Assembly: GCF_000236565.1 (NCBI RefSeq)
Contig: NZ_AHAM01000027.1
Coordinates: forward strand, 62,001 to 126,000
DNA: 64,000 bases
Direction of reading: 5' to 3'
Origin: Mesorhizobium alhagi CCNWXJ12-2
GTDB taxonomy: Bacteria > Pseudomonadota > Alphaproteobacteria > Rhizobiales > Rhizobiaceae
The notes beneath the pieces were generated by a model. It ran no database searches and was not told where the DNA came from. It saw nothing but the letters and a program-made list of their open reading frames with translations. Of the stretch, positions 1 through 64,000 are shown in pieces (the first letter of the stretch is position 1; every line of letters begins with the position of its first letter). A program made the translations under genes and the position numbers.

Positions 1-1
1 G

Positions 2-478
2 GTAGCCATCGAGCCGCTCAACCGGTTCGAGACCTACCTCTTCAACCGTGGCGAACAGGCGTTGGCGCTGGCCGATGCGGTCAGCCCTGAATGCGGCGTC
101 TGCCTCGACGCATACCACCTTCACATGGAGGAGTTCGATGTCGAGGAGGCCATCCGCAAGGCCGGCAAGCGATTGTTCGACTTCCACATCGCCGACAACA
201 ACCGTTTCGCCGCCGGGCTAGGGACGATCGACTGGAAGAAAATCGTCGGCGTACTGAAAGACGTCGGCTATGACGGCGCGCTCACCAACGAATTCGTCGC
301 GCCGGTCGACCGCACTCCGGCCAACCGCTATCCGGATATGGTCGAGCGCAATCCCGTCGATATCTCGCCCGAGCAGTTGAAGTTCATCCAGGACCACGGC
401 TCCAGCGTGCTGACGGAAAAGTTCTACACCGACCAGATGCGCATCACGGCGGAAACCATCCTGCCGCTGATCAGGTAA
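2..478 (+). CDS. Sugar phosphate isomerase/epimerase (TIM barrel), 3' part
   Basis: The reading frame is open from the first bases of the window, so the start lies upstream; 158 codons remain. The visible part has the C-terminal half of an AP-endonuclease-2-like TIM barrel. EPLNRFE and later CLDAYHLHMEE, DFHIADNNR and NEFV supply the Glu, Asp/His, His and Glu metal ligands typical of xylose-isomerase-like epimerases, such as the tagatose/psicose 3-epimerase group. Its substrate cannot be read from the sequence. It ends 23 bp before an enolase-superfamily gene on the same strand, which suggests a shared operon for catabolism of an unusual sugar or sugar acid. Confidence 0.8.
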   Translation, partial: VAIEPLNRFETYLFNRGEQALALADAVSPECGVCLDAYHLHMEEFDVEEAIRKAGKRLFDFHIADNNRFAAGLGTIDWKKIVGVLKDVGYDGALTNEFVAPVDRTPANRYPDMVERNPVDISPEQLKFIQDHGSSVLTEKFYTDQMRITAETILPLIR

Positions 479-501
479 GGGGCGAAGGTCCCGGCATCCG
501 G

Positions 502-1677
502 ATGCGCATCAAACAGGTCCAAGCCTGGTGGGTCAGGGTGCCCATCGAAGCAAGTCGTCAGCATCGCAGCGATTTCGGGCAGGTGCGGACGTTCGACGCC
601 GCCATCCTGCGTGTCGAAACCGATGACGGGCTGGTCGGATGGGGAGAGGGCAAGAACGCCGCGGGCAGCGCCGGCTCCTATGGCGCGCTCGTTCACATGC
701 TCAACCATGAGGTCGGGCCTCAGCTGGTCGGCCTGCACGCCGGCGATATCGGCGTCATCTGGGAAATGCTCTACAACGGCGTACGCCACGAAACCGCGGC
801 GGCGTCGGGCCATGCAATGCCACAACTCGCCCGGCGCGGCTTGTCGATCGCCGCGATCAGCGCGGTCGACATCGCTCTGTGGGACATTCTCGGCAAGTCG
901 CTCGGCCAGCCGGTCTGGCAGTTGCTCGGCGGCCGCAAACTCGACCGCATGCCGACCTATGCGTCGGGCGGCTGGGCGCCTGTCGATAAGATCGGCGATC
1001 AGCTTAAATCCTATATCCAAGAGGGCGGCTTCAAGGCGGTCAAGATGCGTGTCGGCGCGATGGACGGCGCCCCGTACGTGTCCGCTGCCCGCGTTCGCGC
1101 CGCGCGCGCCGCGTTGGGGCCGGAAGTCGAGCTGATGGTTGACGCCCACGGCACCTATACGGTCGCCGACGCCAAACGCTTCGCGCAAATGGTCTCGGAC
1201 TGCAATCTCGCCTGGTTCGAGGAGCCGGTGATCGCCGACGACAAGACCGGCATGGCGGAAGTGCGAGCGGCATCCAGCGTTCCCGTCGCCGTCGGCGAAA
1301 GCGAGGCGACACGCTACGCATTCCGCGACCTTGCCGTCCTGAAAGCAGCGGACATCTTCCAGCCCGATCCAGCTTTCTGCGGCGGCATAAGCGAGGCGAT
1401 GAAGATCGGGACGATCGCCAGCGCGTTCAATCTGCGCCTGGCGCCGCACCTGTGGGCCGGAGCGCCCTGCTTCTTCGCCGGCCTGCACGTCTGCGCCGCG
1501 TCGCCGGCCAGCTTCACCGTCGAATACTCGGTTGGGGCCAATCCGATGATCCACGACCTCGTCGAGGAGACGGTCAGCGCCAAAGACGGTATGATCGCCA
1601 TCCCGGACTCTCCCGGCCTGGGCTTCACGGTCTCCGAACGTTTCCTGAAGGCCCACGCACAGAGCGCGCGACAATGA
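502..1677 (+). CDS. Mandelate racemase/muconate lactonizing enzyme family protein
   Basis: A 391-residue enolase-superfamily enzyme of normal length. Such enzymes abstract the proton alpha to a carboxylate; members near sugar operons are often acid-sugar dehydratases. Visible residues are K181-x-R183 (FKAVKMRVG), the metal ligands D214, E240 and E266 (VDAHGTYT, FEEPV, VGESE), and the general base region H316 (APHLW). The second basic residue of the usual K-x-K pair is Arg here, so the exact reaction is uncertain. The stop overlaps the start of the following GntR gene (ATGA), showing translational coupling. Confidence 0.85.
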   Translation: MRIKQVQAWWVRVPIEASRQHRSDFGQVRTFDAAILRVETDDGLVGWGEGKNAAGSAGSYGALVHMLNHEVGPQLVGLHAGDIGVIWEMLYNGVRHETAAASGHAMPQLARRGLSIAAISAVDIALWDILGKSLGQPVWQLLGGRKLDRMPTYASGGWAPVDKIGDQLKSYIQEGGFKAVKMRVGAMDGAPYVSAARVRAARAALGPEVELMVDAHGTYTVADAKRFAQMVSDCNLAWFEEPVIADDKTGMAEVRAASSVPVAVGESEATRYAFRDLAVLKAADIFQPDPAFCGGISEAMKIGTIASAFNLRLAPHLWAGAPCFFAGLHVCAASPASFTVEYSVGANPMIHDLVEETVSAKDGMIAIPDSPGLGFTVSERFLKAHAQSARQ

Positions 1678-2390
1678 AAGACAAGAACCTGCTCGCCGAA
1701 CTGGCCGCCTACCTGTTCTCCTGCTCGAACTCCGAAACCGGACGCACCCCGTCGGAACGGGAACTCGCGGACCATTTTTCGGTGAGCCGCGGCCAGATCC
1801 GCGAGGCGCTGGCGATACTGGAAGCCATGCGCATCGTCGAAAGGCGCGCAAAGTCCGGCATTTACCTGACCACGCGACAGGCCAGCGTCGAAGCCATGGC
1901 GCTGTTTGCCAAGGCCGGCGTGCCGCTCGACCCGATCCAGATCTACGAGACGGTCGAACTCCGCAAGATACACGAGATCAAGGCGGCGGAGCTCGCCTGC
2001 AGCAGGGCCACGGAGGAGAATTACGAGCGCCTGCGCGAGATCCTGCGCGCTTCCGAGGAGCGGCTCGCGGCAGGCGAGGGCCTCTCCAAGGAAGACCGGG
2101 ACTTCCACCTGGAGATCGTGCGGGCCACCAAGAACAGCGTCTTCCACAAGGTCTGCAGCGTCTACTACGTGATGGGCGAGCAGAGGCTACCGATCTATTT
2201 CAACGACCCGGCGCGCGGGCAGAGATCGCATGCCGAGCACCTGCAGATTTTCGACGCGCTGCTCAAACGCGACGGCAATCTCGCTCAGGCGCTGATGAGC
2301 GCACATCTGCAGGGCGCGGAGAGCTACTGGAAGGGCCTGATCAGCGGCATGGGAGCGGAACAGCCCGATCCGACGAAGGAACCTGCCTGA
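1674..2390 (+). CDS. GntR/FadR-family transcriptional regulator
   Basis: 238 residues. An N-terminal winged helix-turn-helix (PSERELADHFSVSRGQIREA, about residues 23-42, then the wing IVERRAKSGIYL) is followed by an all-helical FCD ligand domain, the FadR-subfamily layout. FCD proteins bind small carboxylates and usually repress the neighbouring catabolic operon. The ATG overlaps the stop of the upstream dehydratase/racemase-like gene. A longer upstream reading frame exists but overlaps that gene, so the ATGA start is preferred. The likely target is its own operon; no operator was identified, because the operon promoter lies outside the window. Confidence 0.88.
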   Translation: MKDKNLLAELAAYLFSCSNSETGRTPSERELADHFSVSRGQIREALAILEAMRIVERRAKSGIYLTTRQASVEAMALFAKAGVPLDPIQIYETVELRKIHEIKAAELACSRATEENYERLREILRASEERLAAGEGLSKEDRDFHLEIVRATKNSVFHKVCSVYYVMGEQRLPIYFNDPARGQRSHAEHLQIFDALLKRDGNLAQALMSAHLQGAESYWKGLISGMGAEQPDPTKEPA

Positions 2391-2393
2391 ACC

Positions 2394-3368
2394 ATGGCGA
2401 TCATCTTTTCCACGCATGGACTGCATCCCAAGGCAACGGACATGCTGTCCAGCGCAGGCGACTTCGTCATCGCATCGGCGCTGGACACCGAGACCCTGAC
2501 GCGGGAAGCGGCAAACGCCGAGATCGTCATCGTGCGCGCGCCGTTGCCGCCGTCGCTGTTCGAGCGAGCGCCGGCACTTCGCGCCGCAATCCGGCACGGC
2601 GCGGGCCTCGACATGATTCCCGTCGAGGCCGCGACGAAAGCTGGCGTGCTGGTCGCCAACGTGCCCGGCGTCAATGCGCGCTCCGTCGCCGAGCATGTCT
2701 TCCTGGTGACGCTGGCCCTACTCCGGCGATTTCGCGCGACAGACCGCGACCTGCGGTCAAAGGGCTGGCTCGCCGGGCGTGAGCACGCCAATTCGGCCAA
2801 CGAACTGGCCGGCCGCACTGTTGGCATTGTCGGCATGGGCAATGTCGGAACGGAGGTCGCCCGCATCGCACATTTCGGTTTTGGCCTGGAGGTGATCGCC
2901 AACACCCGCGACCGCAGGAACCTGCCCGAGAACGTGGCTTTCGCCGCCGTCGACGATCTGGTCCGGCAAAGCGATATCATCGTGCTATGCTGCCCGCTGA
3001 CCTTGGAAACGACCGGATTGATCAGCCAGGATCGCATCCGGCAAATGAAGCCGGACGCATTACTGGTCAATGTCTCGCGCGGCCCCGTCATCGACGACGC
3101 CGCTCTGCTCAAAGCGTTGGCCGGGCGTGAAATCGGCGGCGCGGCGCTGGACGTTTTCGCCACGCAGCCGCTGCCGTCCAACCATCCGTATTTCTCCTTC
3201 GACAATGTGATTGTCACGCCGCACCTGGCCGGCATCACCGAGGAAAGCATGATGCGCATGGGCGTCGGCGCGGCCGAGGAGGCGGTCCGGGTGCTCGACG
3301 GCGGGCTCCCGGTCAATCTCTGCAATCCCGAAGCAGTCGAACACTACGGGCGACGATTTCCCACCTGA
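2394..3368 (+). CDS. D-isomer-specific 2-hydroxyacid dehydrogenase
   Basis: 324 residues, normal for the NAD(P)-dependent D-2-hydroxyacid dehydrogenase family (phosphoglycerate or hydroxypyruvate reductase type). The Rossmann motif GIVGMGNVG lies at about 144-152, the substrate-binding Arg at R229 (LVNVSRGPVID) and the catalytic His at H277 (VTPHLAG). The usual catalytic Glu of the FxxEP motif is Gln here (DVFATQPLP), a variant worth noting. It starts 3 bp after the GntR gene and is therefore the last gene of the plus-strand group. The substrate is probably a 2-hydroxy or 2-oxo acid formed by the neighbouring enzymes (inference). Confidence 0.88.
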   Translation: MAIIFSTHGLHPKATDMLSSAGDFVIASALDTETLTREAANAEIVIVRAPLPPSLFERAPALRAAIRHGAGLDMIPVEAATKAGVLVANVPGVNARSVAEHVFLVTLALLRRFRATDRDLRSKGWLAGREHANSANELAGRTVGIVGMGNVGTEVARIAHFGFGLEVIANTRDRRNLPENVAFAAVDDLVRQSDIIVLCCPLTLETTGLISQDRIRQMKPDALLVNVSRGPVIDDAALLKALAGREIGGAALDVFATQPLPSNHPYFSFDNVIVTPHLAGITEESMMRMGVGAAEEAVRVLDGGLPVNLCNPEAVEHYGRRFPT

Positions 3369-3405
3369 TCCCGACCCGCGCGAGCCTGGTTCGTCAAGGC
3401 ATGCG

Positions 3406-4452
3406 CTATTTCCGCGCCGGCCCTTCCCGTTCCGCCGATTTGGCCCATAGATTGATGTTGGCGTCGCGGGCGTGCTGGTCGATCTCGGCCAACTCCTGGT
3501 CACTGAAGTCAGGCGCCTTCAGCGCGCCGACGCAGTCCTCGACCTGCTCGGGGCGGCTGGCGCCGATCAGCGCCGACGTGACGCGGCCCTTGCGCAACAC
3601 CCAGGCCAGCGCCATCTGGGCGAGCGTCTGCCCGCGATTCTCTGCGATCGCGTTCAATGCGCGGATGTTGGAAAGCGTCCGGTCGTTGAGGAAGGTCTGC
3701 CTGAGCGATTTGCCCTGCGCAGCGCGGCTATCCTGCGGAATGCCGTCGAGATATTTGGCGGTCAGCATGCCCTGCGCCAGCGGCGAGAACACGATCGAGC
3801 CGACGCCGATCCCGTCCAGCGTGTCGAGCAGCCCGTCATCCTCAACCCAGCGATTGATCATCGAATAGCTGGGCTGGTGGATCAGGAGCGGCGTGCCGAG
3901 TTCGCGCAATATCGCGGCCGCCTCGCGCGTACGCTGCGAATTGTAGGATGAGATGCCGGCATAAAGCGCCTTGCCCGACCGGACCGCCTGGTCCAGCGCC
4001 ATCATGGTTTCTTCCAGCGGCGTCTCGGGATCGAAGCGATGCGAGTAGAAGATGTCGACATAGTCGAGGCCCATGCGCTTAAGGCTCTGGTCGAGACTCG
4101 CCAGCACATATTTGCGGCTGCCCCACTCGCCATAGGGCCCGGGCCACATGTCGTAGCCGGCCTTGGTCGAAATGATCATCTGATCGCGAAGACCGGCAAA
4201 ATCGGTGCGCAATATCTCGCCGAAAGCGATCTCGGCCGAGCCCGGCGGCGGACCGTAATTGTTGGCGAGATCGAAATGGGTGATGCCGAGATCGAAGGCC
4301 TTGCGGCAGATCGCGAGCTTGGTGCGATGCGGCGTGTCCTCGCCGAAATTGTGCCACAGGCCAAGCGAGATCGCGGGCAGCTTCAGCCCGGATTTTCCGC
4401 AGCGGTTGTAGCGCATGGTTTCATAGCGGTTCTCGGCCGGATGCCATGTCAT
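3406..4452 (-). CDS. Aldo/keto reductase (L-glyceraldehyde-3-phosphate reductase-like)
   Basis: 348 residues from the ATG at 4452; the reading frame extends further upstream but into the preceding gene. The N-terminus (NRCGKSGLKLPAISLGLWHNFG) is the style of the YghZ/Gpr subgroup, which reduces L-glyceraldehyde 3-phosphate or methylglyoxal with NADPH. The catalytic tetrad is visible: Asp/Tyr in FDLANNYGP, Lys in STKAGYD, His in FYSHRFDPE. The C-terminal cofactor loop is SALIGASRPEQVED. It is the last gene of the transporter/sugar operon and sits 56 bp below the Gfo/Idh/MocA gene. Confidence 0.87.
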   Translation of the reverse strand: MTWHPAENRYETMRYNRCGKSGLKLPAISLGLWHNFGEDTPHRTKLAICRKAFDLGITHFDLANNYGPPPGSAEIAFGEILRTDFAGLRDQMIISTKAGYDMWPGPYGEWGSRKYVLASLDQSLKRMGLDYVDIFYSHRFDPETPLEETMMALDQAVRSGKALYAGISSYNSQRTREAAAILRELGTPLLIHQPSYSMINRWVEDDGLLDTLDGIGVGSIVFSPLAQGMLTAKYLDGIPQDSRAAQGKSLRQTFLNDRTLSNIRALNAIAENRGQTLAQMALAWVLRKGRVTSALIGASRPEQVEDCVGALKAPDFSDQELAEIDQHARDANINLWAKSAEREGPARK

Positions 4453-4508
4453 GATCTTGTCCTCGGTAAACAGCGGGGAGGGAGCGCGTTCGCGCCCCTC
4501 CGATAGCG

Positions 4509-5651
4509 CTATTTTATCTTGGCGAGAAGCGCCCTCGCTTCCTTTATGCCGAGCGCGGCCGGGCGCTCGCAGGTCGTCTGCATGTCGACGAACTGTCCGG
4601 TTTCGCCCGATTTCAGCACACCGGTCATGACGTCGATGGCATGCAGCGCCGCTTCCAGCGAGCAGCGATGCGGCCGGCCTTCGGTGATGGCGATCGCCAT
4701 GTCGGAGAGTCCCGCAGTGCGGTAATTCGCGAGGAGACCGCTTGCATGCAACTCGTTCGGCTTCTGGAACGGGTGATCCCATTTCGGCAACTTTTTCATC
4801 GGCTTGCCTGCTTTGCTGTAGCGCACCTGGCCGCCGAAGAAGTTCGGATCGGGTACGTGGAGGGTGCCGTTCTCGCCGTAAAGCTCCATCGGCGAATGGC
4901 CGTGCAGCCAGACGTCCCAGCTAGCATTGAAGGTCACCACCGCGCCGCCGGCGAATTCCATCAGCGCATGGATCGTCGTCGGCGTGGTTACCGGAATTCG
5001 TTCACCGGCGCGCGGCTTCGACGTGATCGTGCGTTCGGTCGCGGGGATAGCGGTCAGCGCCGCGACACGCTTCACCGGGCCGATGAGCTGGATCAGGTTG
5101 GAGATGTAGTATGGTCCGAGATCGAGGATCGGTCCGCCGCCTGCGACGAAGAAGAAGTCCGGATTGGGGTGCCAGTGCTCCATGCCGTGACTCATGACAT
5201 GACAGGTGCCGCTGGTGATTTTTCCGAGCTTGCCGGAATCGACCAGGCTTCGCGCAAGCTGATGCGCACCGCCAAGAAACGTATCCGGAGCCGAGCCGAT
5301 GCGCAGGCCCTTCTTCTCCGCCCTCTTCTTCAGGTCGAGCCCTTCGTCGACCGCCAGTACGAAAGGCTTTTCCGAATAGACATGCTTGCCTGCGTCAAGG
5401 ATCTGCTTCGACACATCGTAATGCGCCGCCGGGATCGTCAGGTTGACGATGATGTCGATGTCATCAGATTTCAGAAGCCCGTCCACGGTCTCGAAACGCA
5501 GGCCGAACTCCTTGGCGCGAGCCTTCGCCGCGGCCTCGTTGAGGTCGGCGCACGCGCGCATCTTGATCCCACGAAACATCGGCGAGAGGGAAAAATAGGC
5601 CTTTGAAATATTGCCGCAGCCGATAACGCCGACTCCGAGTTTCTTTGCCAT
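4509..5651 (-). CDS. Gfo/Idh/MocA family oxidoreductase
   Basis: 380 residues. The N-terminal Rossmann motif GVGVIGCGNISKAYF (about 5-19) binds NAD(P), EKPF at about 94-97 carries the conserved Lys, and the C-terminal domain is the GFO_IDH_MocA alpha/beta fold. Such enzymes oxidise or reduce sugar or inositol carbons. It lies 30 bp downstream of a TIM-barrel isomerase, a pairing common in inositol- and rare-sugar-type catabolic operons. The substrate is not defined by sequence. It is probably co-transcribed with the ABC transporter genes upstream. Confidence 0.87.
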   Translation of the reverse strand: MAKKLGVGVIGCGNISKAYFSLSPMFRGIKMRACADLNEAAAKARAKEFGLRFETVDGLLKSDDIDIIVNLTIPAAHYDVSKQILDAGKHVYSEKPFVLAVDEGLDLKKRAEKKGLRIGSAPDTFLGGAHQLARSLVDSGKLGKITSGTCHVMSHGMEHWHPNPDFFFVAGGGPILDLGPYYISNLIQLIGPVKRVAALTAIPATERTITSKPRAGERIPVTTPTTIHALMEFAGGAVVTFNASWDVWLHGHSPMELYGENGTLHVPDPNFFGGQVRYSKAGKPMKKLPKWDHPFQKPNELHASGLLANYRTAGLSDMAIAITEGRPHRCSLEAALHAIDVMTGVLKSGETGQFVDMQTTCERPAALGIKEARALLAKIK

Positions 5652-5681
5652 TTTGAAAATGCTCCTGGGTATGACTGGCGG

Positions 5682-6428
5682 CTAGAATGTCTTTGCAGCG
5701 TCGATCGAGCGCTTGGCGAAGCGCTCGAAATCGCTCGGATTGTCATGTTCCATTGCATAGACCGTGGCCTTGGTCTTGCTCCGCAGATCCTGCATCAGGC
5801 TGCGCCAGCCGACCGTGCCGTGCCCGACATCGGCCCAGCCGTCCTCGTTGGCTGCCTCGCCCTGCCGGGCGATATCCTTGACGTGCACGGCGACGATGCG
5901 CGAGGCGTAGCGGTCGATCCAGTCGATCGGATCGGCGCCGCCGCGAATGACCCAGGCCACGTCGATCTCCCAGCCTATGTCGGGCGCTGCGTCGAGTATG
6001 TGCTGCTGCGGGACGCTGCCGTCGGCCAGCGGAACAAACTCGAAATCATGATTGTGCCAGGCGAACTGGAAGCCGGCCTTGTTCGCCTCCTTGCCGACGG
6101 CGGCCAGTCTCCTGCCGAATGCCTGCCAACCTGCCGCGTCGGAGGGCCGCTGATCGGCGACAAGATAGGGGCAGGCCATGATGCCCATTCCGAGCGTTCT
6201 GGCGAGAGCGACCGCACCGGCGAAATCGTTCTCCAGCATGTCGATCGAAAAGTGCCCGCTCGGCATGGTCAGGCCGTTGCCGTCGAGTTCGGCACGCAGG
6301 CCGGCCGGGTCGTCATAGATGCCGCCAAAACCTTCGACCTGCCTGTAGCCGAGCCCGGCCAGCTTCTTGAGCACTCCGCTCCAGGGTTGAAAATTACGCG
6401 CGCTGTAGAGTTGAAATGACCAGTCCAT
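5682..6428 (-). CDS. Sugar phosphate isomerase/epimerase family protein
   Basis: 248 residues, a full-length xylose-isomerase-like TIM barrel. It begins MDWSFQLYSARNF, with HNHDFEF and the metal-site segments EIDVAWV and HVKDIA visible in the second half. Members of this family (IolE/YcjR-like) interconvert keto sugars or dehydrate inososes. It is placed between the transporter ATPase and the Gfo/Idh/MocA oxidoreductase on the same strand, so both probably act on the imported sugar (inference). Confidence 0.85.
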   Translation of the reverse strand: MDWSFQLYSARNFQPWSGVLKKLAGLGYRQVEGFGGIYDDPAGLRAELDGNGLTMPSGHFSIDMLENDFAGAVALARTLGMGIMACPYLVADQRPSDAAGWQAFGRRLAAVGKEANKAGFQFAWHNHDFEFVPLADGSVPQQHILDAAPDIGWEIDVAWVIRGGADPIDWIDRYASRIVAVHVKDIARQGEAANEDGWADVGHGTVGWRSLMQDLRSKTKATVYAMEHDNPSDFERFAKRSIDAAKTF

Positions 6429-6467
6429 CTTGGTTTTCCGTGTGCTGCTTTGATTTTGGGGTGAATG

Positions 6468-7556
6468 TCAGATGCGGTTGCCCGTGGCGCTGTCGAACAG
6501 CGAGGCGCGCGCGGGATCGAAACCTATCCTGACGCGGTCGCCGGCTTGCAGCGGCCGTTCCGCCTCGACGCGGAACGAGAGGCTCTGGCCGTCAAGCCTG
6601 GTCCAGACCAGCGTGTCCGATCCCATCGGCTCGACGATCTCGATGTCGACCTCGTGGGAAAACGGCATCGCGCCGGCGCCGTCGCCGAAGGCGATGTGCT
6701 CTGGCCGGATGCCGAGCACCGTCGCCCCGGTGTGCTGCTGGCTGCTTCCACTGAAAACATAGCGGTCGATTGGCACCGGCATGTTGCCAATCTTGACGAC
6801 GGCGCCTGCGCCGGTCTCCAACTGGCCCTCGAGGAAGTTCATGCCCGGCGAGCCGATGAAGCCGGCGACGAAGCGGTTGACGGGATGGTTATAGATGGCA
6901 TGCGGCGTGTCGAGTTGCTGGATCAGGCCGCCCTTCATGACCGCGATGCGGTCGGCCAGCGTCAGAGCCTCGATCTGGTCGTGGGTGACATAGATCATCG
7001 TGTTGGCAAGCTTCTGGTGCAGCCGCTTGATCTCAACGCGCAGTTCCGAACGCAGTTTGGCATCGAGATTGGAGAGCGGCTCGTCGAACAGGAACACGTC
7101 GACATCTCGCACCAGCGCCCGGCCGATGGCGACGCGCTGGCGCTGACCGCCGGACAGCTGCGAGGGCTTGCGTTCGAGCAGAGGCTGGATCTGCAGGATA
7201 TCGGCCGTGCGCGCGACGCGCCGTTCGATTTCGTCCTTGGCGACGCCGGCGTTCTTCAAGCCGAAGGTAAGATTGCCCTTCACCGTCATCTGCGGATAAA
7301 GCGCATAGGACTGGAACACCATGCCGATGCCGCGGTCCTTAGGCTCTTCCCAGGTGACGTTCTTGCCCTTGATGAATATCTGCCCGTCGGAGATGTCGAG
7401 CAGGCCGGCGATGCAGTTGAGCAGGGTCGACTTGCCGCAGCCCGAAGGCCCTAGCAGCACCAGGAACTCGCCCTCCGCTATGTCGAGGTTCAGGTCCTTC
7501 AGTACCGATATGTGGCCGAAATTGAGCGACAGGTCCTTGACGGAAACGCTGGACAT
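6468..7556 (-). CDS. Sugar ABC transporter ATP-binding protein (UgpC/MalK type)
   Basis: 362 residues, the usual length for the CUT1-family ATPase. Walker A is LLGPSGCGKST (about 36-46), the signature LSGGQRQRVAIGRALV (about 136-151) and Walker B VFLFDEPLSNLDAKLR. They are followed by the H-loop YVTHDQIEAL and a C-terminal OB-fold (TOBE) regulatory domain. It energises the two permeases encoded immediately upstream and acts on the cytoplasmic face of the membrane. Confidence 0.93.
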   Translation of the reverse strand: MSSVSVKDLSLNFGHISVLKDLNLDIAEGEFLVLLGPSGCGKSTLLNCIAGLLDISDGQIFIKGKNVTWEEPKDRGIGMVFQSYALYPQMTVKGNLTFGLKNAGVAKDEIERRVARTADILQIQPLLERKPSQLSGGQRQRVAIGRALVRDVDVFLFDEPLSNLDAKLRSELRVEIKRLHQKLANTMIYVTHDQIEALTLADRIAVMKGGLIQQLDTPHAIYNHPVNRFVAGFIGSPGMNFLEGQLETGAGAVVKIGNMPVPIDRYVFSGSSQQHTGATVLGIRPEHIAFGDGAGAMPFSHEVDIEIVEPMGSDTLVWTRLDGQSLSFRVEAERPLQAGDRVRIGFDPARASLFDSATGNRI

Positions 7557-7562
7557 ATAAAG

Positions 7563-8504
7563 CTAGCCTTTCACCGCGCCCGCGGCGATGCCGCGCACGA
7601 AAAGTCTGCCGGACGCGAAATAGACGATCAGCGGCACGAGGCCGGTCAGGATGGTCGCGGCCATGTTGACGTTGTATTCCTTCACCCCCTGCACCGAATT
7701 GACGATGTTGTTGAGCTGCACGGTCATCGGATAGGTGTCAGGCTTGGTGTAGATCACGCCGAACAGGAAATCGTTCCAGATGCCGGTGACCTGCAGGATG
7801 ATGGCGACGACGAAGATCGGCAGCGCCATCGGCAGCATGATCTTGAAATAGATCGCCCAGAAGCCCGCGCCGTCGACGCGCGCCGCCTTGAACAGTTCCT
7901 CCGGCACGGAGGCGAAATAGTTGCGGAAGAGCAGCGTCAGGATCGGCATGCCGAAGATCGAATGCACGATGACCAGACCCCAGAGGCTGCCGTAGAGACC
8001 CATCTCGCGCAGGATGATGACGATCGGATAAATCATCACCTGATAGGGGATGAAGGCGCCGACGATCAGGATGATGAAGAAGATATCTGCGCCCTTGAAT
8101 CGCCAGTTGGCGAGCGCGTAGCCGTTCACCGAGGCGATGATGATCGAGACGATCACCGACGGCACCGTGATGCGCACCGAGTTCCAGAAGCCGCGCGACA
8201 GCCCGTCGCAATTCAAGCCCGTGCAGGCGGTGGCCCAGGCCTTGACCCAAGGCTCGAAGGTGATTTCGACCGGCGGCGCAAAAATGTTGCCGAGCCGGAT
8301 TTCCGGCATGCCCTTGAGCGAGGTCACGAACATCACGTAAAGCGGCAGCAGATAATAGACCGCGATCAGGATCAGCGTTCCGTAGAGAAAGATGTTGCGT
8401 CGCGAAAGGACACGGCGGGGCTTCGCGCCGCGCGGACCGGAGACTTCCTCGGCGATGGCATCGAACCCGGCCGCGGCGACATTGAGGGCGGCGTGATCAG
8501 ACAT
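7563..8504 (-). CDS. Carbohydrate ABC transporter permease (MalG type)
   Basis: 313 residues with about six transmembrane segments. The inner-membrane coupling (EAA) motif reads EELFKAARVDGAGFWAIYFKI, which identifies a binding-protein-dependent permease subunit. The periplasmic region between the first helices contains a Cys near CTGLNCDG. Its start overlaps the stop of the other permease gene by 8 bp, and its stop is 6 bp from the ATPase start, so all three are translated from one message. Confidence 0.92.
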   Translation of the reverse strand: MSDHAALNVAAAGFDAIAEEVSGPRGAKPRRVLSRRNIFLYGTLILIAVYYLLPLYVMFVTSLKGMPEIRLGNIFAPPVEITFEPWVKAWATACTGLNCDGLSRGFWNSVRITVPSVIVSIIIASVNGYALANWRFKGADIFFIILIVGAFIPYQVMIYPIVIILREMGLYGSLWGLVIVHSIFGMPILTLLFRNYFASVPEELFKAARVDGAGFWAIYFKIMLPMALPIFVVAIILQVTGIWNDFLFGVIYTKPDTYPMTVQLNNIVNSVQGVKEYNVNMAATILTGLVPLIVYFASGRLFVRGIAAGAVKG

Positions 8505-9396
8505 GCCGGCGCCTCCCGAATTCGAAATATGCCCAGGGTACGATCACGATCGCCACGGTCAGCAGCATCATGGTCGAAGCCGCGAAGCCCTGGCCAAGGT
8601 TCTGAGCCGCGAACATGTAGTCATAGACGTACTTTGCCGGCACTTCCGAGGCTATGCCGGGGCCGCCGCTGGTCTGTGCGACGACCAGGTCGTAAACGCG
8701 AACGATGCCTGATGCGATGATCACCAGCGTCGTGATGAAGACCGGCCGCATCATCGGGATGACGATAAACAGGTAGGTCTTCCACATCGGAATGCCGTCT
8801 ACCCGCGCGGCCTTCCAGATGTCCTCGTCGATACCGCGCAGGCCGGCAAGCATCAGGCACATGACGAGGCCGGTGCCCTGCCACAACCCGGCGATCAGGA
8901 TGCCGTAGATGACGATCTCGGCATTGTAGAGCGGATTGAAAGTGAAGCTTTCCCAGCCGAGCTGGCGGACCACGCCCTGGAAGCCGAAGTCAGGATTGAG
9001 CAGCCACTGCCAGATAAGGCCGGTGACGATAAAGGACAGCGCGAACGGATACAGGAAGATCGTGCGGAACGTATCCTCGAAACGGATCTTCTGGTCGAGA
9101 AGCGCGGCGAGGAGAAAGCCTATCACCAGCGAGAAAATAAGCGACAGAAAGCCGTAAATAGCCAGGTTTTCGATCGCTGTCATCCAGCGCGGCGCCGCCC
9201 ACAGGCGCTCATACTGATCGAGCCCGACGAAATTCAGGCGCGGCAGCAGTTTCGAACTGGTGAAGGAGTAGAGAACGGTCCACGCGGTGCCGCCGAGAAA
9301 GACGACGAGCGCGGTGAGTACCATAGGAATCGAAGCGATCTTGGCGTTCAAATTCCTGAAAAGCTGGCTCGGGCGGCCGTTTTGTCTGGTCGTCAT
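8497..9396 (-). CDS. Sugar ABC transporter permease (MalF type)
   Basis: 299 residues. Six predicted membrane helices are visible as hydrophobic stretches, and the EAA loop is DEDIWKAARVDGIPMWKTYLFI. It forms the channel heterodimer with the next gene's product. It follows the binding-protein gene after a 62-bp gap that contains a strong GC hairpin (9424-9438), a common arrangement that gives higher expression of the binding protein than of the membrane subunits. Confidence 0.92.
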   Translation of the reverse strand: MTTRQNGRPSQLFRNLNAKIASIPMVLTALVVFLGGTAWTVLYSFTSSKLLPRLNFVGLDQYERLWAAPRWMTAIENLAIYGFLSLIFSLVIGFLLAALLDQKIRFEDTFRTIFLYPFALSFIVTGLIWQWLLNPDFGFQGVVRQLGWESFTFNPLYNAEIVIYGILIAGLWQGTGLVMCLMLAGLRGIDEDIWKAARVDGIPMWKTYLFIVIPMMRPVFITTLVIIASGIVRVYDLVVAQTSGGPGIASEVPAKYVYDYMFAAQNLGQGFAASTMMLLTVAIVIVPWAYFEFGRRRHV

Positions 9397-9423
9397 GCGG
9401 CTTTCCTGACGTGCAGGAGCCGA

Positions 9424-9438
9424 CCCCGCCAGGCGGGG
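9424..9438 (-). other. Intercistronic GC hairpin below the binding-protein gene
   Basis: CCCCGCC-A-GGCGGGG is a perfect palindrome between the binding-protein stop (9459) and the permease start (9396). No T-run follows, so it reads as an mRNA-stabilising hairpin rather than a terminator. Its role is inference from the known layout of such operons. Confidence 0.5.
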
Positions 9439-9458
9439 CCGGGCCCTTGGCTGACCTA

Positions 9459-10697
9459 TTATTCGGCGGCCGCGATGATATCGGCGTAGCGCTTCTGCGC
9501 GTCTTCCGGAGTCATCGATGGCGTCTTGAAGAACTCGACGAACAGATCGTTGAGCTGATTGTTGGTGTCCTCGGTGTTCAACTGGTTGACAGCGGGGATG
9601 ACGTTGCCCTTGGCGAGGATGTCGAGACCCTTCTTCATGCAGTCGTTGGCGGCAGTGAGGTCGACGTCGGCGCGCACCGGCACTGAGCCCTTCTTCAGGT
9701 TGAAGGCAACCTGCGTCTTCGGGTTGAGCATGGTCGAGGCAAGTACCTCCTGGGCCTTGGTCTTTTCAGGATCGTCGAGCTTGGGGAAGTAGAAAGCATC
9801 GCCGTCCGTCGAGATGAGCTCGTTGACGCCGAGGCCCGGCAGGCAGGTGTAGTCTTCGCCGGCAACCTGCCCGGCGACCTGGAACTCGCCCTGCGCCCAG
9901 TCGCCCATGATCTGACCGCCGGCCTGGCCGGTGATCACGAGGTTGGTGGCTTGGTTCCAGTCCTGCACGTTCGACTTCGCGGCCATCTTGCGCGCATCGT
10001 CGGCCGCCTTGAACACCTTGGCGATCTCGGGTCCCGCGGCCACTTCCGCGTCCTTGTCCTGATAGACCTTGAGGAAGACATCCTTGCCGGCGATGGCCGG
10101 TATCAGCACGTTGAAGGCACCGGAGTTCTGCCAGGGCTGACCCCCGATGGCGAGCGGGATCTTGCCGGCCTTCTCGAGCGCCGGCGCGGCTGCGACGAAT
10201 TCGTCCCAGTTCTTCGGCACCGGCACGCCGGCCTCCTCGAAGGCCTTGTTTGACAGCCACAGCCACTGCCAGGAATGGATGTTGATCGGCGCGCAGTAGA
10301 TCTTGCCGTCGAGCGTGCAGCCGTCGAGCAGGCTCTTTGGGCGGACGATCTCCGCCCACTTCTCCTTGGTGGCAAGATCGGTGAGGTCGCGCATCAGGCC
10401 CGCCTCCACCAGTTCTTCCGCCTGGCGGCCATGGTTGAACTGGGTAGCGGCCATCGGGTCGCCGCCGGTGATGCGGCTGATCATGACCGGACGCGCGGTG
10501 TTGCCGCCGCCGGCAATGGCGCCGTCGACCCACTTGTTGCCGGTGGCGTTGAATGCCTTTGCGAATTCGGAAACGGCCGCGGCCTCGCCGCCGGACGTCC
10601 ACCAGTGGGTGACTTCGAGGTCCGTGGCCGCGGCCGGGCCGGTAAACTGAAGTGCGACTGTCGCCGCGAATGCTGCGGTCATGAATTGATAACGCAT
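9459..10697 (-). CDS. ABC transporter sugar-binding protein
   Basis: 412 residues from the ATG at 10697, which has a strong GGAGGAAG ribosome site 5 bp upstream; a longer frame upstream crosses the promoter and is rejected. The signal peptide is MRYQFMTAAFAATVALQFTG, cleaved near AAATD. The mature part is a family-1 extracellular solute-binding protein (DLEVTHWWTSGGEAAAVSEF, and WLWLSNKAFEEAGVPVPKNW). It captures a carbohydrate in the periplasm for the permeases below. A LacI-type operator overlaps the start region of its promoter. Confidence 0.92.
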   Translation of the reverse strand: MRYQFMTAAFAATVALQFTGPAAATDLEVTHWWTSGGEAAAVSEFAKAFNATGNKWVDGAIAGGGNTARPVMISRITGGDPMAATQFNHGRQAEELVEAGLMRDLTDLATKEKWAEIVRPKSLLDGCTLDGKIYCAPINIHSWQWLWLSNKAFEEAGVPVPKNWDEFVAAAPALEKAGKIPLAIGGQPWQNSGAFNVLIPAIAGKDVFLKVYQDKDAEVAAGPEIAKVFKAADDARKMAAKSNVQDWNQATNLVITGQAGGQIMGDWAQGEFQVAGQVAGEDYTCLPGLGVNELISTDGDAFYFPKLDDPEKTKAQEVLASTMLNPKTQVAFNLKKGSVPVRADVDLTAANDCMKKGLDILAKGNVIPAVNQLNTEDTNNQLNDLFVEFFKTPSMTPEDAQKRYADIIAAAE

Positions 10698-10713
10698 TTG
10701 GCTTCCTCCCAGA

Positions 10714-10731
10714 ATCTGAAACGTTACAGAT
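10714..10731. promoter_or_regulatory. LacI-family operator O1, in front of the binding-protein gene
   Basis: ATCTGAAACGTTACAGAT is an 18-bp palindrome with one mismatched pair, centred on AACGTT, the usual core of LacI/GalR operators. It lies 17 bp upstream of the binding-protein start codon, just downstream of a candidate promoter, where a bound repressor would block transcription. A perfect second copy lies 270 bp away before lacI. Confidence 0.75.
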
Positions 10732-10734
10732 TTT

Positions 10735-10763
10735 TTGATATTGGAATTGGCCGGACTCCGCAA
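10735..10763 (-). promoter_or_regulatory. Candidate sigma-70 promoter of the transporter operon
   Basis: On the minus strand TTGCGG is followed after exactly 17 bp by TATCAA, directly upstream of operator O1. The spacing and position fit a housekeeping promoter repressed by the LacI protein. The match to consensus is moderate. Confidence 0.45.
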
Positions 10764-10999
10764 TCCCAAAACCGGAGCCTGGACGACATTTTTTTCGGGA
10801 CGCGAATTAAAGCGCCGGGATTTTCCGATGCTCTTACTGCGCAATGTTCCATGCTGCAGTGCACCTTCATCTGTGATTTTTCTCCGACAAGCCTCTGATT
10901 CAATTCCTTTTTGCGCCGCACACTCCGATCACGTCAATGTCGATGCCATTCACATTGCGCCCCAGATGGCTCCACCCGCTGGCATAATCGTTTCACTTT

Positions 11000-11013
11000 C
11001 TGTAACGTTACAG
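11000..11013. promoter_or_regulatory. LacI-family operator O2, upstream of lacI
   Basis: CTGTAACGTTACAG is a perfect 14-bp palindrome sharing the core of O1, 82 bp before the lacI start codon. It suggests autoregulation or DNA looping between the two divergent promoters. The 398-bp divergent region (10698-11095) holds no gene that I can support. Confidence 0.75.
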
Positions 11014-11095
11014 ACGCTTGCGGGCTACGTTTTTCAGGTCCAATGTGCAAAGGGACGGCGCCGTACTGTTTTCCGGGTGGCTGGCAGGCGAGGCA

Positions 11096-12136
11096 ATGGA
11101 CAAGCTTAACGAAGAGACATCGCGCGGCGACGAGGCCGGCCGCCCGACCTTGAAGACGATCGCCTTCATGACAGGGCTCGGCGTCACTACGGTTTCGCGC
11201 GCGCTGAAGGATGCGCCGGAGATCGGCGAGGAGACCCGGCGGCGGGTGCAGCTCGTCGCCCGGCAGGTCGGCTACAGGCCGAACCGCGCCGGCGTCCGGC
11301 TCAGGACCGGCAAGACCAACGTCATCAGCCTGGTGCTCAACACCGACGAGCAGATCATGAGCTTTGTGTCGGATATCATCTACGGCGTCTCGGAGGTGCT
11401 GGCGGCGACACCCTACCATCTGATCGTGACGCCCTATTCGCATGCCCAGGACCCGATGGATCCGGTGCGCTACGTCGTCGAGACCGGGTCGGCCGACGGC
11501 ATCATCATTTCGCGCACACAGCCGGACGATCCGCGCGTGCGCTACATGATCGAGCGCAATTTTCCTTTCGCCACGCATGGCCGCACCGAGGCCGGGCTGG
11601 CGCATCCGTTCCACGATTTCGACAACCACGCCTTCGCGGTCGAGGCGGTGCGCCGGCTGGCGAGCCTTGGCCGGCGCAGGCTGGCCTTGCTGACGCCGCC
11701 ACAGGGCCTGACCTATCACCAGCATACGGTGGACGGGTTCGCCGACGCTCTGTCGGAGACCGGGGCGAGCGAAATCCCGTTCAACACGGTCTCGATCGAC
11801 CATTCGATGGAGCAGATCCGCGCCCGCACGGCTCAGCTGATGCGCCGCGAGAACCGCCCCGACGGCTTCATCAGCAGCGCGGGGGCGGCGACGCTGGCGC
11901 TGGTTGCGGGCATCGAGGATGTCGGGCTGAAGCTCGGGCGCGACGTCGACGTGGTGTCGAAGCAATCGTCGCCGATCCTGCATCTGTTCCGGCCCGAGCT
12001 ACACCTCATCAACGAGGATTTCCGGCTGGCCGGCCGCGAGCTGGCTCGCTCGGTGCTGGGCTGGATCGGCGGGAAGTCTCCGCAATCGCTGCAGAGCCTC
12101 TCGGTGCCGCGAGCCGTCGAGCCGGCCGCGCCTTAG
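11096..12136 (+). CDS. LacI-family transcriptional regulator
   Basis: 346 residues from the ATG at 11096 (aggcgagg ribosome site). An earlier frame start at 11018 would add residues with no family resemblance. The N-terminal helix-turn-helix and hinge read PTLKTIAFMTGLGVTTVSRA then GYRPNRAGVRLRTGKTNVIS, followed by a periplasmic-binding-protein-like effector domain. It is divergent from the ABC transporter operon, with two operators in between, so it most likely represses that operon until the imported sugar or a derivative binds. Its stop overlaps the convergent gnd stop by 4 bp. Confidence 0.9.
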   Translation: MDKLNEETSRGDEAGRPTLKTIAFMTGLGVTTVSRALKDAPEIGEETRRRVQLVARQVGYRPNRAGVRLRTGKTNVISLVLNTDEQIMSFVSDIIYGVSEVLAATPYHLIVTPYSHAQDPMDPVRYVVETGSADGIIISRTQPDDPRVRYMIERNFPFATHGRTEAGLAHPFHDFDNHAFAVEAVRRLASLGRRRLALLTPPQGLTYHQHTVDGFADALSETGASEIPFNTVSIDHSMEQIRARTAQLMRRENRPDGFISSAGAATLALVAGIEDVGLKLGRDVDVVSKQSSPILHLFRPELHLINEDFRLAGRELARSVLGWIGGKSPQSLQSLSVPRAVEPAAP

Positions 12137-13554
12137 CCGGCCCCACTCCCCCACGGCCCGTGATGCGCCCCGGCAGCGTCGATGCGCTCGAAGCCGTGCG
12201 CGCCGAAGAAGTCGCGCTGCGCCTGGATGAGGTTGGAGGTGCCGCGACCCTGGCGGTAGAGGTCGAAATAGGCGAGCGCCGAGGACAGGGCCGGCGCGGG
12301 CAGGCCGGATTCGGAGGCGCGCGCCACGATGCGCCGCAGCGACGGATGCGCCTCCTTCATCATGCCGATGAAGGCCGGCGTCATCAGGAGGTTGGACACT
12401 GTGCCGCCGGCGAAGGCATCGGCGATAGCTCCGAGGAACTGCGAACGGATGATGCAGCCGGCGCGCCAGATCTTGGCGATGGTCGGCAGCGGCAGGTTCC
12501 AGCCGAATTCCTTCGAGGCCGCGTCCATGACGGCGAAGCCTTGAGCGTAGGCCGCGATCTTGCCAGCGAGCAGGGCAAGCTCGAGGTCGGCAAGCACCGC
12601 CTCGCGATCGCCGGTGAAGGCCGAAACGCCGCCGCGACCATAGACGCGCTCAGCCGCCTCGCGCTCGGTCTTGATCGACGACAATATGCGCGCCGAGACC
12701 GCGGCCTCAATTGCGGTGGCCGACACGCCGAGCGTCTGCGCCTCGATGACCGACCACTTGCCGGTGCCTTTCTGACCGGCGCGGTCGAGGATGATGTCGA
12801 CCATGGGCTGTCCGGTCCGCGGGTCGTCGGCGGCGAGCACTTCCGCGGTGATCTCGATCAGGTACGAGTTCAGCCGGCCGCGGTTCCAGCCGGAAAACAC
12901 CGCGCCGATCTCCTTGGCCGGCATGCCGAGCCCGTCGCGCAATATGCCGTAGATCTCGGCGATCATCTGCATGTCGGCATATTCGATGCCGTTGTGGATG
13001 GTCTTGACGAAATGCCCGGCGCCGCCCGTTCCGAGCCAAGCCGCGCAGGGCTCGCCTTCGTATTTGGCCGAAATGTCGGTGAGGATCTTTTCCACGCGGG
13101 CATATGATTCGCGCGTGCCGCCGACCATGATCGACGGGCCGTGGCGCGCGCCCTCCTCGCCGCCCGAAACGCCCATGCCGATGAAGGTCAGCCCGGAGCC
13201 TTCGAGTTCCGAAAAGCGCCGCACCGTGTCGCGGAAATTGGCGTTGCCGGCGTCGATGACGATGTCGCCGTTCATCAGAACGCCGCGCAGCAATGCGATC
13301 TGTTCGTCGACCGGTTTTCCCGCCTGCACCATGATGATGACCGGGCGCGGCGGCTGGATGGCGGCCGCGAGTTCCTCGATGGACGCGCAGGGCACGACCA
13401 TGTCGCGCAGGCTGCCCGCCGACGCGGCGAAGGCCTCGGTGCGGGCATGGGTGCGGTTGAACACCGCGATGCGATGACCTTTTTCGGCGATGTTGAGCGC
13501 CAGATTGGAGCCCATGACGCCGAGCCCGATCAGGCCGATTTCGGCTTCCTGCAT
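12133..13554 (-). CDS. gnd: 6-phosphogluconate dehydrogenase, decarboxylating
   Basis: 473 residues, the full length of the NADP-dependent enzyme of the pentose phosphate pathway (6-phosphogluconate to ribulose 5-phosphate and CO2). The Rossmann motif GLIGLGVMGSNLALNIAEKG (about 7-26) is followed by the substrate motif GMGVSGGEEGARHGPSIMVG (with the conserved SGG), the catalytic Lys/Asn in FVKTIHNGIEYADMQ and the C-terminal helical domain. It is convergent with lacI (4-bp stop overlap) and probably a single transcription unit. Confidence 0.95.
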   Translation of the reverse strand: MQEAEIGLIGLGVMGSNLALNIAEKGHRIAVFNRTHARTEAFAASAGSLRDMVVPCASIEELAAAIQPPRPVIIMVQAGKPVDEQIALLRGVLMNGDIVIDAGNANFRDTVRRFSELEGSGLTFIGMGVSGGEEGARHGPSIMVGGTRESYARVEKILTDISAKYEGEPCAAWLGTGGAGHFVKTIHNGIEYADMQMIAEIYGILRDGLGMPAKEIGAVFSGWNRGRLNSYLIEITAEVLAADDPRTGQPMVDIILDRAGQKGTGKWSVIEAQTLGVSATAIEAAVSARILSSIKTEREAAERVYGRGGVSAFTGDREAVLADLELALLAGKIAAYAQGFAVMDAASKEFGWNLPLPTIAKIWRAGCIIRSQFLGAIADAFAGGTVSNLLMTPAFIGMMKEAHPSLRRIVARASESGLPAPALSSALAYFDLYRQGRGTSNLIQAQRDFFGAHGFERIDAAGAHHGPWGSGAG

Positions 13555-13608
13555 TTTATGGCTCCTCGTGATTGCGGCGGCGATGATTGACGCGCCGGGC
13601 GCGCTTCG

Positions 13609-14043
13609 TCAACCGGCGGAGCGGCGCTTGCGGCCGTAGAGTTCGAGCCGGTGATGGACGATGTCGTAGCCGAGTTCCTTTGCGATTTCGTCCTGCAGCT
13701 TTTCGATGCGGTCGGACTTGAATTCGATGACGTCGCCGCTTTCGACGTCGATCAGGTGGTCGTGATGATCGCCGCCGGCCTGTTCGAAGCGCGACGGCCC
13801 GCCCTCGAAGGCGTGGCGGTGAATGGCGCCCATGCCCTCCATCAGCTTCATGGTGCGATAGACGGTGGAGAGCGAGATGCTGCCGTCGACGGCGACGGCG
13901 CGGCGAAAGATCTCGAGCGCGTCGGGATGGTCGCCGGCGTCCGACAATATGCCGAGAATAATGCGGCGCGGACGGGTGATCCTGACGCCCGCCTTGCGCA
14001 GCATTTTTTCGTAATCGGGTTTCTGGTTTTTTGCCTTGGCCAT
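13609..14043 (-). CDS. Fur-family metal-responsive regulator
   Basis: 144 residues from the ATG at 14043. The winged helix-turn-helix covers [12 protein letters not shown] to [21 protein letters not shown], and the dimer/metal domain includes [19 protein letters not shown] with the conserved HHDH metal site. There are no cysteines, so the structural Cys zinc site of classical E. coli Fur is absent, as in Fur/Mur proteins of rhizobia. The ligand (iron or manganese) cannot be assigned with certainty. The region upstream is a long repeat-rich gap. Confidence 0.88.
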
Positions 14044-14093
14044 GGTCCGACTATGCGCCAGATGACACCCAGTTGCAAAGAGTCGGGCTTTTT

Positions 14094-14394
14094 CCCTTCT
14101 CCCCTTGTGGGAGAAGGTGGCCGACCCTGAGCTTGTCGAAGGGGCGGTCGGATGAGGGGTGCTGCGTGGAGCATCGAGGCTGGCGATTGCGCATTTCGAC
14201 ATTGTCCGAGCTTATCTTCCCCGTCTCATTTTCTTCCAACCCCTCATCCGTCTTGGCGCTGCGCGCCAATCCACTGTACGGCCGGGTCCCCGATGCTTCG
14301 CATCGTCCCGGCGTTCGCCGGCCTTTCATCGTGCCACCGGCACGATGAATTCGCGTCCCGCGAACCGGCTGCTCACCCCACAAGGGGAGAAGGG
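14094..14394. repeat. Intergenic palindromic repeat pair
   Basis: A perfect 18-bp inverted repeat (CCCTTCTCCCCTTGTGGG at 14094-14111 and its complement at 14377-14394) bounds about 265 bp without coding potential. The first copy continues into sequence typical of abundant rhizobial intergenic palindromes. Inside lies another hairpin at 14325-14349 (11-bp stem, 3-nt loop). It looks like a composite of short palindromic mobile repeats. Confidence 0.6.
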
Positions 14395-14999
14395 AGGGCG
14401 CATACTTCTCCGTTACCACGCTGCGTTTCCGCCCTGGCCACTACAATAAGTCGGGAAGCGGGGCGCTTGGCCGAGCCTTCCGAAACTAAAATACGTGGCG
14501 CGACTTTCGCGCCCCGCCGGCGATTTCTGTCCCCGTCCGTTCCGCCGCGCCCTTAAAACCTTTCGGCTTTCGGGGCCTGTGTGCTCCTCCAGCACGCCGT
14601 GACCGTAGTGTCCCGAGGGGAACCCTTGGAGGGAGCCTCTCCGGCCCCATGGCTTCGTCGGCCATGGAACGGAAGCGCCGATCCTTCCCCGCTGTCGAAC
14701 GACTCCGGAGCGTTCCCGGCAGGAAGGACGGCTGCAATTATGCGGGAGGGGCGGGGGGTGTGGATAAAACCAAGGAAAACATTCCTGACACATGCTGACA
14801 GGGGCAAGCTTGGAGCGAGGCCCGCCCCCACCACCACGCTTCGCGTGGTCCCCTCCCCCGCTGCGCAGGGGAGGATAAGCCCTTCCGATCACGCGGCGCT
14901 CACGTTCTCGCGAGCGGCTTGCCGGAAGCGCTGTTTCGCCTAGTCTGCAGCCTGACGTAGCGGCAGGGTAAGCCGCGCTCAGAAGGAGGAGTTTTCGCC
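14395..14999. other. Non-coding repeat-rich gap before the metallo-hydrolase gene
   Basis: About 600 bp between the fur-family gene and the next gene. Open frames here are low-complexity Pro/Arg/Gly shadows with no family resemblance. Small palindromes are present (accacgcttcgcgtggt near 14832, and the cccctccccc/aggggagg pair just after). No tRNA, RNase P or tmRNA hallmark was recognised. The last 20 bp carry the AAGGAGGAG ribosome site of the downstream gene. Confidence 0.5.
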
Positions 15000-15776
15000 A
15001 TGCAATTTTCGCGACGCGACACGCTGCAGCTCGCCGGGGCGGCCGGCCTCGCAGGTTTGGGGGCCACGGTTTTCATGCCGTTCACGGCCCGCGCGCAAGC
15101 GCAGGGCGACATCTACAAGACGGATGGCGGCGAGATTGTCGTCAGCCCGGTCAGCCATGCGAGCTTCGTGATGAGCGTGCCGGGGCTGGTGATCTACGCC
15201 GACCCGGTGGGCGGCAAGGCGCTCTATGACGGCCAGCCGGCGGCCGGACTGGTGCTGATCACGCATGAGCACCAGGACCATTTCGAGCCGGAGACGCTGG
15301 CCGCGATCGTCGGCGCCGACACCAAGCTGGTGGTGAACCCGGCCGTGATGGAAATGCTGCCGGCCGATCTGAAGGAGAAGGCGACCGCGATCGCCAATGG
15401 CGAGAATACCACCGTCGGCCCGGTCGAGATCGAGGCGATCCCGGCCTACAACACCACCGAGGATCGCAAGAAATATCACCCGCAGGGCCGCGACAACGGC
15501 TATGTGCTGACCGTCCACGGACGCCGCGTCTACATCGCCGGCGACACCGAGGACATTCCCGAGATGCGCGCGCTGAAGGAGATCGACATCGCCTTCGTGC
15601 CGATGAACCTGCCTTACACGATGGACATCGACCAGGCGAGCTCGGCCGTCGCCGAGTTCAAGCCAGCGGTGGTCTATCCCTACCACTACAAAGGACAGGA
15701 CCCGCAAGCCTTCGCCGCCAAGGTCGCGGAAGCCGCGGCCGAGGTGAAGGTGGTGCAGGGCAAGTGGTACGGGTGA
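15000..15776 (+). CDS. MBL-fold metallo-hydrolase, Tat-exported
   Basis: 258 residues. A twin-arginine signal (SRRDTLQLAGAAGLAGLGAT, ending near ARAQAQ) sends the folded enzyme to the periplasm. The metallo-beta-lactamase motif THEHQDHFE (about 82-90) supplies the H-x-H-x-D-H zinc ligands, and GDTEDIPEM and PYHYKGQDP carry the later ligands. It resembles the UlaG/YtnP-like subgroup without a known substrate. A strong AAGGAGGAG lies 9 bp before the ATG. A degenerate partial copy of its 3' half lies about 1 kb downstream. Confidence 0.88.
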   Translation: MQFSRRDTLQLAGAAGLAGLGATVFMPFTARAQAQGDIYKTDGGEIVVSPVSHASFVMSVPGLVIYADPVGGKALYDGQPAAGLVLITHEHQDHFEPETLAAIVGADTKLVVNPAVMEMLPADLKEKATAIANGENTTVGPVEIEAIPAYNTTEDRKKYHPQGRDNGYVLTVHGRRVYIAGDTEDIPEMRALKEIDIAFVPMNLPYTMDIDQASSAVAEFKPAVVYPYHYKGQDPQAFAAKVAEAAAEVKVVQGKWYG

Positions 15777-15790
15777 TCGTGTCGAACCCG

Positions 15791-16648
15791 TCATGACGTG
15801 TCGGGCTTCTCCAGGGCCCAGCGGGCGAGGCCGTGCAGATCGCGCAGGATGTCGTGCACCTCATGCGCCGGCCGCCCTCGACGGAAGGATTTGGGCAATG
15901 CCGCCGCGCGGCCCGGCTTGAGCGGCGAGGAGCGCCCGACCCGGCCCTGTTCGCATGCAAGCCTGCGCCGCGCAGTCCAGCGCGCGAAGCGCCTTGCCTC
16001 TCGCGGCAGGTCGTCCAGCGCGCGGCCGAGCGCTTGCAGACGCAGGTTGAGACGCGCGGCGTCGATCGGGTCGTCGGGCGCGGGCGCGCCGGGGACGGGA
16101 AACGGTTGCGTCAGACCCGGGAAGCAGATGCGGGGAATCCCGCCTGCGGCCGGCCGCTTGCTGCCGCCCCAGCGGGGCAGCGGATCGAGGAGCGGCAGGC
16201 AGAACGTCCTTCGAGGCTCGGCTTCGCCTCGCACCTCAGGATGAGGGACGTAGCGCGGCAGGATAATGCCGGTGCCGACGCCGTTGCGCAGGATAGACTG
16301 TGCCGGTCCCGGTTTGCGCGACGCGGGTTGCGGCTCGCGCGGGCGGGCCGGCGGCAAGGCGACGACGAGCCCGCGCGCGGCCACGATGATCAGCCGCCGC
16401 GCCGCTGCTTCGGCCGGGCGCAGCAGGCGCAGCACGGCGCGGTGGAGATGGCGCGGCAGGGTTAAGCGGCAGTCGGCAGTCGGCAATAGGCAATCGGTCG
16501 GGCCATCGGCAGCCTGCGTTGGTCCTGATGCCGACTGCCGACTGGCGATTGCCGACTGCCTGTTCCCCAGCCCTGCCATGCCGGCGAGCATGGCCAGCAC
16601 GTACTTCAGCGCCTCGCGGTTTTTCTCGATCGCAGCATTCCAGTCCAT
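15791..16648 (-). CDS. Hypothetical protein containing in-frame palindromic repeats
   Basis: 285 residues, not recognised. The ends look protein-like: MDWNAAIEKNREALKYVLAM at the N-terminus, and a C-terminal part rich in Arg and Leu (DILRDLHGLARWALEKPDTS). The middle is Pro/Arg-rich. Two stretches are translations of intergenic-type repeats: an inverted repeat at 16468-16497/16531-16560 (residues about 30-60) and a hairpin repeat at 16205-16250 (residues about 133-148). It may be a real small helical protein enlarged by repeat insertion, or a decaying gene. It is convergent with the metallo-hydrolase gene. Confidence 0.55.
   Translation of the reverse strand: MDWNAAIEKNREALKYVLAMLAGMAGLGNRQSAIASRQSASGPTQAADGPTDCLLPTADCRLTLPRHLHRAVLRLLRPAEAAARRLIIVAARGLVVALPPARPREPQPASRKPGPAQSILRNGVGTGIILPRYVPHPEVRGEAEPRRTFCLPLLDPLPRWGGSKRPAAGGIPRICFPGLTQPFPVPGAPAPDDPIDAARLNLRLQALGRALDDLPREARRFARWTARRRLACEQGRVGRSSPLKPGRAAALPKSFRRGRPAHEVHDILRDLHGLARWALEKPDTS
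16205..16250. repeat. Palindromic repeat inside a coding frame
   Basis: Outer arms CGTCCTTCGAGG... and ...AGGATGAGGGACG enclose the inner hairpin CGAGGC-tcggcttc-GCCTCG. This is the style of very abundant Mesorhizobium/Bradyrhizobium intergenic palindromes, here within the 285-codon hypothetical ORF. Confidence 0.6.
16468..16560. repeat. Inverted repeat of GGCAGTCGGCA units inside a coding frame
   Basis: Two 30-bp arms (16468-16497 and 16531-16560), each built of GGCAGTCGGCA-like units, face each other across 33 bp. The arms are near-complementary. The element keeps the minus-strand reading frame open and is translated as a repetitive RQSA/ADCR-type segment. Confidence 0.65.
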
Positions 16649-16744
16649 CGCCGCCTCCTCTCAAGGCGGCGGGATTATCGCGCGGGGTGAAGAGGGGGTG
16701 GATAGAATTTTTTCGAACAATTTTTTCAGCCTCACCCAGGGGTG

Positions 16745-16985
16745 CAGCCACCGCAGGGCCGCGACAACGGCGCGCGGCGCGTTGCTGGCGACACCGAGGA
16801 CATTCCCGAGATGCGCGCGCTGAAGGAGATCGACCTCGCTTTCGTGCCAATGACCTACATGATCGACCAGCCGGCGGTGGCACCGTTACAAGGAGCAGGA
16901 CCCACAAGCCTTCGCCGCCAAGATGGCGGAAGACGCGGCCGAGGTGGCCGAGGTGGAGGTGGTGCAGGGCATGTGGTACGGGTGA
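16745..16985 (+). pseudogene. Decayed copy of the metallo-hydrolase 3' end
   Basis: This stretch repeats the last ~300 bp of the upstream MBL-fold gene (compare 15481-15775). It has the same CCGCAGGGCCGCGACAACGG start, a 47-bp identical block encoding GDTEDIPEMRALKEI, then several deletions and a frameshift, and the same GTGGTACGGGTGA end. It has no start, no zinc-binding HxHxDH part and a broken frame. It is a remnant of a duplication or of a second gene copy, lying just outside the AT-rich island. Confidence 0.85.
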
Positions 16986-17133
16986 GGTCTCTCAGCGAGA
17001 GGGACGTTCGAGGTCACGCCCACCGTTCTGCCCTGTGCACACCAAAGTACCGCAAGAGAGATAACCCGGAGTATGCGGGCGGACGGATACGCGGATCGGC
17101 GAGATATCCATCTACGTCAGAGGTAGCGCAAGC

Positions 17134-17165
17134 TTGACACATGGCCCATGTGTTTCTGCTATAGA
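17134..17165 (+). promoter_or_regulatory. Candidate promoter with palindromic operator for the three-gene island
   Basis: TTGACA (17134-17139) is a perfect -35 box; -10 candidates are TGCTAT (17157-17162, 17-bp spacer) or GCTATA one base later. The spacer holds the perfect 17-bp palindrome ACACATGGCCCATGTGT (17137-17153), which overlaps the -35 box. A protein bound there would shut off the promoter. It lies 55 bp before the ParB-domain gene. Confidence 0.6.
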
Positions 17166-17219
17166 AATTGGCTTTGAAACCGCTATACGAAGGTTCACAA
17201 ACCACGATTGGGAAATCGG

Positions 17220-18337
17220 ATGGCGAAAGCGCCCACGGCGGGCTTGGACCCGAAAATCACCATGGTAAAACCGGGCGAATTAAAGTTCGACCGGGCAAAT
17301 CCCCGTATGGCGGAGATGGAATTCGCCAACGAACAGGAAGTGGTAGCTCATCTCGTCGAGGAATATGATGTTGACGAGTTGGTGTTGTCGATCCTTACAG
17401 CCGGTTGGTTCGACTATGAACCGTTAATTGCAGAGCGAGACAATACCGTTATCGAAGGTAATAGACGCCTTGCAGCACTCAGGTTGATTGAAGAAGATGC
17501 CTTAAGAAAACAGATTGGATATAAGCTACCAACTGTAGATCCGATACACGAAAACGCACACCCAAAGACTGTCAGCGTTCGTTACGCCGACAGCCGAGAG
17601 GCTGCCTACGTCTATATTGGATTCAAGCACATTAACGGCCCGTTCAAATGGGATGCGCTCGCTAAGGCCAAGTTTGCATCGGAATGGATCGCCGCTGGCC
17701 ACGACGTCGAGACAGTAAGTCGAACTCTTGGGGATAGCCACAATACTGTCTTGAGACTTGTGAATGGATGGAATGTTCTCCAGCGTGCGCGTGCAGAAGG
17801 TTTCGAACCATCTGATGCTACGACAAGCTCCCCGTTCCCGATATCACATCTTTATACCGCTTTGACACGGCCTGATGTTAGGAATTCCTAGGTATCAATC
17901 TGCCGGCTAGGAGCGTTATAAGTCAGGATACAATAACGTCGGAAAAAACCGTTTCTTTATTGCAGCTGATGAACTGGCTTTACGGCCAGCGTAGCAGAAA
18001 TCAACCTTCATTAATTCGGACCCAAAATCCTGATCTTGGCACGTTAGTTCGTGTTATTGCACACGACACGGCAAGGGAAGAGCTTATCGCCAATCGCGAT
18101 TTAGATGCCGCTGCGGAAATCCTTACGCCGTCCCACGAACGTTTTGAGATCGTGCTTCGGCAAGCCGCCCGTGCTTGCGAAGAGGCTTTAGCTGCTTCGA
18201 AGGACTTTGATGGCAGCCCTACGCTGTTGGAAATCGTGAACAATATGGGCAAGACGCTCTTGGCTTTGCGCCAAGGGATGCTGTCGACGCAATCAGACCC
18301 CCTGGCGGCATTCGCTGATGCTCCTTCAAAGACCTGA
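17220..18337 (+). pseudogene. ParB/Srx N-terminal domain protein, interrupted by a single-base frameshift
   Basis: The first frame runs to a stop at 17889-17891. The second part is open in another frame from before 17882 to 18337. Joining them after D-V-R (codon 17880-17882) gives a continuous protein of about 372 residues, reading LTRPDVR then EFLGINLPAR; adding one G to the AGG at 17880 restores the frame. The N-terminal ParB-like fold has the box VIEGNRRLAALRLI (about 77-90), which in ParB relatives binds CTP or nucleotide; a helix-turn-helix-like segment (VSRTLGDSHNTVLRLV) follows. The start is ATG 17220; TTG 17208 is an alternative. It is the first gene of an overlapping trio with a nuclease-like gene and a DNA methyltransferase. 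It may be a mutation, a sequencing error or programmed frameshifting. Confidence 0.75.
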
Positions 18338-19418
18338 AGAAGCAGTGCCGGCAAGTCGCCTGGCAGATTGGCTGGAACTGTTATCCGCATCTCAGCGTGA
18401 ACGAACGTTCGGCGGCGGTGAACTTCAAAAGATCATCCGAATGGAAGCGGAGGATCGCAGCAGCCGCCTTGTGCATGACGAGGTCTCTGGCGAGATAGCT
18501 GAAGGCGAAATAGTGGCCATCGAGAACTCGGAAATCATAAGTCATGTTTTTGATGAGCTTCAAAAGCGGGCAGATTTGTTGGCCGACAGCTATCCATTTG
18601 TTGTCGAAGCAACTGGCGCCGGCGTAACGGCACGCAAACGACTTAGCTGGCGACCAGATGCGCTAGACACACCCGGCGCGGTAATCTATCTTTACTGTCT
18701 TTTGATTTCGGCCCGGCGGCTTGGCTTACTTGAATTGGATGCAGACGACCACGCCCAAACAACCGCCGACGGAACTCAACTCCACTCCGAGTACATGTAC
18801 GGGTTTTTGCTACAGATCTGCGCGACGATCGCTATGGGCGGCTACCTTCGCGGCACTGTGATTTCTTTCGGCTATCCACGCCCAGACAAGTCCAATTTTC
18901 TAGCAGCCAACCGGAGTGCTTGGACCCGGTTCGGCGCATACAAGCCTGTTGATAGGGTTCCCTACGGCGCTCCCAACGAAGAGAATGACGCGGGAATCGA
19001 CCTGATAGCCTGGGTTGACTTCAACGATCGGCACGGGTCCAAGGTCTTGGTTTTTGGGCAAGTGGCATCTGGCAGGAATTGGACCGGGAAGTCAGCCTTG
19101 GATCGCGCGCATGCTTTGCGCAGTTGGTTCGCAGGCCCGAGCTACACACACATGCTACCGGCCATGGTGATGCCATTTAATGTTACTGATGCGCGTAAAA
19201 CTATTGAACGCGGTCCCGTTGATATGCGGGCCGCTGTTTTCGAGTTTGAAGAACGTCAATTCGGCATTGTTTTGGACAGAGAGCGTGTAGCTGCATGCGC
19301 GGCGGTTGCGCTGCAGTTCGAAGATGAGGATAAGGCGAGAGTTGAAGGCATCGAGCGATTCGAACTGGTAAAGGAGTGGGTAAGTACCACGCTTGAACAT
19401 CTTAGGGGGGAAGCGTGA
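18318..19418 (+). CDS. Unrecognised protein with nuclease-like motif, between ParB-like and methyltransferase genes
   Basis: 366 residues, no family recognised with confidence. The N-terminal third is acidic and helical. The C-terminal half contains D228 (AGIDLIAW) and, 20 residues later, Q248 in [16 protein letters not shown], with K258. A D-x(n)-Q-x-x-x-G/K layout on two beta strands is reminiscent of PD-(D/E)XK nucleases that use Gln in place of Glu, so a restriction endonuclease role is plausible (inference). It starts 20 bp before the ParB-frame stop and ends in a TGATG junction with the methyltransferase. GC content is clearly below the neighbours. Confidence 0.6.
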
Positions 19419-20515
19419 TGCGCAATCCCCTGCATTCAATCTGTCCTTACTTCGCGATGTTTCCTGAGAGCTTTGTCCAAAAGCAGTTGCTAGCCTATTC
19501 GCGCCCGGGGGATAAAGTATTTGATCCATTCTGCGGGCGAGGCACTACAATACTTGAAGGATTATTAAATGATCGGAACGCAATAGGATCTGATATTAAC
19601 CCAGTGGGAGCCTGCATTTCTGGGGCAAAAGCTGATATACCGGCGCGCGACGAGGTACTGCAGAGGATTACTGCTTTAAAAGAAGGGTTCGCGTCGTGTA
19701 CATCTTTACAGCATCCACAGGATGAATTTTTTTCACTTTGCTTTGAAAAAAATACATTACGGCAAATCCTTTTCTTACAAAAGGAACTAAGCTGGAAGGA
19801 TGACCCGGTAGATAGGTTTGTTGCCGCGCTAATGCTTGGCATTTTGCACGGCGAGTCACACAAGTCGGAGCTCTGTCTTAGTAATCGGATGCCACGAACA
19901 ATTAGCACTAAACCTGCTTATTCCGTCCGATGGTGGAAGGAACATCAGCTCACTCCTCCTAGCCGGGACGCATTTGAAGTTTTGACGAAAACCGCCCTGT
20001 ATCGGTATGCTGGGGAGATTCCAACTCGCAAAGGCCAAGTGGTATTGGGCGACGCTAGGTTGGCGGGGGAATTGTTGGAAGAACATAAAGGAAGCGTCAA
20101 CCTCATCGTAACTTCGCCACCTTACCTCGATACAACAGACTATGCAGAAGATCAGTGGCTGAGGCTTTGGTTCTTAGGAGGTCCGTCGCGGCCGACTGCT
20201 CGACTTCACAAAGACGACCGTCATACTAGAACGAGTACATATTGGCTATTCTTGGAAGAGGTTTGGCGTGGCTGCCAGGTCCTTCTCAAGGAAGATGCCA
20301 ATTTGGTTGTTCGAATAGGCGGCACTATGCTCGGCAAGGATGAACTCTTCGCTGGGCTACTCACATCGCTTCGATCCGGGTTCGGTACGCGCGCGATTCG
20401 TCCGCTCCACGGCGGCGAGACCAGCACCATCAGGAGGCGACAGACAAACTCTTTTCGACCGGGTACCTCGCCAGAGAAAATGGAGCACGATTTTGCCTTT
20501 GCTGTGATCGGTTAG
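19418..20515 (+). CDS. DNA methyltransferase (SPPY type)
   Basis: 365 residues from ATG 19418, preceded by AGGGGGGAAG. A GTG one codon earlier is possible. The AdoMet motif is FDPFCGRGTT (about 35-44) with the acidic GSDINP at 57-62. The catalytic motif is TSPPYLD (232-238), the form typical of N4-cytosine enzymes, also seen in some N6-adenine enzymes. A long middle segment (about 80-205) between them is probably the target-recognition region. Order: AdoMet motif, recognition region, catalytic motif. It is the last of three tightly overlapping genes, AT-rich, with many ATT/TTA codons, and ends 13 bp from the convergent maeB stop. Confidence 0.85.
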   Translation: MRNPLHSICPYFAMFPESFVQKQLLAYSRPGDKVFDPFCGRGTTILEGLLNDRNAIGSDINPVGACISGAKADIPARDEVLQRITALKEGFASCTSLQHPQDEFFSLCFEKNTLRQILFLQKELSWKDDPVDRFVAALMLGILHGESHKSELCLSNRMPRTISTKPAYSVRWWKEHQLTPPSRDAFEVLTKTALYRYAGEIPTRKGQVVLGDARLAGELLEEHKGSVNLIVTSPPYLDTTDYAEDQWLRLWFLGGPSRPTARLHKDDRHTRTSTYWLFLEEVWRGCQVLLKEDANLVVRIGGTMLGKDELFAGLLTSLRSGFGTRAIRPLHGGETSTIRRRQTNSFRPGTSPEKMEHDFAFAVIG

Positions 20516-20528
20516 CTCGCCGATCTTC

Positions 20529-22808
20529 TCAAGCCCCCGCGGAATACGCAGCGATCGCCGCCATGTTCACGATATCGCTGTCCTTGGCGTTGAGGCTGAC
20601 AATCTGCACCGGCTTGTTGAGCCCCACCAGCAGCGGGCCGATGACCATCGAGCCGCCGAGTTCTTGAAGCATCTTTGTCGAGATCGAGGCCGAGTGGAAG
20701 GCCGGCATGATGAGCACGTTGGCCGGGCCCGACAGGCGGCAGAACGGATATTGCTGCATGGCCTTGGCGTTGAGCGCGACGTCGGCCGCCATCTCGCCGT
20801 CATACTCGAAATCGACGCGTCTTTTGTCGAGGATCTGGACGGCCTCCTGTACGCGCGCGGATCGCTCGCCGGCGGGATGGCCGAAGGTGGAATAGGCGAG
20901 CATGGCCACGCGCGGCTCGTAGCCCATGCGGCGCGCGAAGCCCGCCGCCTCCTCGGCGATGTCGGCGATCTGCTCGGAATTGGGCATGTCATGGACGGCG
21001 GTGTCGGCGACGATGACCGTGCGGCCGCGGCAAAGCGCTATCGATACGCCGATGACGCGGTGGCCGGGCTTGGCCTCGATGACGCGGCGGACATCGTCGA
21101 GCGCGGTCGAATAGTTGCGGGTGACGCCGGTGACCACCGCGTCGGCGTCGCCCAGCGCCAGCATGCAGGCGGCGAAATGGTTGCGGTCGTTGTTGATCAG
21201 CCGCTGGCAATCGCGGAACAGGAAGCCCTTGCGCTGCATGCGCTCGTACAGATAGTCGGCATAGATGGCGTTGCGGCGCGACAGGCGGGCGTTGATGATT
21301 TCGATGCCCGGCCGGTCGAGCTCGACGCCGGCATGGCTGGCGGTCTCCTTAATGCGATCCTCGCGGCCGACCAGGATGGCGGTGCCAAGCCGCTGGTTGG
21401 CGTAGGAGACGGCGGCGCGCATGACCTGCTCCTCCTCGCCCTCGGCGAAGACGACGCGCTTGGGCTGGCGGCGCACGCGGTCGTAGATGCGCTGCAGCGT
21501 CGAGGCGATCGGGTCGCGGCGGGCGGATAGCTCCTGCGCGTATTTGTCGAGGTCGAGGATCGGCCGGCGCGCGACGCCCGAATCCATGGCGGCGCGGGCG
21601 ACGGCGACGGGAATGGCCGAGATCAGGCGCGGGTCGAACGGCACCGGGATGATGTAGTTCGGCCCGAATTTGGGGCGCATGCCCTGATAGGCGGCGGCGA
21701 CGTCGTCGGGCACGTCCTGGCGGGCGAGATCGGCCAGCGCCTGCGCGGCGGCGACCTTCATGGCGTCATTGATGGTGGTGGCGCGGACATCGAGCGCGCC
21801 GCGGAAGATATAGGGGAAGCCCAGAACGTTGTTGACCTGGTTGGGATAGTCGGAGCGGCCGGTCGCCATGATGGCGTCGGTGCGGATCTCGGCGACTTCC
21901 TCGGGGGTGATTTCGGGATCGGGATTGGCCATGGCGAAGATGATCGGGTTCTTGGCCATGGACTGGATCATCGCCGGGGTCAGCGCGCCCTTGGCGGAAA
22001 GGCCGAAGATGATGTCGGCGCCGTCGAGCGCGTCGGCCAGCGTGCGCGCGTCGGTCTTCACCGCATGCGCCGACTTCCACTGGTTCATGCCCTCCTCGCG
22101 GCCCTGCCAGACGACGCCCTTGGTGTCGCAGAGGATGATTTTTTCGGGCGAGAAGCCCATCGACTTGATGAGCTCGATGCAGGCGATGCCGGCCGAGCCG
22201 GCGCCGTTGCAGACGAGCTTCGCGGTCTTCATGTCGCGGCCGGTGAGATGCAGCGCGTTGATCAGGCCCGCGGTGGCGATGATGGCGGTGCCGTGCTGGT
22301 CGTCATGGAAGACCGGGATGTCCATGAGTTCGCGCAGGCGCTGCTCGATGATGAAGCAGTCGGGCGCCCTGATGTCCTCCAGGTTGATGCCGCCGAAGGA
22401 GGGGCCGAGATACCTGACGCAGTTGATGAACTCGTCGACGTTCTCGGTGTCGACTTCGAGGTCGATGGCGTCGATGTCGGCGAAGCGCTTGAACAGCGCC
22501 GCCTTGCCTTCCATCACCGGCTTGGCGGCGAGCGCGCCGAGATTGCCGAGGCCCAGGATCGCGGTGCCGTTGGTGATGACGGCGACCATGTTGCCGCGCG
22601 TGGTGTAGTCGAAGGCGCGCGAGGGATCCTCGGCGATCGCCTTGACCGGCACGGCGACGCCCGGCGAATAGGCGAGACTGAGGTCGCGCTGCGTGGCCAT
22701 CGGCTTGGTCGGGCTGATCTCCAGCTTGCCGGGGCGACCGGAGGCGTGGAACTCCAGCGCCTCCTGTGCGCTGACGGAGGGCCCTGGGTTTTCGGTTTTC
22801 CTGGCCAT
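20529..22808 (-). CDS. maeB: NADP-dependent malic enzyme with phosphotransacetylase-like domain
   Basis: 759 residues, the usual length of the chimeric malic enzymes of proteobacteria. Residues about 1-430 form the malic enzyme ([16 protein letters not shown], the Asp/Glu metal segment [10 protein letters not shown], and the Rossmann motif [15 protein letters not shown]). Residues about 440-759 form a phosphotransacetylase-like regulatory domain ([31 protein letters not shown]). It decarboxylates malate to pyruvate, supplying acetyl-CoA precursors and NADPH. In rhizobia such enzymes are called Dme or Tme; which cofactor this one prefers cannot be fixed here. It is divergent from mutS. Confidence 0.95.
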
Positions 22809-22930
22809 GGTCTCGAGCCGTCCCTTCCCCTGCGGTATTTCCGTTTCTTTTTGTGGAGCGTTCGGGATTAAGGCTACACTTCGCAGCCGTAAAGCGCCAA
22901 GCAGGGGAAGCTTCTTTTTTCGGGGACACG

Positions 22931-25645
22931 GTGAACGACGAAACGCCGATACGCATCGAGGGCAGCGCGCCGGCAGCAGTCGGCGCGGCGACGCCGATGA
23001 TGGAGCAGTTCGTCGAGATCAAGGCGGCGAACCCGGATTGCCTGTTGTTCTACCGCATGGGCGATTTCTACGAGCTGTTCTTCGAGGACGCCGAGATCGC
23101 CAGCCGGGCGCTGGGCATCGTTCTGACCAAGCGCGGCAAGCACCAGGGCCACGACATTCCGATGTGCGGCGTGCCGGTGCATGCGGCGGACGACTATCTG
23201 CAGAAGCTGATCGGGCTCGGCCACCGCGTCGCCGTCTGCGAGCAGATCGAGGATCCGGCCGAGGCGAAGAAGCGCGGCTCCAAATCGGTGGTGAAGCGAG
23301 ACGTGATCCGCCTGGTCACGCCCGGCACCATCACCGAGGACCGGCTGCTGGCGCCTTCGGAATCCAATTTCCTGATGGCGCTGGGACGGGTGAAGGGCGG
23401 AGCGGAAAACTCCTATGCGCTGGCGTGGATCGAGTTGTCGACGGGTGTGTTCCGCGTCGCCGAGACGAATGCCGAGGCGCTCGCCGCCGACATTTTCCGG
23501 GTCGACCCGCGCGAATTGATCGTGGCCGAGCCGGTGTTCCATGACGAGGAGCTAAAGCCGCTGTTCGACATGATCGGCCGGGTCGCCAGCCCGCAGCCGC
23601 CGAGCCTGTTCGATTCGGCCTCGGCGCCCGGCCGCATCGCCCGCTTCTACGGCGTCGCCACGCCGGACAGCTTCGGCACGTTTTCCCGCGCCGAACTGTC
23701 GGCGATCTCGGGCATCGTCGCCTATGTCGAGAAGACGCAGAAGGCGGAGCGGCCGCCGCTGTCGCGACCGGAGCGCGAGCAGGCCGGCTCGACGCTGTTC
23801 ATCGATCCCGCGACGCGGGCCAATCTCGAGCTTTTGCGCACCATGTCGGGCGGCCGCGACGGGTCGCTGATCAAGGCCGTCGACCGGACGGTGACCGGGG
23901 CCGGCGCGCGGCTTCTGGCCGACCGGCTGATGTCGCCGCTGACCGATCCGAAGGCGATCAATGCGCGGCTGGATTCGGTGGCGTTCTTCGCCTCCGAAAC
24001 GCGGCTCTGCGGAGCGCTGCGCGCCTGTCTAAAAGAGGCAGCCGACATGCCGCGCGCGCTGACGCGGCTTGCGCTCAACCGCGGCGGCCCGCGCGACCTC
24101 GGCGCGCTGCGCTCCGGCTTCGAGGCGGCGCTTGCGCTCCGGACGCTATTTGCCGACGCCGAGCTGCCGGCGGAACTCAAAGGCGCGCTGGACGCGATCT
24201 CGGCGCTGCCGGTGCGCTTCGCCGATCATCTGGGCAGCGCACTCGCCGACGAGCTGCCGCTGCTCAGGCGCGACGGCGGCTTTGTCCGCGCCGGCTACAA
24301 TGCCGAGCTCGACGAGATGCGGGCGCTGCGCGACGAGGCGCGCAAGGTGATCGCGGCGATGGAGCGCGAACTGATCGATGAGACCGGCATCCGCTCGCTG
24401 AAGATCCGGCACAACAATGTGCTCGGCTATTACATCGAGGTGACCGCCAACCATCAGGCGCTGATGATGGGATCGGACGCGGCCAAGGCGCGCTTCATCC
24501 ACCGCCAGACCATGGCGAACGCCATGCGCTTCACCACCACCGAACTGGCGGAGATGGAGACCAAGATCGCCAACGCCGCCGACCGCGCGCTGGCGATCGA
24601 GCTTGGCGTATTCGATGCGCTGACCACCGAGGCGGTCGGCCATGCCGACGCGATCCGCGCCGGCGCGACGGCGCTTGCGGTGCTCGATGTTTCGGCAGCC
24701 CTCGCGGTGCTGGCCAGCGCTGAGGCGTGGCGGCGGCCTGTGGTCGACGACAGCCTCGCCTTCGAGATTTCCGGCGGCCGCCACCCGGTGGTCGAGCAGG
24801 CGCTGCGGCGCACGGCCGGCGCGCCATTCGTGGCAAACGACTGCGACCTCTCGCCGGAGCAAGGCGACAGGCACGGTGCGACCTGGCTGCTGACCGGGCC
24901 GAACATGGGCGGCAAGTCGACCTTCCTGCGCCAGAACGCGCTGATCGCCATCCTTGCCCAGACCGGCTCCTTCGTGCCGGCGAAATCGGCGCGGATCGGC
25001 GTGGTCGACCGGCTATTTTCGCGTGTCGGCGCGTCGGACGATTTGGCGCGCGGCCGCTCGACCTTCATGGTCGAGATGGTCGAGACTGCCGCGATCCTCA
25101 ACCAGGCGGGCGAGCGGGCGCTGGTTATCCTCGACGAGATCGGCCGCGGCACCGCGACCTTCGACGGCCTGTCGATCGCCTGGGCCGCGGTCGAATATCT
25201 GCACGAGAAGAATTGCTGCCGGGCGATCTTCGCGACGCATTTCCATGAGATGACAGCGCTCGCCGGCAAGCTCGAACGGCTGCACAACGTCACCATGCGC
25301 GTCAAGGAATGGGAAGGCGACGTGGTCTTCCTACATGAGGTCGCCAAGGGCGCGGCCGACCGCTCCTACGGCGTGCAGGTGGCGCGGCTCGCCGGCCTGC
25401 CCGCCGCCGTTGTGGAGCGCGCCCGCGCGGTTCTGCACCAGCTCGAAGCCGGCGAGACTTCCGGCAAGGCCGACCGGCTGGTCGATGATTTGCCGTTGTT
25501 TTCGGCGGTGGTGAAGCGCGAGGAGCCGAAGCCTGCCAAGCCCGACACGCTTGGCGCCGCGCTATCGACGATCAACCCCGACGAACTCACCCCGCGCGAG
25601 GCGCTGGAAGCGCTGTATCGGCTGAAGGAAATGGCGGGGAAGTAG
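22931..25645 (+). CDS. mutS: DNA mismatch repair protein MutS
   Basis: About 904 residues from the GTG at 22931. The frame is open to 22853, but the extra residues do not look like MutS. The mismatch-recognition domain includes [19 protein letters not shown] with the Phe-x-Glu wedge (FYE). The connector, lever and clamp regions follow, then the ATPase with Walker [11 protein letters not shown] (about 656-665), [12 protein letters not shown] and ATHFHE. It recognises base mismatches and recruits MutL. It is divergent from maeB with a 122-bp gap. Confidence 0.95.
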
Positions 25646-25879
25646 CCGCTGGGCGGCCAGGACGCGGCTCGTCGGGCAGCGTGGCCATCCACCAAACCGG
25701 ACCGCACTCAATTTTCATTGCCAGGAATTGGGCTATGATTCGATTCGGCGCAGCCCACGCCTCCCCCCTCCGTCGGGAAAGCACAATTCATGCGGGGCCA
25801 TCCGATTTGTCGAACCGACTGTTCGAGCACCAGGCATAAGGAGGGGTTGCGAAAACTGCTCGCACCAGGAGGTTTTTCG

Positions 25880-26593
25880 ATGAAGCTGTCTGCGCCCGTT
25901 TATCATTTGAAACGCAAAGCCAAACTTCTATCCCGTCAGGAAAACGTTCGACTCCACGAAGCGCTCGACCGAATCGCCGCCAAGGAAGGCTTCGGCAGTT
26001 GGAGTTTGCTCGCGGCCAAACTATCCGCGACCGTGACCGTCAGCGAACTGTTTGCGAGGCTCGGTCCCGGAGATCTGGTGCTGGTCGGCGCGCGGCCGGG
26101 CCAGGGCAAGACCTTGATGAGCCTCGCACTGGCCGTGGAGGCAATGAAATCCGGCGGCCGAAGTGTCTTTTTCACGCTTGAGTACACCGAAAAGGATGTC
26201 CTCGATCGTTTTCGTTCTATCGGGGCAGAATTGGCGCATTTCGGCGGGCTGTTCGAATTCGACAATTCCGACGCCATAAGCGCCGATTACATCGTAGAGG
26301 CGCTGGATTCGGCTCCGCGCGGCACGCTTGTAGTCATAGACTATCTGCAACTGCTCGATCAGAAGCGTGAAAACCCGGAACTGATGGCTCAGGTTAGCAA
26401 GCTGAAGTCGTTTGCCCGGGACAGGGGACTGATCCTCATCTTTATTTCCCAGATCGATCGGTCATACGATCCGTCGACGAAGCCGTGTCCCGATATCGAC
26501 GACGTGCGGTTGCCGAACCCGCTGGATTTGTCGCTGTTCAACAAGACGTGCTTCCTGAACAATGGCGAGATTCGGCTCCAGGCAGCGAGCTAG
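25880..26593 (+). CDS. Small DnaB/RAD55-like ATPase
   Basis: 237 residues from the ATG at 25880, with AGGAGG 7 bp upstream; a longer frame lacks a ribosome site. The RecA-type core shows Walker A GARPGQGKT (about 73-81), then FFTLEYTEKDV and Walker B GTLVVIDYLQLLDQ, and a DnaB-like Q/SQ segment FISQIDRS. It matches the C-terminal ATPase half of replicative helicase DnaB but lacks the N-terminal helical domain, and is about half its length. The roughly 230 bp before it, after mutS, contains no gene. Its function is unknown. Confidence 0.75.
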   Translation: MKLSAPVYHLKRKAKLLSRQENVRLHEALDRIAAKEGFGSWSLLAAKLSATVTVSELFARLGPGDLVLVGARPGQGKTLMSLALAVEAMKSGGRSVFFTLEYTEKDVLDRFRSIGAELAHFGGLFEFDNSDAISADYIVEALDSAPRGTLVVIDYLQLLDQKRENPELMAQVSKLKSFARDRGLILIFISQIDRSYDPSTKPCPDIDDVRLPNPLDLSLFNKTCFLNNGEIRLQAAS

Positions 26594-26655
26594 GAATCCA
26601 GTTCGGTCCAACAACTCGCGGGCGGCACCGGTCGCCCGCGAATTGTCGGAATGCA

Positions 26656-26730
26656 ATGACTCAGGTCAACAACAATAACCCGCCGCTATATCGGCTGACC
26701 AGCGATCAACTCGCCCACGATCATCTCTGA
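26656..26730 (+). CDS. Possible 24-residue small protein
   Basis: ATG to TGA gives a peptide starting MTQVNNNNPPLYRLTSDQLA. Its amino-acid composition looks protein-like, but only a weak ribosome site (gtcgga) precedes it and no family is recognised. It sits between the DnaB-like gene and the RlpA-like gene. Treat it as a candidate only. Confidence 0.2.
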   Translation: MTQVNNNNPPLYRLTSDQLAHDHL

Positions 26731-26855
26731 CTTATTGTTTCATTTTGATTCAAAACGTGTTCCGCTGTCATGGAACAAACAGGAACTTGCCGCATTTGCC
26801 GCCCCATTTTGCCTGCTAGCTGCCCCTTCATCTATCAACGGGGCAAACGGACATA

Positions 26856-27215
26856 ATGATCAAAAAAGGGGCCGCGACTGCCGCGGCAATGCTGGCGGCC
26901 GGGCTGATGCTTGCCGCTTCCACGGGTTCGGCATCGGCGCAATGCGGCGGCGCATCCTGGTACGCACTCCATTCCAAGACCGCGTCGGGCGAACGCATGA
27001 ATCCAGCCGCCATGACCGCTGCTCATCGCAGCCTGCCTTTCGGCACCAAGGTCAAGGTCACCAACAAGAAGACCGGCAAGAGCGTCGTCGTCCGCATCAA
27101 CGATCGCGGTCCCTTCATCAAGGGTCGGGTGATCGACGTTTCCAAAGGCGCGGCGCAGAAACTCGGCTTCATCAAGTCCGGTCATACGTCGATCTGTTTC
27201 GATCGGCAGGGCTAG
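26856..27215 (+). CDS. RlpA-like double-psi beta-barrel protein, secreted
   Basis: 119 residues. The signal peptide [20 protein letters not shown] is cleaved near ASAQC. The rest is a single double-psi beta-barrel domain: [20 protein letters not shown], then [20 protein letters not shown] and [20 protein letters not shown], with the conserved catalytic-site Asp and His ([15 protein letters not shown]). RlpA proteins cleave or bind peptidoglycan. The SPOR domain of full RlpA is absent, so this is the short soluble form found in many rhizobia. Confidence 0.85.
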
Positions 27216-27279
27216 CCTGCTGCTGGGCGCAGCAGCCTTCATCAATTTTCGCCCTCCCTCAGCTTTGCGGCAGCGCCGC

Positions 27280-27425
27280 CCCTCACCCTTACCCTCTCCC
27301 CGTGAAGAACGGGGAGAGGGGGCGTCACCGTTGATGCCAGTCTCCAACGCCGGCGATTGGCTACGACGCGGGTGTCTCCCTCTCCCTGTTCTTCACGGGG
27401 AGAGGGTGAGGGTGAGGGTGAGGGG
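27280..27425. repeat. Pair of inverted palindromic repeats between convergent genes
   Basis: Two copies of a hairpin (CCCTCTCCCC-gtgaagaac-GGGGAGAGGG at 27292-27320 and its inverted relative at 27378-27406) are flanked by CCCCTCACCCT on the left and AGGGTGAGGG repeats on the right. They form a larger imperfect inverted repeat. It lies between the convergent RlpA-like and ATP-grasp genes and may act as a bidirectional transcript end. It is an abundant rhizobial intergenic repeat type. Confidence 0.65.
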
Positions 27426-27443
27426 CAGCACAAGCGGGGTAGG

Positions 27444-28496
27444 TTATCGCACCAGCCGGTTCGCCGCGGTTTCGGCCATCGCGTCGGCCAGGCCGAGCCG
27501 CCATTGCGAGCGGCAATAGGCGCGGAAGTCGAAGCAGGGCAGGCCGGGGCACACCTCGAATTCGATGAGATGCACCGTGTCGTCCTCCTCGACGCGGAAA
27601 TCGAGCGAGAACACGTCGCGAAGGCCGAACGCCGGCATCAGCCGGGCGGCGATATGCCGAATCCTTTCATCGGCGAGCGGCTGGCTGGCAGCCACTGGCG
27701 CGAGATCCGGCTCCTCGTATGAGCCCTGCATTCTGGCGCTCGCGCCGGTCTCGCCATAGAGCGCGAGGCTGTCCTCCATCGTCTGGAAGTCGCCGCCTGA
27801 ATCGACGAACGTAATGCCCAGCGCTTCGACGCCGGTTTCCGGCGTCAGTCCGAGGAAGCTTGCCCTGACATTGCGCCCCTTCACGTAGGGCTGCACGACG
27901 ACGTCGTCTCGATAGGCGGCGAAGACCCGGCGGCTGAGTTCCAGCGCCTGGTTGAGATTTTCACAGCGCGAATCCGGCCAGATGCCTATCTTGGCTCCGA
28001 GCCGGTTCGGCTTGACGAACCAGCCTGAGGCCGAGGCCGGCGGCTCGGCCAGCCAGACGCCGTTCCGCGCAAGGCCGCTTTGCGGCACCGGCAGGCCGAG
28101 CGAATGCAGCACCGCGCCGGAGCGGAATTTGTCCTGGCAGAGCGTGAACAGGGAATCATCCGAGCCGATCGTCGGCAGGCCATTGAGGCGGGCAAGCGCC
28201 GGACCGGCGCTGCCGCGGAAATAGGCGATGCCGTCGCTGAGCGTCCAGACAATTGTGCGCGCAGGATCGCAGCGCGGCAGCATTGCCGCCGCTTGGTCGA
28301 GTTCCACTGGCTTAAAGTCCAAGCCGCGCGCGGCGCAGGCTCGCTCGACCCCGCCGAACTCCAGCGCCAGGTCGGTGCATTGCGCGAGATAGGAGGAAAT
28401 CTCCAGCGCCTGTCGCTCGGCAAATCCCTGCACCGCCAGCCGCGCGCGGCAGGCCTGCTCCGGTTCGTAGATCAGCACCAGGCGCGGGCGGGCCAT
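27444..28496 (-). CDS. ATP-grasp family protein
   Basis: 350 residues. The fold is indicated by GLPTIGSDDSLFTLCQDKFR (the pre-ATP-grasp to lid region with the Lys), GWFVKPNRLGAKIGIWPDSR (ATP-binding Lys and glycine-rich loop), YRDDVVVQPYVKGRNVRASF and FSLDFRVEEDDTVHLIEFEV (Mg-binding Asp/Glu). It resembles D-Ala-D-Ala-ligase-type carboxylate-amine ligases, but the substrate is unknown. It begins 6 bp after the stop of the lactonase gene, making it the last gene of the galactonate operon. Confidence 0.78.
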   Translation of the reverse strand: MARPRLVLIYEPEQACRARLAVQGFAERQALEISSYLAQCTDLALEFGGVERACAARGLDFKPVELDQAAAMLPRCDPARTIVWTLSDGIAYFRGSAGPALARLNGLPTIGSDDSLFTLCQDKFRSGAVLHSLGLPVPQSGLARNGVWLAEPPASASGWFVKPNRLGAKIGIWPDSRCENLNQALELSRRVFAAYRDDVVVQPYVKGRNVRASFLGLTPETGVEALGITFVDSGGDFQTMEDSLALYGETGASARMQGSYEEPDLAPVAASQPLADERIRHIAARLMPAFGLRDVFSLDFRVEEDDTVHLIEFEVCPGLPCFDFRAYCRSQWRLGLADAMAETAANRLVR

Positions 28497-28502
28497 GTCA
28501 GT

Positions 28503-29381
28503 TCAGATCGACACTTTCGGCTCGAAGCGACCGCGCACGGGCAAGTCGATGAGGAAGGTCTTGCCGGCATGCGGGTCGGCGCGGCGCGCCTCGGCGTTCA
28601 AGCCTTTCCACGCTGAGGTGACGACGATCCGCGACGCATCCGGCCCTGCAAAAGCCGGGCAGGAGGACTGGCTGGCGGGAATAGGGATCGACCGCAAACG
28701 CCTGCCTTCGGGCGACCACGCATCGACGGAACCTGCGCCCCAGCGCGCATTCCACAACACGCCATCTGCATCGACCACGGAGCCGTCGATCCAGCCATCC
28801 TGGCCCCGCCAGTCGAGGAAGATTGCAGGCTCGCCCGAAGGCATGCCGGTGAGCGGATCGCAGGCGACCCGTAGGAGCAGGCCGGAAGGCGTGTCGGTGA
28901 AATAGGCGGTCGCGCCGTCCGGCGAGAAGCAGATCGAATTGGGGATCGCGATGTCGGGATAGAGCAGGCGGATCTCGCCGGCGCGGAACCAGTAGATCGC
29001 GCCACCCTTGGGGCCCTCTTTCTTGGGCATTGTGCCGATCCACATGGCGCCGGACGGATGCACCCGCGAATCGTTGGAGCGCGTCAGCGGATTGTCGGCT
29101 TCGAGCGGCGTGTGCAGCGTCAGCGCGCCGGTGCTGATGTCGCGGATGTGCAGTCCGTTCTCTGCGACCAGCAACTGCCGGCCCGCGTCGACGATCGCGA
29201 TGGCGCTGGCCATGAAGGGCAGGTCGTGCGCGATCGTTGCGCCGTCCGGGAACGCCTTCTCCATGAGCTTGCGGCCGACAATGTCGAACCAGAACAGCTT
29301 GCCGCTGCCGGGATCGTAGGACGGCCCCTCGCCGAGTTCGCAGGCGACATCGGAGAAGATCGAGATGGCGGACTCAGCCAT
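28503..29381 (-). CDS. SMP-30/gluconolactonase family protein (probable galactonolactonase)
   Basis: 292 residues from ATG 29381. The six-bladed propeller is indicated by ELGEGPSYDPGSGKLFWFDI (metal Glu), SRVHPSGAMWIGTM (Asn/Asp region before it) and SICFSPDGATAYFTDTPSG. SMP-30 enzymes hydrolyse aldonolactones. Between a dehydrogenase and KDPGal-pathway genes, the natural substrate is probably D-galactono-lactone or a similar lactone (inference). Its start overlaps the aldolase stop by 8 bp. Confidence 0.87.
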   Translation of the reverse strand: MAESAISIFSDVACELGEGPSYDPGSGKLFWFDIVGRKLMEKAFPDGATIAHDLPFMASAIAIVDAGRQLLVAENGLHIRDISTGALTLHTPLEADNPLTRSNDSRVHPSGAMWIGTMPKKEGPKGGAIYWFRAGEIRLLYPDIAIPNSICFSPDGATAYFTDTPSGLLLRVACDPLTGMPSGEPAIFLDWRGQDGWIDGSVVDADGVLWNARWGAGSVDAWSPEGRRLRSIPIPASQSSCPAFAGPDASRIVVTSAWKGLNAEARRADPHAGKTFLIDLPVRGRFEPKVSI

Positions 29382-30021
29382 GGGAGGTCTTTCCGAAAGC
29401 GGCGCGCCAGGCGCTGACCGCTGCCACGGCGCGTTCGCGTACAGCCGCCACGCTCGTGCCGGGAGCAAACAGGCTGGAGCCGAGGCCAAAGGTCCGCACG
29501 CCGATCTTTGCATAGTCGGCGAAGTCCTTGTCCGAGACGCCGCCGACGGCGCCCACCACGGCATCGGCGGGCAGCACCGCCATGATGGCGGCGATGCCTT
29601 TTGGCCCGAGCGCGCTCGCCGGGAAAAATTTCAGCGCCGATGCGCCGAGGCGCAGCGCCTGGAATGCCTCGCTGGGCGTGAACACGCCGGGCATGGTGAC
29701 CAAGCCGTGATGCGCGGCGCGGTGCATGACGGCGGCGTCTATATTGGGGCTGACCAGCAGCCGGCCGCCGGCATCGGCGAGCCTGTCGACCTGTTCAGCC
29801 GTAAGCACTGTGCCGGCCCCGAGCAATGCTGAAGGCGGCAACGCCGATACGATGCGCTCTATCGAGGTGAATGGGTCGGGCGAGTTGAGCGGCACCTCGA
29901 TCGCCTCGATGCCAGCCTCGAACACCGCCGAAGCCATGTCGACCGCCTCTTCGGGGCGCAGACCGCGCAGGATAGCTACCAAGCCATGAGCGAGCTTTGG
30001 AAAGGCTGCGGATGCGGTCAT
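29374..30021 (-). CDS. dgoA: 2-dehydro-3-deoxy-6-phosphogalactonate aldolase
   Basis: 215 residues, normal for KDPG/KDPGal aldolases. The motifs are LVAILRGLRPEEA (substrate loop), GIEAIEVPLNSPDP with the catalytic Glu, GAGTVLTAEQV, and the Schiff-base Lys in ASALKFFPASALGP. LNSPDP and VGAVGGVSD favour the KDPGal (DgoA) branch. It cleaves the phosphorylated sugar acid to pyruvate and glyceraldehyde 3-phosphate. It overlaps the kinase stop (ATGA) upstream and the lactonase start downstream. Confidence 0.9.
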   Translation of the reverse strand: MTASAAFPKLAHGLVAILRGLRPEEAVDMASAVFEAGIEAIEVPLNSPDPFTSIERIVSALPPSALLGAGTVLTAEQVDRLADAGGRLLVSPNIDAAVMHRAAHHGLVTMPGVFTPSEAFQALRLGASALKFFPASALGPKGIAAIMAVLPADAVVGAVGGVSDKDFADYAKIGVRTFGLGSSLFAPGTSVAAVRERAVAAVSAWRAAFGKTSHG

Positions 30022-30959
30022 GCGGTTGCTCCCGCAGGCTCGGCCATGCCGAGATGGACCGCCGCAGCAAAGAGGCCGGCGCGCACCGCCTCGTCAGCCT
30101 CGACGGGATGGAACTCGAGGCCGGCAAGGCCAAGCGCTGCCTCGTAGAGCGGGCGCAGAGCCCCTGACGCGACCAGGACGACAGGTGCGCCATGCCTGGC
30201 GAAACGGCCGGATGCGGAGGCGACTTCCGCCCCGATCAGCAGGCCGGACAATGCGGCGGCCGCCTGGATTGGCTGGAGGTCGAGTAGCAGGGTCGAGGCG
30301 CGGATCCGGAACAGGCGGGCGTTGACATCGCCCGGCTCGGTAAGACTTTCCTCGCACCAGCGCCGGAACAGCGGGGCCGAGGCGGAGACGGAGTGGGATT
30401 CCGCGCCGAGCGAGTGGCTGAGGATCGAATGGCCTGCCAGCACGGAGAACAGTTCGCCGGTCATGTAGGTGGCGAATCCGGCGATGGAGCCCTCGGCTAT
30501 CTCGACCCATTTGGAATGCGTGCCCGGCATACAGACCGTGTGAGTATCGGAGCCGAGCAGGCGGGCGATACCGGCAAGCTGGGTTTCCTCGCCGCGCATC
30601 ACATCAGGCGATGCCGGATCGCGCTGGGCGACGCCCGGCATGATGCGGACGTCGCGCCGCGAACCGGGAATGGGAGCGGCGCCGCCAAAAATGCCCTGCA
30701 TGGAAGCGGGCACGTAGACATAGGGCGCTTCGACCCAGCCCTGGCGCGAGCCCGCCATGCCGCAGATGATCGCCGGCAGATCGGCCGGTGCGCCCATCGC
30801 CGCCAGATGCCCTTCGAGGATGCGCGCAAAGCCGTCCGGTCGCGCGGCGAGCATGCCCTCGTCGCTGCGGCGCTCGGCGAGAACGCAGCCAGCCTCGTCG
30901 AGCAGCCAGATGCGCAGGCGCGACGTTCCCCAGTCGACGGCGGCGATGCGGGCGCTCAC
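30018..30959 (-). CDS. dgoK: 2-dehydro-3-deoxygalactonokinase
   Basis: 313 residues from the GTG at 30959, which overlaps the SDR stop (GTGA). The reading frame runs on upstream inside the SDR gene and is not used. The family signature is IAAVDWGTSRLRIWLLDEAG (phosphate loop) with CGMAGSRQGW and VCMPGTHSKWVEI. It phosphorylates 2-keto-3-deoxygalactonate for the aldolase encoded next. It is translationally coupled on both sides. Confidence 0.92.
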   Translation of the reverse strand: MSARIAAVDWGTSRLRIWLLDEAGCVLAERRSDEGMLAARPDGFARILEGHLAAMGAPADLPAIICGMAGSRQGWVEAPYVYVPASMQGIFGGAAPIPGSRRDVRIMPGVAQRDPASPDVMRGEETQLAGIARLLGSDTHTVCMPGTHSKWVEIAEGSIAGFATYMTGELFSVLAGHSILSHSLGAESHSVSASAPLFRRWCEESLTEPGDVNARLFRIRASTLLLDLQPIQAAAALSGLLIGAEVASASGRFARHGAPVVLVASGALRPLYEAALGLAGLEFHPVEADEAVRAGLFAAAVHLGMAEPAGATA

Positions 30960-31723
30960 AGGTAGCCACCGTCGACGATCAGGGTCTGCGCGGTCAGCAT
31001 GAGCGAGGCGTCCGAGGCCAGGAACAGGCAGGGACCGACCATGTCCTCGGGTTTCATAACCTCTCGGATGCACTGATTGGCGACATGCGCCGAAAGCGCT
31101 TCGTCGGTCACCCAGAGGGCGCGCTGGCGTTCGGTGATCACCCAGCCGGGCGCGATGGCGTTGACGCGGATGCCGTCCGGGCCGAGCTTTCCGGCAAGGC
31201 CCTTGGTCAGCCCGATGATGCCCGCCTTGGCGGCCGTGTAGGACGGCATGTCGGGATGGTTGATGAGGAAGGAGGTCGAGGTGAAGTTGATGATGGAGCC
31301 GCGGCCGGCTGCCTTCATGCCCGGCGCAACTGCCTGGGCGGTGAAGAAATGCGGGCGCAGATTGATGGACTGGTTCTCGTCCCAATAATCGGGGGTGACA
31401 TCCTCGACGGCATGGCGCTGGTCGAAGGCGGCGTTGTTGATCAGCACCGTCACCGGGCCATGCGCGGCTGCCGCGCGGGCCACGGCAGCGCGCAGCGCCT
31501 CGATGTCGCGCAGATCGCAATTCAGGAACAGCGGCCGCGCGCCGGCGCTTTTCTCGAGTGCGTCGCACAGCGCCTCGCTGGCCGCATCGGCGATGTCGAT
31601 GAAGGCGACCTTGCAGCCCTGCAGCGCGAAGCCTTCGGTGAGTGCGGCGCCTATGCCCGATCCGCCGCCGGTGATGAGGACCGATGCGCCCTCGAGGTCG
31701 GGAAATCTGGCCGATGGCATCAT
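30956..31723 (-). CDS. SDR-family oxidoreductase (probable galactose dehydrogenase-type)
   Basis: 255 residues from the first of two adjacent ATGs (31723). The cofactor motif is LITGGGSGIGAALTEGFA (about 16-33) and NNAAF. The catalytic residues are Ser in INFTSTSF and Tyr-x-x-x-Lys in YTAAKAG, and the C-terminus ends VDGGYL. As the first gene of an operon with galactonate lactonase, kinase and aldolase genes, it probably oxidises D-galactose or a related aldose (De Ley-Doudoroff route). A galactonate dehydratase gene is not in the operon. Confidence 0.85.
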   Translation of the reverse strand: MMPSARFPDLEGASVLITGGGSGIGAALTEGFALQGCKVAFIDIADAASEALCDALEKSAGARPLFLNCDLRDIEALRAAVARAAAAHGPVTVLINNAAFDQRHAVEDVTPDYWDENQSINLRPHFFTAQAVAPGMKAAGRGSIINFTSTSFLINHPDMPSYTAAKAGIIGLTKGLAGKLGPDGIRVNAIAPGWVITERQRALWVTDEALSAHVANQCIREVMKPEDMVGPCLFLASDASLMLTAQTLIVDGGYL

Positions 31724-31806
31724 GGCGATCTGCTCCGTGCGCTGCGCCGCTGGTTTAGCAGAAACGCACTCCCGTTCAAGGCAGCGATGCCGTCTATCGT
31801 GGGGAG

Positions 31807-33153
31807 CTAGATCGCCTTGGCGCGGAGCGCGCCGCGGAAGGTGTCGCGCAGATAGCCGAGCGTTGCGTCCGCATCGACCGGCTTGCCGAAGAAATAGCCC
31901 TGCCCGCCGCCGCAGCCGAATTCGACCAGCCTGTCGGCCTGCGCCTCCTCCTCGATGCCCTCGGCGACCACCTCCATGCCAAGGCCCTCGCACATGGCCA
32001 GGATGGCGCGGATGATGTGTTCGGACGGGCGGTCGTCAAGGATGGACGAGACGAAGGCGCGGTCGATCTTGAGCTTGTCGAAATGGAATTCGCGCAGGCG
32101 CCCGAGCGAGGACTGCCCCGTGCCGAAATCGTCGAGCGACACCCGGATGCCGCAGCGGCGCAGGTCATCGACGATCTTCTCCGCCGAGGCAGGGTCGGTC
32201 ATCAGGCCGGTCTCGGTGATCTCGATTTCCAGGCGGCGTGGATCGAAGCCGGTGCGATCGAGGATCGCCAGTATGTGCAGGCCGGTGTTCTGGTCGACGA
32301 GCTGCGACGGCGACAGGTTGAACGACAGGAAGAGGTCGCTCGGCCAGTTGCGGGCGGCCTCCGTCGCCTTGCGCAGCACCAGCTGCGACAGCGGCCCGAT
32401 GATGCCGCGCTCCTCGGCGATAGGAATGAACACGGCCGGCGAAACGAAGCCGAGGTCGCGGTCGGTCCAGCGCGCCAGCGTCTCGAAGCCGATCGTGCGG
32501 CGGTCCTTCAGGTCCACTATCGGCTGGAAATGCGGTTCGACTTCGCCGGCCGAGACGGCGCGGCGCAGCGCCTGCTCGATGCGTGTCACGCGTTTGGCCG
32601 CTTCCTCCATCTCGCGCGTATAGACGACGACGCGGCCGCGGCCCGAACGCTTGGCGTGGTAAAGAGCGGTCTCGGCCTTGTTGACCAGTACTTCCGTCGT
32701 CTCGTCGCCGGAAGAAAACAATGAACAGCCGACCGATGCGGACAGTCTGGCGGTGCGCTCGCCGACATCGTAGGGCGCCGAGAGTATCTCGATCAGCATC
32801 TTCGCCTTTTCGGCCGCGGCGTCTTCCGAAAACACCATCGGATAGAGGAAGGCGAATTCATCAGCGCCTATGCGGGTCACGGCGGAGTGGCCGTCCATGG
32901 AAGCGCGCAGCCGCATGGCGACCTGGACGAGAATGTCGTCGCCGGCCTTGCGGCCGAAAAGATCGTTGATCGGCTTGAATCCGTCCAGGTCGAGAATGCC
33001 GACGGTGAAGGGCGCTGGATCCTCGGCGCGATCGCTGATCAGGCGGTCGACCTTGTCGTAGAAGCGCCTGTCGTTGCCGAGACCGGTCAGCGGGTCGGTG
33101 AAGGCAAGATCGGAGCTGTCTCTGGTCTGGCCGAGGCCGAAAGGCGGCTTCAT
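31807..33153 (-). CDS. GGDEF-EAL domain protein (c-di-GMP turnover)
   Basis: 448 residues. The GGDEF domain covers about 15-180: LGILDLDGFKPIND-like metal and base-binding part, and an active-site loop that reads GADEF (96-100) rather than GGDEF. The EAL domain covers about 195-440: FETLARW (ETL at 224-226), FNLSPSQL, EITE, DDFGTG, KIDRAF, AEGIEEE and GQGYFFGKP, so all catalytic phosphodiesterase residues appear present. The protein has no membrane segment or obvious sensor domain. It probably degrades c-di-GMP, with the GGDEF part perhaps regulatory. AGGAA precedes the ATG. Confidence 0.92.
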   Translation of the reverse strand: MKPPFGLGQTRDSSDLAFTDPLTGLGNDRRFYDKVDRLISDRAEDPAPFTVGILDLDGFKPINDLFGRKAGDDILVQVAMRLRASMDGHSAVTRIGADEFAFLYPMVFSEDAAAEKAKMLIEILSAPYDVGERTARLSASVGCSLFSSGDETTEVLVNKAETALYHAKRSGRGRVVVYTREMEEAAKRVTRIEQALRRAVSAGEVEPHFQPIVDLKDRRTIGFETLARWTDRDLGFVSPAVFIPIAEERGIIGPLSQLVLRKATEAARNWPSDLFLSFNLSPSQLVDQNTGLHILAILDRTGFDPRRLEIEITETGLMTDPASAEKIVDDLRRCGIRVSLDDFGTGQSSLGRLREFHFDKLKIDRAFVSSILDDRPSEHIIRAILAMCEGLGMEVVAEGIEEEAQADRLVEFGCGGGQGYFFGKPVDADATLGYLRDTFRGALRAKAI

Positions 33154-33451
33154 CTGTATTCCTGGCTTTTACAATGTGCCGAGACCATGGCAGCAAACCG
33201 TTTAGGAAACGTATCCCGGGCAGCGGCGTTTTGCTGGCAAATGCCGGCCTTGAACTGACGTAGGGTCAGGATGAGTTCAGTTCCGGGCTCGCACCTGGTA
33301 AAGCCGGAGCGGCGTCGGCGCTGGCGGCCAATATCATGGGGGATTCCCGCCGCACCACCTTTTGATGCTAGGATCAAAATGTCTCGATTGGCAGGCCGCG
33401 GCCAAGCCTGTACATGCTTCATCGCCAACGCACCGACGCCGGAGACCTAGC

Positions 33452-34393
33452 ATGCCGCTCGATATCGCCCTGCAGATGGACCACATCTCGACCGTGTCGA
33501 TCGCCGGCGATACGAGCTTCGCGCTTGCGCTCGAAGCGCAGCGGCGCGGCCACCGGGTGTTCCACTATACGCCCGACCGGCTGTCGATGGCCGGCGGCCG
33601 GGTGTTCGCCCGCATAGAGGAGCTTCAGGTCCGCGACGAGAAGGGCAATCACTTCACGCTCGGCGAACCGGTGCGCACCGACCTTTCGGAAATGGACGTC
33701 ATCCTGCTTCGCCAAGACCCGCCCTTCGACATGAACTACATCACGACGACGCATATTCTGGAGCGCATCCATCCGAAGACGCTGGTGGTCAACGACCCGG
33801 CCTGGGTGCGCAACAGCCCGGAAAAAATCTTCGTCACCGAATTTCCCGACCTGATGCCGGAAACGCTGATCACCAAGGACGTGCGCGAGGTCGACGCCTT
33901 CCGCAAGGAGCACGGCGATATCATCGTCAAGCCGCTCTACGGCAATGGCGGCGCGGGCATCTTCCATCTGCACGAGGCCGACCGCAACCTCGCCTCGCTG
34001 CTTGAAATGTTCGCGCAGATGTTCCGCGAGCCGTTCATCGTGCAGCGCTACCTGAAGGAGGTGCGCGCCGGCGACAAGCGCATCATTCTGATCGACGGCG
34101 AGCCGGTGGGAGCGATCAACCGCGTGCCGGCCGAGCACGATTCGCGCTCCAACATGCATGTCGGCGGCCGCGCCGAGAAAACCGCACTGACCGAACGCGA
34201 ACGCGAAATCTGCGCCCGCATCGGACCTTCGCTCAAGGAGCGCGGCTTCATCCTCGTCGGCATCGACGTGATCGGCGACTACATGACCGAGATCAACGTT
34301 ACCTCGCCGACCGGGATACGCGAGGTGAAGCGGTTTGGCGGCGCCGACATAGCGGCGCTGTTCTGGGACGCCGTCGAGGACAAGCGACGCTAG
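33452..34393 (+). CDS. gshB: Glutathione synthase
   Basis: 313 residues from the ATG at 33452 (GGAGA 6 bp upstream). An earlier in-frame start would add unrelated residues. The prokaryotic glutathione synthetase signature is [19 protein letters not shown], then [14 protein letters not shown], the ATP-grasp core [17 protein letters not shown], and [14 protein letters not shown] with the Mg ligands. It joins glycine to gamma-glutamylcysteine in the cytoplasm. The mobile element inserted 80 bp downstream separates it from comM. Confidence 0.95.
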
Positions 34394-34473
34394 CGCGGCA
34401 TGTTCTCGCGGCCACAACCGGCTGCAATCGCGATGCAGCCTGTGCGTTCATTTTGTTCCTGCCTTGTTCTTGC

Positions 34474-34481
34474 TTTGGGCT
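34474..34481. repeat. Target-site duplication, left copy
   Basis: TTTGGGCT directly abuts the left terminal inverted repeat and recurs directly after the right one (37584-37591). Eight bases is the duplication length known for IS1595-family insertions. Confidence 0.9.
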
Positions 34482-34511
34482 GGCGATTATATCTTTGACA
34501 AACCCATAGCC
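34482..34511. repeat. Left terminal inverted repeat
   Basis: 30 bp, identical to the complement of 37554-37583. Begins GGCGATTATATC and ends CCCATAGCC. Confidence 0.92.
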
Positions 34512-34541
34512 AGAGCAAGGACGAATTGATATGAGTGGTAC

Positions 34542-34937
34542 ATGGACAAACGCATCACGGTCGCCTTTTGGGCTATTGATATTCTGCTGTTGGCGGGGCC
34601 GTTCGTGATGCCCGGCATTCCAATCGAAGTGGCGTGGTTTGCGGTCGTGATGGCTGTTGGCATGCTTGTTTACTCGCTGTTCCCACGTAGATTTCTTCCC
34701 AAGCGATGGCGGGGCGAATCGCCTAGCTTTGACACAGGAAAGCACCCAATGACCAAGGCAACGCTTCTCGGCCTGAAACCAGGGGCCAAGATCGACGGGC
34801 TAAAGATGGATGGCAATGTGATCGAAGGTTACGACCAAGCCAGCCTAGCCGAACTTGAAAGCGGCGCGGAAATCAAGGATGGCGTAGCCACCAAGAACGA
34901 AATTCGCCGCACAGCCAAGAAGGCCGACAAAAGTTAG
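34542..34937 (+). CDS. Small membrane protein, mobile-element passenger
   Basis: 131 residues from ATG 34542. Two hydrophobic segments (about 8-25 and 29-46: VAFWAIDILLLAGPFVM and VAWFAVVMAVGMLVYSLF) are followed by a hydrophilic tail with ATLLGLKPGAKIDGLKMDGN, which suggests a beta-rich cytoplasmic end. No family is recognised. It is the only passenger on the plus strand and is convergent with the beta-helix-like ORF, sharing 4 bp at the stops. Confidence 0.5.
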   Translation: MDKRITVAFWAIDILLLAGPFVMPGIPIEVAWFAVVMAVGMLVYSLFPRRFLPKRWRGESPSFDTGKHPMTKATLLGLKPGAKIDGLKMDGNVIEGYDQASLAELESGAEIKDGVATKNEIRRTAKKADKS

Positions 34938-35320
34938 ACCGCAAGCGACGTAGTGAGGGCGGTAGTCGTCAGCCACTTCGAGTCAACCGATATCAAGGGC
35001 GGTCGCTTATCCTCTACAGGCGGCGTCCATCCGCTTACGTAGTGACGCAGTTTTTGCGGCTCGCGCGCTTCTGGTTGGGGCGCTCTGTGAACTTCTGCCC
35101 GCCGAGGCTCTGTTGCGGCAACGTGGTTCCCTTCGAGGGAAAGGTCGTGATTCCATCCGGATACCTCCACCGCCGGGCGGCCTGAGTCATCGCGAATCGT
35201 ACAATCGTGGATCTTCGTCCCCCGCGTTCCTTGCAGATGCGCCAGTTGGCCACCATTGACGGTGAAGCCGGAGATGGTGCTGTCTAGGCAATGCTTAAGC
35301 TCAATCGCAACGAAGCTCAT
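34934..35320 (-). CDS. Beta-helix-like hypothetical protein, mobile-element passenger
   Basis: 128 residues. The first 60 residues show the spacing of a right-handed parallel beta-helix (DSTISGFTVNGGQLAHLQG, TKIHDCTIRDDS, AVEVSGWNHDLSLEGNHV), as in pectate-lyase-like folds, but too short for a full enzyme. No catalytic residues can be named. Its ATG overlaps the stop of the 61-residue ORF upstream (ATGA). Confidence 0.5.
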   Translation of the reverse strand: MSFVAIELKHCLDSTISGFTVNGGQLAHLQGTRGTKIHDCTIRDDSGRPAVEVSGWNHDLSLEGNHVAATEPRRAEVHRAPQPEAREPQKLRHYVSGWTPPVEDKRPPLISVDSKWLTTTALTTSLAV

Positions 35321-35502
35321 TTCTTCCGGCTCCCTTTGCGAGATGGCTTTCCCTGTTGGACAGGGGGCGGTGCTTTTGCGATCTTCTTCAACGCACGGTC
35401 AAAGGCTTCCTCGGACTGGTCGGTTTCCAGTTCGCGGGCGGCTTCGCGGAACTTGTCTATTTGATTGGGTGTTTCAGTCGAAGGCGCTTTTGTCTTTTTC
35501 AT
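35317..35502 (-). CDS. Small basic hypothetical protein, mobile-element passenger
   Basis: 61 residues starting MKKTKAPSTETPNQIDKFRE; an alternative start at 35538 adds 12 basic residues. It is Lys- and Glu-rich and helical (ARELETDQSEEAFDRALKKI), with a basic C-terminus. It is coupled to the beta-helix-like ORF downstream and overlaps the winged-helix ORF upstream by 29 bp. No function can be given. Confidence 0.5.
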   Translation of the reverse strand: MKKTKAPSTETPNQIDKFREAARELETDQSEEAFDRALKKIAKAPPPVQQGKPSRKGSRKK

Positions 35503-35968
35503 CGTTCTTGGTTTCCTCTTCGTCCGCCGCGCGGCCAATCAGGTCCATTATGCTTGGCTGCTCGGTTACCATGTCGGACATAACGTAGCCTTGGCCTGCT
35601 ATGTTGGTGAAGCGCTCCTTCTCCCTCCAAAGGATGGTCCCGAGATAGCGTGGCTTGTCTTCACTGTGCAGTTCGACGCCGGCACTTTCCAACCGTGATA
35701 CGATTTCCGAGCGCGTTAAGGGATGGCCAGCCCCTCGAATCACTCGCTCAGCCAAGTCCGCGATTTCGGGGGGGCGGAGCCGCCGGCTGGCTCGGGGATT
35801 CACAAGTTTCTTGTTTCCTCCTACAGGTGAATCACCCGTATCGGGTTCAATCTGTTCTTCTTCTGATCCAGAAAAGCGCTGGTAAAGGGCCAGGAACGAA
35901 TTGATTTGGGCCAACTCCCTTTCAATTTCTTCCTTCCTTTTCAATGCGTTATCGTACGCACGATCCAT
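35474..35968 (-). CDS. Winged-helix (HARE-HTH-like) protein, mobile-element passenger
   Basis: 164 residues from ATG 35968, preceded by AAGGAGG. An N-terminal coiled coil (DNALKRKEEIERELAQINSF) is followed by a winged-helix region (about 78-138: RPPEIADLAERVIRGAG, LTRSEIVSRLESAG, YLGTILWREKERFTNIAG). The layout resembles HARE-HTH DNA-binding modules found in restriction and mobile-element proteins. It may regulate transposition or passenger expression (inference). Confidence 0.6.
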   Translation of the reverse strand: MDRAYDNALKRKEEIERELAQINSFLALYQRFSGSEEEQIEPDTGDSPVGGNKKLVNPRASRRLRPPEIADLAERVIRGAGHPLTRSEIVSRLESAGVELHSEDKPRYLGTILWREKERFTNIAGQGYVMSDMVTEQPSIMDLIGRAADEEETKNDEKDKSAFD

Positions 35969-36569
35969 GGATGCCTCCTTCGTATGTCGGAGACGTATCA
36001 CGGCGTAGCGCGGGCAGCAAGGGAAGGACTCGTTAACCATATTTTGACGTGCGCGAGACGCTCGCCGGCTTGTGCGGTGTGTCCAAGAACCGTATATTGA
36101 AATGCGCGAGTCACAGAAACGCGCCACAAGGAGTTCTCTGATGCGAAGAGTGTAAGCCTCGACGCCACGTCCACCGGCCAATCGAGTGTGACTAACGAAG
36201 AAGGCCGATACCGCGGGTAACGGTAATCGGCCTTCGTGGTGGTCAAGTAACCGAAATAGCGGCGCTAGCCGCTGCGGTCCTTTCGCTTCCAATGAAAGAA
36301 TCGCACTTCTAGCGCCTCTTTTCAAGGCCCCTCGCCTGAAAGAGGTGAAGAATGGTTTGGGTGAACCCCTACCAGCGCTTCCGCTTTGGCCGCATCGAAT
36401 CTGTCTGCGGCCACTTCCGTAGCCGCTAATCAGGCGATGGCGGCGTAGCCGCTCAGCCTGTCCGATCAACCCGACTCGCCCGGAGCATCACGCTCCCGGC
36501 TTTTTCTTTCGCTTTTCGTATTGCCATAGCGGCAACTTCAACTGGACCGGCTTTCGGTAGTGATCGGCC
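35969..36569. other. Non-coding part of the mobile element
   Basis: 600 bp between the winged-helix ORF and the transposase 3' end. It contains the inverted repeat GAAGGCCGAT/ATCGGCCTTC (36200-36209 and 36226-36235), a possible transcript-ending hairpin without a T-run. Short frames here show no protein character. A 66-codon frame at 36488-36688 mostly overlaps the transposase and is not called. Confidence 0.45.
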
Positions 36570-37517
36570 TTAGACTGCAACAGGTCTGCGATAGGTGAGG
36601 CGGCGGCCAGCGGCACCCTTAAGAGCAAGGGCGGAACGTTCCTGATCTTCAACGCCAAGCGCCGAACGATTGGAATAGCGGAAGTCAAATTCGGCCAGAT
36701 AGCGGTGCAGGTGGTGTTCGGCGCAATGCTGATACACGCCCTTCATGCCGCGCTTGAAGATCGAATAGAAGCCTTCGACAGTGTTGGTGTTGATGCCGCC
36801 AGCCTTGCCGTATTCGCCTTTGCCGTGCTCGACAGAACCGTGCATGGCGAACGTCTTGCCGACCGTGACGTACTGGCGGGCCTCGTCGGTCATGAATGCG
36901 CTTTCCTTGGCGATGTTCGCGTTGACGATAGGCACAACGCGGGCAACCGCCGTAGTGTCGATATGGAAGGAACGGGCGATGCCACCGCGCTCGACAAGCG
37001 TCAGAACGATATTCTTGTGCGCCGTGCCCTTGTTGATCGGAACGTCCGCGAGACGACCGATATAGGTTTCGTCAGCCTCAACGGTCTTGCCGTTGCCGCC
37101 CATGGGCGTGAAGTCATCGGAGCGCATGGCTTCACGGATGCGATGCGACAGGAACCACGCGGTCTTGTAGGTGCATTCCAGAACGCGGTGAAGCTGATGG
37201 CTGCTGATGCCCTTCTTGCTGGAGCACATGAGGTGGATTGCCTGTAGCCACTTGTGCAGCGGCAGGTGGCTTTCCTCGAAGATCGTGCCCATGCGAACCG
37301 TGAACTGCGAACGGCAGGCGGCGCACTTGTACAGGCCATGGCGCTCAACGCCTTGCGGGTGCTTCTTGGAACCCTTCGAACGGACGCCGACCAGCTTGTA
37401 GTGCTTGTCCATGGAACCGCACTTCGGGCACACCGGACCCTGCGGCCAAAGCATCGCCTCGACGTGTTCGAAGGCTGCGGCTTCGTTATGGAAATAGGGC
37501 TTGGACAGGACGGACAT
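36570..37517 (-). CDS. IS1595-family transposase
   Basis: 315 residues from ATG 37517 (GAGGGA ribosome site); an ATG 5 codons earlier is weaker. An N-terminal zinc ribbon (CPKCG at about 30-34 and CAACR near 65) is followed by the ISXO2-like catalytic domain. Its residues are Asp in VEADETYIGR, Asp in FMTDEARQYV, and Asn and Lys in NTVEGFYSIFKRG, the DDN-K pattern of IS1595. It appears full length and intact, so the element may be active. Confidence 0.93.
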   Translation of the reverse strand: MSVLSKPYFHNEAAAFEHVEAMLWPQGPVCPKCGSMDKHYKLVGVRSKGSKKHPQGVERHGLYKCAACRSQFTVRMGTIFEESHLPLHKWLQAIHLMCSSKKGISSHQLHRVLECTYKTAWFLSHRIREAMRSDDFTPMGGNGKTVEADETYIGRLADVPINKGTAHKNIVLTLVERGGIARSFHIDTTAVARVVPIVNANIAKESAFMTDEARQYVTVGKTFAMHGSVEHGKGEYGKAGGINTNTVEGFYSIFKRGMKGVYQHCAEHHLHRYLAEFDFRYSNRSALGVEDQERSALALKGAAGRRLTYRRPVAV

Positions 37518-37553
37518 GGTTGGTTCCCTCAACGTCCCATCAGATTACGTTAG

Positions 37554-37583
37554 GGCTATGGGTTTGTCAAAGATATAATCGCC
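37554..37583. repeat. Right terminal inverted repeat
   Basis: Perfect 30-bp complement of the left end, ending 83 bp before the comM start codon. Confidence 0.92.
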
Positions 37584-37591
37584 TTTGGGCT
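37584..37591. repeat. Target-site duplication, right copy
   Basis: TTTGGGCT, identical to 34474-34481; the pre-insertion site had a single copy. Confidence 0.9.
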
Positions 37592-37666
37592 GAGATCTGT
37601 GCTTGTCTGACGCAGGGTCAGTTGTGACCAGGCTGCGCGGGGCGCGGAGCAAGCTCGGGGGACGGC

Positions 37667-39199
37667 ATGGTTTCGCGCGTACGCACTGTCGCGTTTCAGG
37701 GCATCGAGGCTGTTCCGGTCGATGTCCAGGTGATGGTCGCCCCGGGCAAGGTCAACATGCATATTGTAGGGCTGCCGGACAAAGCGGTGGCCGAGAGCCG
37801 AGAGCGGGTGCAGGCGGCGCTGCATGCGTCCGGCCTTTCGATGCCTTCGAAGAAGGTGACCGTCAATCTGGCGCCGGCCGACCTGCCCAAGGAGGGCAGC
37901 CACTACGATCTGCCGATCGCGCTTGGACTGATGGCGGCGCTCGGCGCGATACCTGGCGACGCGCTGGCGGACTATGTCGTGCTCGGCGAATTGTCGCTGG
38001 ACGGGACGATCACGGCGGTGTCGGGCGCGCTGCCGGCGGCGATCGGCGCCAATGCCGACGGCAAGGGGCTGATCTGCCCGGCGGCATCCGGGCCGGAAGC
38101 CGCCTGGGCCGGCGCCGAGATAGACATTCTGGCGCCGCGCAGCCTGATCGCCATAGCCAATCATTTCCGCGGCACGCAGGTGCTGACGCGGCCGGTTGCG
38201 AGCGTACACGCGCCTGCCCGCGATTTGCCGGATCTCGCCGACATAAAGGGCCAGGAGACCGCCAAGCGGGCGCTCGAGGTGGCCGCGGCCGGAGGCCACA
38301 ATCTCCTGATGGTAGGACCGCCCGGTTCCGGCAAATCGATGCTCGCGCAGCGCCTGCCGTCGATCCTGCCGCCGCTCAGCCCTCGCGAGCTGCTGGAAGT
38401 GTCGATGATCGCCTCGATCGCCGGGGAACTGAGCGGCGGCAAGCTAACCGACCGTCGCCCATTTCGCGCGCCGCACCATTCCGCCTCGATGGCCGCGATG
38501 GTCGGCGGCGGCCTGCGCGTCCGGCCCGGCGAGGTTTCGCTGGCGCACAACGGCGTGCTGTTCCTCGACGAATTTCCGGAGTTCTCGCCGCAGGTGCTGG
38601 ATTCGCTGCGCCAGCCGATCGAGGCCGGTGAATGCATGATCGCGCGCGCCAATCACCGCGTCACCTATCCGGCGCGCATTCAGCTCATCGCCGCGATGAA
38701 CCCGTGCCGCTGCGGCATGGCCGGCGAGCCGGGCTATCGCTGCGCGCGCGGGCCGCGCTGCCAGACCGACTATCAGGCACGCATCTCCGGCCCGCTGCTC
38801 GACCGCATCGACCTGCGCATCGAGGTGCCGGCGGTGTCGGCGTCTGACCTGATCCGGCCGGCGAGGGCCGAATCCAGCGAAGCGGTCGCGGCGCGCGTGG
38901 CGATGGCGCGCGCCATTCAGCAGCAGCGATTCGCGCGGCTCGGACCGCAGGCGCCGACAACCAACGCCCATTGTGCCACCGCGACGATCGAGGAGATCGC
39001 CGCGCCCGACGCGCATGGTCTCGCGCTGCTGCGCGACGCGAGCGAGAAACTCGGCTTTTCGGCACGCGCCTATCACCGGGTGCTGAAAGTGGCGCGGACG
39101 CTTGCCGACCTCGACGCCAGCGAGACCGTCGGCCGCATCCATCTGGCGGAGGCGATCTCATACCGGATCGCGGGCGAAAGGCTGGCTCAGGCGGCGTGA
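37667..39199 (+). CDS. comM: YifB/ComM-family Mg-chelatase-like AAA ATPase
   Basis: 510 residues. An N-terminal S5/LonC-like domain (VDVQVMVAPGKVNMHIVGLP, KVTVNLAPADLPKEGSHYDL) is followed by the AAA core with Walker A MVGPPGSGKSMLAQRLP (about 216-232), GVLFLDEFPEF (Walker B), a Cys-rich insert (MNPCRCGMAGEPGYRCARGP) and the C-terminal Mg_chelatase_C helices. ComM relatives promote branch migration during natural transformation. The mobile element now replaces its natural upstream region beyond 83 bp, which may change its expression. Confidence 0.9.
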   Translation: MVSRVRTVAFQGIEAVPVDVQVMVAPGKVNMHIVGLPDKAVAESRERVQAALHASGLSMPSKKVTVNLAPADLPKEGSHYDLPIALGLMAALGAIPGDALADYVVLGELSLDGTITAVSGALPAAIGANADGKGLICPAASGPEAAWAGAEIDILAPRSLIAIANHFRGTQVLTRPVASVHAPARDLPDLADIKGQETAKRALEVAAAGGHNLLMVGPPGSGKSMLAQRLPSILPPLSPRELLEVSMIASIAGELSGGKLTDRRPFRAPHHSASMAAMVGGGLRVRPGEVSLAHNGVLFLDEFPEFSPQVLDSLRQPIEAGECMIARANHRVTYPARIQLIAAMNPCRCGMAGEPGYRCARGPRCQTDYQARISGPLLDRIDLRIEVPAVSASDLIRPARAESSEAVAARVAMARAIQQQRFARLGPQAPTTNAHCATATIEEIAAPDAHGLALLRDASEKLGFSARAYHRVLKVARTLADLDASETVGRIHLAEAISYRIAGERLAQAA

Positions 39200-39577
39200 G
39201 CGGCGGGTGGCCAAGTCCCGGACGGTTGGTACCGTCTCGCCGAGGGGGTCGGGCAGGAGGTTGGGGGTAGGGCGGCAGCGACACGACCAAAGAGTGAGGG
39301 CGCAACAAGCCACCAGAGCATGCGCCCGAGCCCCGGCTTGGTTCGGAGGGCATGGCCGGATTCAAATCTCGGCGGCTGATTCATCCGCTGAAGTCGGTAT
39401 GGGACCCAGACTGGCAATGGCGGCCTTATCCAAAGCCGAAGACTTTTCGCGGTTCACACCTCGGGCATGTTCGCGAACCGGTGGCGGCCTGCGTCGGGCC
39501 GGCAGCCCTCCCACAAGCCCGCTCGGCAGAACGACAGCCGTACGTAGAACCAGATGGCAGGCTTGTTAAGCGGAACG
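39200..39577. other. Gap between comM and the transglutaminase-like gene
   Basis: 378 bp between convergent genes. GC-rich with no supported reading frame. A tRNA-like TTCAAAT heptamer at about 39363 has no pairing arms. No terminator with a T-run was seen. Confidence 0.5.
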
Positions 39578-40198
39578 CTACTGCACCGAACCGACCAGCG
39601 GGGCCTGGCCTTCGCGGATGCTGACCCAGCGCCCGGTGTGGTCGCTCGCCTGCCGCTTCAGGAAGCGGTAGCCGGTATTGTCCCATCCGCGCACGACATT
39701 GGAGAGGTTGTCGAGGATGAAGTCGCCCTTGTCGGTGCGCACGGTCAGGATGGCATGGCCTTCGCCGTCGGCTTTGCGCACGACGGTGATGAGCAGGTTC
39801 GAAAGCGAGAGTCCCCGCGCCTTCAGGGTGCGGCGCTTCTCGAGCACATAGTCCTCGCAGTCGCCGACGTCCTTCGGATAGGCCCAGACCTCGTCCTTGC
39901 CGAAAATGTCGAAGTCATTCATCGGGCGTATGGCGCGGTTGACCGCTTCATTGACGTCCACCAGAATTTTCCAGAGCGCGCCGGTCATCTTTTCCGGGCC
40001 TAGATCGCGCGTCCGGATGGCGCATTCGGCCGGCTGCACCTTGCAGAATTCGTAGTGGCCGATCGGCTGGGAAGTCAGGCCGCCGGTCAGCATCGGCGCC
40101 CCAGCAAGCGCCGGGCTTGCATAGCAGCCGATCATCGCCGCCACAGAGAATATTCCGGCGCGCAGCGTTGCGCGCCGCGCCTTTGCAGTGGAGTCCAT
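39578..40198 (-). CDS. Bacterial transglutaminase-like cysteine proteinase (BTLCP)
   Basis: 206 residues. A signal peptide (LRAGIFSVAAMIGCYASPAL, cleaved near ALAGA) implies a periplasmic protein. The catalytic triad is in order: Cys in VGDCEDYVLEK, His in EGHAILTV and Asp in DFILDNL. Members in proteobacteria are often partners of LapD/c-di-GMP systems (LapG) or peptidoglycan-linked enzymes; this short rhizobial form has no such partner nearby. It has its own promoter region upstream. Confidence 0.85.
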   Translation of the reverse strand: MDSTAKARRATLRAGIFSVAAMIGCYASPALAGAPMLTGGLTSQPIGHYEFCKVQPAECAIRTRDLGPEKMTGALWKILVDVNEAVNRAIRPMNDFDIFGKDEVWAYPKDVGDCEDYVLEKRRTLKARGLSLSNLLITVVRKADGEGHAILTVRTDKGDFILDNLSNVVRGWDNTGYRFLKRQASDHTGRWVSIREGQAPLVGSVQ

Positions 40199-40358
40199 GC
40201 CCGTTTGCCCCGCTTTTTTTTATTAATGAAAGGTTAAGGGCGATTTGCGGGATATGTCAATTCACGCATCTGGCTGATTATCCGGATGGTTACCGTTGCG
40301 CGGCGAGCGCGACGAATTTGCAACAGAAAGAGCGCGAGAATTTACAACCAGGCGAGGC

Positions 40359-41639
40359 TTAGCCTTTAGCCGCCCGCACGAGGCGCGGCCGGGCAGGCGC
40401 CCGGTTCTCACGCCCATAGCTGGTTATGAAATCCGCGATGCGCGGAACGATCTCGGCGCGGAAGCGCGAGCCGTTGAAGACGCCGTAGTGCCCGACCGCC
40501 GGCTGCATGTAGTGGGCGCGCATATCGGCCGGGATGTTGACGCAGAGGTCGTGCGCGGCCCTGGTCTGGCCGATGCCCGATATGTCGTCGTTTTCACCCT
40601 CGATCGTCAGCAGCGCCACGTTGCGGATCGCGGCCGGATCGACCGGCACGCCGCGATGCGTCATCTCGCCCTTGGGCAGGGCATGGCGAACGAACACGGT
40701 GTCGACGGTCTGCAGGTAGAATTCGGCCGTCAGGTCCATGACCGCGAGATATTCGTCATAAAAATCGCGGTGCTTCTCGGCGCTGTCGCCATCGTTCTTC
40801 ACGAGATGCATGAAGAAATCCTTGTGCGCCGTGATGTGGCGGTCGAGGTTCATGCTCATGAAGCCGGAGAGCTGCAGAAAGCCGGGATAGACCTCGCGGG
40901 TGAAGCCCGGGACCGGCCACGGCACCTGCATGATTGCGTTTTCACGGAACCAGTCGACGCCCTTTTCCTCGGCGAGAATGTTGACGGCGGTCGGGTTGCG
41001 GCGCGTGTCGACCGGTCCGCCCATCAGCGTCATCGTCGAGGGCGCGTGGCGGTCGCCGCGCGCCTCCATGATCGCCGCGGCGGCGAGTACCGGGACCGAA
41101 GGCTGGCAGACAGCCATGACGTGGGTGTCGGGCCCGAGCGCGTGCAGCATGTCGATGATGTAATCGATGTAATCGTCGAGATCGAAGCGGCCCTCCGACA
41201 CCGGCACCATGCGCGCATCGGTCCAGTCGGTGATGTAGACATCGGCATGCGGCATCATCGCCTCGACCGTGCCGCGCAGCAGCGTCGCGTAATGGCCGGA
41301 CATCGGCGCGACGATCAGAAGCTTCGGATCGGGTCGGCGGCGCGCTGGGACCGCGCGCTCGAAATGGATCAGATCACAGAACGGCCGCGACCAGACGATC
41401 CTCTCCGTCACCGGAACGGTCTTCCAGTCGACGACAGTCTCGTCAAGACCGAAGCCCGGTTTGCCGTAGCGGCGCGTGGTGCGCTCGAAGAGCTCGGCGG
41501 TCGCCGCGACCGACCGGCCCCAATGCGTGTGGGAGAGGGGATTGAGCGGGTTGGTGTAGAAGAGCTTTACGGCGTCGGCATAGGCCCTGAAGGGCTGCAC
41601 GGCGGCGTGATTCATCTCGTACAGCTGGTAAAACATCAA
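40359..41639 (-). CDS. phaZ: Intracellular polyhydroxyalkanoate depolymerase
   Basis: 426 residues, the typical length of the cytoplasmic PhaZ family. The alpha/beta-hydrolase nucleophile elbow reads AVCQPSVP with Cys (about C178) in place of Ser, as is known for intracellular PHB depolymerases. Later Asp (TIEGENDDISGIGQT) and His (VGHYGVFNGSRF) complete the triad. It mobilises carbon from PHB granules. It is monocistronic, with 215 bp of non-coding DNA upstream. Confidence 0.93.
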   Translation of the reverse strand: MMFYQLYEMNHAAVQPFRAYADAVKLFYTNPLNPLSHTHWGRSVAATAELFERTTRRYGKPGFGLDETVVDWKTVPVTERIVWSRPFCDLIHFERAVPARRRPDPKLLIVAPMSGHYATLLRGTVEAMMPHADVYITDWTDARMVPVSEGRFDLDDYIDYIIDMLHALGPDTHVMAVCQPSVPVLAAAAIMEARGDRHAPSTMTLMGGPVDTRRNPTAVNILAEEKGVDWFRENAIMQVPWPVPGFTREVYPGFLQLSGFMSMNLDRHITAHKDFFMHLVKNDGDSAEKHRDFYDEYLAVMDLTAEFYLQTVDTVFVRHALPKGEMTHRGVPVDPAAIRNVALLTIEGENDDISGIGQTRAAHDLCVNIPADMRAHYMQPAVGHYGVFNGSRFRAEIVPRIADFITSYGRENRAPARPRLVRAAKG

Positions 41640-41854
41640 TACCCCGTCGCCGTCGATTTCCGAATTGGCCGGCCTTGAGGCCGGCTCTGATCATTAGGCA
41701 ACGAAGTTAACAACCTTTTGCTGCGTCGCAATACGTCACGCCGCGTTATTTATTCTCATCCTTTCGTCTAAGCTGTTGAAAACCGCGCGATAACGCAATT
41801 CGCGCGCGGTCCGCACCTTTTGCGCTGCAAAATAGCGGGCCGAGGAGGCACTCT

Positions 41855-42142
41855 TCAGGCGCCTTCGACCAGCACGATCTCGCCGTCGGCGAATCGCTGC
41901 CTGATTGCCTTGGCTGCCTGGTATTCCGGCGAATTGTAGCAATCGCGGGCGGCGGCGAGGGATGGAAACTCGATGACAACGTTGCGCGCCCGCGCCGTTC
42001 CCTCCGCCGCTTCATGAGCGCCGCCGCGCACCAGGAAAACCGCGCCGAAGCGGTCGAAAGCCGGCTTCGCCGCCGCGACATAGCCTTTGTAGCCTTCGGG
42101 GTCGCGGACATCCACGCGCGCGATCCAGTATCCCTTCGGCAT
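41855..42142 (-). CDS. DUF1330 domain-containing protein
   Basis: 95 residues from ATG 42142. The small ferredoxin-like fold of this family is visible: GYWIARVDVRDPEGYKGYVA, FGAVFLVRGG, ARNVVIEFPSLAAARDCYNS and EYQAAKAIRQ. The function is unknown; such proteins are thought to bind small ligands or dimerise like ABM domains. It follows pyrF after 34 bp on the same strand and is probably co-transcribed. Confidence 0.85.
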   Translation of the reverse strand: MPKGYWIARVDVRDPEGYKGYVAAAKPAFDRFGAVFLVRGGAHEAAEGTARARNVVIEFPSLAAARDCYNSPEYQAAKAIRQRFADGEIVLVEGA

Positions 42143-42176
42143 CTTTTCCTCCCAGATAAATTGGCGGCCGGCCGGC

Positions 42177-42875
42177 TCAGCCCCGGTCCATTTCCTCGAG
42201 AATAGCCCGCGCGGCGGCGCGCCTGTCAACCGAGGCGACGATCGGCCTGGCGACGACGAGGTGGCTTGCGCCGGCGCGAATGGCGTCGCGCGGCGTGACG
42301 ACGCGCTTCTGGTCGCCATGGTCGCTGCCGGCGGGACGAATGCCCGGCGTGACCACCGCAAGCTCCGGGCCGACGATCTTACGCGCCGCCGCGGCCTCGC
42401 CGGCCGAGCAGACGACGCCGCCCATGCCGGCGGCCAGCGCCTGTTCGGCGCGGCGGAGCACCAGAGTGTGCGGGTCGTATTCGTAGCCCGCCTCGATCAA
42501 GTCCGCCTCGTCCATCGAGGTCAGAACAGTGACGCCGAGCAGGCAGAGGCCGGTCCCCTTGGCCGCCCCGACCGCCGCACGCATCGCCTTGGGATAGGCA
42601 TGCAGCGTAAGCATCGTAACGCCCATCCGGGCGATGTTCTCGACACCCTTGGCGACGGTGTTGTCGATGTCCAGGAGCTTCATATCGAGGAACACCTTCG
42701 TGCCGCCGGCCGCCAGTTCGCGGGCGAGGTCCAGCCCGCCCGCGAAAGCAAGCTGGTAGCCGATCTTGTAGAAGGAGACGACGCCGTCGAGTTCCTCGAC
42801 CACCTTGCGCGCCTCGGCCACGGTCGGCACGTCGAGGCCGACGATCAGGCGGTCCCGCATCAGGTTCCCGGTCAT
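42177..42875 (-). CDS. pyrF: Orotidine 5'-phosphate decarboxylase
   Basis: 232 residues. [13 protein letters not shown] and the catalytic Asp-Lys-Asp array in [14 protein letters not shown] mark the type-1 enzyme. VVCSAGEA, then [20 protein letters not shown], binds the phosphate. It makes UMP in pyrimidine synthesis. ATG 42875 overlaps the stop of the phosphatase gene upstream (ATGA), so translation is coupled. Confidence 0.95.
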
Positions 42876-43462
42876 CCGAATTCTCCTGTGAAGGTCTCGA
42901 CCGGCGTCCAATCGCACAGAAGGCGGCGATCGGAAAGCCGGAATGCAAAGATATTGCCGCCGCGCGGCGGCTGGTCGCCGGAGCGGGAAATGGCCAAGCC
43001 GGCGAGATGGCATTTCAGCAGAGTGCCGACCGCGCCGTGCCCGACAAAGGCGATGGGGCGTTCGGGCGGCCAGCCTTCAAGGGCGGCGTCGAAGGCCGCG
43101 ACGATGCGGGCCTGTGCGTCGACCGCGCGCTCCCAGCCGTGAAAGCTCCTTTGCGGATTGGCGAAGAACCAGTCGGCGGCCTTCTCGAACTCTGGCGGCG
43201 GCAGAAAGCCAGTCGCCGAGCGGTCGTTTTCGCCCATTTCCGCAGCGGTCCGGAATTCGACGCCGGCGGCCTCGGCGAGTATCGCCGCCGCTTCCTTCGC
43301 CTTGCGCTCGGCGCTCGAGACGACACCGGCGAGCGAGCGCACCCATGGCCGCTGCCGGATTGCGAGAAGGCGGGTGCGGCCGGTCTCCGACAATCCCCAT
43401 TCCGGGACGGGAATCGACGCGTCGACCAGAACCTGCGGATGGGTCAGATAGACGCCGATCAC
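42872..43462 (-). CDS. Histidine phosphatase (phosphoglycerate mutase-like) family protein
   Basis: 196 residues from a GTG at 43462 that overlaps the upstream stop (GTGA). The N-terminal catalytic motif is LTHPQV rather than the canonical RHG; the downstream ones are [21 protein letters not shown] (proton donor region) and [11 protein letters not shown] (second His). The altered first motif lacks the usual Arg but keeps the His, as in a rhizobial subgroup. The substrate is unknown. It is the middle gene of a three-gene overlap with the FMN reductase and pyrF. Confidence 0.8.
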
Positions 43463-44049
43463 TTGTCGGCCCGGAGCGACATCATTTTCGCCCGTTCGAT
43501 CAGCGTCCGCACGACGGTCTCCATCCGGCGGCGCAACTGCTCGTCCTTGAACTGCCCGTCCTCGTCGAAGGCGTCCTTCGCACCCGGCACCGAGCATTGC
43601 GGGGTGATGATCTCGACGCCGCAATTCATCAGCACCGAACGCAAATGATAAAGGCCGCGCGCCCCGGCGAAATTGCCGTCGGAAGACGAGCACAGCGCAG
43701 CTACCTTGCCGGCATAGGGCTTGAACGGGCGACCTCCATCCTTGTGGATACGGCTGACCCAGTCGATCGTGTTCTTGAGCAGCGGCGGAATGGAGGAATT
43801 GTATTCGGGGCTGGCGATCAGCAATCCGTCATGGGAGGCGATGAGACGCGCCAGCTTGTATGCATTCTCGGGAACGCCTTTCTCGGCTTCGAGGTCCTGG
43901 TCCATGATCGGCAGGGGATAATCGGCAAGCGAGATGCGGGTGACGTCCGCGCCCTGCAGCGCAAGCTCCTTGGTCGCTGCGTCCGCGGTCTTTCCGCTGT
44001 AGGCGCCGGTTCGGATCGAGCCGGCGAAGACCAGAATTTTGGGATTCAT
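43459..44049 (-). CDS. NADPH-dependent FMN reductase family protein
   Basis: 196 residues with a flavodoxin-like fold. VFAGSIRTGAYSGKTADAA binds the FMN phosphate and LLIASPEYNSSIPPLLKNTI contacts the ring. It resembles ChrR/azoreductase-type quinone reductases. First gene of the group with the histidine phosphatase and pyrF, all overlapping by 4 bp. Confidence 0.88.
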   Translation of the reverse strand: MNPKILVFAGSIRTGAYSGKTADAATKELALQGADVTRISLADYPLPIMDQDLEAEKGVPENAYKLARLIASHDGLLIASPEYNSSIPPLLKNTIDWVSRIHKDGGRPFKPYAGKVAALCSSSDGNFAGARGLYHLRSVLMNCGVEIITPQCSVPGAKDAFDEDGQFKDEQLRRRMETVVRTLIERAKMMSLRADK

Positions 44050-44152
44050 GAGCGCTCTCCTGCCCCACGGGTATAGGCGAAGCGCCGCTCAGATCAATCA
44101 AGAACACGCGATTTGAATGTGGATCGCGCGGCTTCCGGAGCCTGTGCAAGGC

Positions 44153-44761
44153 TCAGTTGCGCTTGCCGCGGCGGTAGACCCAGAGCTGCGTCGGCGGAAA
44201 GTTGCGGATGACGAAGTCGAAATGCTCGACGCTGTAATCGCCCAGGCCGGGCGGAACCGGCGATTTCGGCCCGTAGGTCAGCTGGATAACCGGCCTTCCT
44301 TCGGGGATGCGGTTGAGCAGATCTGTCAGATAAGCAACGCGCCTGGGTACCGGGAAGTTGAGCAGCGGCACGCCGGAGACGACCGAATCGAATTTCTGGC
44401 CGCGCATCGCGCCGAGCGTCGCGTCGAGATTGAAAGCGTCTCCCTCGATGACGTTCACGCCCGGATAATTGCGCCGCAAATGGCAAACGAAATCGGCGGA
44501 ATATTCAACCGCGTAGAGGTTTTCCGGCCTGACGCCGCGCGCAAGTATGGCTCGGGTGATGACGCCTGTGCCGGGACCGACCTCAAGCACGGGAAGGCCC
44601 GACGAAACATCGATGACCGAGGCCATGCGCCTGGCAGTGACCGAACTGGTCGGCACGATAGAGCCGACCGCCTTGGGCTTGTCGATCCAGCCTTTGAAGA
44701 AGCGAAGCTCGTCGTCGAACTTCTCCGCCAGCGTCTTGCGTATTTCAGACCCGCTTCGCAT
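44153..44761 (-). CDS. pmtA: Phospholipid N-methyltransferase (rhizobial PmtA type)
   Basis: 202 residues, a soluble methyltransferase with AdoMet motif LEVGPGTGVITRAILARG (about 59-76), AVEYSADFV and VVSGVPLLNFP. The N-terminal helix FKGWIDKPKAVGSIVPTSS is a conserved membrane-binding part of Sinorhizobium-type PmtA. It converts phosphatidylethanolamine stepwise to phosphatidylcholine at the inner membrane. Its place next to dnaJ is common in related genomes (recollection). Confidence 0.85.
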   Translation of the reverse strand: MRSGSEIRKTLAEKFDDELRFFKGWIDKPKAVGSIVPTSSVTARRMASVIDVSSGLPVLEVGPGTGVITRAILARGVRPENLYAVEYSADFVCHLRRNYPGVNVIEGDAFNLDATLGAMRGQKFDSVVSGVPLLNFPVPRRVAYLTDLLNRIPEGRPVIQLTYGPKSPVPPGLGDYSVEHFDFVIRNFPPTQLWVYRRGKRN

Positions 44762-44854
44762 GGCGTTCTCCTTACCTGACGTTGCGGATACTTAGCAGCA
44801 AACTGGTCCAAAGCAAGGCGGCGTCTGGCGTATGATCCGATCCGCCGCGGGCCG

Positions 44855-45982
44855 TCAGCTCTCGCCGAAGGATTCGAAAAAGTCCTTCATGCGGGCGAAG
44901 AAGCCGCTCGACTGCGGAGAATTCTCCTTGGAGGAAAGCTGCTCGAATTCCTCCAGCAACTCACGCTGGCGCTTGGTGAGGTTTTGCGGCGTCTCGACGA
45001 CGGTCTGGATGTAGAGATCGCCGATATTGGGCTGACGCAGCACCGGCATGCCCTTGCCCTTGAGGCGGAACTGGCGGCCGCTCTGCGTGCCCTCGGCTAC
45101 CTTGACGCGGGTCTGGGTGCCGTCGAGCGTCGCCACCTCGAAGGACCCGCCGAGAGCGGCGGTGGTCATCGAGATCGGCACCTTACAGTAGAGATCTGCG
45201 CCGTCGCGCTGGAAGAATTCGTGCGGCTTGACCGAAAGGAAAATGTAGAGGTCGCCGGGGGGGCCGCCACGCAGTCCGGCCTCGCCCTCATTTGCGAGCC
45301 TGATGCGCGTGCCGTCCTCGATGCCGGCCGGAATATTGACCGATAGCGAGCGCTCCTCGGTGACGCGGCCCTGGCCGGCGCATTTCGGGCACGGATCCTT
45401 GATCGTCTGGCCACGGCCCTGGCATTGCGGGCAGGTGCGCTCGATCGAGAAGAAGCCCTGGCTGGCGCGCACCTTGCCGTGGCCGGCGCACATTGTGCAG
45501 GTCACGGGCTGGGTGCCGGGCTTGGCGCCGGTGCCGGAGCATTCGGCGCAGGCAATCGAGGCCGGCACGCGAATCTGCGCGGTCTTGCCGGTGTAGGCTT
45601 CCTCGAGCAGGATTTCCATATTGTAGCGCAGATCGGCGCCGCGCTCGCGGCCGGAGGACGAGCGGCGCTGGCGACCGCCCATCATCTCGCCGAAAATATC
45701 CTCGAAAATATCGGAGAATCCGCCACCGCCGAAGCCATGGCCGTTGCCCATGCCGCCATTCTCGAACGCCGCATGGCCGAACCGGTCATAGGCCGCACGC
45801 TTCTGCGGATCCTTCAGCGTCTCGTAGGCCTCGCCGATTTCCTTGAACCTGTGCTCGCAGGCGGCATCGCCTGGATTGCGGTCGGGATGGAACTGCATTG
45901 CGAGCTTGCGAAAGGCAGCTTTCAGCTCCTTCTCGTCTGCGCCCCTCTGGACCCCCAAGGTCTCGTAGAAATCAGCCTTCAT
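44855..45982 (-). CDS. dnaJ: Chaperone protein DnaJ
   Basis: 375 residues. The J domain carries [11 protein letters not shown] with HPD (about 33-35). The Gly/Phe-rich linker ([15 protein letters not shown]) is followed by four zinc motifs [24 protein letters not shown] and CPKCAGQG (about 145-210) and the two C-terminal beta domains. It delivers substrates to DnaK and stimulates its ATPase. It is separated from dnaK by 192 bp that includes a terminator-like hairpin, so read-through or its own promoter must express it. Confidence 0.97.
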
Positions 45983-46120
45983 TTTTTCCCGCTGTCCGGA
46001 TGATCGATGTCAAATCGCATCGCTGACCCGCTTCGGTTCGGCAGGTGGCTTCCGATTTAGTGAGCCGGAGCCGCCGATTCCATAGCTTCCCCGGCCTTGT
46101 CGACATTTTTTTGAGTGACC

Positions 46121-46154
46121 GAAAAAGGCCCGGCGTCCGCGCCAGGCCTTTTCC
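46121..46154 (-). terminator. Terminator-like hairpin between dnaK and dnaJ
   Basis: On the minus strand GGAAAAGGCCTGGCG pairs over 15 bp (two G-U) with CGCCGGGCCTTTTTC, with loop CGGA. It lies 21 bp after the dnaK stop. The A-run and T-run inside the stem make it work in both directions. It probably reduces dnaJ transcription relative to dnaK. Confidence 0.7.
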
Positions 46155-46174
46155 GTCAGCTCATTTCAACGCAT

Positions 46175-48094
46175 TCACGCCGACTTCTTCTTGTCGTCGT
46201 CCTCGTTGATTTCCTCGAAATCCGCGTCGACCACGTCCGCGCCGTCCTTGGCGGCGTCGGCTGCGGCGTCAGCCTCGGCGGCTTCCTTCTGCGAGGCCTC
46301 GTACATGGCCTGGCCGAGCTTCATCGAGACTTCGGCAAGGCTCTGGCTCTTGGCGTTGATGTCGTCGACATCATCGCCCTCGGTCGCGGTCTTCAACGCG
46401 GCGATCGCATCGGAGATGGCGGTGCGGTCGGCTTCCGAGACCTTGTCGCCATATTCCTTCAGCGACTTCTCGGACGAATGCACCAAAGCTTCGGCCTGGT
46501 TGCGGGCCTCGACCAGCGCGCGGCGCTTCTTGTCGCTCTCGGCGTTGGCTTCGGCGTCCTTGACCATCTTTTCGATGTCGTCGTCGGACAGGCCGCCCGA
46601 GGCCTGGATGCGGATCTGGTGCTCCTTGCCGGTGCCCTTGTCCTTGGCCGAGACATTGACGATGCCGTTGGCGTCGATATCGAAGGTGACCTCGATCTGC
46701 GGCACGCCGCGCGGCGCCGGCGGAATACCAACCAGATCGAACTGGCCGAGCGCCTTGTTGTCGGCTGCCATTTCACGCTCGCCCTGGAAGACCCGGATCG
46801 TGACGGCCGACTGGGAATCCTCGGCGGTCGAGAAAACCTGGCTCTTCTTGGTCGGGATGGTGGTGTTGCGTTCGATCAGGCGCGTGAACACGCCGCCGAG
46901 CGTCTCGATGCCGAGCGACAGCGGCGTCACGTCGAGCAGCAGCACGTCCTTGACGTCGCCCTGCAGCACGCCGGCCTGGATCGCAGCGCCGAGCGCCACC
47001 ACCTCATCCGGGTTGACGCCCTTGTGCGGCTCCTTGCCGAAGAACTGCTTCACCACTTCCTGGACTTTCGGCATGCGCGTCATGCCGCCGACCAGAACCA
47101 CCTCGTCGATCTCGCCTGCCTTCAGGCCAGCATCCTTCAGCGCCGCCTTGCAGGGCTCGACCGTGCGCTGGATGAGATCATCCACCAGCGACTCGAACTT
47201 GGCGCGGGTCAGCTTCATCGTCAGGTGCTTCGGGCCCGATTGATCGGCCGTGATGAAAGGCAGGTTGATCTCGGTCTGCGAGGACGAAGACAGCTCGATC
47301 TTGGCCTTTTCAGCGGCCTCCTTCAGGCGCTGCAGCGCGAGCTTGTCGTTCTTGAGATCGATGCCCTGTTCCTTCTTGAACTCGGCCGCCAGATACTCGA
47401 CGAGGCGCATGTCGAAATCCTCGCCGCCGAGGAAGGTGTCGCCATTGGTCGACTTCACCTCGAAGACGCCGTCGCCGATCTCGAGCACGGAAATGTCGAA
47501 GGTGCCGCCGCCAAGATCATAGACGGCGATGGTCTTGCCTTCCTTCTTGTCGAGGCCGTAGGCGAGCGCGGCCGCGGTCGGCTCGTTGATGATGCGCAGC
47601 ACTTCCAGTCCGGCGATCTTGCCGGCATCCTTGGTGGCCTGACGCTGGGCGTCGTTGAAATAGGCGGGAACGGTGATGACGGCCTGCGTGACCTTCTCGC
47701 CAAGATAGGCCTCGGCGGTTTCCTTCATCTTCTGGAGGATCATGGCCGAGATCTGCGAAGGCGACTGCTTCTTGGCGCCGGCCTCTACCCAGGCGTCGCC
47801 ATTGTCACCCTTCACGATCTTGTAGGGGACGAGCTTCTTGTCCTTCTCGGTCACCGGATCGTCGTAGCGGCGGCCGATGAGGCGCTTGACCGCAAAAATG
47901 GTGTTTTCGGGATTGGTCACCGCCTGGCGCTTGGCCGGCTGGCCGACGAGGCGCTCGTCGCCGTCGGTGAATGCGACGATGGAGGGCGTGGTGCGCGCGC
48001 CTTCAGCGTTCTCGATGACCTTTGCATCCTTGCCGTCCATGACGGCGACGCAGGAATTGGTCGTTCCCAGATCGATACCGATTACTTTAGCCAT
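46175..48094 (-). CDS. dnaK: Chaperone protein DnaK (Hsp70)
   Basis: 639 residues. The ATPase domain starts [16 protein letters not shown], with the phosphate loops [19 protein letters not shown] and [13 protein letters not shown]. The linker [16 protein letters not shown] leads into the peptide-binding beta domain and the helical lid, ending in the acidic tail [11 protein letters not shown]. It folds and protects client proteins with DnaJ and GrpE. A sigma-32-type promoter lies 119 bp upstream. Confidence 0.98.
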
Positions 48095-48212
48095 TTCTTT
48101 CTCTCCGCTAAGCAGGCCGTCAGGACCCGTGAAAGGCGTTCCCGCGACAGCCCCTGTTCACACGATTTTCGTCCGGCCGGCCGTGTTTGCGGCGAGCCGA
48201 ACGAATGTGGCG

Positions 48213-48244
48213 CGTATATAAGAACAGCCTTGTCTAGGCGCAAG
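48213..48244 (-). promoter_or_regulatory. dnaK: Sigma-32 (RpoH) promoter of dnaK
   Basis: On the minus strand CTTG (48244-48241) is followed after 18 bp by CTTATATACG (48222-48213), which matches the alphaproteobacterial heat-shock form CTTG-N17/18-CYTATnTnnG at every fixed base. No CIRCE element was found. dnaK should therefore be induced by heat through RpoH. Confidence 0.8.
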
Positions 48245-48324
48245 CGTCCTGCCGAAAACTGCGGCTAAGAGGAAGTCTCACTGGAGTCGGCGCTTACAGG
48301 CAGTCCGCCGGTCAAGCGATCGCG

Positions 48325-49005
48325 CTACGCCTGCCGCTCGATCACCGCAACATTCATGTGCGTTCTAAGCTTGAAGCCGATCGACCCGTAGAGACTGATC
48401 GCGGTCGTGTTGGCAGCGTAGGCGTGAAGGAAAGGCTGGTCGCCCTTGGCGAAGATTTTTCCCGCCACATAGAGCGACAGCAGCCTGCCCAGCCCTCGGC
48501 CGCGGACATCCGGGTGCGTCGCGACGCCGCTTAGCTCGGTGAAACCATCCTGCTTCAGCCTCTCGCCGGCCATCGCTACAAGCCTGCCATTTTCCTTCAT
48601 GCCCCAGAAGTCACCGAGACTAAGCGCCTTCAGCGTGAAAGGTCCGGGCTTGGTGAGCGTCGCCAGCTCCATCATGGCGGCTGCGTCGGCCTCGCCGAGC
48701 GGGACGATCCTGTCGTCCTCCAAGCAAGGGATATGCCGCTCCGCGACCATCTGCACGCCCAGGGCGGTCGTGGTGACGGCAAAGCCCGGAGGCGGCACGA
48801 ATTCGTCAGCCTGGAGCAGGATCAGCGTTTCGCCGGGGGTGGCGATCCCGGCGAGGCTCCGCAGGCTTTCCGGACTCTCGTCGCGGCTGCTCGCGAAGGG
48901 GTGTACCGATGGAGCGTAGCGTTTGGCGAGGCTGTTCCCTCGCGCCAAATGGGCATGCCTGGTGTTGAGCGCATTCCAGACCGGACGGTCGAGTATATGA
49001 CTCAT
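48325..49005 (-). CDS. GNAT family N-acetyltransferase
   Basis: 226 residues from ATG 49005. The C-terminal acetyl-CoA domain has GVATHPDVRGRGLGRLLSLY (motif A, about 166-185) and NTTAISLYGSIGFKL (motif B). The N-terminal ~100 residues are family-specific. The start overlaps the MarR stop (ATGA), so enzyme and regulator form one unit. The acetylated substrate is unknown, possibly a toxic compound sensed by the MarR protein (inference). Confidence 0.87.
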   Translation of the reverse strand: MSHILDRPVWNALNTRHAHLARGNSLAKRYAPSVHPFASSRDESPESLRSLAGIATPGETLILLQADEFVPPPGFAVTTTALGVQMVAERHIPCLEDDRIVPLGEADAAAMMELATLTKPGPFTLKALSLGDFWGMKENGRLVAMAGERLKQDGFTELSGVATHPDVRGRGLGRLLSLYVAGKIFAKGDQPFLHAYAANTTAISLYGSIGFKLRTHMNVAVIERQA

Positions 49006-49487
49006 GACTTCACCTTTGCGGCGCGGCGATTGAGCGGCGCGGCGGCAAGGCCGTCCTCGATCGCTGCCAATTGTTCGAGCAACGGGCCGTCGAGATCGCC
49101 GCAAAGATCGGTGACGGCGGCATCGATGCGTGGCCACACGTCACGCTTGGCGGTCGCGACCAGCCGCTTCCCTTCCCTGGAGAGCGAAACGATCCTCCGC
49201 CGCTGGTCATCGGCGGACTGTTCGGTATCCAGCATGCCCAGCTCGACAAGCAGCGCGACCGTTCGCGTGGCGCCCGGCTGGGTGACGCCGGTCGCCTCGG
49301 CAAGTTCTCCAACCGTCAGCGGACCGAGCCTGTCGATCGCCGCGAGAAAAGGATACTGACCCGCCTGAAGCGGCGCGCCGAGTTCGTCCATGATCCTCTG
49401 CGTATCGGCCTGTAGCTTCTCGCCGACGCGCTTCATGCGCGTGCCGAGCGTCAGGAACCCAAACGAACGTACCACATCCTCGACCAT
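49002..49487 (-). CDS. MarR-family transcriptional regulator
   Basis: 161 residues from the ATG at 49487, which has GGAGG 5 bp upstream. An ATG four codons earlier (49499) contains that ribosome site and is less likely. The winged helix reads LTVGELAEATGVTQPGATRTVALLVELGMLDTEQSADDQRRRIVSL, with the DxRxxR wing. It controls the overlapping GNAT gene, and an operator-like palindrome lies just upstream. Confidence 0.88.
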   Translation of the reverse strand: MVEDVVRSFGFLTLGTRMKRVGEKLQADTQRIMDELGAPLQAGQYPFLAAIDRLGPLTVGELAEATGVTQPGATRTVALLVELGMLDTEQSADDQRRRIVSLSREGKRLVATAKRDVWPRIDAAVTDLCGDLDGPLLEQLAAIEDGLAAAPLNRRAAKVKS

Positions 49488-49500
49488 GCGCGCCTCCATT

Positions 49501-49518
49501 TATATTACATGTTATATA
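49501..49518. promoter_or_regulatory. Candidate MarR operator
   Basis: TATATTACATGTTATATA is an 18-bp palindrome with one mismatched pair, strikingly AT-rich in a GC-rich genome. It lies 13 bp upstream of the MarR start codon, where bound regulator would block its own transcription. Confidence 0.6.
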
Positions 49519-49688
49519 ATTGTGCATGGAATTTGTCCATAAGAATTGTGGCGCGTCATCGAGAGCCGAGGTCCGTTACCGTGAAGGCTGCCGCCGCTTC
49601 AACGGATGCCGTTCCGCTGTCGAGGCCGTCCCGACTTTATCAAGGAGCTTTGTTCCTCCCGCTTGCCTATCCTGCAGAGGCCAGCCCG

Positions 49689-50675
49689 CTAGACATATTC
49701 CCAGCCCTCATGCTCGCCGGCGCGGAAGATGGCGTCGATGGCCTTCTGGTTGAGGACTGAATTCTCCAGCGTGAACACCGGATCCTTCCCCCCTTGCGCG
49801 GCGCGCGCGAAAGCTTCGACCTCCAGCCGGTACTGCCGCGTTCCGGGAAAGCGGAAAACGCTCGCCTGAGTGTGGGTCTGGTTATGAAGCTCGACGCGGT
49901 GGTGCTCATAGTCGCCGGCGTTGAACGGCCCATGCACCTCGATGAAACCCTTTTCGCCGTGAAACACCATGAACTGTCGCAGCGCCATCTGCGTCGAGCA
50001 GTAGAAGGTCAGGTGGAAATCGTCGAAATCGGCCTTGGTGCTGGAATAGATGTCGGTGCCGAATTTCTCGTCGCGCTCGATCGTCGCCTGGATGCGCACC
50101 GGCTCCTTGCCGGTGACGAAGCGGGTCGCGACGGTCGGATAGACGCCGATGTCGGGCAGCGCGCCGCCCCCGAGCGCCAACTGGTTACGCATATTGGCGG
50201 GGTCGACGTTGAAATAGGCGAACGCTCCCTGCACATGGCGCAGCCTGCCGATCGCACCCTCGGCGATCAGATCGCGCACCTTTGCCCACTGCGGGTGGTA
50301 GAACACCATGAAGGCTTCGCAGATCAGTACCTTCTTGCGGTCACGCACCTCGATCAGTTGGTCGATCTCCCTGGCGTTGAGCGCGATCGGCTTTTCGCAA
50401 AGCACATGCTTTCCCGCTTCGGCGGCCTTCAGCGTCCATTCGACATGCTGCGAGGTCGGCAGGGGAATATAGACGCCGTCTACCGTGTCGGAGGCGAGCA
50501 ACTCCTCATAGGAGCCGAAGGCGTGCGGCGCGCCGAACCGGTCGGCAAGCGCGCGGGCCTTGGTCAAATCGCGGCTGGCGATCGCCGAGACCACGCCATT
50601 TTCGGCATCGGCCATGGCCGGCAGAAGCTGCTCGCGCGCGATCTTGGCCGTCGACAGGACACCCCAGCGAAACAT
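49689..50675 (-). CDS. Gfo/Idh/MocA family oxidoreductase
   Basis: 328 residues. [20 protein letters not shown] is the N-terminal nucleotide-binding region (a relaxed Rossmann glycine pattern), followed by [20 protein letters not shown] and the catalytic Lys in [10 protein letters not shown]. It resembles the trans-1,2-dihydrobenzene-1,2-diol/xylose dehydrogenase-like branch. The substrate is not defined. It is followed on the same strand side by an aldo/keto reductase whose stop lies 82 bp upstream of its start. Confidence 0.87.
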
Positions 50676-50756
50676 GATTTCTCTCCTCGTTCGAACGCCG
50701 GGGACCGTAGCGAGGCGCAGCCGAAAAGAAAAGGCGGGAGCCCCGTCCGGCGAGCC

Positions 50757-51602
50757 TCAGATCATGTCGAGCGGCCGCTTCCGGCTGGGCGGGGGAAACA
50801 GCCTGTCCAGTTCCGCAAGATCGGCGGCGGAAAGAACGATGTCGGCGGCGGAGCGGTTGTCGTGCACATGGTCTAGCGAACTCGCTTTCGGGATCGCGAT
50901 GACGTGCGGGTGGCGCAGCGTCCAAGCCAGCGCGATCTGCGCCGCGGTGGCCCCATGCCTCTCGCCGATCGCCGCGGGCCGCCTGTCGCGGGTCAGGTCG
51001 CCCTGCCCGACAGGCGAATAGGCCATGACCGGGATGCCGCCTCTCTCCGACTGCGGCAGCAGGTCGTAGTCGATGCCGCGGCTGGACAGGTTGTAGAGCA
51101 CCTGATTCGTCTGCACGAATTCGCCGCCGGGCACGGAGGCCAGCTCCACCATGTCGTCCATGTCGAAATTGCTGACGCCCCAGCCGAGGATCTTGCCCTG
51201 GGTCTTCAGCGTTTCGAAGGCGGCAATGGTTTCCGCAAGGGGCACGCTGCCGCGCCAGTGCAGCAGATAAAGCTCGATACGATCGGCGCCGAGCCGCTTC
51301 AGGCTTTGCTCGCAGGCCCGAACGACGCCGGCTCGCGAGGCGTTGGAGGGCAGGACCTTGCTGACCAGAAACACCTCGTCGCGGCGACCTTCTATCGCCT
51401 CGCGCACGACCTCCTCCGCCCCGCCGTCCGCATACATCTCGGCCGTATCGATCAGCGTCATGCCGAGATCGATGCCAAGCCTGAGCGCCGCGACCTCATC
51501 GGCGCGGCGCCTGCGATCCTCGCCCATCTTCCAGGTGCCCTGGCCGAGCACCGGCACTTTTGAGCCATTGGGCAATGTGGTCGTACGGACGGAAGAAGGC
51601 AT
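50757..51602 (-). CDS. Aldo/keto reductase
   Basis: 281 residues from ATG 51602 (AAAGGA upstream). The catalytic residues are Asp/Tyr in [11 protein letters not shown], Lys in VSKVLP and His in YLLHWRG. The C-terminal NADPH loop is [13 protein letters not shown]. It resembles DkgB/YvgN-like short aldo/keto reductases acting on 2,5-diketogluconate or methylglyoxal. It is probably co-transcribed with the Gfo/Idh/MocA gene that follows. Confidence 0.88.
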
Positions 51603-51674
51603 GGATGTTCCTTTCACCGAGTTGGACGGTGCGCCCAGCCAGCATGAACGGTGTGCTGGCCGGGACGCAATGGC

Positions 51675-53471
<1,797 letters not shown>

Positions 53472-53492
53472 AGAGAGCGATGGGCTGCGGGC

Positions 53493-55907
53493 CTAACCCC
53501 GCAGCACGCCGCCGGTCTGCTTCTTCACATTATCGACGATGCGGCCGGCCAGCGCCTCGAAATCCTCGTCGGTCAGCGTCTTTTCGACCGGCTGGATCGA
53601 GACCTCGATGGCAACGGATTTCTTGTCCGCGCCGAGCGACGCGCCTTCGAAGATGTCGAAGACGGAAACGCCGGCGATCAGTTTTTTGTCCGCGGCTGCC
53701 GCCGCGCGGGTCAGCGCACCGGCCTCGACGGCCTTGTCCACCACGAAGGCGAAATCGCGCTTCACCGCCTGGAAGGGCGACAGGTCGAGCCGCGGCTTGG
53801 TCCGCGTCGGCTTCGCCTTGGGCTCGGGCACTGCGTCGACGAACACCTCGAAGCCGCAGAGCGGGCCCGAAACGTCTAGCACCTCCAGCGTCTTCGGATG
53901 GAACTCGCCGAAGTGGCCGAGCACCGTCTTCGGGCCGAGCTTTATCACGCCGGAGCGGCCGGGATGGTACCAGGCCGGTCCACCTGCCTCGATCTGCAGC
54001 TTGTCCACCGGCGCGCCGCAGGCTTCGAGCGCCGCGAGCGCATCCGCCTTGGCGTCGAATACGCCTACCGCGCCGGCATTGCCCGCCCAGTGGCGGCCGG
54101 AACCTTCGAGCTTGGCCGTACCGCGGCGAATGCCGGTCGCAACGCGGCGCTGGTCTTCCGGAGCGGCCCCTTCATAGGTTCCCGATACTTCGAACAGAGC
54201 GACGTCACTCAAGCCCCGGTCGGCATTGCGCTGCGCCGCCGCAATCAACCCCGGCAGCAGCGAGGGCCGCATATCCGACATATCGGCCGCGATCGGATTG
54301 GATAACTTCAACTCCGGCCGGCCACCGCCGAACGCCTCGGCGTGCCTGGCCGGGATGAACGACCAGGTGACGGCCTCCATCATGCCGCGCACGGCGAGCG
54401 CCCGCCGCGCCGCCCGAGTGCGGATCTGCAGCGTGGTGAGTATTTTGGCGTTGACCGCCTCGTGACTAATGAGCGGCTGCGGCGCGATTTTGTCGACGCC
54501 GTGGATGCGCATGATCTCTTCGACGAGGTCGGCCTTGCCGTCGATATCCGGCCGCCATGAGGGAACGGTCACGTCAACAATGTCGGCGTCGCCCTGCGGC
54601 GTGAAGCCGAGCCGCGACAAAATCTCGAGGCTTTCCGCCTTCGGCACGTCGAGGCCGGTCAGCCGCTTCACCTCCGAAACCGGGAACGAAACGATCTTCG
54701 GCGTATGGCCGGCATAGCCAACCACTTCCTCTTCGGTCGGCTCGCCGCCGCAGAATTCCAGCACCATCCTGGTCGCGAGTTCCAGTCCCGGCACCATGAA
54801 TTCCGGATCGACGCCGCGCTCAAAGCGGTAGCGCGCGTCGGTGATGATGCCGAGCTCGCGGCCGGTGCGGGCAATGTTGAGCGGCTCCCACAGTGCCGAT
54901 TCGATCAGCACGTCGGTGGTATTCTCGTCGCAGCCGGAATGTTCGCCGCCCATGATGCCGGCGATCGATTCGATGCCTTTCTCGTCGGCGATCACGCACA
55001 TTTCGGGCGTCAGCTCATACTCCCAGCTGTCGAGCGCGAGCACCTTCTCGCCTTCCCTCGCCCTGCGCACGGTCAAGTTGCCCTTGACCTTGGCGGCGTC
55101 GAAGACATGCAGCGGCCGGCCGCGGTCGAAAGTGATGTAGTTGGTGATGTCGACCAGTGCGTTGATGGGGCGCAGCCCGATGGCAATCAGGCGCTGCTGC
55201 ATCCATTTCGGCGACGGTCCGTTCTTCACGCCGCGGACGAGGCGCAGCGCGAAGCCGTGGCAGAGCGGCGGCGTATCGCCGAAATCGAGCTTCACCTTGA
55301 TCGGGCACATGCCGTTGCCGGCATGCGGCATGATCGCGCCGCCGGTCAGCCGGCCGAGCCCGGACGCCGCGAGGTCGCGCGCAATGCCATGGATGCTGGT
55401 TGCGTCGGGCCGGTTCGGCGTCAGGCCGATCTCGATAATCGGATCGTCGAGCCCGGCATAGGCGGCGAAGGACGTGCCGACCGGCGCGTCGGCGGGCAGG
55501 TCGATGATGCCCGTATGCTCGTCGGAAAGCTGTAGCTCGCGCTCGGAGCACATCATGCCGTGGCTCTCGACGCCGCGGATCTTTCCGACCGCCAGCGTCG
55601 TATCGATGCCTGGGATATAAGCGCCTGGCGCCGCGAAGGCGCCGACCAGCCCCGCCCGCGCATTGGGCGCGCCGCACACCACCTGCACGGGCTTGCCGTC
55701 GCCGGTGTCGACGGACAGCACCTGCAGCTTGTCGGCGTCGGGGTGTTTTTGCGCCGTCAGCACCTTGGCGATGACGAAGGGCTTCAGCGCCGCCTTGTCG
55801 TTGACGGATTCGACTTCCAGCCCGATCGAGGTCAGCCGCTCGACGATTTCGCCGAGCGTCGCGTCGGTTTCGAGATGATCTTTCAGCCAGGAGAGGGTGA
55901 ATTTCAT
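53493..55907 (-). CDS. pheT: Phenylalanine-tRNA ligase beta subunit
   Basis: 804 residues from ATG 55907; the frame continues upstream but into the GFA-like gene. It begins [20 protein letters not shown], then the tRNA-binding EMAP-like domain ([18 protein letters not shown]), the B3/B4 editing region, the B5 domain and the C-terminal anticodon-binding FDX-ACB domain ([19 protein letters not shown]). It pairs with PheS to charge tRNA-Phe. It is separated from pheS by a small inserted gene. Confidence 0.96.
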
Positions 55908-55930
55908 TAGCTCATTTCCAGATGGAGGTT

Positions 55931-56338
55931 TCAGCGCCCTATGCTGAAGCCGGCATAGCGAGGCAGATCGTCGTCGAGGTGCAGGAAGGGCAAGCGCCTG
56001 GATTCGAAGGCATGCAGCGTCGGTGGATAGTTTTCCGGCGCGTCCATGAAGCCAAGCGACAGATAGACTTCGCCGGGCAACTGGTCGTCGCGATAGCCAA
56101 TCTGGCTGCCGCAATTTCCGCAAAAGCTGCGTTCTACTCCGCCGGAGCGCCAGGTTTGAGGCTGGCCCAGCCACGCCAGATCGCCCTCGCGAAAACCCAC
56201 GAACGCCATGACCGGGGCTCCCGTCTGCTTCCGGCAGTCCCGGCAATGGCAGTAGGAACACAGGATCGGATCGGCGCGGGCTTCCGCGCCGATCAAGCCG
56301 CAGCGGCAGGAGCCGGTATGAAGCTTTTCTCCGTTCAT
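55931..56338 (-). CDS. GFA family (CENP-V/GFA zinc) protein
   Basis: 135 residues with the zinc pattern of glutathione-dependent formaldehyde-activating enzyme-like proteins: [23 protein letters not shown] and [12 protein letters not shown]. Both zinc sites look complete. Some members bind glutathione adducts; most have no known substrate. It lies between pheS (37 bp) and pheT (23 bp) on the same strand and is probably expressed with them. Confidence 0.88.
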
Positions 56339-56375
56339 GCGATCAAGCAGCCTTTCGAGGCTCGATGGCCTTCAT

Positions 56376-57473
56376 CTACGAACTCAACCCCCCGAACAGC
56401 GTCGGCAGGTCAAGCGGCCTGAAGCCGTAATGCGACAGCCAGCGCACGTCCGCGTCGAAGAAGGCGCGCAGGTCCGGCATGCCGTATTTCAGCATGGCGA
56501 TGCGATCGATGCCCATGCCCCAGGCAAAGCCCTGGTATTCGTCGGGATCAAGCCCGCCAAAGCGCAGCACGTTGGGATGCACCATGCCGCAGCCAAGGAT
56601 CTCCAGCCAGTCATTGCCTTCGCCGAAGCGCACTTCGCCCGGGCGCGAGCGGTCGCATTGGATGTCGACCTCGAGGCTTGGCTCGGTGAACGGGAAATAG
56701 GACGGCCGGAAGCGCATCTTCAGGCTCGGCACTTCGAAGAAGGCCTTGCAGAATTCCTCCAGCACCCAGCGCATGTTTGCGACATTGGCCGTCTTGTCGA
56801 TGACCAGTCCTTCGACCTGATGGAACATCGGCGTGTGGGTGGCGTCCGAATCCATCCGATAGGTTTTTCCCGGAATGACGATGCGGATCGGCGGCTTCTG
56901 CGCCTCCATGGTGCGGATCTGCACAGGCGAGGTATGCGTGCGCAAAAGCTTCCGCTCGCCGTCCGGCCCCGGATTGAGGAAAAACGTATCGTGCATTTCT
57001 CGGGCCGGATGGCTTTCCGGAAAATTCAGCGAGGTGAAGTTGTAATAGTCGGTCTCGATGTCCGGCCCTTCGGCGATCGAAAAACCCATATCGGCGAAGA
57101 TCGCGGTTATCTCATCCGTCACCTGACTGATCGGATGGATACGGCCGCGCTCGGCCGGCGACTGGCGCACCGGCAGCGTCACGTCCACCTTTTCGGCGAT
57201 CAGCCGCGCCGAAATCGCGGCATCCTTGAGTTCGGCCTTGCGGGCGGCGAGCGCTTCGGTGACGCGGTTCTTGAGGCCGTTGATCGCCGGGCCTTTCAAC
57301 TGCCGCTCCTCCGGGCTCATCGAGCCCAGCGTCTTCAGCATGTCGGAGACGGAGCCCTTCTTGCCGAGGGCGGAAACGCGCACCGCCTCGATGGTCTGCT
57401 CGTCGGCCGCCGACGCTATCTCCGCCATCAGAGAGGCTTCGAGCGTATCGAGATTGCTTATGGTCTCGTTCAC
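56376..57473 (-). CDS. pheS: Phenylalanine-tRNA ligase alpha subunit
   Basis: 365 residues. The N-terminal coiled coil (residues about 1-95) binds tRNA. The class II core carries motif 2 ([14 protein letters not shown]), [13 protein letters not shown]-like motif ([20 protein letters not shown]), [10 protein letters not shown] and motif 3 [18 protein letters not shown]. It forms the catalytic part of the heterotetramer. It lies 100 bp below rplT, with a terminator in the gap. Confidence 0.97.
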
Positions 57474-57502
57474 GATTTTGATCCGCTTGTTTCAGACATA
57501 AG

Positions 57503-57536
57503 AAAAACCCGCGCCAGCCCTGCCAGCGCGGGTTTC
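57503..57536 (-). terminator. Terminator/attenuator hairpin between rplT and pheS
   Basis: On the minus strand AAACCCGCGC and GCGCGGGTTT form a perfect 10-bp stem with an 11-nt loop, followed by TTTTTCTT. It lies 38 bp after the rplT stop and 30 bp before the pheS start, so it either ends the ribosomal-protein message or attenuates pheS. Confidence 0.85.
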
Positions 57537-57573
57537 CCAAATCAAGTGTCGAAAAGCTTGGGAAGCGCTGGTC

Positions 57574-57975
57574 TTAGGCGACAGCGCTTTCAAAAGCGTT
57601 CGGCGTGGTGTTCTTCAGATATTCCAGCGCGACCTTGGCCTGGGCCACGAGCGCGGCGAAGGCCTGCGGCTCATGGATGGCCATGTCGGACAGGACCTTG
57701 CGGTCGATCTCGATGCCGGCCTTGTTCAGCCCGTCGATGAAGCGGCCATAGGTCAGGCCGTGCTCGCGGGTCGCGGCATTGATGCGCTGGACCCAGAGAG
57801 CGCGGAAGTTGCGCTTGCGGTTCTTGCGGTCGCGGTATGCATACTGCAGCGACTTCTCGACCGCCTGCTTGGCGATGCGGATGGTGTTCTTGCGGCGGCC
57901 GTAGAATCCCTTGGCGGCCTTCAGAACCTTCTTGTGCTTGGCGTGGGCGGTAACGCCCCGTTTTACGCGTGCCAT
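57574..57975 (-). CDS. rplT: 50S ribosomal protein L20
   Basis: 133 residues. [20 protein letters not shown], then [20 protein letters not shown] and [20 protein letters not shown] are the highly conserved RNA-binding segments. The C-terminus is longer than E. coli's by some 15 residues, as usual in alphaproteobacteria. It follows rpmI by 32 bp. Confidence 0.98.
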
Positions 57976-58007
57976 GTCATGATCTCCTTAAACGTTGTGG
58001 CCGGGGC

Positions 58008-58211
58008 TCAGAGGCCGTTCGGCAGAAAATTCTTGATCACCTTGCGGGCATCCGGTTCGGCTAGAACCATGGTGCCGCGGGCATCGCGAATGAACTTGTT
58101 TGAACGTTTGATCATGCCGTGGCGCTTGCCGGCGGCAGCCGACAGCACTTTTCCGGTCGCGGTTATCTTGAACCGCTTCTTTGCAGCGGATTTGGTCTTC
58201 ATCTTGGGCAT
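58008..58211 (-). CDS. rpmI: 50S ribosomal protein L35
   Basis: 67 residues from ATG 58211; the frame extends upstream without family resemblance. [20 protein letters not shown] and [16 protein letters not shown] are diagnostic. It is co-transcribed with rplT. Confidence 0.97.
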
Positions 58212-58378
58212 TTTGCTCTCCGTATGGGTGCGCTTGATTGCGCTTTTTGTGCTTCGGGCAGACCAAGCCCGAAAAGCATTGCGAACCGCCACGGCATGCC
58301 CTGCCGGACGGTTCTGAACGCGGCGCTATTACCAGCAAGCTTCCCTTTGTGCAATAGCCTGCACAAGCACGGAATTGG

Positions 58379-59020
58379 TCAGTACAGCCAGAACAACACC
58401 GGTATGACCCCAGCCTCCTGTCCACTCTCCACCAGTTCGAAGAACGGTATGGAGATCAGAAATGCCAGGCCGTCGATCAGCGTGTGATTGAAAATGCGCG
58501 GTGTGAACGTGACCTCGGCCTGATCGCGGAAAAGCCGAGGGTTGGGAAAGAACCGCGGCACCCGGGCTATGTAGTCCTTGTACGGCGCACCGAGTACGGT
58601 AATCAAATGCCGTTCCTCGCGCAGTGTGACGACGTAGAACGCGGCTGCACACAAAGCCGCCGACGCCATCGCCACGATCACACTGCCGGTCTGGGTGCCG
58701 ATCCCGGCGGCCGCTATGGTGGAGAAAAAATACAGCGGGTTGCGCATCACCGAATAGGGACCTGTAGCGACCACTTCCGCCGATTTGCGTCCGCCAATAT
58801 AGAGGATAGACCACAGCCGGCCGCCGATCCCGACCAGTATCAGGACGATCCCGTGAGCCTCTATGCGTTCGTGCGCCAGTTCATCGTGCAGGGAGCCGCC
58901 GAAGACCAGCAAAGTGCAAAATGCGCCGATCAGCAGTGCCAGCAGGATGCGTCGGTGCCGCTGATAGCGGCCCATTTCGTCGAACGACTTTTCACTCGGA
59001 GAACGTGCCGCTGCGGCCAT
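58379..59020 (-). CDS. Isoprenylcysteine carboxyl methyltransferase-like membrane protein
   Basis: 213 residues from ATG 59020 (AGAGGGAAG upstream). Four to five hydrophobic segments are visible. The conserved region GPYSVMRNPLYFFSTIAAAG (about 107-126) and EERHLITVLGAPYKDYIARV (about 153-172) is the AdoMet-binding ICMT/PEMT-like signature (RNPxY and EE...Y). The methyl acceptor in bacteria is unknown. It sits between infC and rpmI on the same strand, an unusual place. Confidence 0.8.
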   Translation of the reverse strand: MAAAARSPSEKSFDEMGRYQRHRRILLALLIGAFCTLLVFGGSLHDELAHERIEAHGIVLILVGIGGRLWSILYIGGRKSAEVVATGPYSVMRNPLYFFSTIAAAGIGTQTGSVIVAMASAALCAAAFYVVTLREERHLITVLGAPYKDYIARVPRFFPNPRLFRDQAEVTFTPRIFNHTLIDGLAFLISIPFFELVESGQEAGVIPVLFWLY

Positions 59021-59152
59021 GGTCGACTTCCCTCTGGCCGCACGGGATGCAGCGGCAATCAGCCCTTGTCGATGCAAGTTGCGGAGAAATCGTGGCGAAA
59101 CAACAAGGCCGCCGAAGCGGCCTCAAGCTATCGTTTGATGCCAGCGTCAGGG

Positions 59153-59689
59153 CTATCGCGGCGCCAGCACCATCATCATCTGGCGGCCTTCGAGCTTCGG
59201 CTCCGCCTCGACCTTGGCGATAGTGGCAACCTCTTCCTTGACCTTGTTCAGAAGCTGCATGCCAAGCTCCATGTGGGCCATTTCGCGGCCGCGGAAGCGA
59301 AGCGTCAGCTTGACCTTGTCGCCTTCCTCGAAGAAGCGCCGCACCGCTCGCATCTTCACCTCGTAATCGTGGATGTCGATGTTCGGCCGCATCTTGATCT
59401 CCTTGATCTCGATGACCTTCTGGTGCTTGCGCGCCTCGGCGGCCTTCTTCTGATTGGCGTATTTCAGCTTGCCGAGGTCGAGGATCTTGGTGACCGGCGG
59501 CTGTGCGTTGGGGGAGATTTCGACAAGATCGAGACCCGCCTCTTCGGCGGCCAGCAGGGCATCGTCGATCGACACCTCGCCGCGGTTGCTTCCGTCCACA
59601 TCGATCAGTTGAACCCGGGGAACCCGGATGTCTCGGTTGGAGCGTGGGCCTTCCTTGGTGGGCGCCGTTGCTTTAAAAGGTCTGCGAAT
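59153..59689 (-). CDS. infC: Translation initiation factor IF-3
   Basis: 178 residues from an ATT codon at 59689, preceded by GAGGAGACC. No ATG/GTG start gives the complete N-terminus: the sequence after ATT ([20 protein letters not shown] then [19 protein letters not shown]) is the normal IF-3 start region. The linker and C-domain follow ([37 protein letters not shown]). The rare AUU start is the known means by which IF-3 represses its own translation. Confidence 0.94.
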
Positions 59690-59894
59690 GGTCGTGGTCT
59701 CCTCGAGCCGTTTACGTTCTTGATTTAAGTCGATTGCGCCTATGTCGGCGCGATGCGGGCCGAGTCAATAGCACAGCGATTCTAAAAAATCATCAGAAAC
59801 CAAAAGGCCGCGTCGACTGTCGGGGCGGCGGCATGGTCCGCTCTTTTCGCTGGAATCGAGCTGTGCCACAAGGCTTGCATCGAAGGAGCATCAT

Positions 59895-60671
59895 ATGGCG
59901 ACAGGCAGTCCGGATTTCCAGGAGGTGAGCGGCGAGCGGATCGCGGTCAGGCATCTCGCCGGCCGCGAACCCGGCATCGTCTGGCTCGGCGGCTATGTTT
60001 CCGACATGAAGGGAACAAAGGCCGAGACCCTGCACGAATGGGCCGCCGCCAACGGCCGCGCCTTCTTGCGTCACGATTATTCAGGCCACGGCGAATCCGG
60101 CGGCGACTTCGCCGACGGCACGATCTCGAAATGGCTGGCCGAAAGCCTCGCCGTGTTCCGCCGGTTCAGCGCCGGCCGGCAAGTCCTCGTCGGCTCGTCG
60201 ATGGGTGCGTGGATCGCGCTGCGGATGATCGAGGAGTTGCACAAGAGCGGCGAGGGCGACCGTGTCGCCGGCCTCGTTCTCCTGGCCCCGGCGCCCGATT
60301 TCACGGTCGAGTTGATGGAGCCGAAGCTGAAGAAAACCCAGCGGCGCGATCTGGAGAAAAAAGGCTTCTTCGAGGTGCGATCGGACTACTCCGACCAGCC
60401 TTACGTCTACACCCGCGCGCTGTTCGAGGACGGCCGCGCAAACCGCGTCATGACAGGCCCGATCAACACCCATTGCCCGGTGCACGTGCTGCAGGGGATG
60501 AAGGACAAGGACGTGCCGCACACCCATGCACTGAAGCTCGTGAGCTGCATGCCGTCAGACGACGTGACCCTGTCGCTGGTGCCCGACGGCGACCACCGCC
60601 TGTCGCGGCCGCAGGATCTGGCCCTGCTGATCCGCGCGATCGAGGCGATCCTCGCCCAGGCCGGCGCGTAG
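59895..60671 (+). CDS. Alpha/beta hydrolase
   Basis: 258 residues with GAAGGAG 7 bp before ATG 59895. The nucleophile elbow is VGSSMGAW (Ser about 109), the oxyanion region IVWLGGYVSDMKGTK, and the acid and His in QGMKDKDVPHTHA and PDGDHRLSRPQD. It resembles ABHD10/palmitoyl-protein-thioesterase-like hydrolases. It ends 3 bp before the BenE-like transporter gene, so the two form an operon. Confidence 0.87.
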   Translation: MATGSPDFQEVSGERIAVRHLAGREPGIVWLGGYVSDMKGTKAETLHEWAAANGRAFLRHDYSGHGESGGDFADGTISKWLAESLAVFRRFSAGRQVLVGSSMGAWIALRMIEELHKSGEGDRVAGLVLLAPAPDFTVELMEPKLKKTQRRDLEKKGFFEVRSDYSDQPYVYTRALFEDGRANRVMTGPINTHCPVHVLQGMKDKDVPHTHALKLVSCMPSDDVTLSLVPDGDHRLSRPQDLALLIRAIEAILAQAGA

Positions 60672-60674
60672 CGG

Positions 60675-61817
60675 ATGCGTGCGTCGATCCCGGTTTCCGC
60701 CTTCGTAGCGGCGATCGTCGGGTTCGGCGGCACCCTGGCGCTGATCATCGCCGCGGCAGACGCGGTCGGCGCGAGCCGCGAGCAGACGGCGAGTTGGGTC
60801 ACGGCCATCTGCCTGGCGATAGCCTTCGAGACGGCATGGCTCTCTTGGCGCACCAGAATGCCGGTGATCACCGCATGGTCGACGCCGGGCGCGGCGCTCG
60901 TCGCCGCGAGCAGCGGCTTTTCGATGAATGACGCGGTCGGCGCCTTCATCGTCACCGCCGTGCTGTTGATCGCCACCGGCCTGTTCAAGCCGCTGACGAG
61001 GCTCATCGCCAAAATCCCGGCCTCGGTCGCCTCGGGCATGCTCGCCGGCATCGTCGTCAGCTTCGCCATCGGCGCGGTGAAGACCATCCCCGCGGACCCG
61101 GTGCTGATCCTGCCGCTGATCGCGGCCTTCTTCGCCATCAGGCTCTACAATCCGGCGCTGTCGGTGCTGGCCGTACTGATCGGCGGCGGTTTCGCCGCCT
61201 TCCTGACCGGCCGCGTCGGCGGCATGCCGCCGCCGGAGCTTTCTTCGCTTACGCTGATCGCGCCGGAATTCTCGGCGACAGCGATCATCGGCCTGGCCCT
61301 GCCGCTCTACCTCGTCACCATGGCCTCGCAGAATTTGTCGGGCCTCGCCGTACTGCGCGCCGCCGGCTACCATCCCGAGCCGGGACCGCTGATTTCGGTG
61401 ACCGGGCTGTTCTCGCTTCTTTCCGCCCCGTTCGGCGCGCTCACCACCAATCTGGCTGCGATCTCGGCGGCGATCTGCACCGGCCCGGACGTGCATCCGG
61501 ACCCGGCGGAACGCTGGAAAACCGGGCCGTTCTACGCGCTGGCCTATCTCGTCTTCGCGGTGTTCGGCGCGTCGCTGGTGGCGATCTTCGCGGTGCTGCC
61601 GGAGAGCCTGATCGTGCTGGTCGCCGGCCTGGCGCTGATGGGGCCGCTCGCCAATGCGCTGTCGATCGCGCTAATGGACGAAAGCGAGCGCATGGCCGCA
61701 ACCACGGCATTTGCCGTCACCGCCTCCGGTCTTCAACTGTTCGGCATCGGTTCGGCCTTCTGGGGACTGGTGGGCGGATTGATCGTTCTTGCCCTGGAAC
61801 GAACGAAAAAGACGTAA
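60675..61817 (+). CDS. BenE-family (benzoate/H+ symporter-like) transporter
   Basis: 380 residues, very hydrophobic, about 11-12 membrane helices. Family segments include TAWSTPGAALVAASSGFSMN (the conserved substrate-site region, about 73-92), SVASGMLAGIVVSFAIGA and FGALTTNLAAISAAICTGPD. Named after BenE of Acinetobacter; no benzoate genes are near, so the true substrate is open. It is coupled to the hydrolase gene upstream. Confidence 0.88.
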   Translation: MRASIPVSAFVAAIVGFGGTLALIIAAADAVGASREQTASWVTAICLAIAFETAWLSWRTRMPVITAWSTPGAALVAASSGFSMNDAVGAFIVTAVLLIATGLFKPLTRLIAKIPASVASGMLAGIVVSFAIGAVKTIPADPVLILPLIAAFFAIRLYNPALSVLAVLIGGGFAAFLTGRVGGMPPPELSSLTLIAPEFSATAIIGLALPLYLVTMASQNLSGLAVLRAAGYHPEPGPLISVTGLFSLLSAPFGALTTNLAAISAAICTGPDVHPDPAERWKTGPFYALAYLVFAVFGASLVAIFAVLPESLIVLVAGLALMGPLANALSIALMDESERMAATTAFAVTASGLQLFGIGSAFWGLVGGLIVLALERTKKT

Positions 61818-61933
61818 TCATTTCCGTTGCTTGTCCGGTTTTAGATCCTGTTGTCTTGAACAATTTGTTCACAATGGCCATCTCGAATCGAAGCAGCCGG
61901 GGTTGGCTGCCTCCAACCGAAGGAACGGGAGAA

Positions 61934-62401
61934 ATGAACACGACCGCATTGATCCGCCCGGCCTGGACGCCGGCGACCATCGCGCTGATGGTTATCGGCT
62001 TCATGGTGTTCTGGCCGCTGGGGCTCGCCATGCTCGCCTACATCATCTGGGGCGACCGGCTTGAAGGCTTCAAGCGTGACGCGAACCACGCGACGGACGG
62101 TATCTTCGCCGGCTGCCGCCGCGCTTCCGACAAGGCGCATCGCTGGGGCCACGGTTCGGCCCGCACCGGCAATGTCGCCTTCGACGACTGGCGCACCAAG
62201 GAACTCGAACGCCTCGACGAAGAGCGCCGCAAGCTCGAGGAGATGCGCGACGAATTCGACGAGTACGCCCGCGAACTGCGCCGCGCCAAGGACCAGGAAG
62301 AGTTCGACCGCTTCATGGCCAATCGCAACAAGTCGACCGCGCCGACCCCCACCAAGGGCCGCGGCAAGGGTTCGTCCACCGGCCTGCTCGACGAGACATA
62401 A
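61934..62401 (+). CDS. DUF2852 domain-containing membrane protein
   Basis: 155 residues from ATG 61934 (GGGAGAA upstream). One strong membrane segment (IALMVIGFMVFWPLGLAMLA, about 16-35) is followed by a coiled coil (LERLDEERRKLEEMRDEFDE and on to about 130) and a basic tail. The family is widespread in Hyphomicrobiales and has no known function. A rho-independent terminator follows directly. Confidence 0.85.
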   Translation: MNTTALIRPAWTPATIALMVIGFMVFWPLGLAMLAYIIWGDRLEGFKRDANHATDGIFAGCRRASDKAHRWGHGSARTGNVAFDDWRTKELERLDEERRKLEEMRDEFDEYARELRRAKDQEEFDRFMANRNKSTAPTPTKGRGKGSSTGLLDET

Positions 62402-62422
62402 GCGCCTCGGCGCGACTGATGG

Positions 62423-62458
62423 AACGGCGTCGCTGAAAAAGCGGCGCCGTTTTCGTTT
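62423..62458 (+). terminator. Rho-independent terminator after the DUF2852 gene
   Basis: AACGGCGTCGCT pairs over 12 bp (one G-U) with AGCGGCGCCGTT, with loop GAAAA, followed by TTCGTTT. It starts 22 bp after the stop codon. Confidence 0.85.
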
Positions 62459-62520
62459 GGCTCTTTTCTCCTCAACAGCCGCAATATCGGCGCCCGCTCG
62501 AATCACGTATTCTCCCAAAA

Positions 62521-63279
62521 ATGTCACTCGGCTTCTTCCGCAATCTCGCAAAGGCCAAGCCCGCTCCGATCCGGGAGCGCGAGCACGCTGTCGCCGGCCG
62601 TACGCTGCCGCTGCGGATCGTCGAGAACGACCGTGCGCGGCGGTTGACGCTGCGGATCGACGCCGGCGGGCGCGGGCTTCGCATCACCGTGCCGCCGGGC
62701 ATATCGGCCCGCGAGGTCGAGCGTTTTCTCGATCGCCACCAAGGCTGGCTGGAGCAGCGGCTGGCGAAAGTGCCGGACCGGCCGCAGGTCAGGCCGGGCA
62801 TAAAGATCCCGCTGCGCGGCGTGCCGCACACAATCATCCATGAACCCGGCAGGCGCGGAACCGTATTGGCGGCGGTCGACGAAAGCGGGCCTTCGCTGAC
62901 GGTGCATGGCGACCGCCTGCATTTGCCGCGCCGCATCGCCGACTTTTTGAAGCGCGAAGCAAAGCGCGAAATCGAGGCGCTGGTGGACAAGCACTGCGCC
63001 GCTGTCGGCCGGCGCGCCAAGGCCATTCGCTTCCGCGACACGACCAGCCGCTGGGGCTCCTGCACCACGGACGGCACGCTGTCCTTCTCCTGGCGCATCA
63101 TGATGGCGCCGCCGCCGGTGATAAATTATCTCGTTGCGCATGAGGTGGCGCATCTCAAGGAGATGAACCACGGCCCGAAGTTCTGGAAGCTGTGCGAAGA
63201 GCTCTGCCCCGACACCGACCGCTGCAAGGCCTGGCTGAAGCGGAATGGCGGTGCGCTGCAGGCGATTATGTTTGAGTGA
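62521..63279 (+). CDS. M48-like zinc metallopeptidase (YgjP/DUF45 family)
   Basis: 252 residues. The zinc motif VAHEVAHLKEMNHGPKFW (HExxH with a third His, about 204-221) follows the family signature FRDTTSRWGSCTTDGTLSFS. The N-terminal half is a basic beta domain (RRLTLRIDAGGRGLRITVPP). YgjP-type proteins are thought to be soluble peptidases; the target is unknown. Confidence 0.88.
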   Translation: MSLGFFRNLAKAKPAPIREREHAVAGRTLPLRIVENDRARRLTLRIDAGGRGLRITVPPGISAREVERFLDRHQGWLEQRLAKVPDRPQVRPGIKIPLRGVPHTIIHEPGRRGTVLAAVDESGPSLTVHGDRLHLPRRIADFLKREAKREIEALVDKHCAAVGRRAKAIRFRDTTSRWGSCTTDGTLSFSWRIMMAPPPVINYLVAHEVAHLKEMNHGPKFWKLCEELCPDTDRCKAWLKRNGGALQAIMFE

Positions 63280-63293
63280 GGGCAGCAGGTTCG

Positions 63294-63638
63294 ATGTCGA
63301 GCAACCGCGCCGAGACGCTGAAGAGGATAACGCCCGAGCTTGTCGTGCAGCTTACGCTGTATCCAACCGATCAGGGTGGACGGCGTGAGCCTATTCCGCC
63401 CGGATGGAGTTGCCCCTGCTTTCCTACGCGAGAGACTGATGTCGCGGGCTGGGACGGATGTCCGATGCTCGGTGACGATTGGATGCAGCCTGGAGAGACC
63501 CGAATTGTCGGCTACGCGTTCCTAAGCGGACGCGAGGCGGCAGAAGCGTTGTCCCTGAATGAACATTTCTACATTTGGGAACGCCGGATCATCGGCGAAG
63601 CCAAGATTCTTTCACCGGAAGCCCTAACGGGCCGTTGA
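63294..63638 (+). CDS. Hypothetical protein, possible EF-Tu-like beta-barrel
   Basis: 114 residues from ATG 63294; a GTG at 63276 is an alternative. The sequence VVQLTLYPTDQGGRREPIPP and GETRIVGYAFLSGREAAEAL has the alternating pattern of a beta-barrel seen in small proteins similar to elongation-factor barrel domains. No motif fixes a function. It follows the metallopeptidase by 14 bp and precedes trpF. Confidence 0.6.
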   Translation: MSSNRAETLKRITPELVVQLTLYPTDQGGRREPIPPGWSCPCFPTRETDVAGWDGCPMLGDDWMQPGETRIVGYAFLSGREAAEALSLNEHFYIWERRIIGEAKILSPEALTGR

Positions 63639-63686
63639 TTCGCTCTTTTTCTCGACTCTCCCGCCATCACGGGTTAAGTCCGGCAC

Positions 63687-64000
63687 ATGCCATTCGACAT
63701 AAAAATCTGCGGGCTGAAGACCGACGAGGCGCTGGCGGCGGCGCTGGCCGGCGGTGCGAGCCATGTCGGCTTTATTTTCTTTGTGAAAAGTCCGCGCAAT
63801 ATAAAAACCGCGGAAGCCGGGCGGCTACGCAAGGCGGCGATCGGCAAAGCCAAGGCGGTGGCCGTGACAGTCGACGCTGACGACGCAACTCTCGACGCGA
63901 TCGTCGAGGCGATGTCTCCCGATATGCTGCAGCTTCACGGCAACGAAACGCCGGAGCGCGTTGCCTATGTAAAGACGCGCTACGGCTTGCCGGTGATGAA
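63687..64000 (+). CDS. trpF: Phosphoribosylanthranilate isomerase, 5' part
   Basis: The window ends after 104 codons. MPFDIKICGLKTDEALAAAL carries the catalytic Cys (ICGLK), GASHVGFIFFVKSPRNI the phosphate region, and VDADDATLDAIVEAMSPDML then QLHGNETPERV the family signature with LHG. It performs the third step of tryptophan synthesis. trpB probably follows outside the window. Confidence 0.95.
   Translation, partial: MPFDIKICGLKTDEALAAALAGGASHVGFIFFVKSPRNIKTAEAGRLRKAAIGKAKAVAVTVDADDATLDAIVEAMSPDMLQLHGNETPERVAYVKTRYGLPVM

Follow-up and report, generated by a model that had tools for sequence, protein, structure and literature searches.

The usual definition of a restriction system is a nuclease together with a methyltransferase for one and the same recognition site. 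The locus presented here carries three genes (A, B and C), of which A is predicted to encode a ParB/KorB-like protein, B a putative PD-(D/E)XK nuclease and C a DNA methyltransferase. The closest named system to the A+B pair is PD-lambda-5 (Vassallo et al. 2022, PMC9519451; PADLOC PD-Lambda-5_A/B), presented in a passage of that paper as the compacted, prophage-borne form of an RM+Abi system. The ParB/helix-turn-helix part is common to both: in the window (the whole stretch of 64,000 nucleotides analysed) the 5' part of A matches PD-Lambda-5_A at residues 16-165, and in intact relatives the match extends to about residue 258 of 359 (model position 244 of 428). Where tested, the Dam-like methyltransferases of A+B loci match PD-Lambda-5_B, as in the relatives L003 and L035 (6.6e-95 in the Vibrio locus, 2.2e-94 in L035). 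On the other hand, PD-Lambda-5_A is one longer protein (428-613 positions in most of the PADLOC models seen) with another C-terminal region, whereas A of the window is not matched over its length; PD-lambda-5 has no separate B, B matches no PADLOC model, and the methyltransferase of the window is of another kind, PD-Lambda-5_B being absent among the 25 best matches of C (down to E 4.2e-6). PD-Lambda-5_A of Marinobacter phage AS1 matches its models over nearly the full length and showed no relation to B, so that an A-B fusion found no support in the one exemplar compared. A search for PD-Lambda-5_A at E 1e-30 gave 0 of 249 genomes, with no control match either. PD-lambda-5 thus covers only the ParB/HTH part of A and, elsewhere, the Dam-like methyltransferase, and the earlier view that the system fits no known type is supported within the searched libraries.

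GmrSD, given in a passage of PMC12839542 as ParB + HNH, and SspE also couple a ParB-superfamily domain (ParB/DUF262-type) to a DNA nuclease in restriction, whereas in the present family the predicted nuclease is PD-(D/E)XK and not HNH, A is KorB/Noc-like with a helix-turn-helix and B is a separate gene; no SspE match of A or B was found among the PADLOC matches listed. In case of the PADLOC candidate PDC-M38, the first ~370 aa of its A protein are homologous to A (A5 profile against four PDC-M38A proteins, E 6e-27 to 8e-32; positions 1-359 of 371 in L067), but it continues into an ATPase-like half (by eye OLD-like), and nothing in the protein corresponds to B. The length of PDC-M38A had suggested an A-B fusion, which was rejected as the B profile has no significant match there. 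Type II restriction-modification systems share with the locus a predicted PD-(D/E)XK nuclease and an adjacent methyltransferase and differ from it in that here the nuclease is paired with a separate ParB/KorB-like protein and the mark can be either methylation or phosphorothioation. Dnd-type genes directly precede A-B at three loci, whereas PADLOC gave no DndFGH or PbeABCD match for A-B; in the 12 of 31 places covered, the Dnd/Pbe study (PMC10853773) names ParB only as DndB. The KorB/ParB/Noc CTPase clamps share the predicted fold of A over the NTPase-fold and helix-turn-helix domains, with EGNRR invariant in 59/59 A sequences, but the partners of A are a nuclease and a modification enzyme and not a partition or repression protein, and its nucleotide binding is putative. 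The main text of the DefensePredictor paper has 0 occurrences of 'ParB', and no description of the A+B pair was found in the titles, abstract starts and passages of open-access papers; within this literature the pair is undescribed.

The three genes are found at 17134-20515 of the window, as the preliminary description reported (Table 1). B starts at 18318 and the last frame of A ends at 18337, which gives an overlap of 20 bp, and the TGA stop of B (19416-19418) forms a TGATG junction with the start of C (ATG at 19418 or GTG at 19415). The GC content of the block is 51.5%, against a mean of 63.6% and a minimum of 57.0% for 1078 overlapping stretches of the same length elsewhere in the window, none of which is at or below 51.5%. 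C stops at 20515, which leaves a gap of 13 bp to the stop of maeB on the minus strand (20529), and the DNA similarity of the window to two genomes of the same genus breaks off at 20528. At the equivalent spot the sister genome G1087 has ~4.2 kb with two unrelated ATPase genes, so the site is a variable locus. The AT-rich composition, both gene junctions, the right edge beside maeB, the decayed gene fragment on the left and the inserted look of the block, all of which had been claimed before, were therefore confirmed. A shared promoter with a palindromic operator had also been proposed. The palindrome ACACATGGcCCATGTGT is present (arms of at least 8 in 7 of 300 shuffles), but the region upstream of A lacks it in the 8 relatives compared and the sigma-70 scan listed no promoter there, so this role is unproven and a conserved operator was rejected; other palindromes with arms of 6-7 lie upstream of A in 5 of these 8 relatives.

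Table 1. Positions of the genes, putative active-site codons and border features in the window.
Feature	Position	Strand	Remark
Variable locus	16760..20528		trio in window; pair of unrelated ATPase genes in G1087
Degraded repeat beside insert	16784..16985	+	70% identical to 15537-15776, the 3' end of the 15000-15776 gene
Perfect 17-bp palindrome ACACATGGcCCATGTGT	17137..17153		upstream of A; candidate operator
Gene A, 5' part, 223 aa	17220..17891	+	predicted ParB/KorB-like N-terminal NTPase-fold domain and helix-turn-helix; ends at stop; PADLOC PD-Lambda-5_A 4.4e-14
Gene A, 3' part, 151 aa	17882..18337	+	different frame; helical C-terminal region, homologous to intact relatives
Gene B, 366 aa	18318..19418	+	putative PD-(D/E)XK nuclease; N-terminal region weakly like winged helices
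Codon of B D228, putative metal-binding Asp	18999..19001	+	D in 62/62 clusters
Codon of B Q248, QxA half-motif	19059..19061	+	Q in 62/62 clusters
Codon of B K258, putative migrated catalytic Lys	19089..19091	+	K in 59/62 clusters
Gene C, DNA methyltransferase	19415..20515	+	motif I (DPFCGRGTT) before catalytic TSPPY; Pfam N6_N4_Mtase 1.8e-18

Gene A is frame-disrupted in the window: the frame that opens at 17220 runs into a stop at 17891, and homology resumes in another frame from about 17882, the 3' part having 81% identity to A of L010 over 145 aa. A programmed frameshift was rejected, since A is a single open frame in the other 59 clusters which have it (L006 among them is cut by the locus edge). 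Mutation and assembly error are indistinguishable here as its cause; as A is disrupted in this genome, its sequence suggests that the copy is probably inactive and decaying, with an open methyltransferase gene kept. The fold of A was taken from the intact homologue L010, of Phenylobacterium haematophilum DSM 21793, and the alignment around it. The nearest structural neighbours of this model are KorB (Z 11.0 over 197 aa), Noc (9.5) and ParB (9.1), and SspE, whose nuclease is of the HNH type, is a weak one (Z 3.9). The best ten Foldseek rows are all ParB, pNOB8-ParB or KorB (E 1.1e-4 to 6.6e-4) at low TM-scores (query-normalised, at most 0.33 among the ParB rows). Moreover, the sequence profile of A matches ParB 4umk (E 4.8e-4); Pfam gave nothing above cut-off (ddrB-ParB E 0.12 for A of the window, none for A of L010). 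With an N-terminal ParB domain and helix-turn-helix fold in the model of the L010 homologue, A is predicted to be a ParB/KorB/Noc-type protein with NTPase-fold and helix-turn-helix domains; the ParB-domain protein claimed earlier is upheld as a modelled fold, but its gene is broken in the window. A weak match of the 5' part to NrnA/DHH (residues 123-175, E 0.003) was taken as chance. Covariation of the helix-turn-helix with the methyltransferase was also considered and gave no clear signal: its correlation is the highest of the A regions at C5 loci (0.79, 13 loci) and not at Dam-like (28) or SPPY loci (7).

Gene B has no relative in the searched libraries, in agreement with the earlier description of an orphan: no match beyond chance level came from Pfam, NCBIfam or PADLOC, 23 aligned B members had six weak Pfam matches of one member each (best E 0.0058), and neither the single sequence nor the profile matched any PDB sequence. 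A structural Z below 8 can mirror a merely common arrangement and does not settle a fold alone, and it is on this scale that the AlphaFold model of B (pLDDT 78, pTM 0.83) has its best neighbours, BsmI (Z 6.8, 148 aa, 4.2 A) and FokI (6.5, 152 aa, 4.8 A), followed by MspJI (6.5, 148 aa, 4.2 A) and AF1548 (6.4, 112 aa, 3.0 A), all of which we take to be PD-(D/E)XK folds. Foldseek found no match of this model under E 0.001. The invariant residues form the pattern D228 ... Q248-x-A250 with the lysine shifted to 258. Lys250 and Lys258 are mutually exclusive (3 vs 59 clusters), the three clusters with the classical QxK being exactly those without K258; they form one clade, so the swap of the lysine is one event. 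In PD-(D/E)XK families the motif-III lysine may migrate to the next helix, according to passages of PMC1913061 and PMC1189080. The alpha-beta core, acidic residue, E/Q half-motif and lysine of this superfamily are all seen in B from its model and conservation (Z at most 6.8), and B is thus predicted to fit a PD-(D/E)XK nuclease with putative cleavage activity. A nuclease-like middle protein had been proposed before, and no sign of another fold appeared; its D-x-Q-type residues are invariant as D228 and Q248, whereas the motif itself had to be corrected to the above pattern.

The family was compared over 62 clusters. Of 94 B rows, 23 were dropped as re-fetched loci, near-copies or fragments (including L001, which is the window, L065, L094 and L095), as were four B pieces below 230 aa (L031, L098 twice, L099), and L093 yielded no row; 68 rows including the window were kept. 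A lies directly before B in 60/62 clusters, with both exceptions at contig ends, and the distances of A and B correlate strongly (r 0.945, 58 loci; none of 2000 permutations equally high). The strictly conserved unit is A+B, whereas the full trio with an SPPY methyltransferase is restricted to 9/62 clusters. That C is an SPPY methyltransferase was borne out by its motif and Pfam match; its sequence is compatible with an N4-cytosine or N6-adenine type, and it has 60% identity to a Mesorhizobium AR07 homologue. The other partners are Dam-like methyltransferases (30 clusters), C5 methyltransferases (13), Dnd phosphorothioation genes (3) and a C5/DUF262/Z1 operon (1), with none nearby in 6; the labels of L026, L028, L029, L032, L101 and L108 were assigned by hand. 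A modification gene is part of the locus in 56/62 clusters, so that nuclease and modification enzyme are encoded together as in restriction-modification systems, and in 51/52 of the simple methyltransferase cases the gene is no more than 100 bp away from A or B. Further, the modification genes diverge in parallel with A and B.

Dnd genes directly precede A-B in L026 (Bacteroidetes MAG), L029 (Gillisia MAG) and L028 (MAG labelled Alcanivoracaceae) and are DndC-like, DndD/PbeC-like and DndE-DndH-like; PADLOC identified the three genes of L026, the third of L028 and DndC in the L029 genome, and the rest were assigned by similarity to L026. In the window genome the only match to the DndC model is partial (1.0e-21) and on another contig, and Dnd genes are absent from the window locus. 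At L032, L033 and L096 no modification gene of the kinds looked for was assigned to A+B, and a search for DndC in the L032 and L033 genomes and the L096 plasmid record found none; L032 was labelled 'none' despite a C5 gene 1.3 kb off because another restriction gene (by eye) lies between. At L017, open A and B stand next to a degraded Dam-like remnant, which is difficult to reconcile with a restriction pair that is active and obligate, unless the mark comes from elsewhere.

Part of the family sits in a known defence hotspot. Among 55 scanned loci, which still include near-copies, 13 lie in P2-like prophages between the genes for the replication endonuclease and the portal protein, an interval described in parts of PMC9519451 as a cargo site for different defence genes. 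Some loci are plasmid-borne. A ParA-like ORF was seen by eye ~0.6 kb upstream of A at L046 and another several kb from A at L107; visual inspection of the other neighbourhoods listed showed none immediately next to A.

From the PD-(D/E)XK-like B, the conserved A+B unit and the absence of any library match for B, the earlier restriction-modification or defence reading gains support, and it is likely that A+B would be the restriction half and C the protective half of a modification-gated DNA defence system. In such a system A, with its NTPase fold, would find a DNA target whose protective mark is missing, may switch state with nucleotide as ParB clamps do, and would bring or activate B for cutting, while host DNA would be passed over by A or B owing to the mark set by the partner, be it an SPPY, Dam-like or C5 methyltransferase or the Dnd phosphorothioation enzymes. 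Phage restriction would be the outcome. Combined as it is with differing DNA-marking enzymes, A+B resembles an exchangeable cutting half of an antiviral system; as one pair occurs with several kinds of marking, self-recognition may be read via a replaceable interface. More tentatively, and with somewhat less than even expectation, A+B could be a universal, marker-agnostic restriction module, in which a nucleotide-switched ParB-type clamp loads at unmarked sites and hands the DNA to the nuclease, evolution having joined the same module to methylation of the SPPY, Dam-like and C5 types and also to phosphorothioation. If so, this would be a restriction class in which site recognition and activation come from a KorB/Noc-like clamp and neither from a helicase translocase nor from a dimeric type II enzyme. 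Were A such a nucleotide-switched clamp, the KorB/Noc-like use of the ParB fold would join its immunity uses (DndB, GmrSD/SspE, PD-lambda-5), and re-coupling of a nuclease from methylation to phosphorothioation would become testable.

The loci which have no modification gene would also agree with an abortive variant, in which A responds to phage DNA or to a failed or missing modification by releasing B against all DNA, infected cells die and the methyltransferase acts as antidote or sensor bait. The RM+Abi description of PD-lambda-5, with its common ParB/HTH part, points the same way, as does PDC-M38A, where the fusion to the ATPase-like half means that A domains can serve effectors other than a site-specific nuclease. 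We nevertheless consider this variant unlikely, since the tight association of modification genes with the pair and their parallel divergence suggest self/non-self marking rather than a pure trigger. Less credible still is a maintenance role, with a ParB-like locus and a nuclease-methyltransferase addiction pair stabilising a prophage or plasmid instead of defending the cell: the predicted ParB fold, the carriage on P2-like prophages and plasmids and the ParA-like ORFs of L046 and L107 would suit it, but the other listed neighbourhoods and the use of the P2 position as cargo site for different defence genes (parts of PMC9519451) speak against it. The predicted helix-turn-helix of A and the palindrome upstream of it in the window could also indicate a transcription or repair function, with A as regulator, B as housekeeping nuclease and the methyltransferases nearby through defence-island clustering alone. 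This is very improbable in view of the hotspot location, the partner genes a few bp away and the patchy occurrence (4/297 genomes of the order and 3/289 of the class, own genome counted in each).

The family is widespread. A single B sequence found nothing in the genome contigs and the B profile 24 loci; tblastn with two queries did not find B in phage records. By record title, the fetched loci belong to genera of the Alphaproteobacteria, Gammaproteobacteria, Actinobacteria, Chloroflexi, Bacteroidota and Riflebacteria. dN was 0.14-0.27, and dN/dS is given no figure because synonymous sites are saturated. B is annotated as 'hypothetical protein' in the 15 E. coli records listed.

The A+B pair is conserved as a unit among its relatives. 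B relatives were found in 24 loci with a B profile (collection of 84,980 named genomes), in 31 loci with a larger B profile (viral contigs), and in plasmid records, two with the window B as query and further ones with related B queries. Counting the window's own genome each time, 4 of 297 genomes from the order and 3 of 289 from the class carry B; in the phylum of a Gillisia MAG, L029, it is 10 of 345, again with that MAG counted. Close copies of the L035 type are carried by 20 of 5426 RefSeq E. coli genomes, and the 15 listed copies are annotated as ParB-family protein, hypothetical protein and DNA adenine methylase. Removal of repeats and fragments left 68 B proteins in 62 clusters at 90% identity. 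In 60 of these, A is the gene immediately before B; the two exceptions (L051 and L102) are contig-end loci in which B starts at locus base 1 and base 135. The distances of A and B proteins are correlated (r = 0.945, 58 loci, window and L011 left out; none of 2000 permutations as high), which, related sequences having a common history, shows joint descent rather than contact.

For A, no Pfam match above cut-off was obtained. Over the ParB N-domain and helix-turn-helix, the model of the intact Phenylobacterium haematophilum homologue (L010, pLDDT 88) matches KorB (Z 11.0, 197 aa, 4.6 A), Noc (9.5) and ParB (9.1), and its ten Foldseek matches under E 0.001 are all ParB, pNOB8-ParB or KorB, with low whole-model TM-scores. 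EGNRR is invariant in 59 non-window A sequences and is also present in the window A. PDC-M38A, the A protein of a candidate defence system named by PADLOC, shares homology with A over its N-terminal ~370 residues and continues into an ATPase-like half (OLD-like by eye). Here the A domains serve another effector as well, and the A half looks like a portable sensor used with different effectors.

Gene B received no family name from Pfam, NCBIfam or PADLOC, and its AlphaFold model (pLDDT 78, pTM 0.83) had no Foldseek match under 0.001. With a second aligner the top rows were BsmI, FokI, MspJI, AF1548, BspD6I, EcoT38I, BsaWI and SdaI at Z 5.4-6.8, values below 8 that by themselves would not settle the fold. 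D228, Q248 and R321 are found in all 62 clusters. At position 250, where the E/QxK half-motif classically has its lysine, 57 clusters carry Ala, 2 Thr and 3 Lys. At position 258, immediately ahead of the next helix, 59 carry Lys. The three clusters that lack it there are precisely those with Lys250 (L009, L102 and L104); they form one clade, so the swap is a single event. This pattern is what passages of the PD-(D/E)XK literature describe as lysine migration to the following helix (PMC1913061, PMC1189080). The N-terminal region of the B model has shown weak winged-helix likeness (CtsR/HxlR/PadR rows, Z 3.8-4.4).

The modification partner (M) changes between loci. It is a Dam-like methyltransferase in 30 of the 62 clusters (22 convergent, 8 same strand), a C5 methyltransferase in 13 (10 convergent, 3 same strand) and an SPPY methyltransferase in 9 including the window (same strand, overlapping B); in 51 of 52 simple methyltransferase cases the gene is no more than 100 bp away from A or B. 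DndC-, DndD/PbeC- and DndE-DndH-like genes are present in three clusters and a C5/DUF262/Z1/DUF4420 operon in one (L108, Neorhizobium plasmid). The B tree, built by a quick method with SH-aLRT support only, explains the partner labels with 12 changes if 'none' is counted as a state (shuffled mean 29.4) and with 8 if it is not; its long rows, L008 and L108 among them, have an uncertain placement. The SPPY locus L018 clusters with seven Dam-like loci and one unassigned locus (SH-aLRT 100), away from other SPPY loci, and this placement supports exchange of modification partners.

In the window, the three genes are present with the overlaps claimed in the preliminary description, all on the plus strand, and its low GC was confirmed: the block has 51.5% GC, and none of 1078 other overlapping window stretches of equal length is that low. 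Two further genomes of the genus are similar at the DNA level across the minus-strand neighbour maeB as far as 20528, where the similarity ends. In G1087 it picks up again at 16760, with two other genes in between, one for an AAA_35 protein and one for an AAA_22 ATPase (858 aa) with a weak STAND match; the G1088 comparison stops there at a contig end. Neither gene has a PADLOC match, and they are possibly an unknown defence pair. As different genes are found at the same place, the site is variable and occupied by differing cargo. Gene A is disrupted, and both of its parts are ~80% identical to the intact P. haematophilum homologue, so the lesion is either recent or an assembly error. In a Mesorhizobium MAG (L011) B is the disrupted gene, and A and the methyltransferase are open; what is broken in this locus and in the window is a predicted restriction part.

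Coordinates of the window features and of features at related loci
Locus	Feature	Position	Remark
Window	Imperfect inverted repeat	16448-16579	left of insert; 73% over 137 columns
Window	Variable locus	16760-20528	between maeB and gene near 16650; = L133 (G1087 locus) 7007-11197
Window	Gene A, frame one	17220-17891	disrupted
Window	Gene A, homologous rest	~17882-18337	another frame
Window	Gene B	18318-19418	open
Window	Gene C, SPPY methyltransferase	19415-20515	open
Window's genome	Partial DndC-model match	G000:C280:37643-38383	1.0e-21; elsewhere in genome
L011	Disrupted 5' region of B	~7987-8231	A and methyltransferase open
L017	Degraded Dam-like methyltransferase	8978-9634	beside open A and B
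L025	Second, longer ParB-like protein near A+B	4366-5802	478 aa; matches A profile
L104	Second, longer ParB-like protein near A+B	9894-11381	495 aa; matches A profile
L026	DndE-like N-terminus + DndH-type HerA/FtsK region	5218-6798	single ~526-aa protein, between DndD/PbeC and A+B
L028	As in L026	4720-6303	as in L026
L108	C5 methyltransferase (annotated as two pieces), DUF262, Z1, DUF4420	7449-16665	then directly A+B; by PADLOC MzaC-like, weakly MzaD-like

The simplest reading of A+B+M is a restriction-modification-like system split into three roles, in which A would be the recognition/activation protein, B the nuclease and M an exchangeable marker. The folds, the A-B pairing and the exchange of M were obtained by computation; that the system recognises sites, switches with nucleotides, cuts DNA and restricts phage is what we infer. 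The six clusters with no assigned modification gene (L017, L037, L102, L032, L033 and L096) count against this split reading, L037 and L102 sitting at contig ends. L017, with its degraded methyltransferase beside open A and B, also counts against it; its genome has one strong (5.1e-122) and two weak DndC matches, but the 6.5 kb to either side of B contain no DndC-like gene. The DndC search gave nothing in the genomes of L032 and L033 or in the L096 plasmid record. Such loci could have a distant marker, or could act otherwise (abortively, or against modified DNA).

Among named systems PD-lambda-5 is the nearest, with the ParB/HTH part of A in common and, in the A+B relatives tested, the Dam-like methyltransferase; however, it is defined by a single A protein without B, so the assignment of the window system to it was rejected. 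A ParB-type domain is coupled to a nuclease also in the earlier SspE and GmrSD, whose nuclease is of the HNH type. For GmrSD the coupling is given in passages of PMC12839542. The A+B pair itself was not found described in the open-access papers searched, at the level of listings, abstract starts and passages, and A+B+M is rated as a variation on restriction-modification.

Among 55 scanned loci (L010-L064, near-copies included), 13 have a P2-type replication endonuclease upstream and a portal protein downstream, and passages of Vassallo (PMC9519451) place the P2 defence hotspot at exactly that position. Some of the PDC-M38A loci (L067-L070) adjoin a gene which resembles a TOPRIM-like protein by eye.
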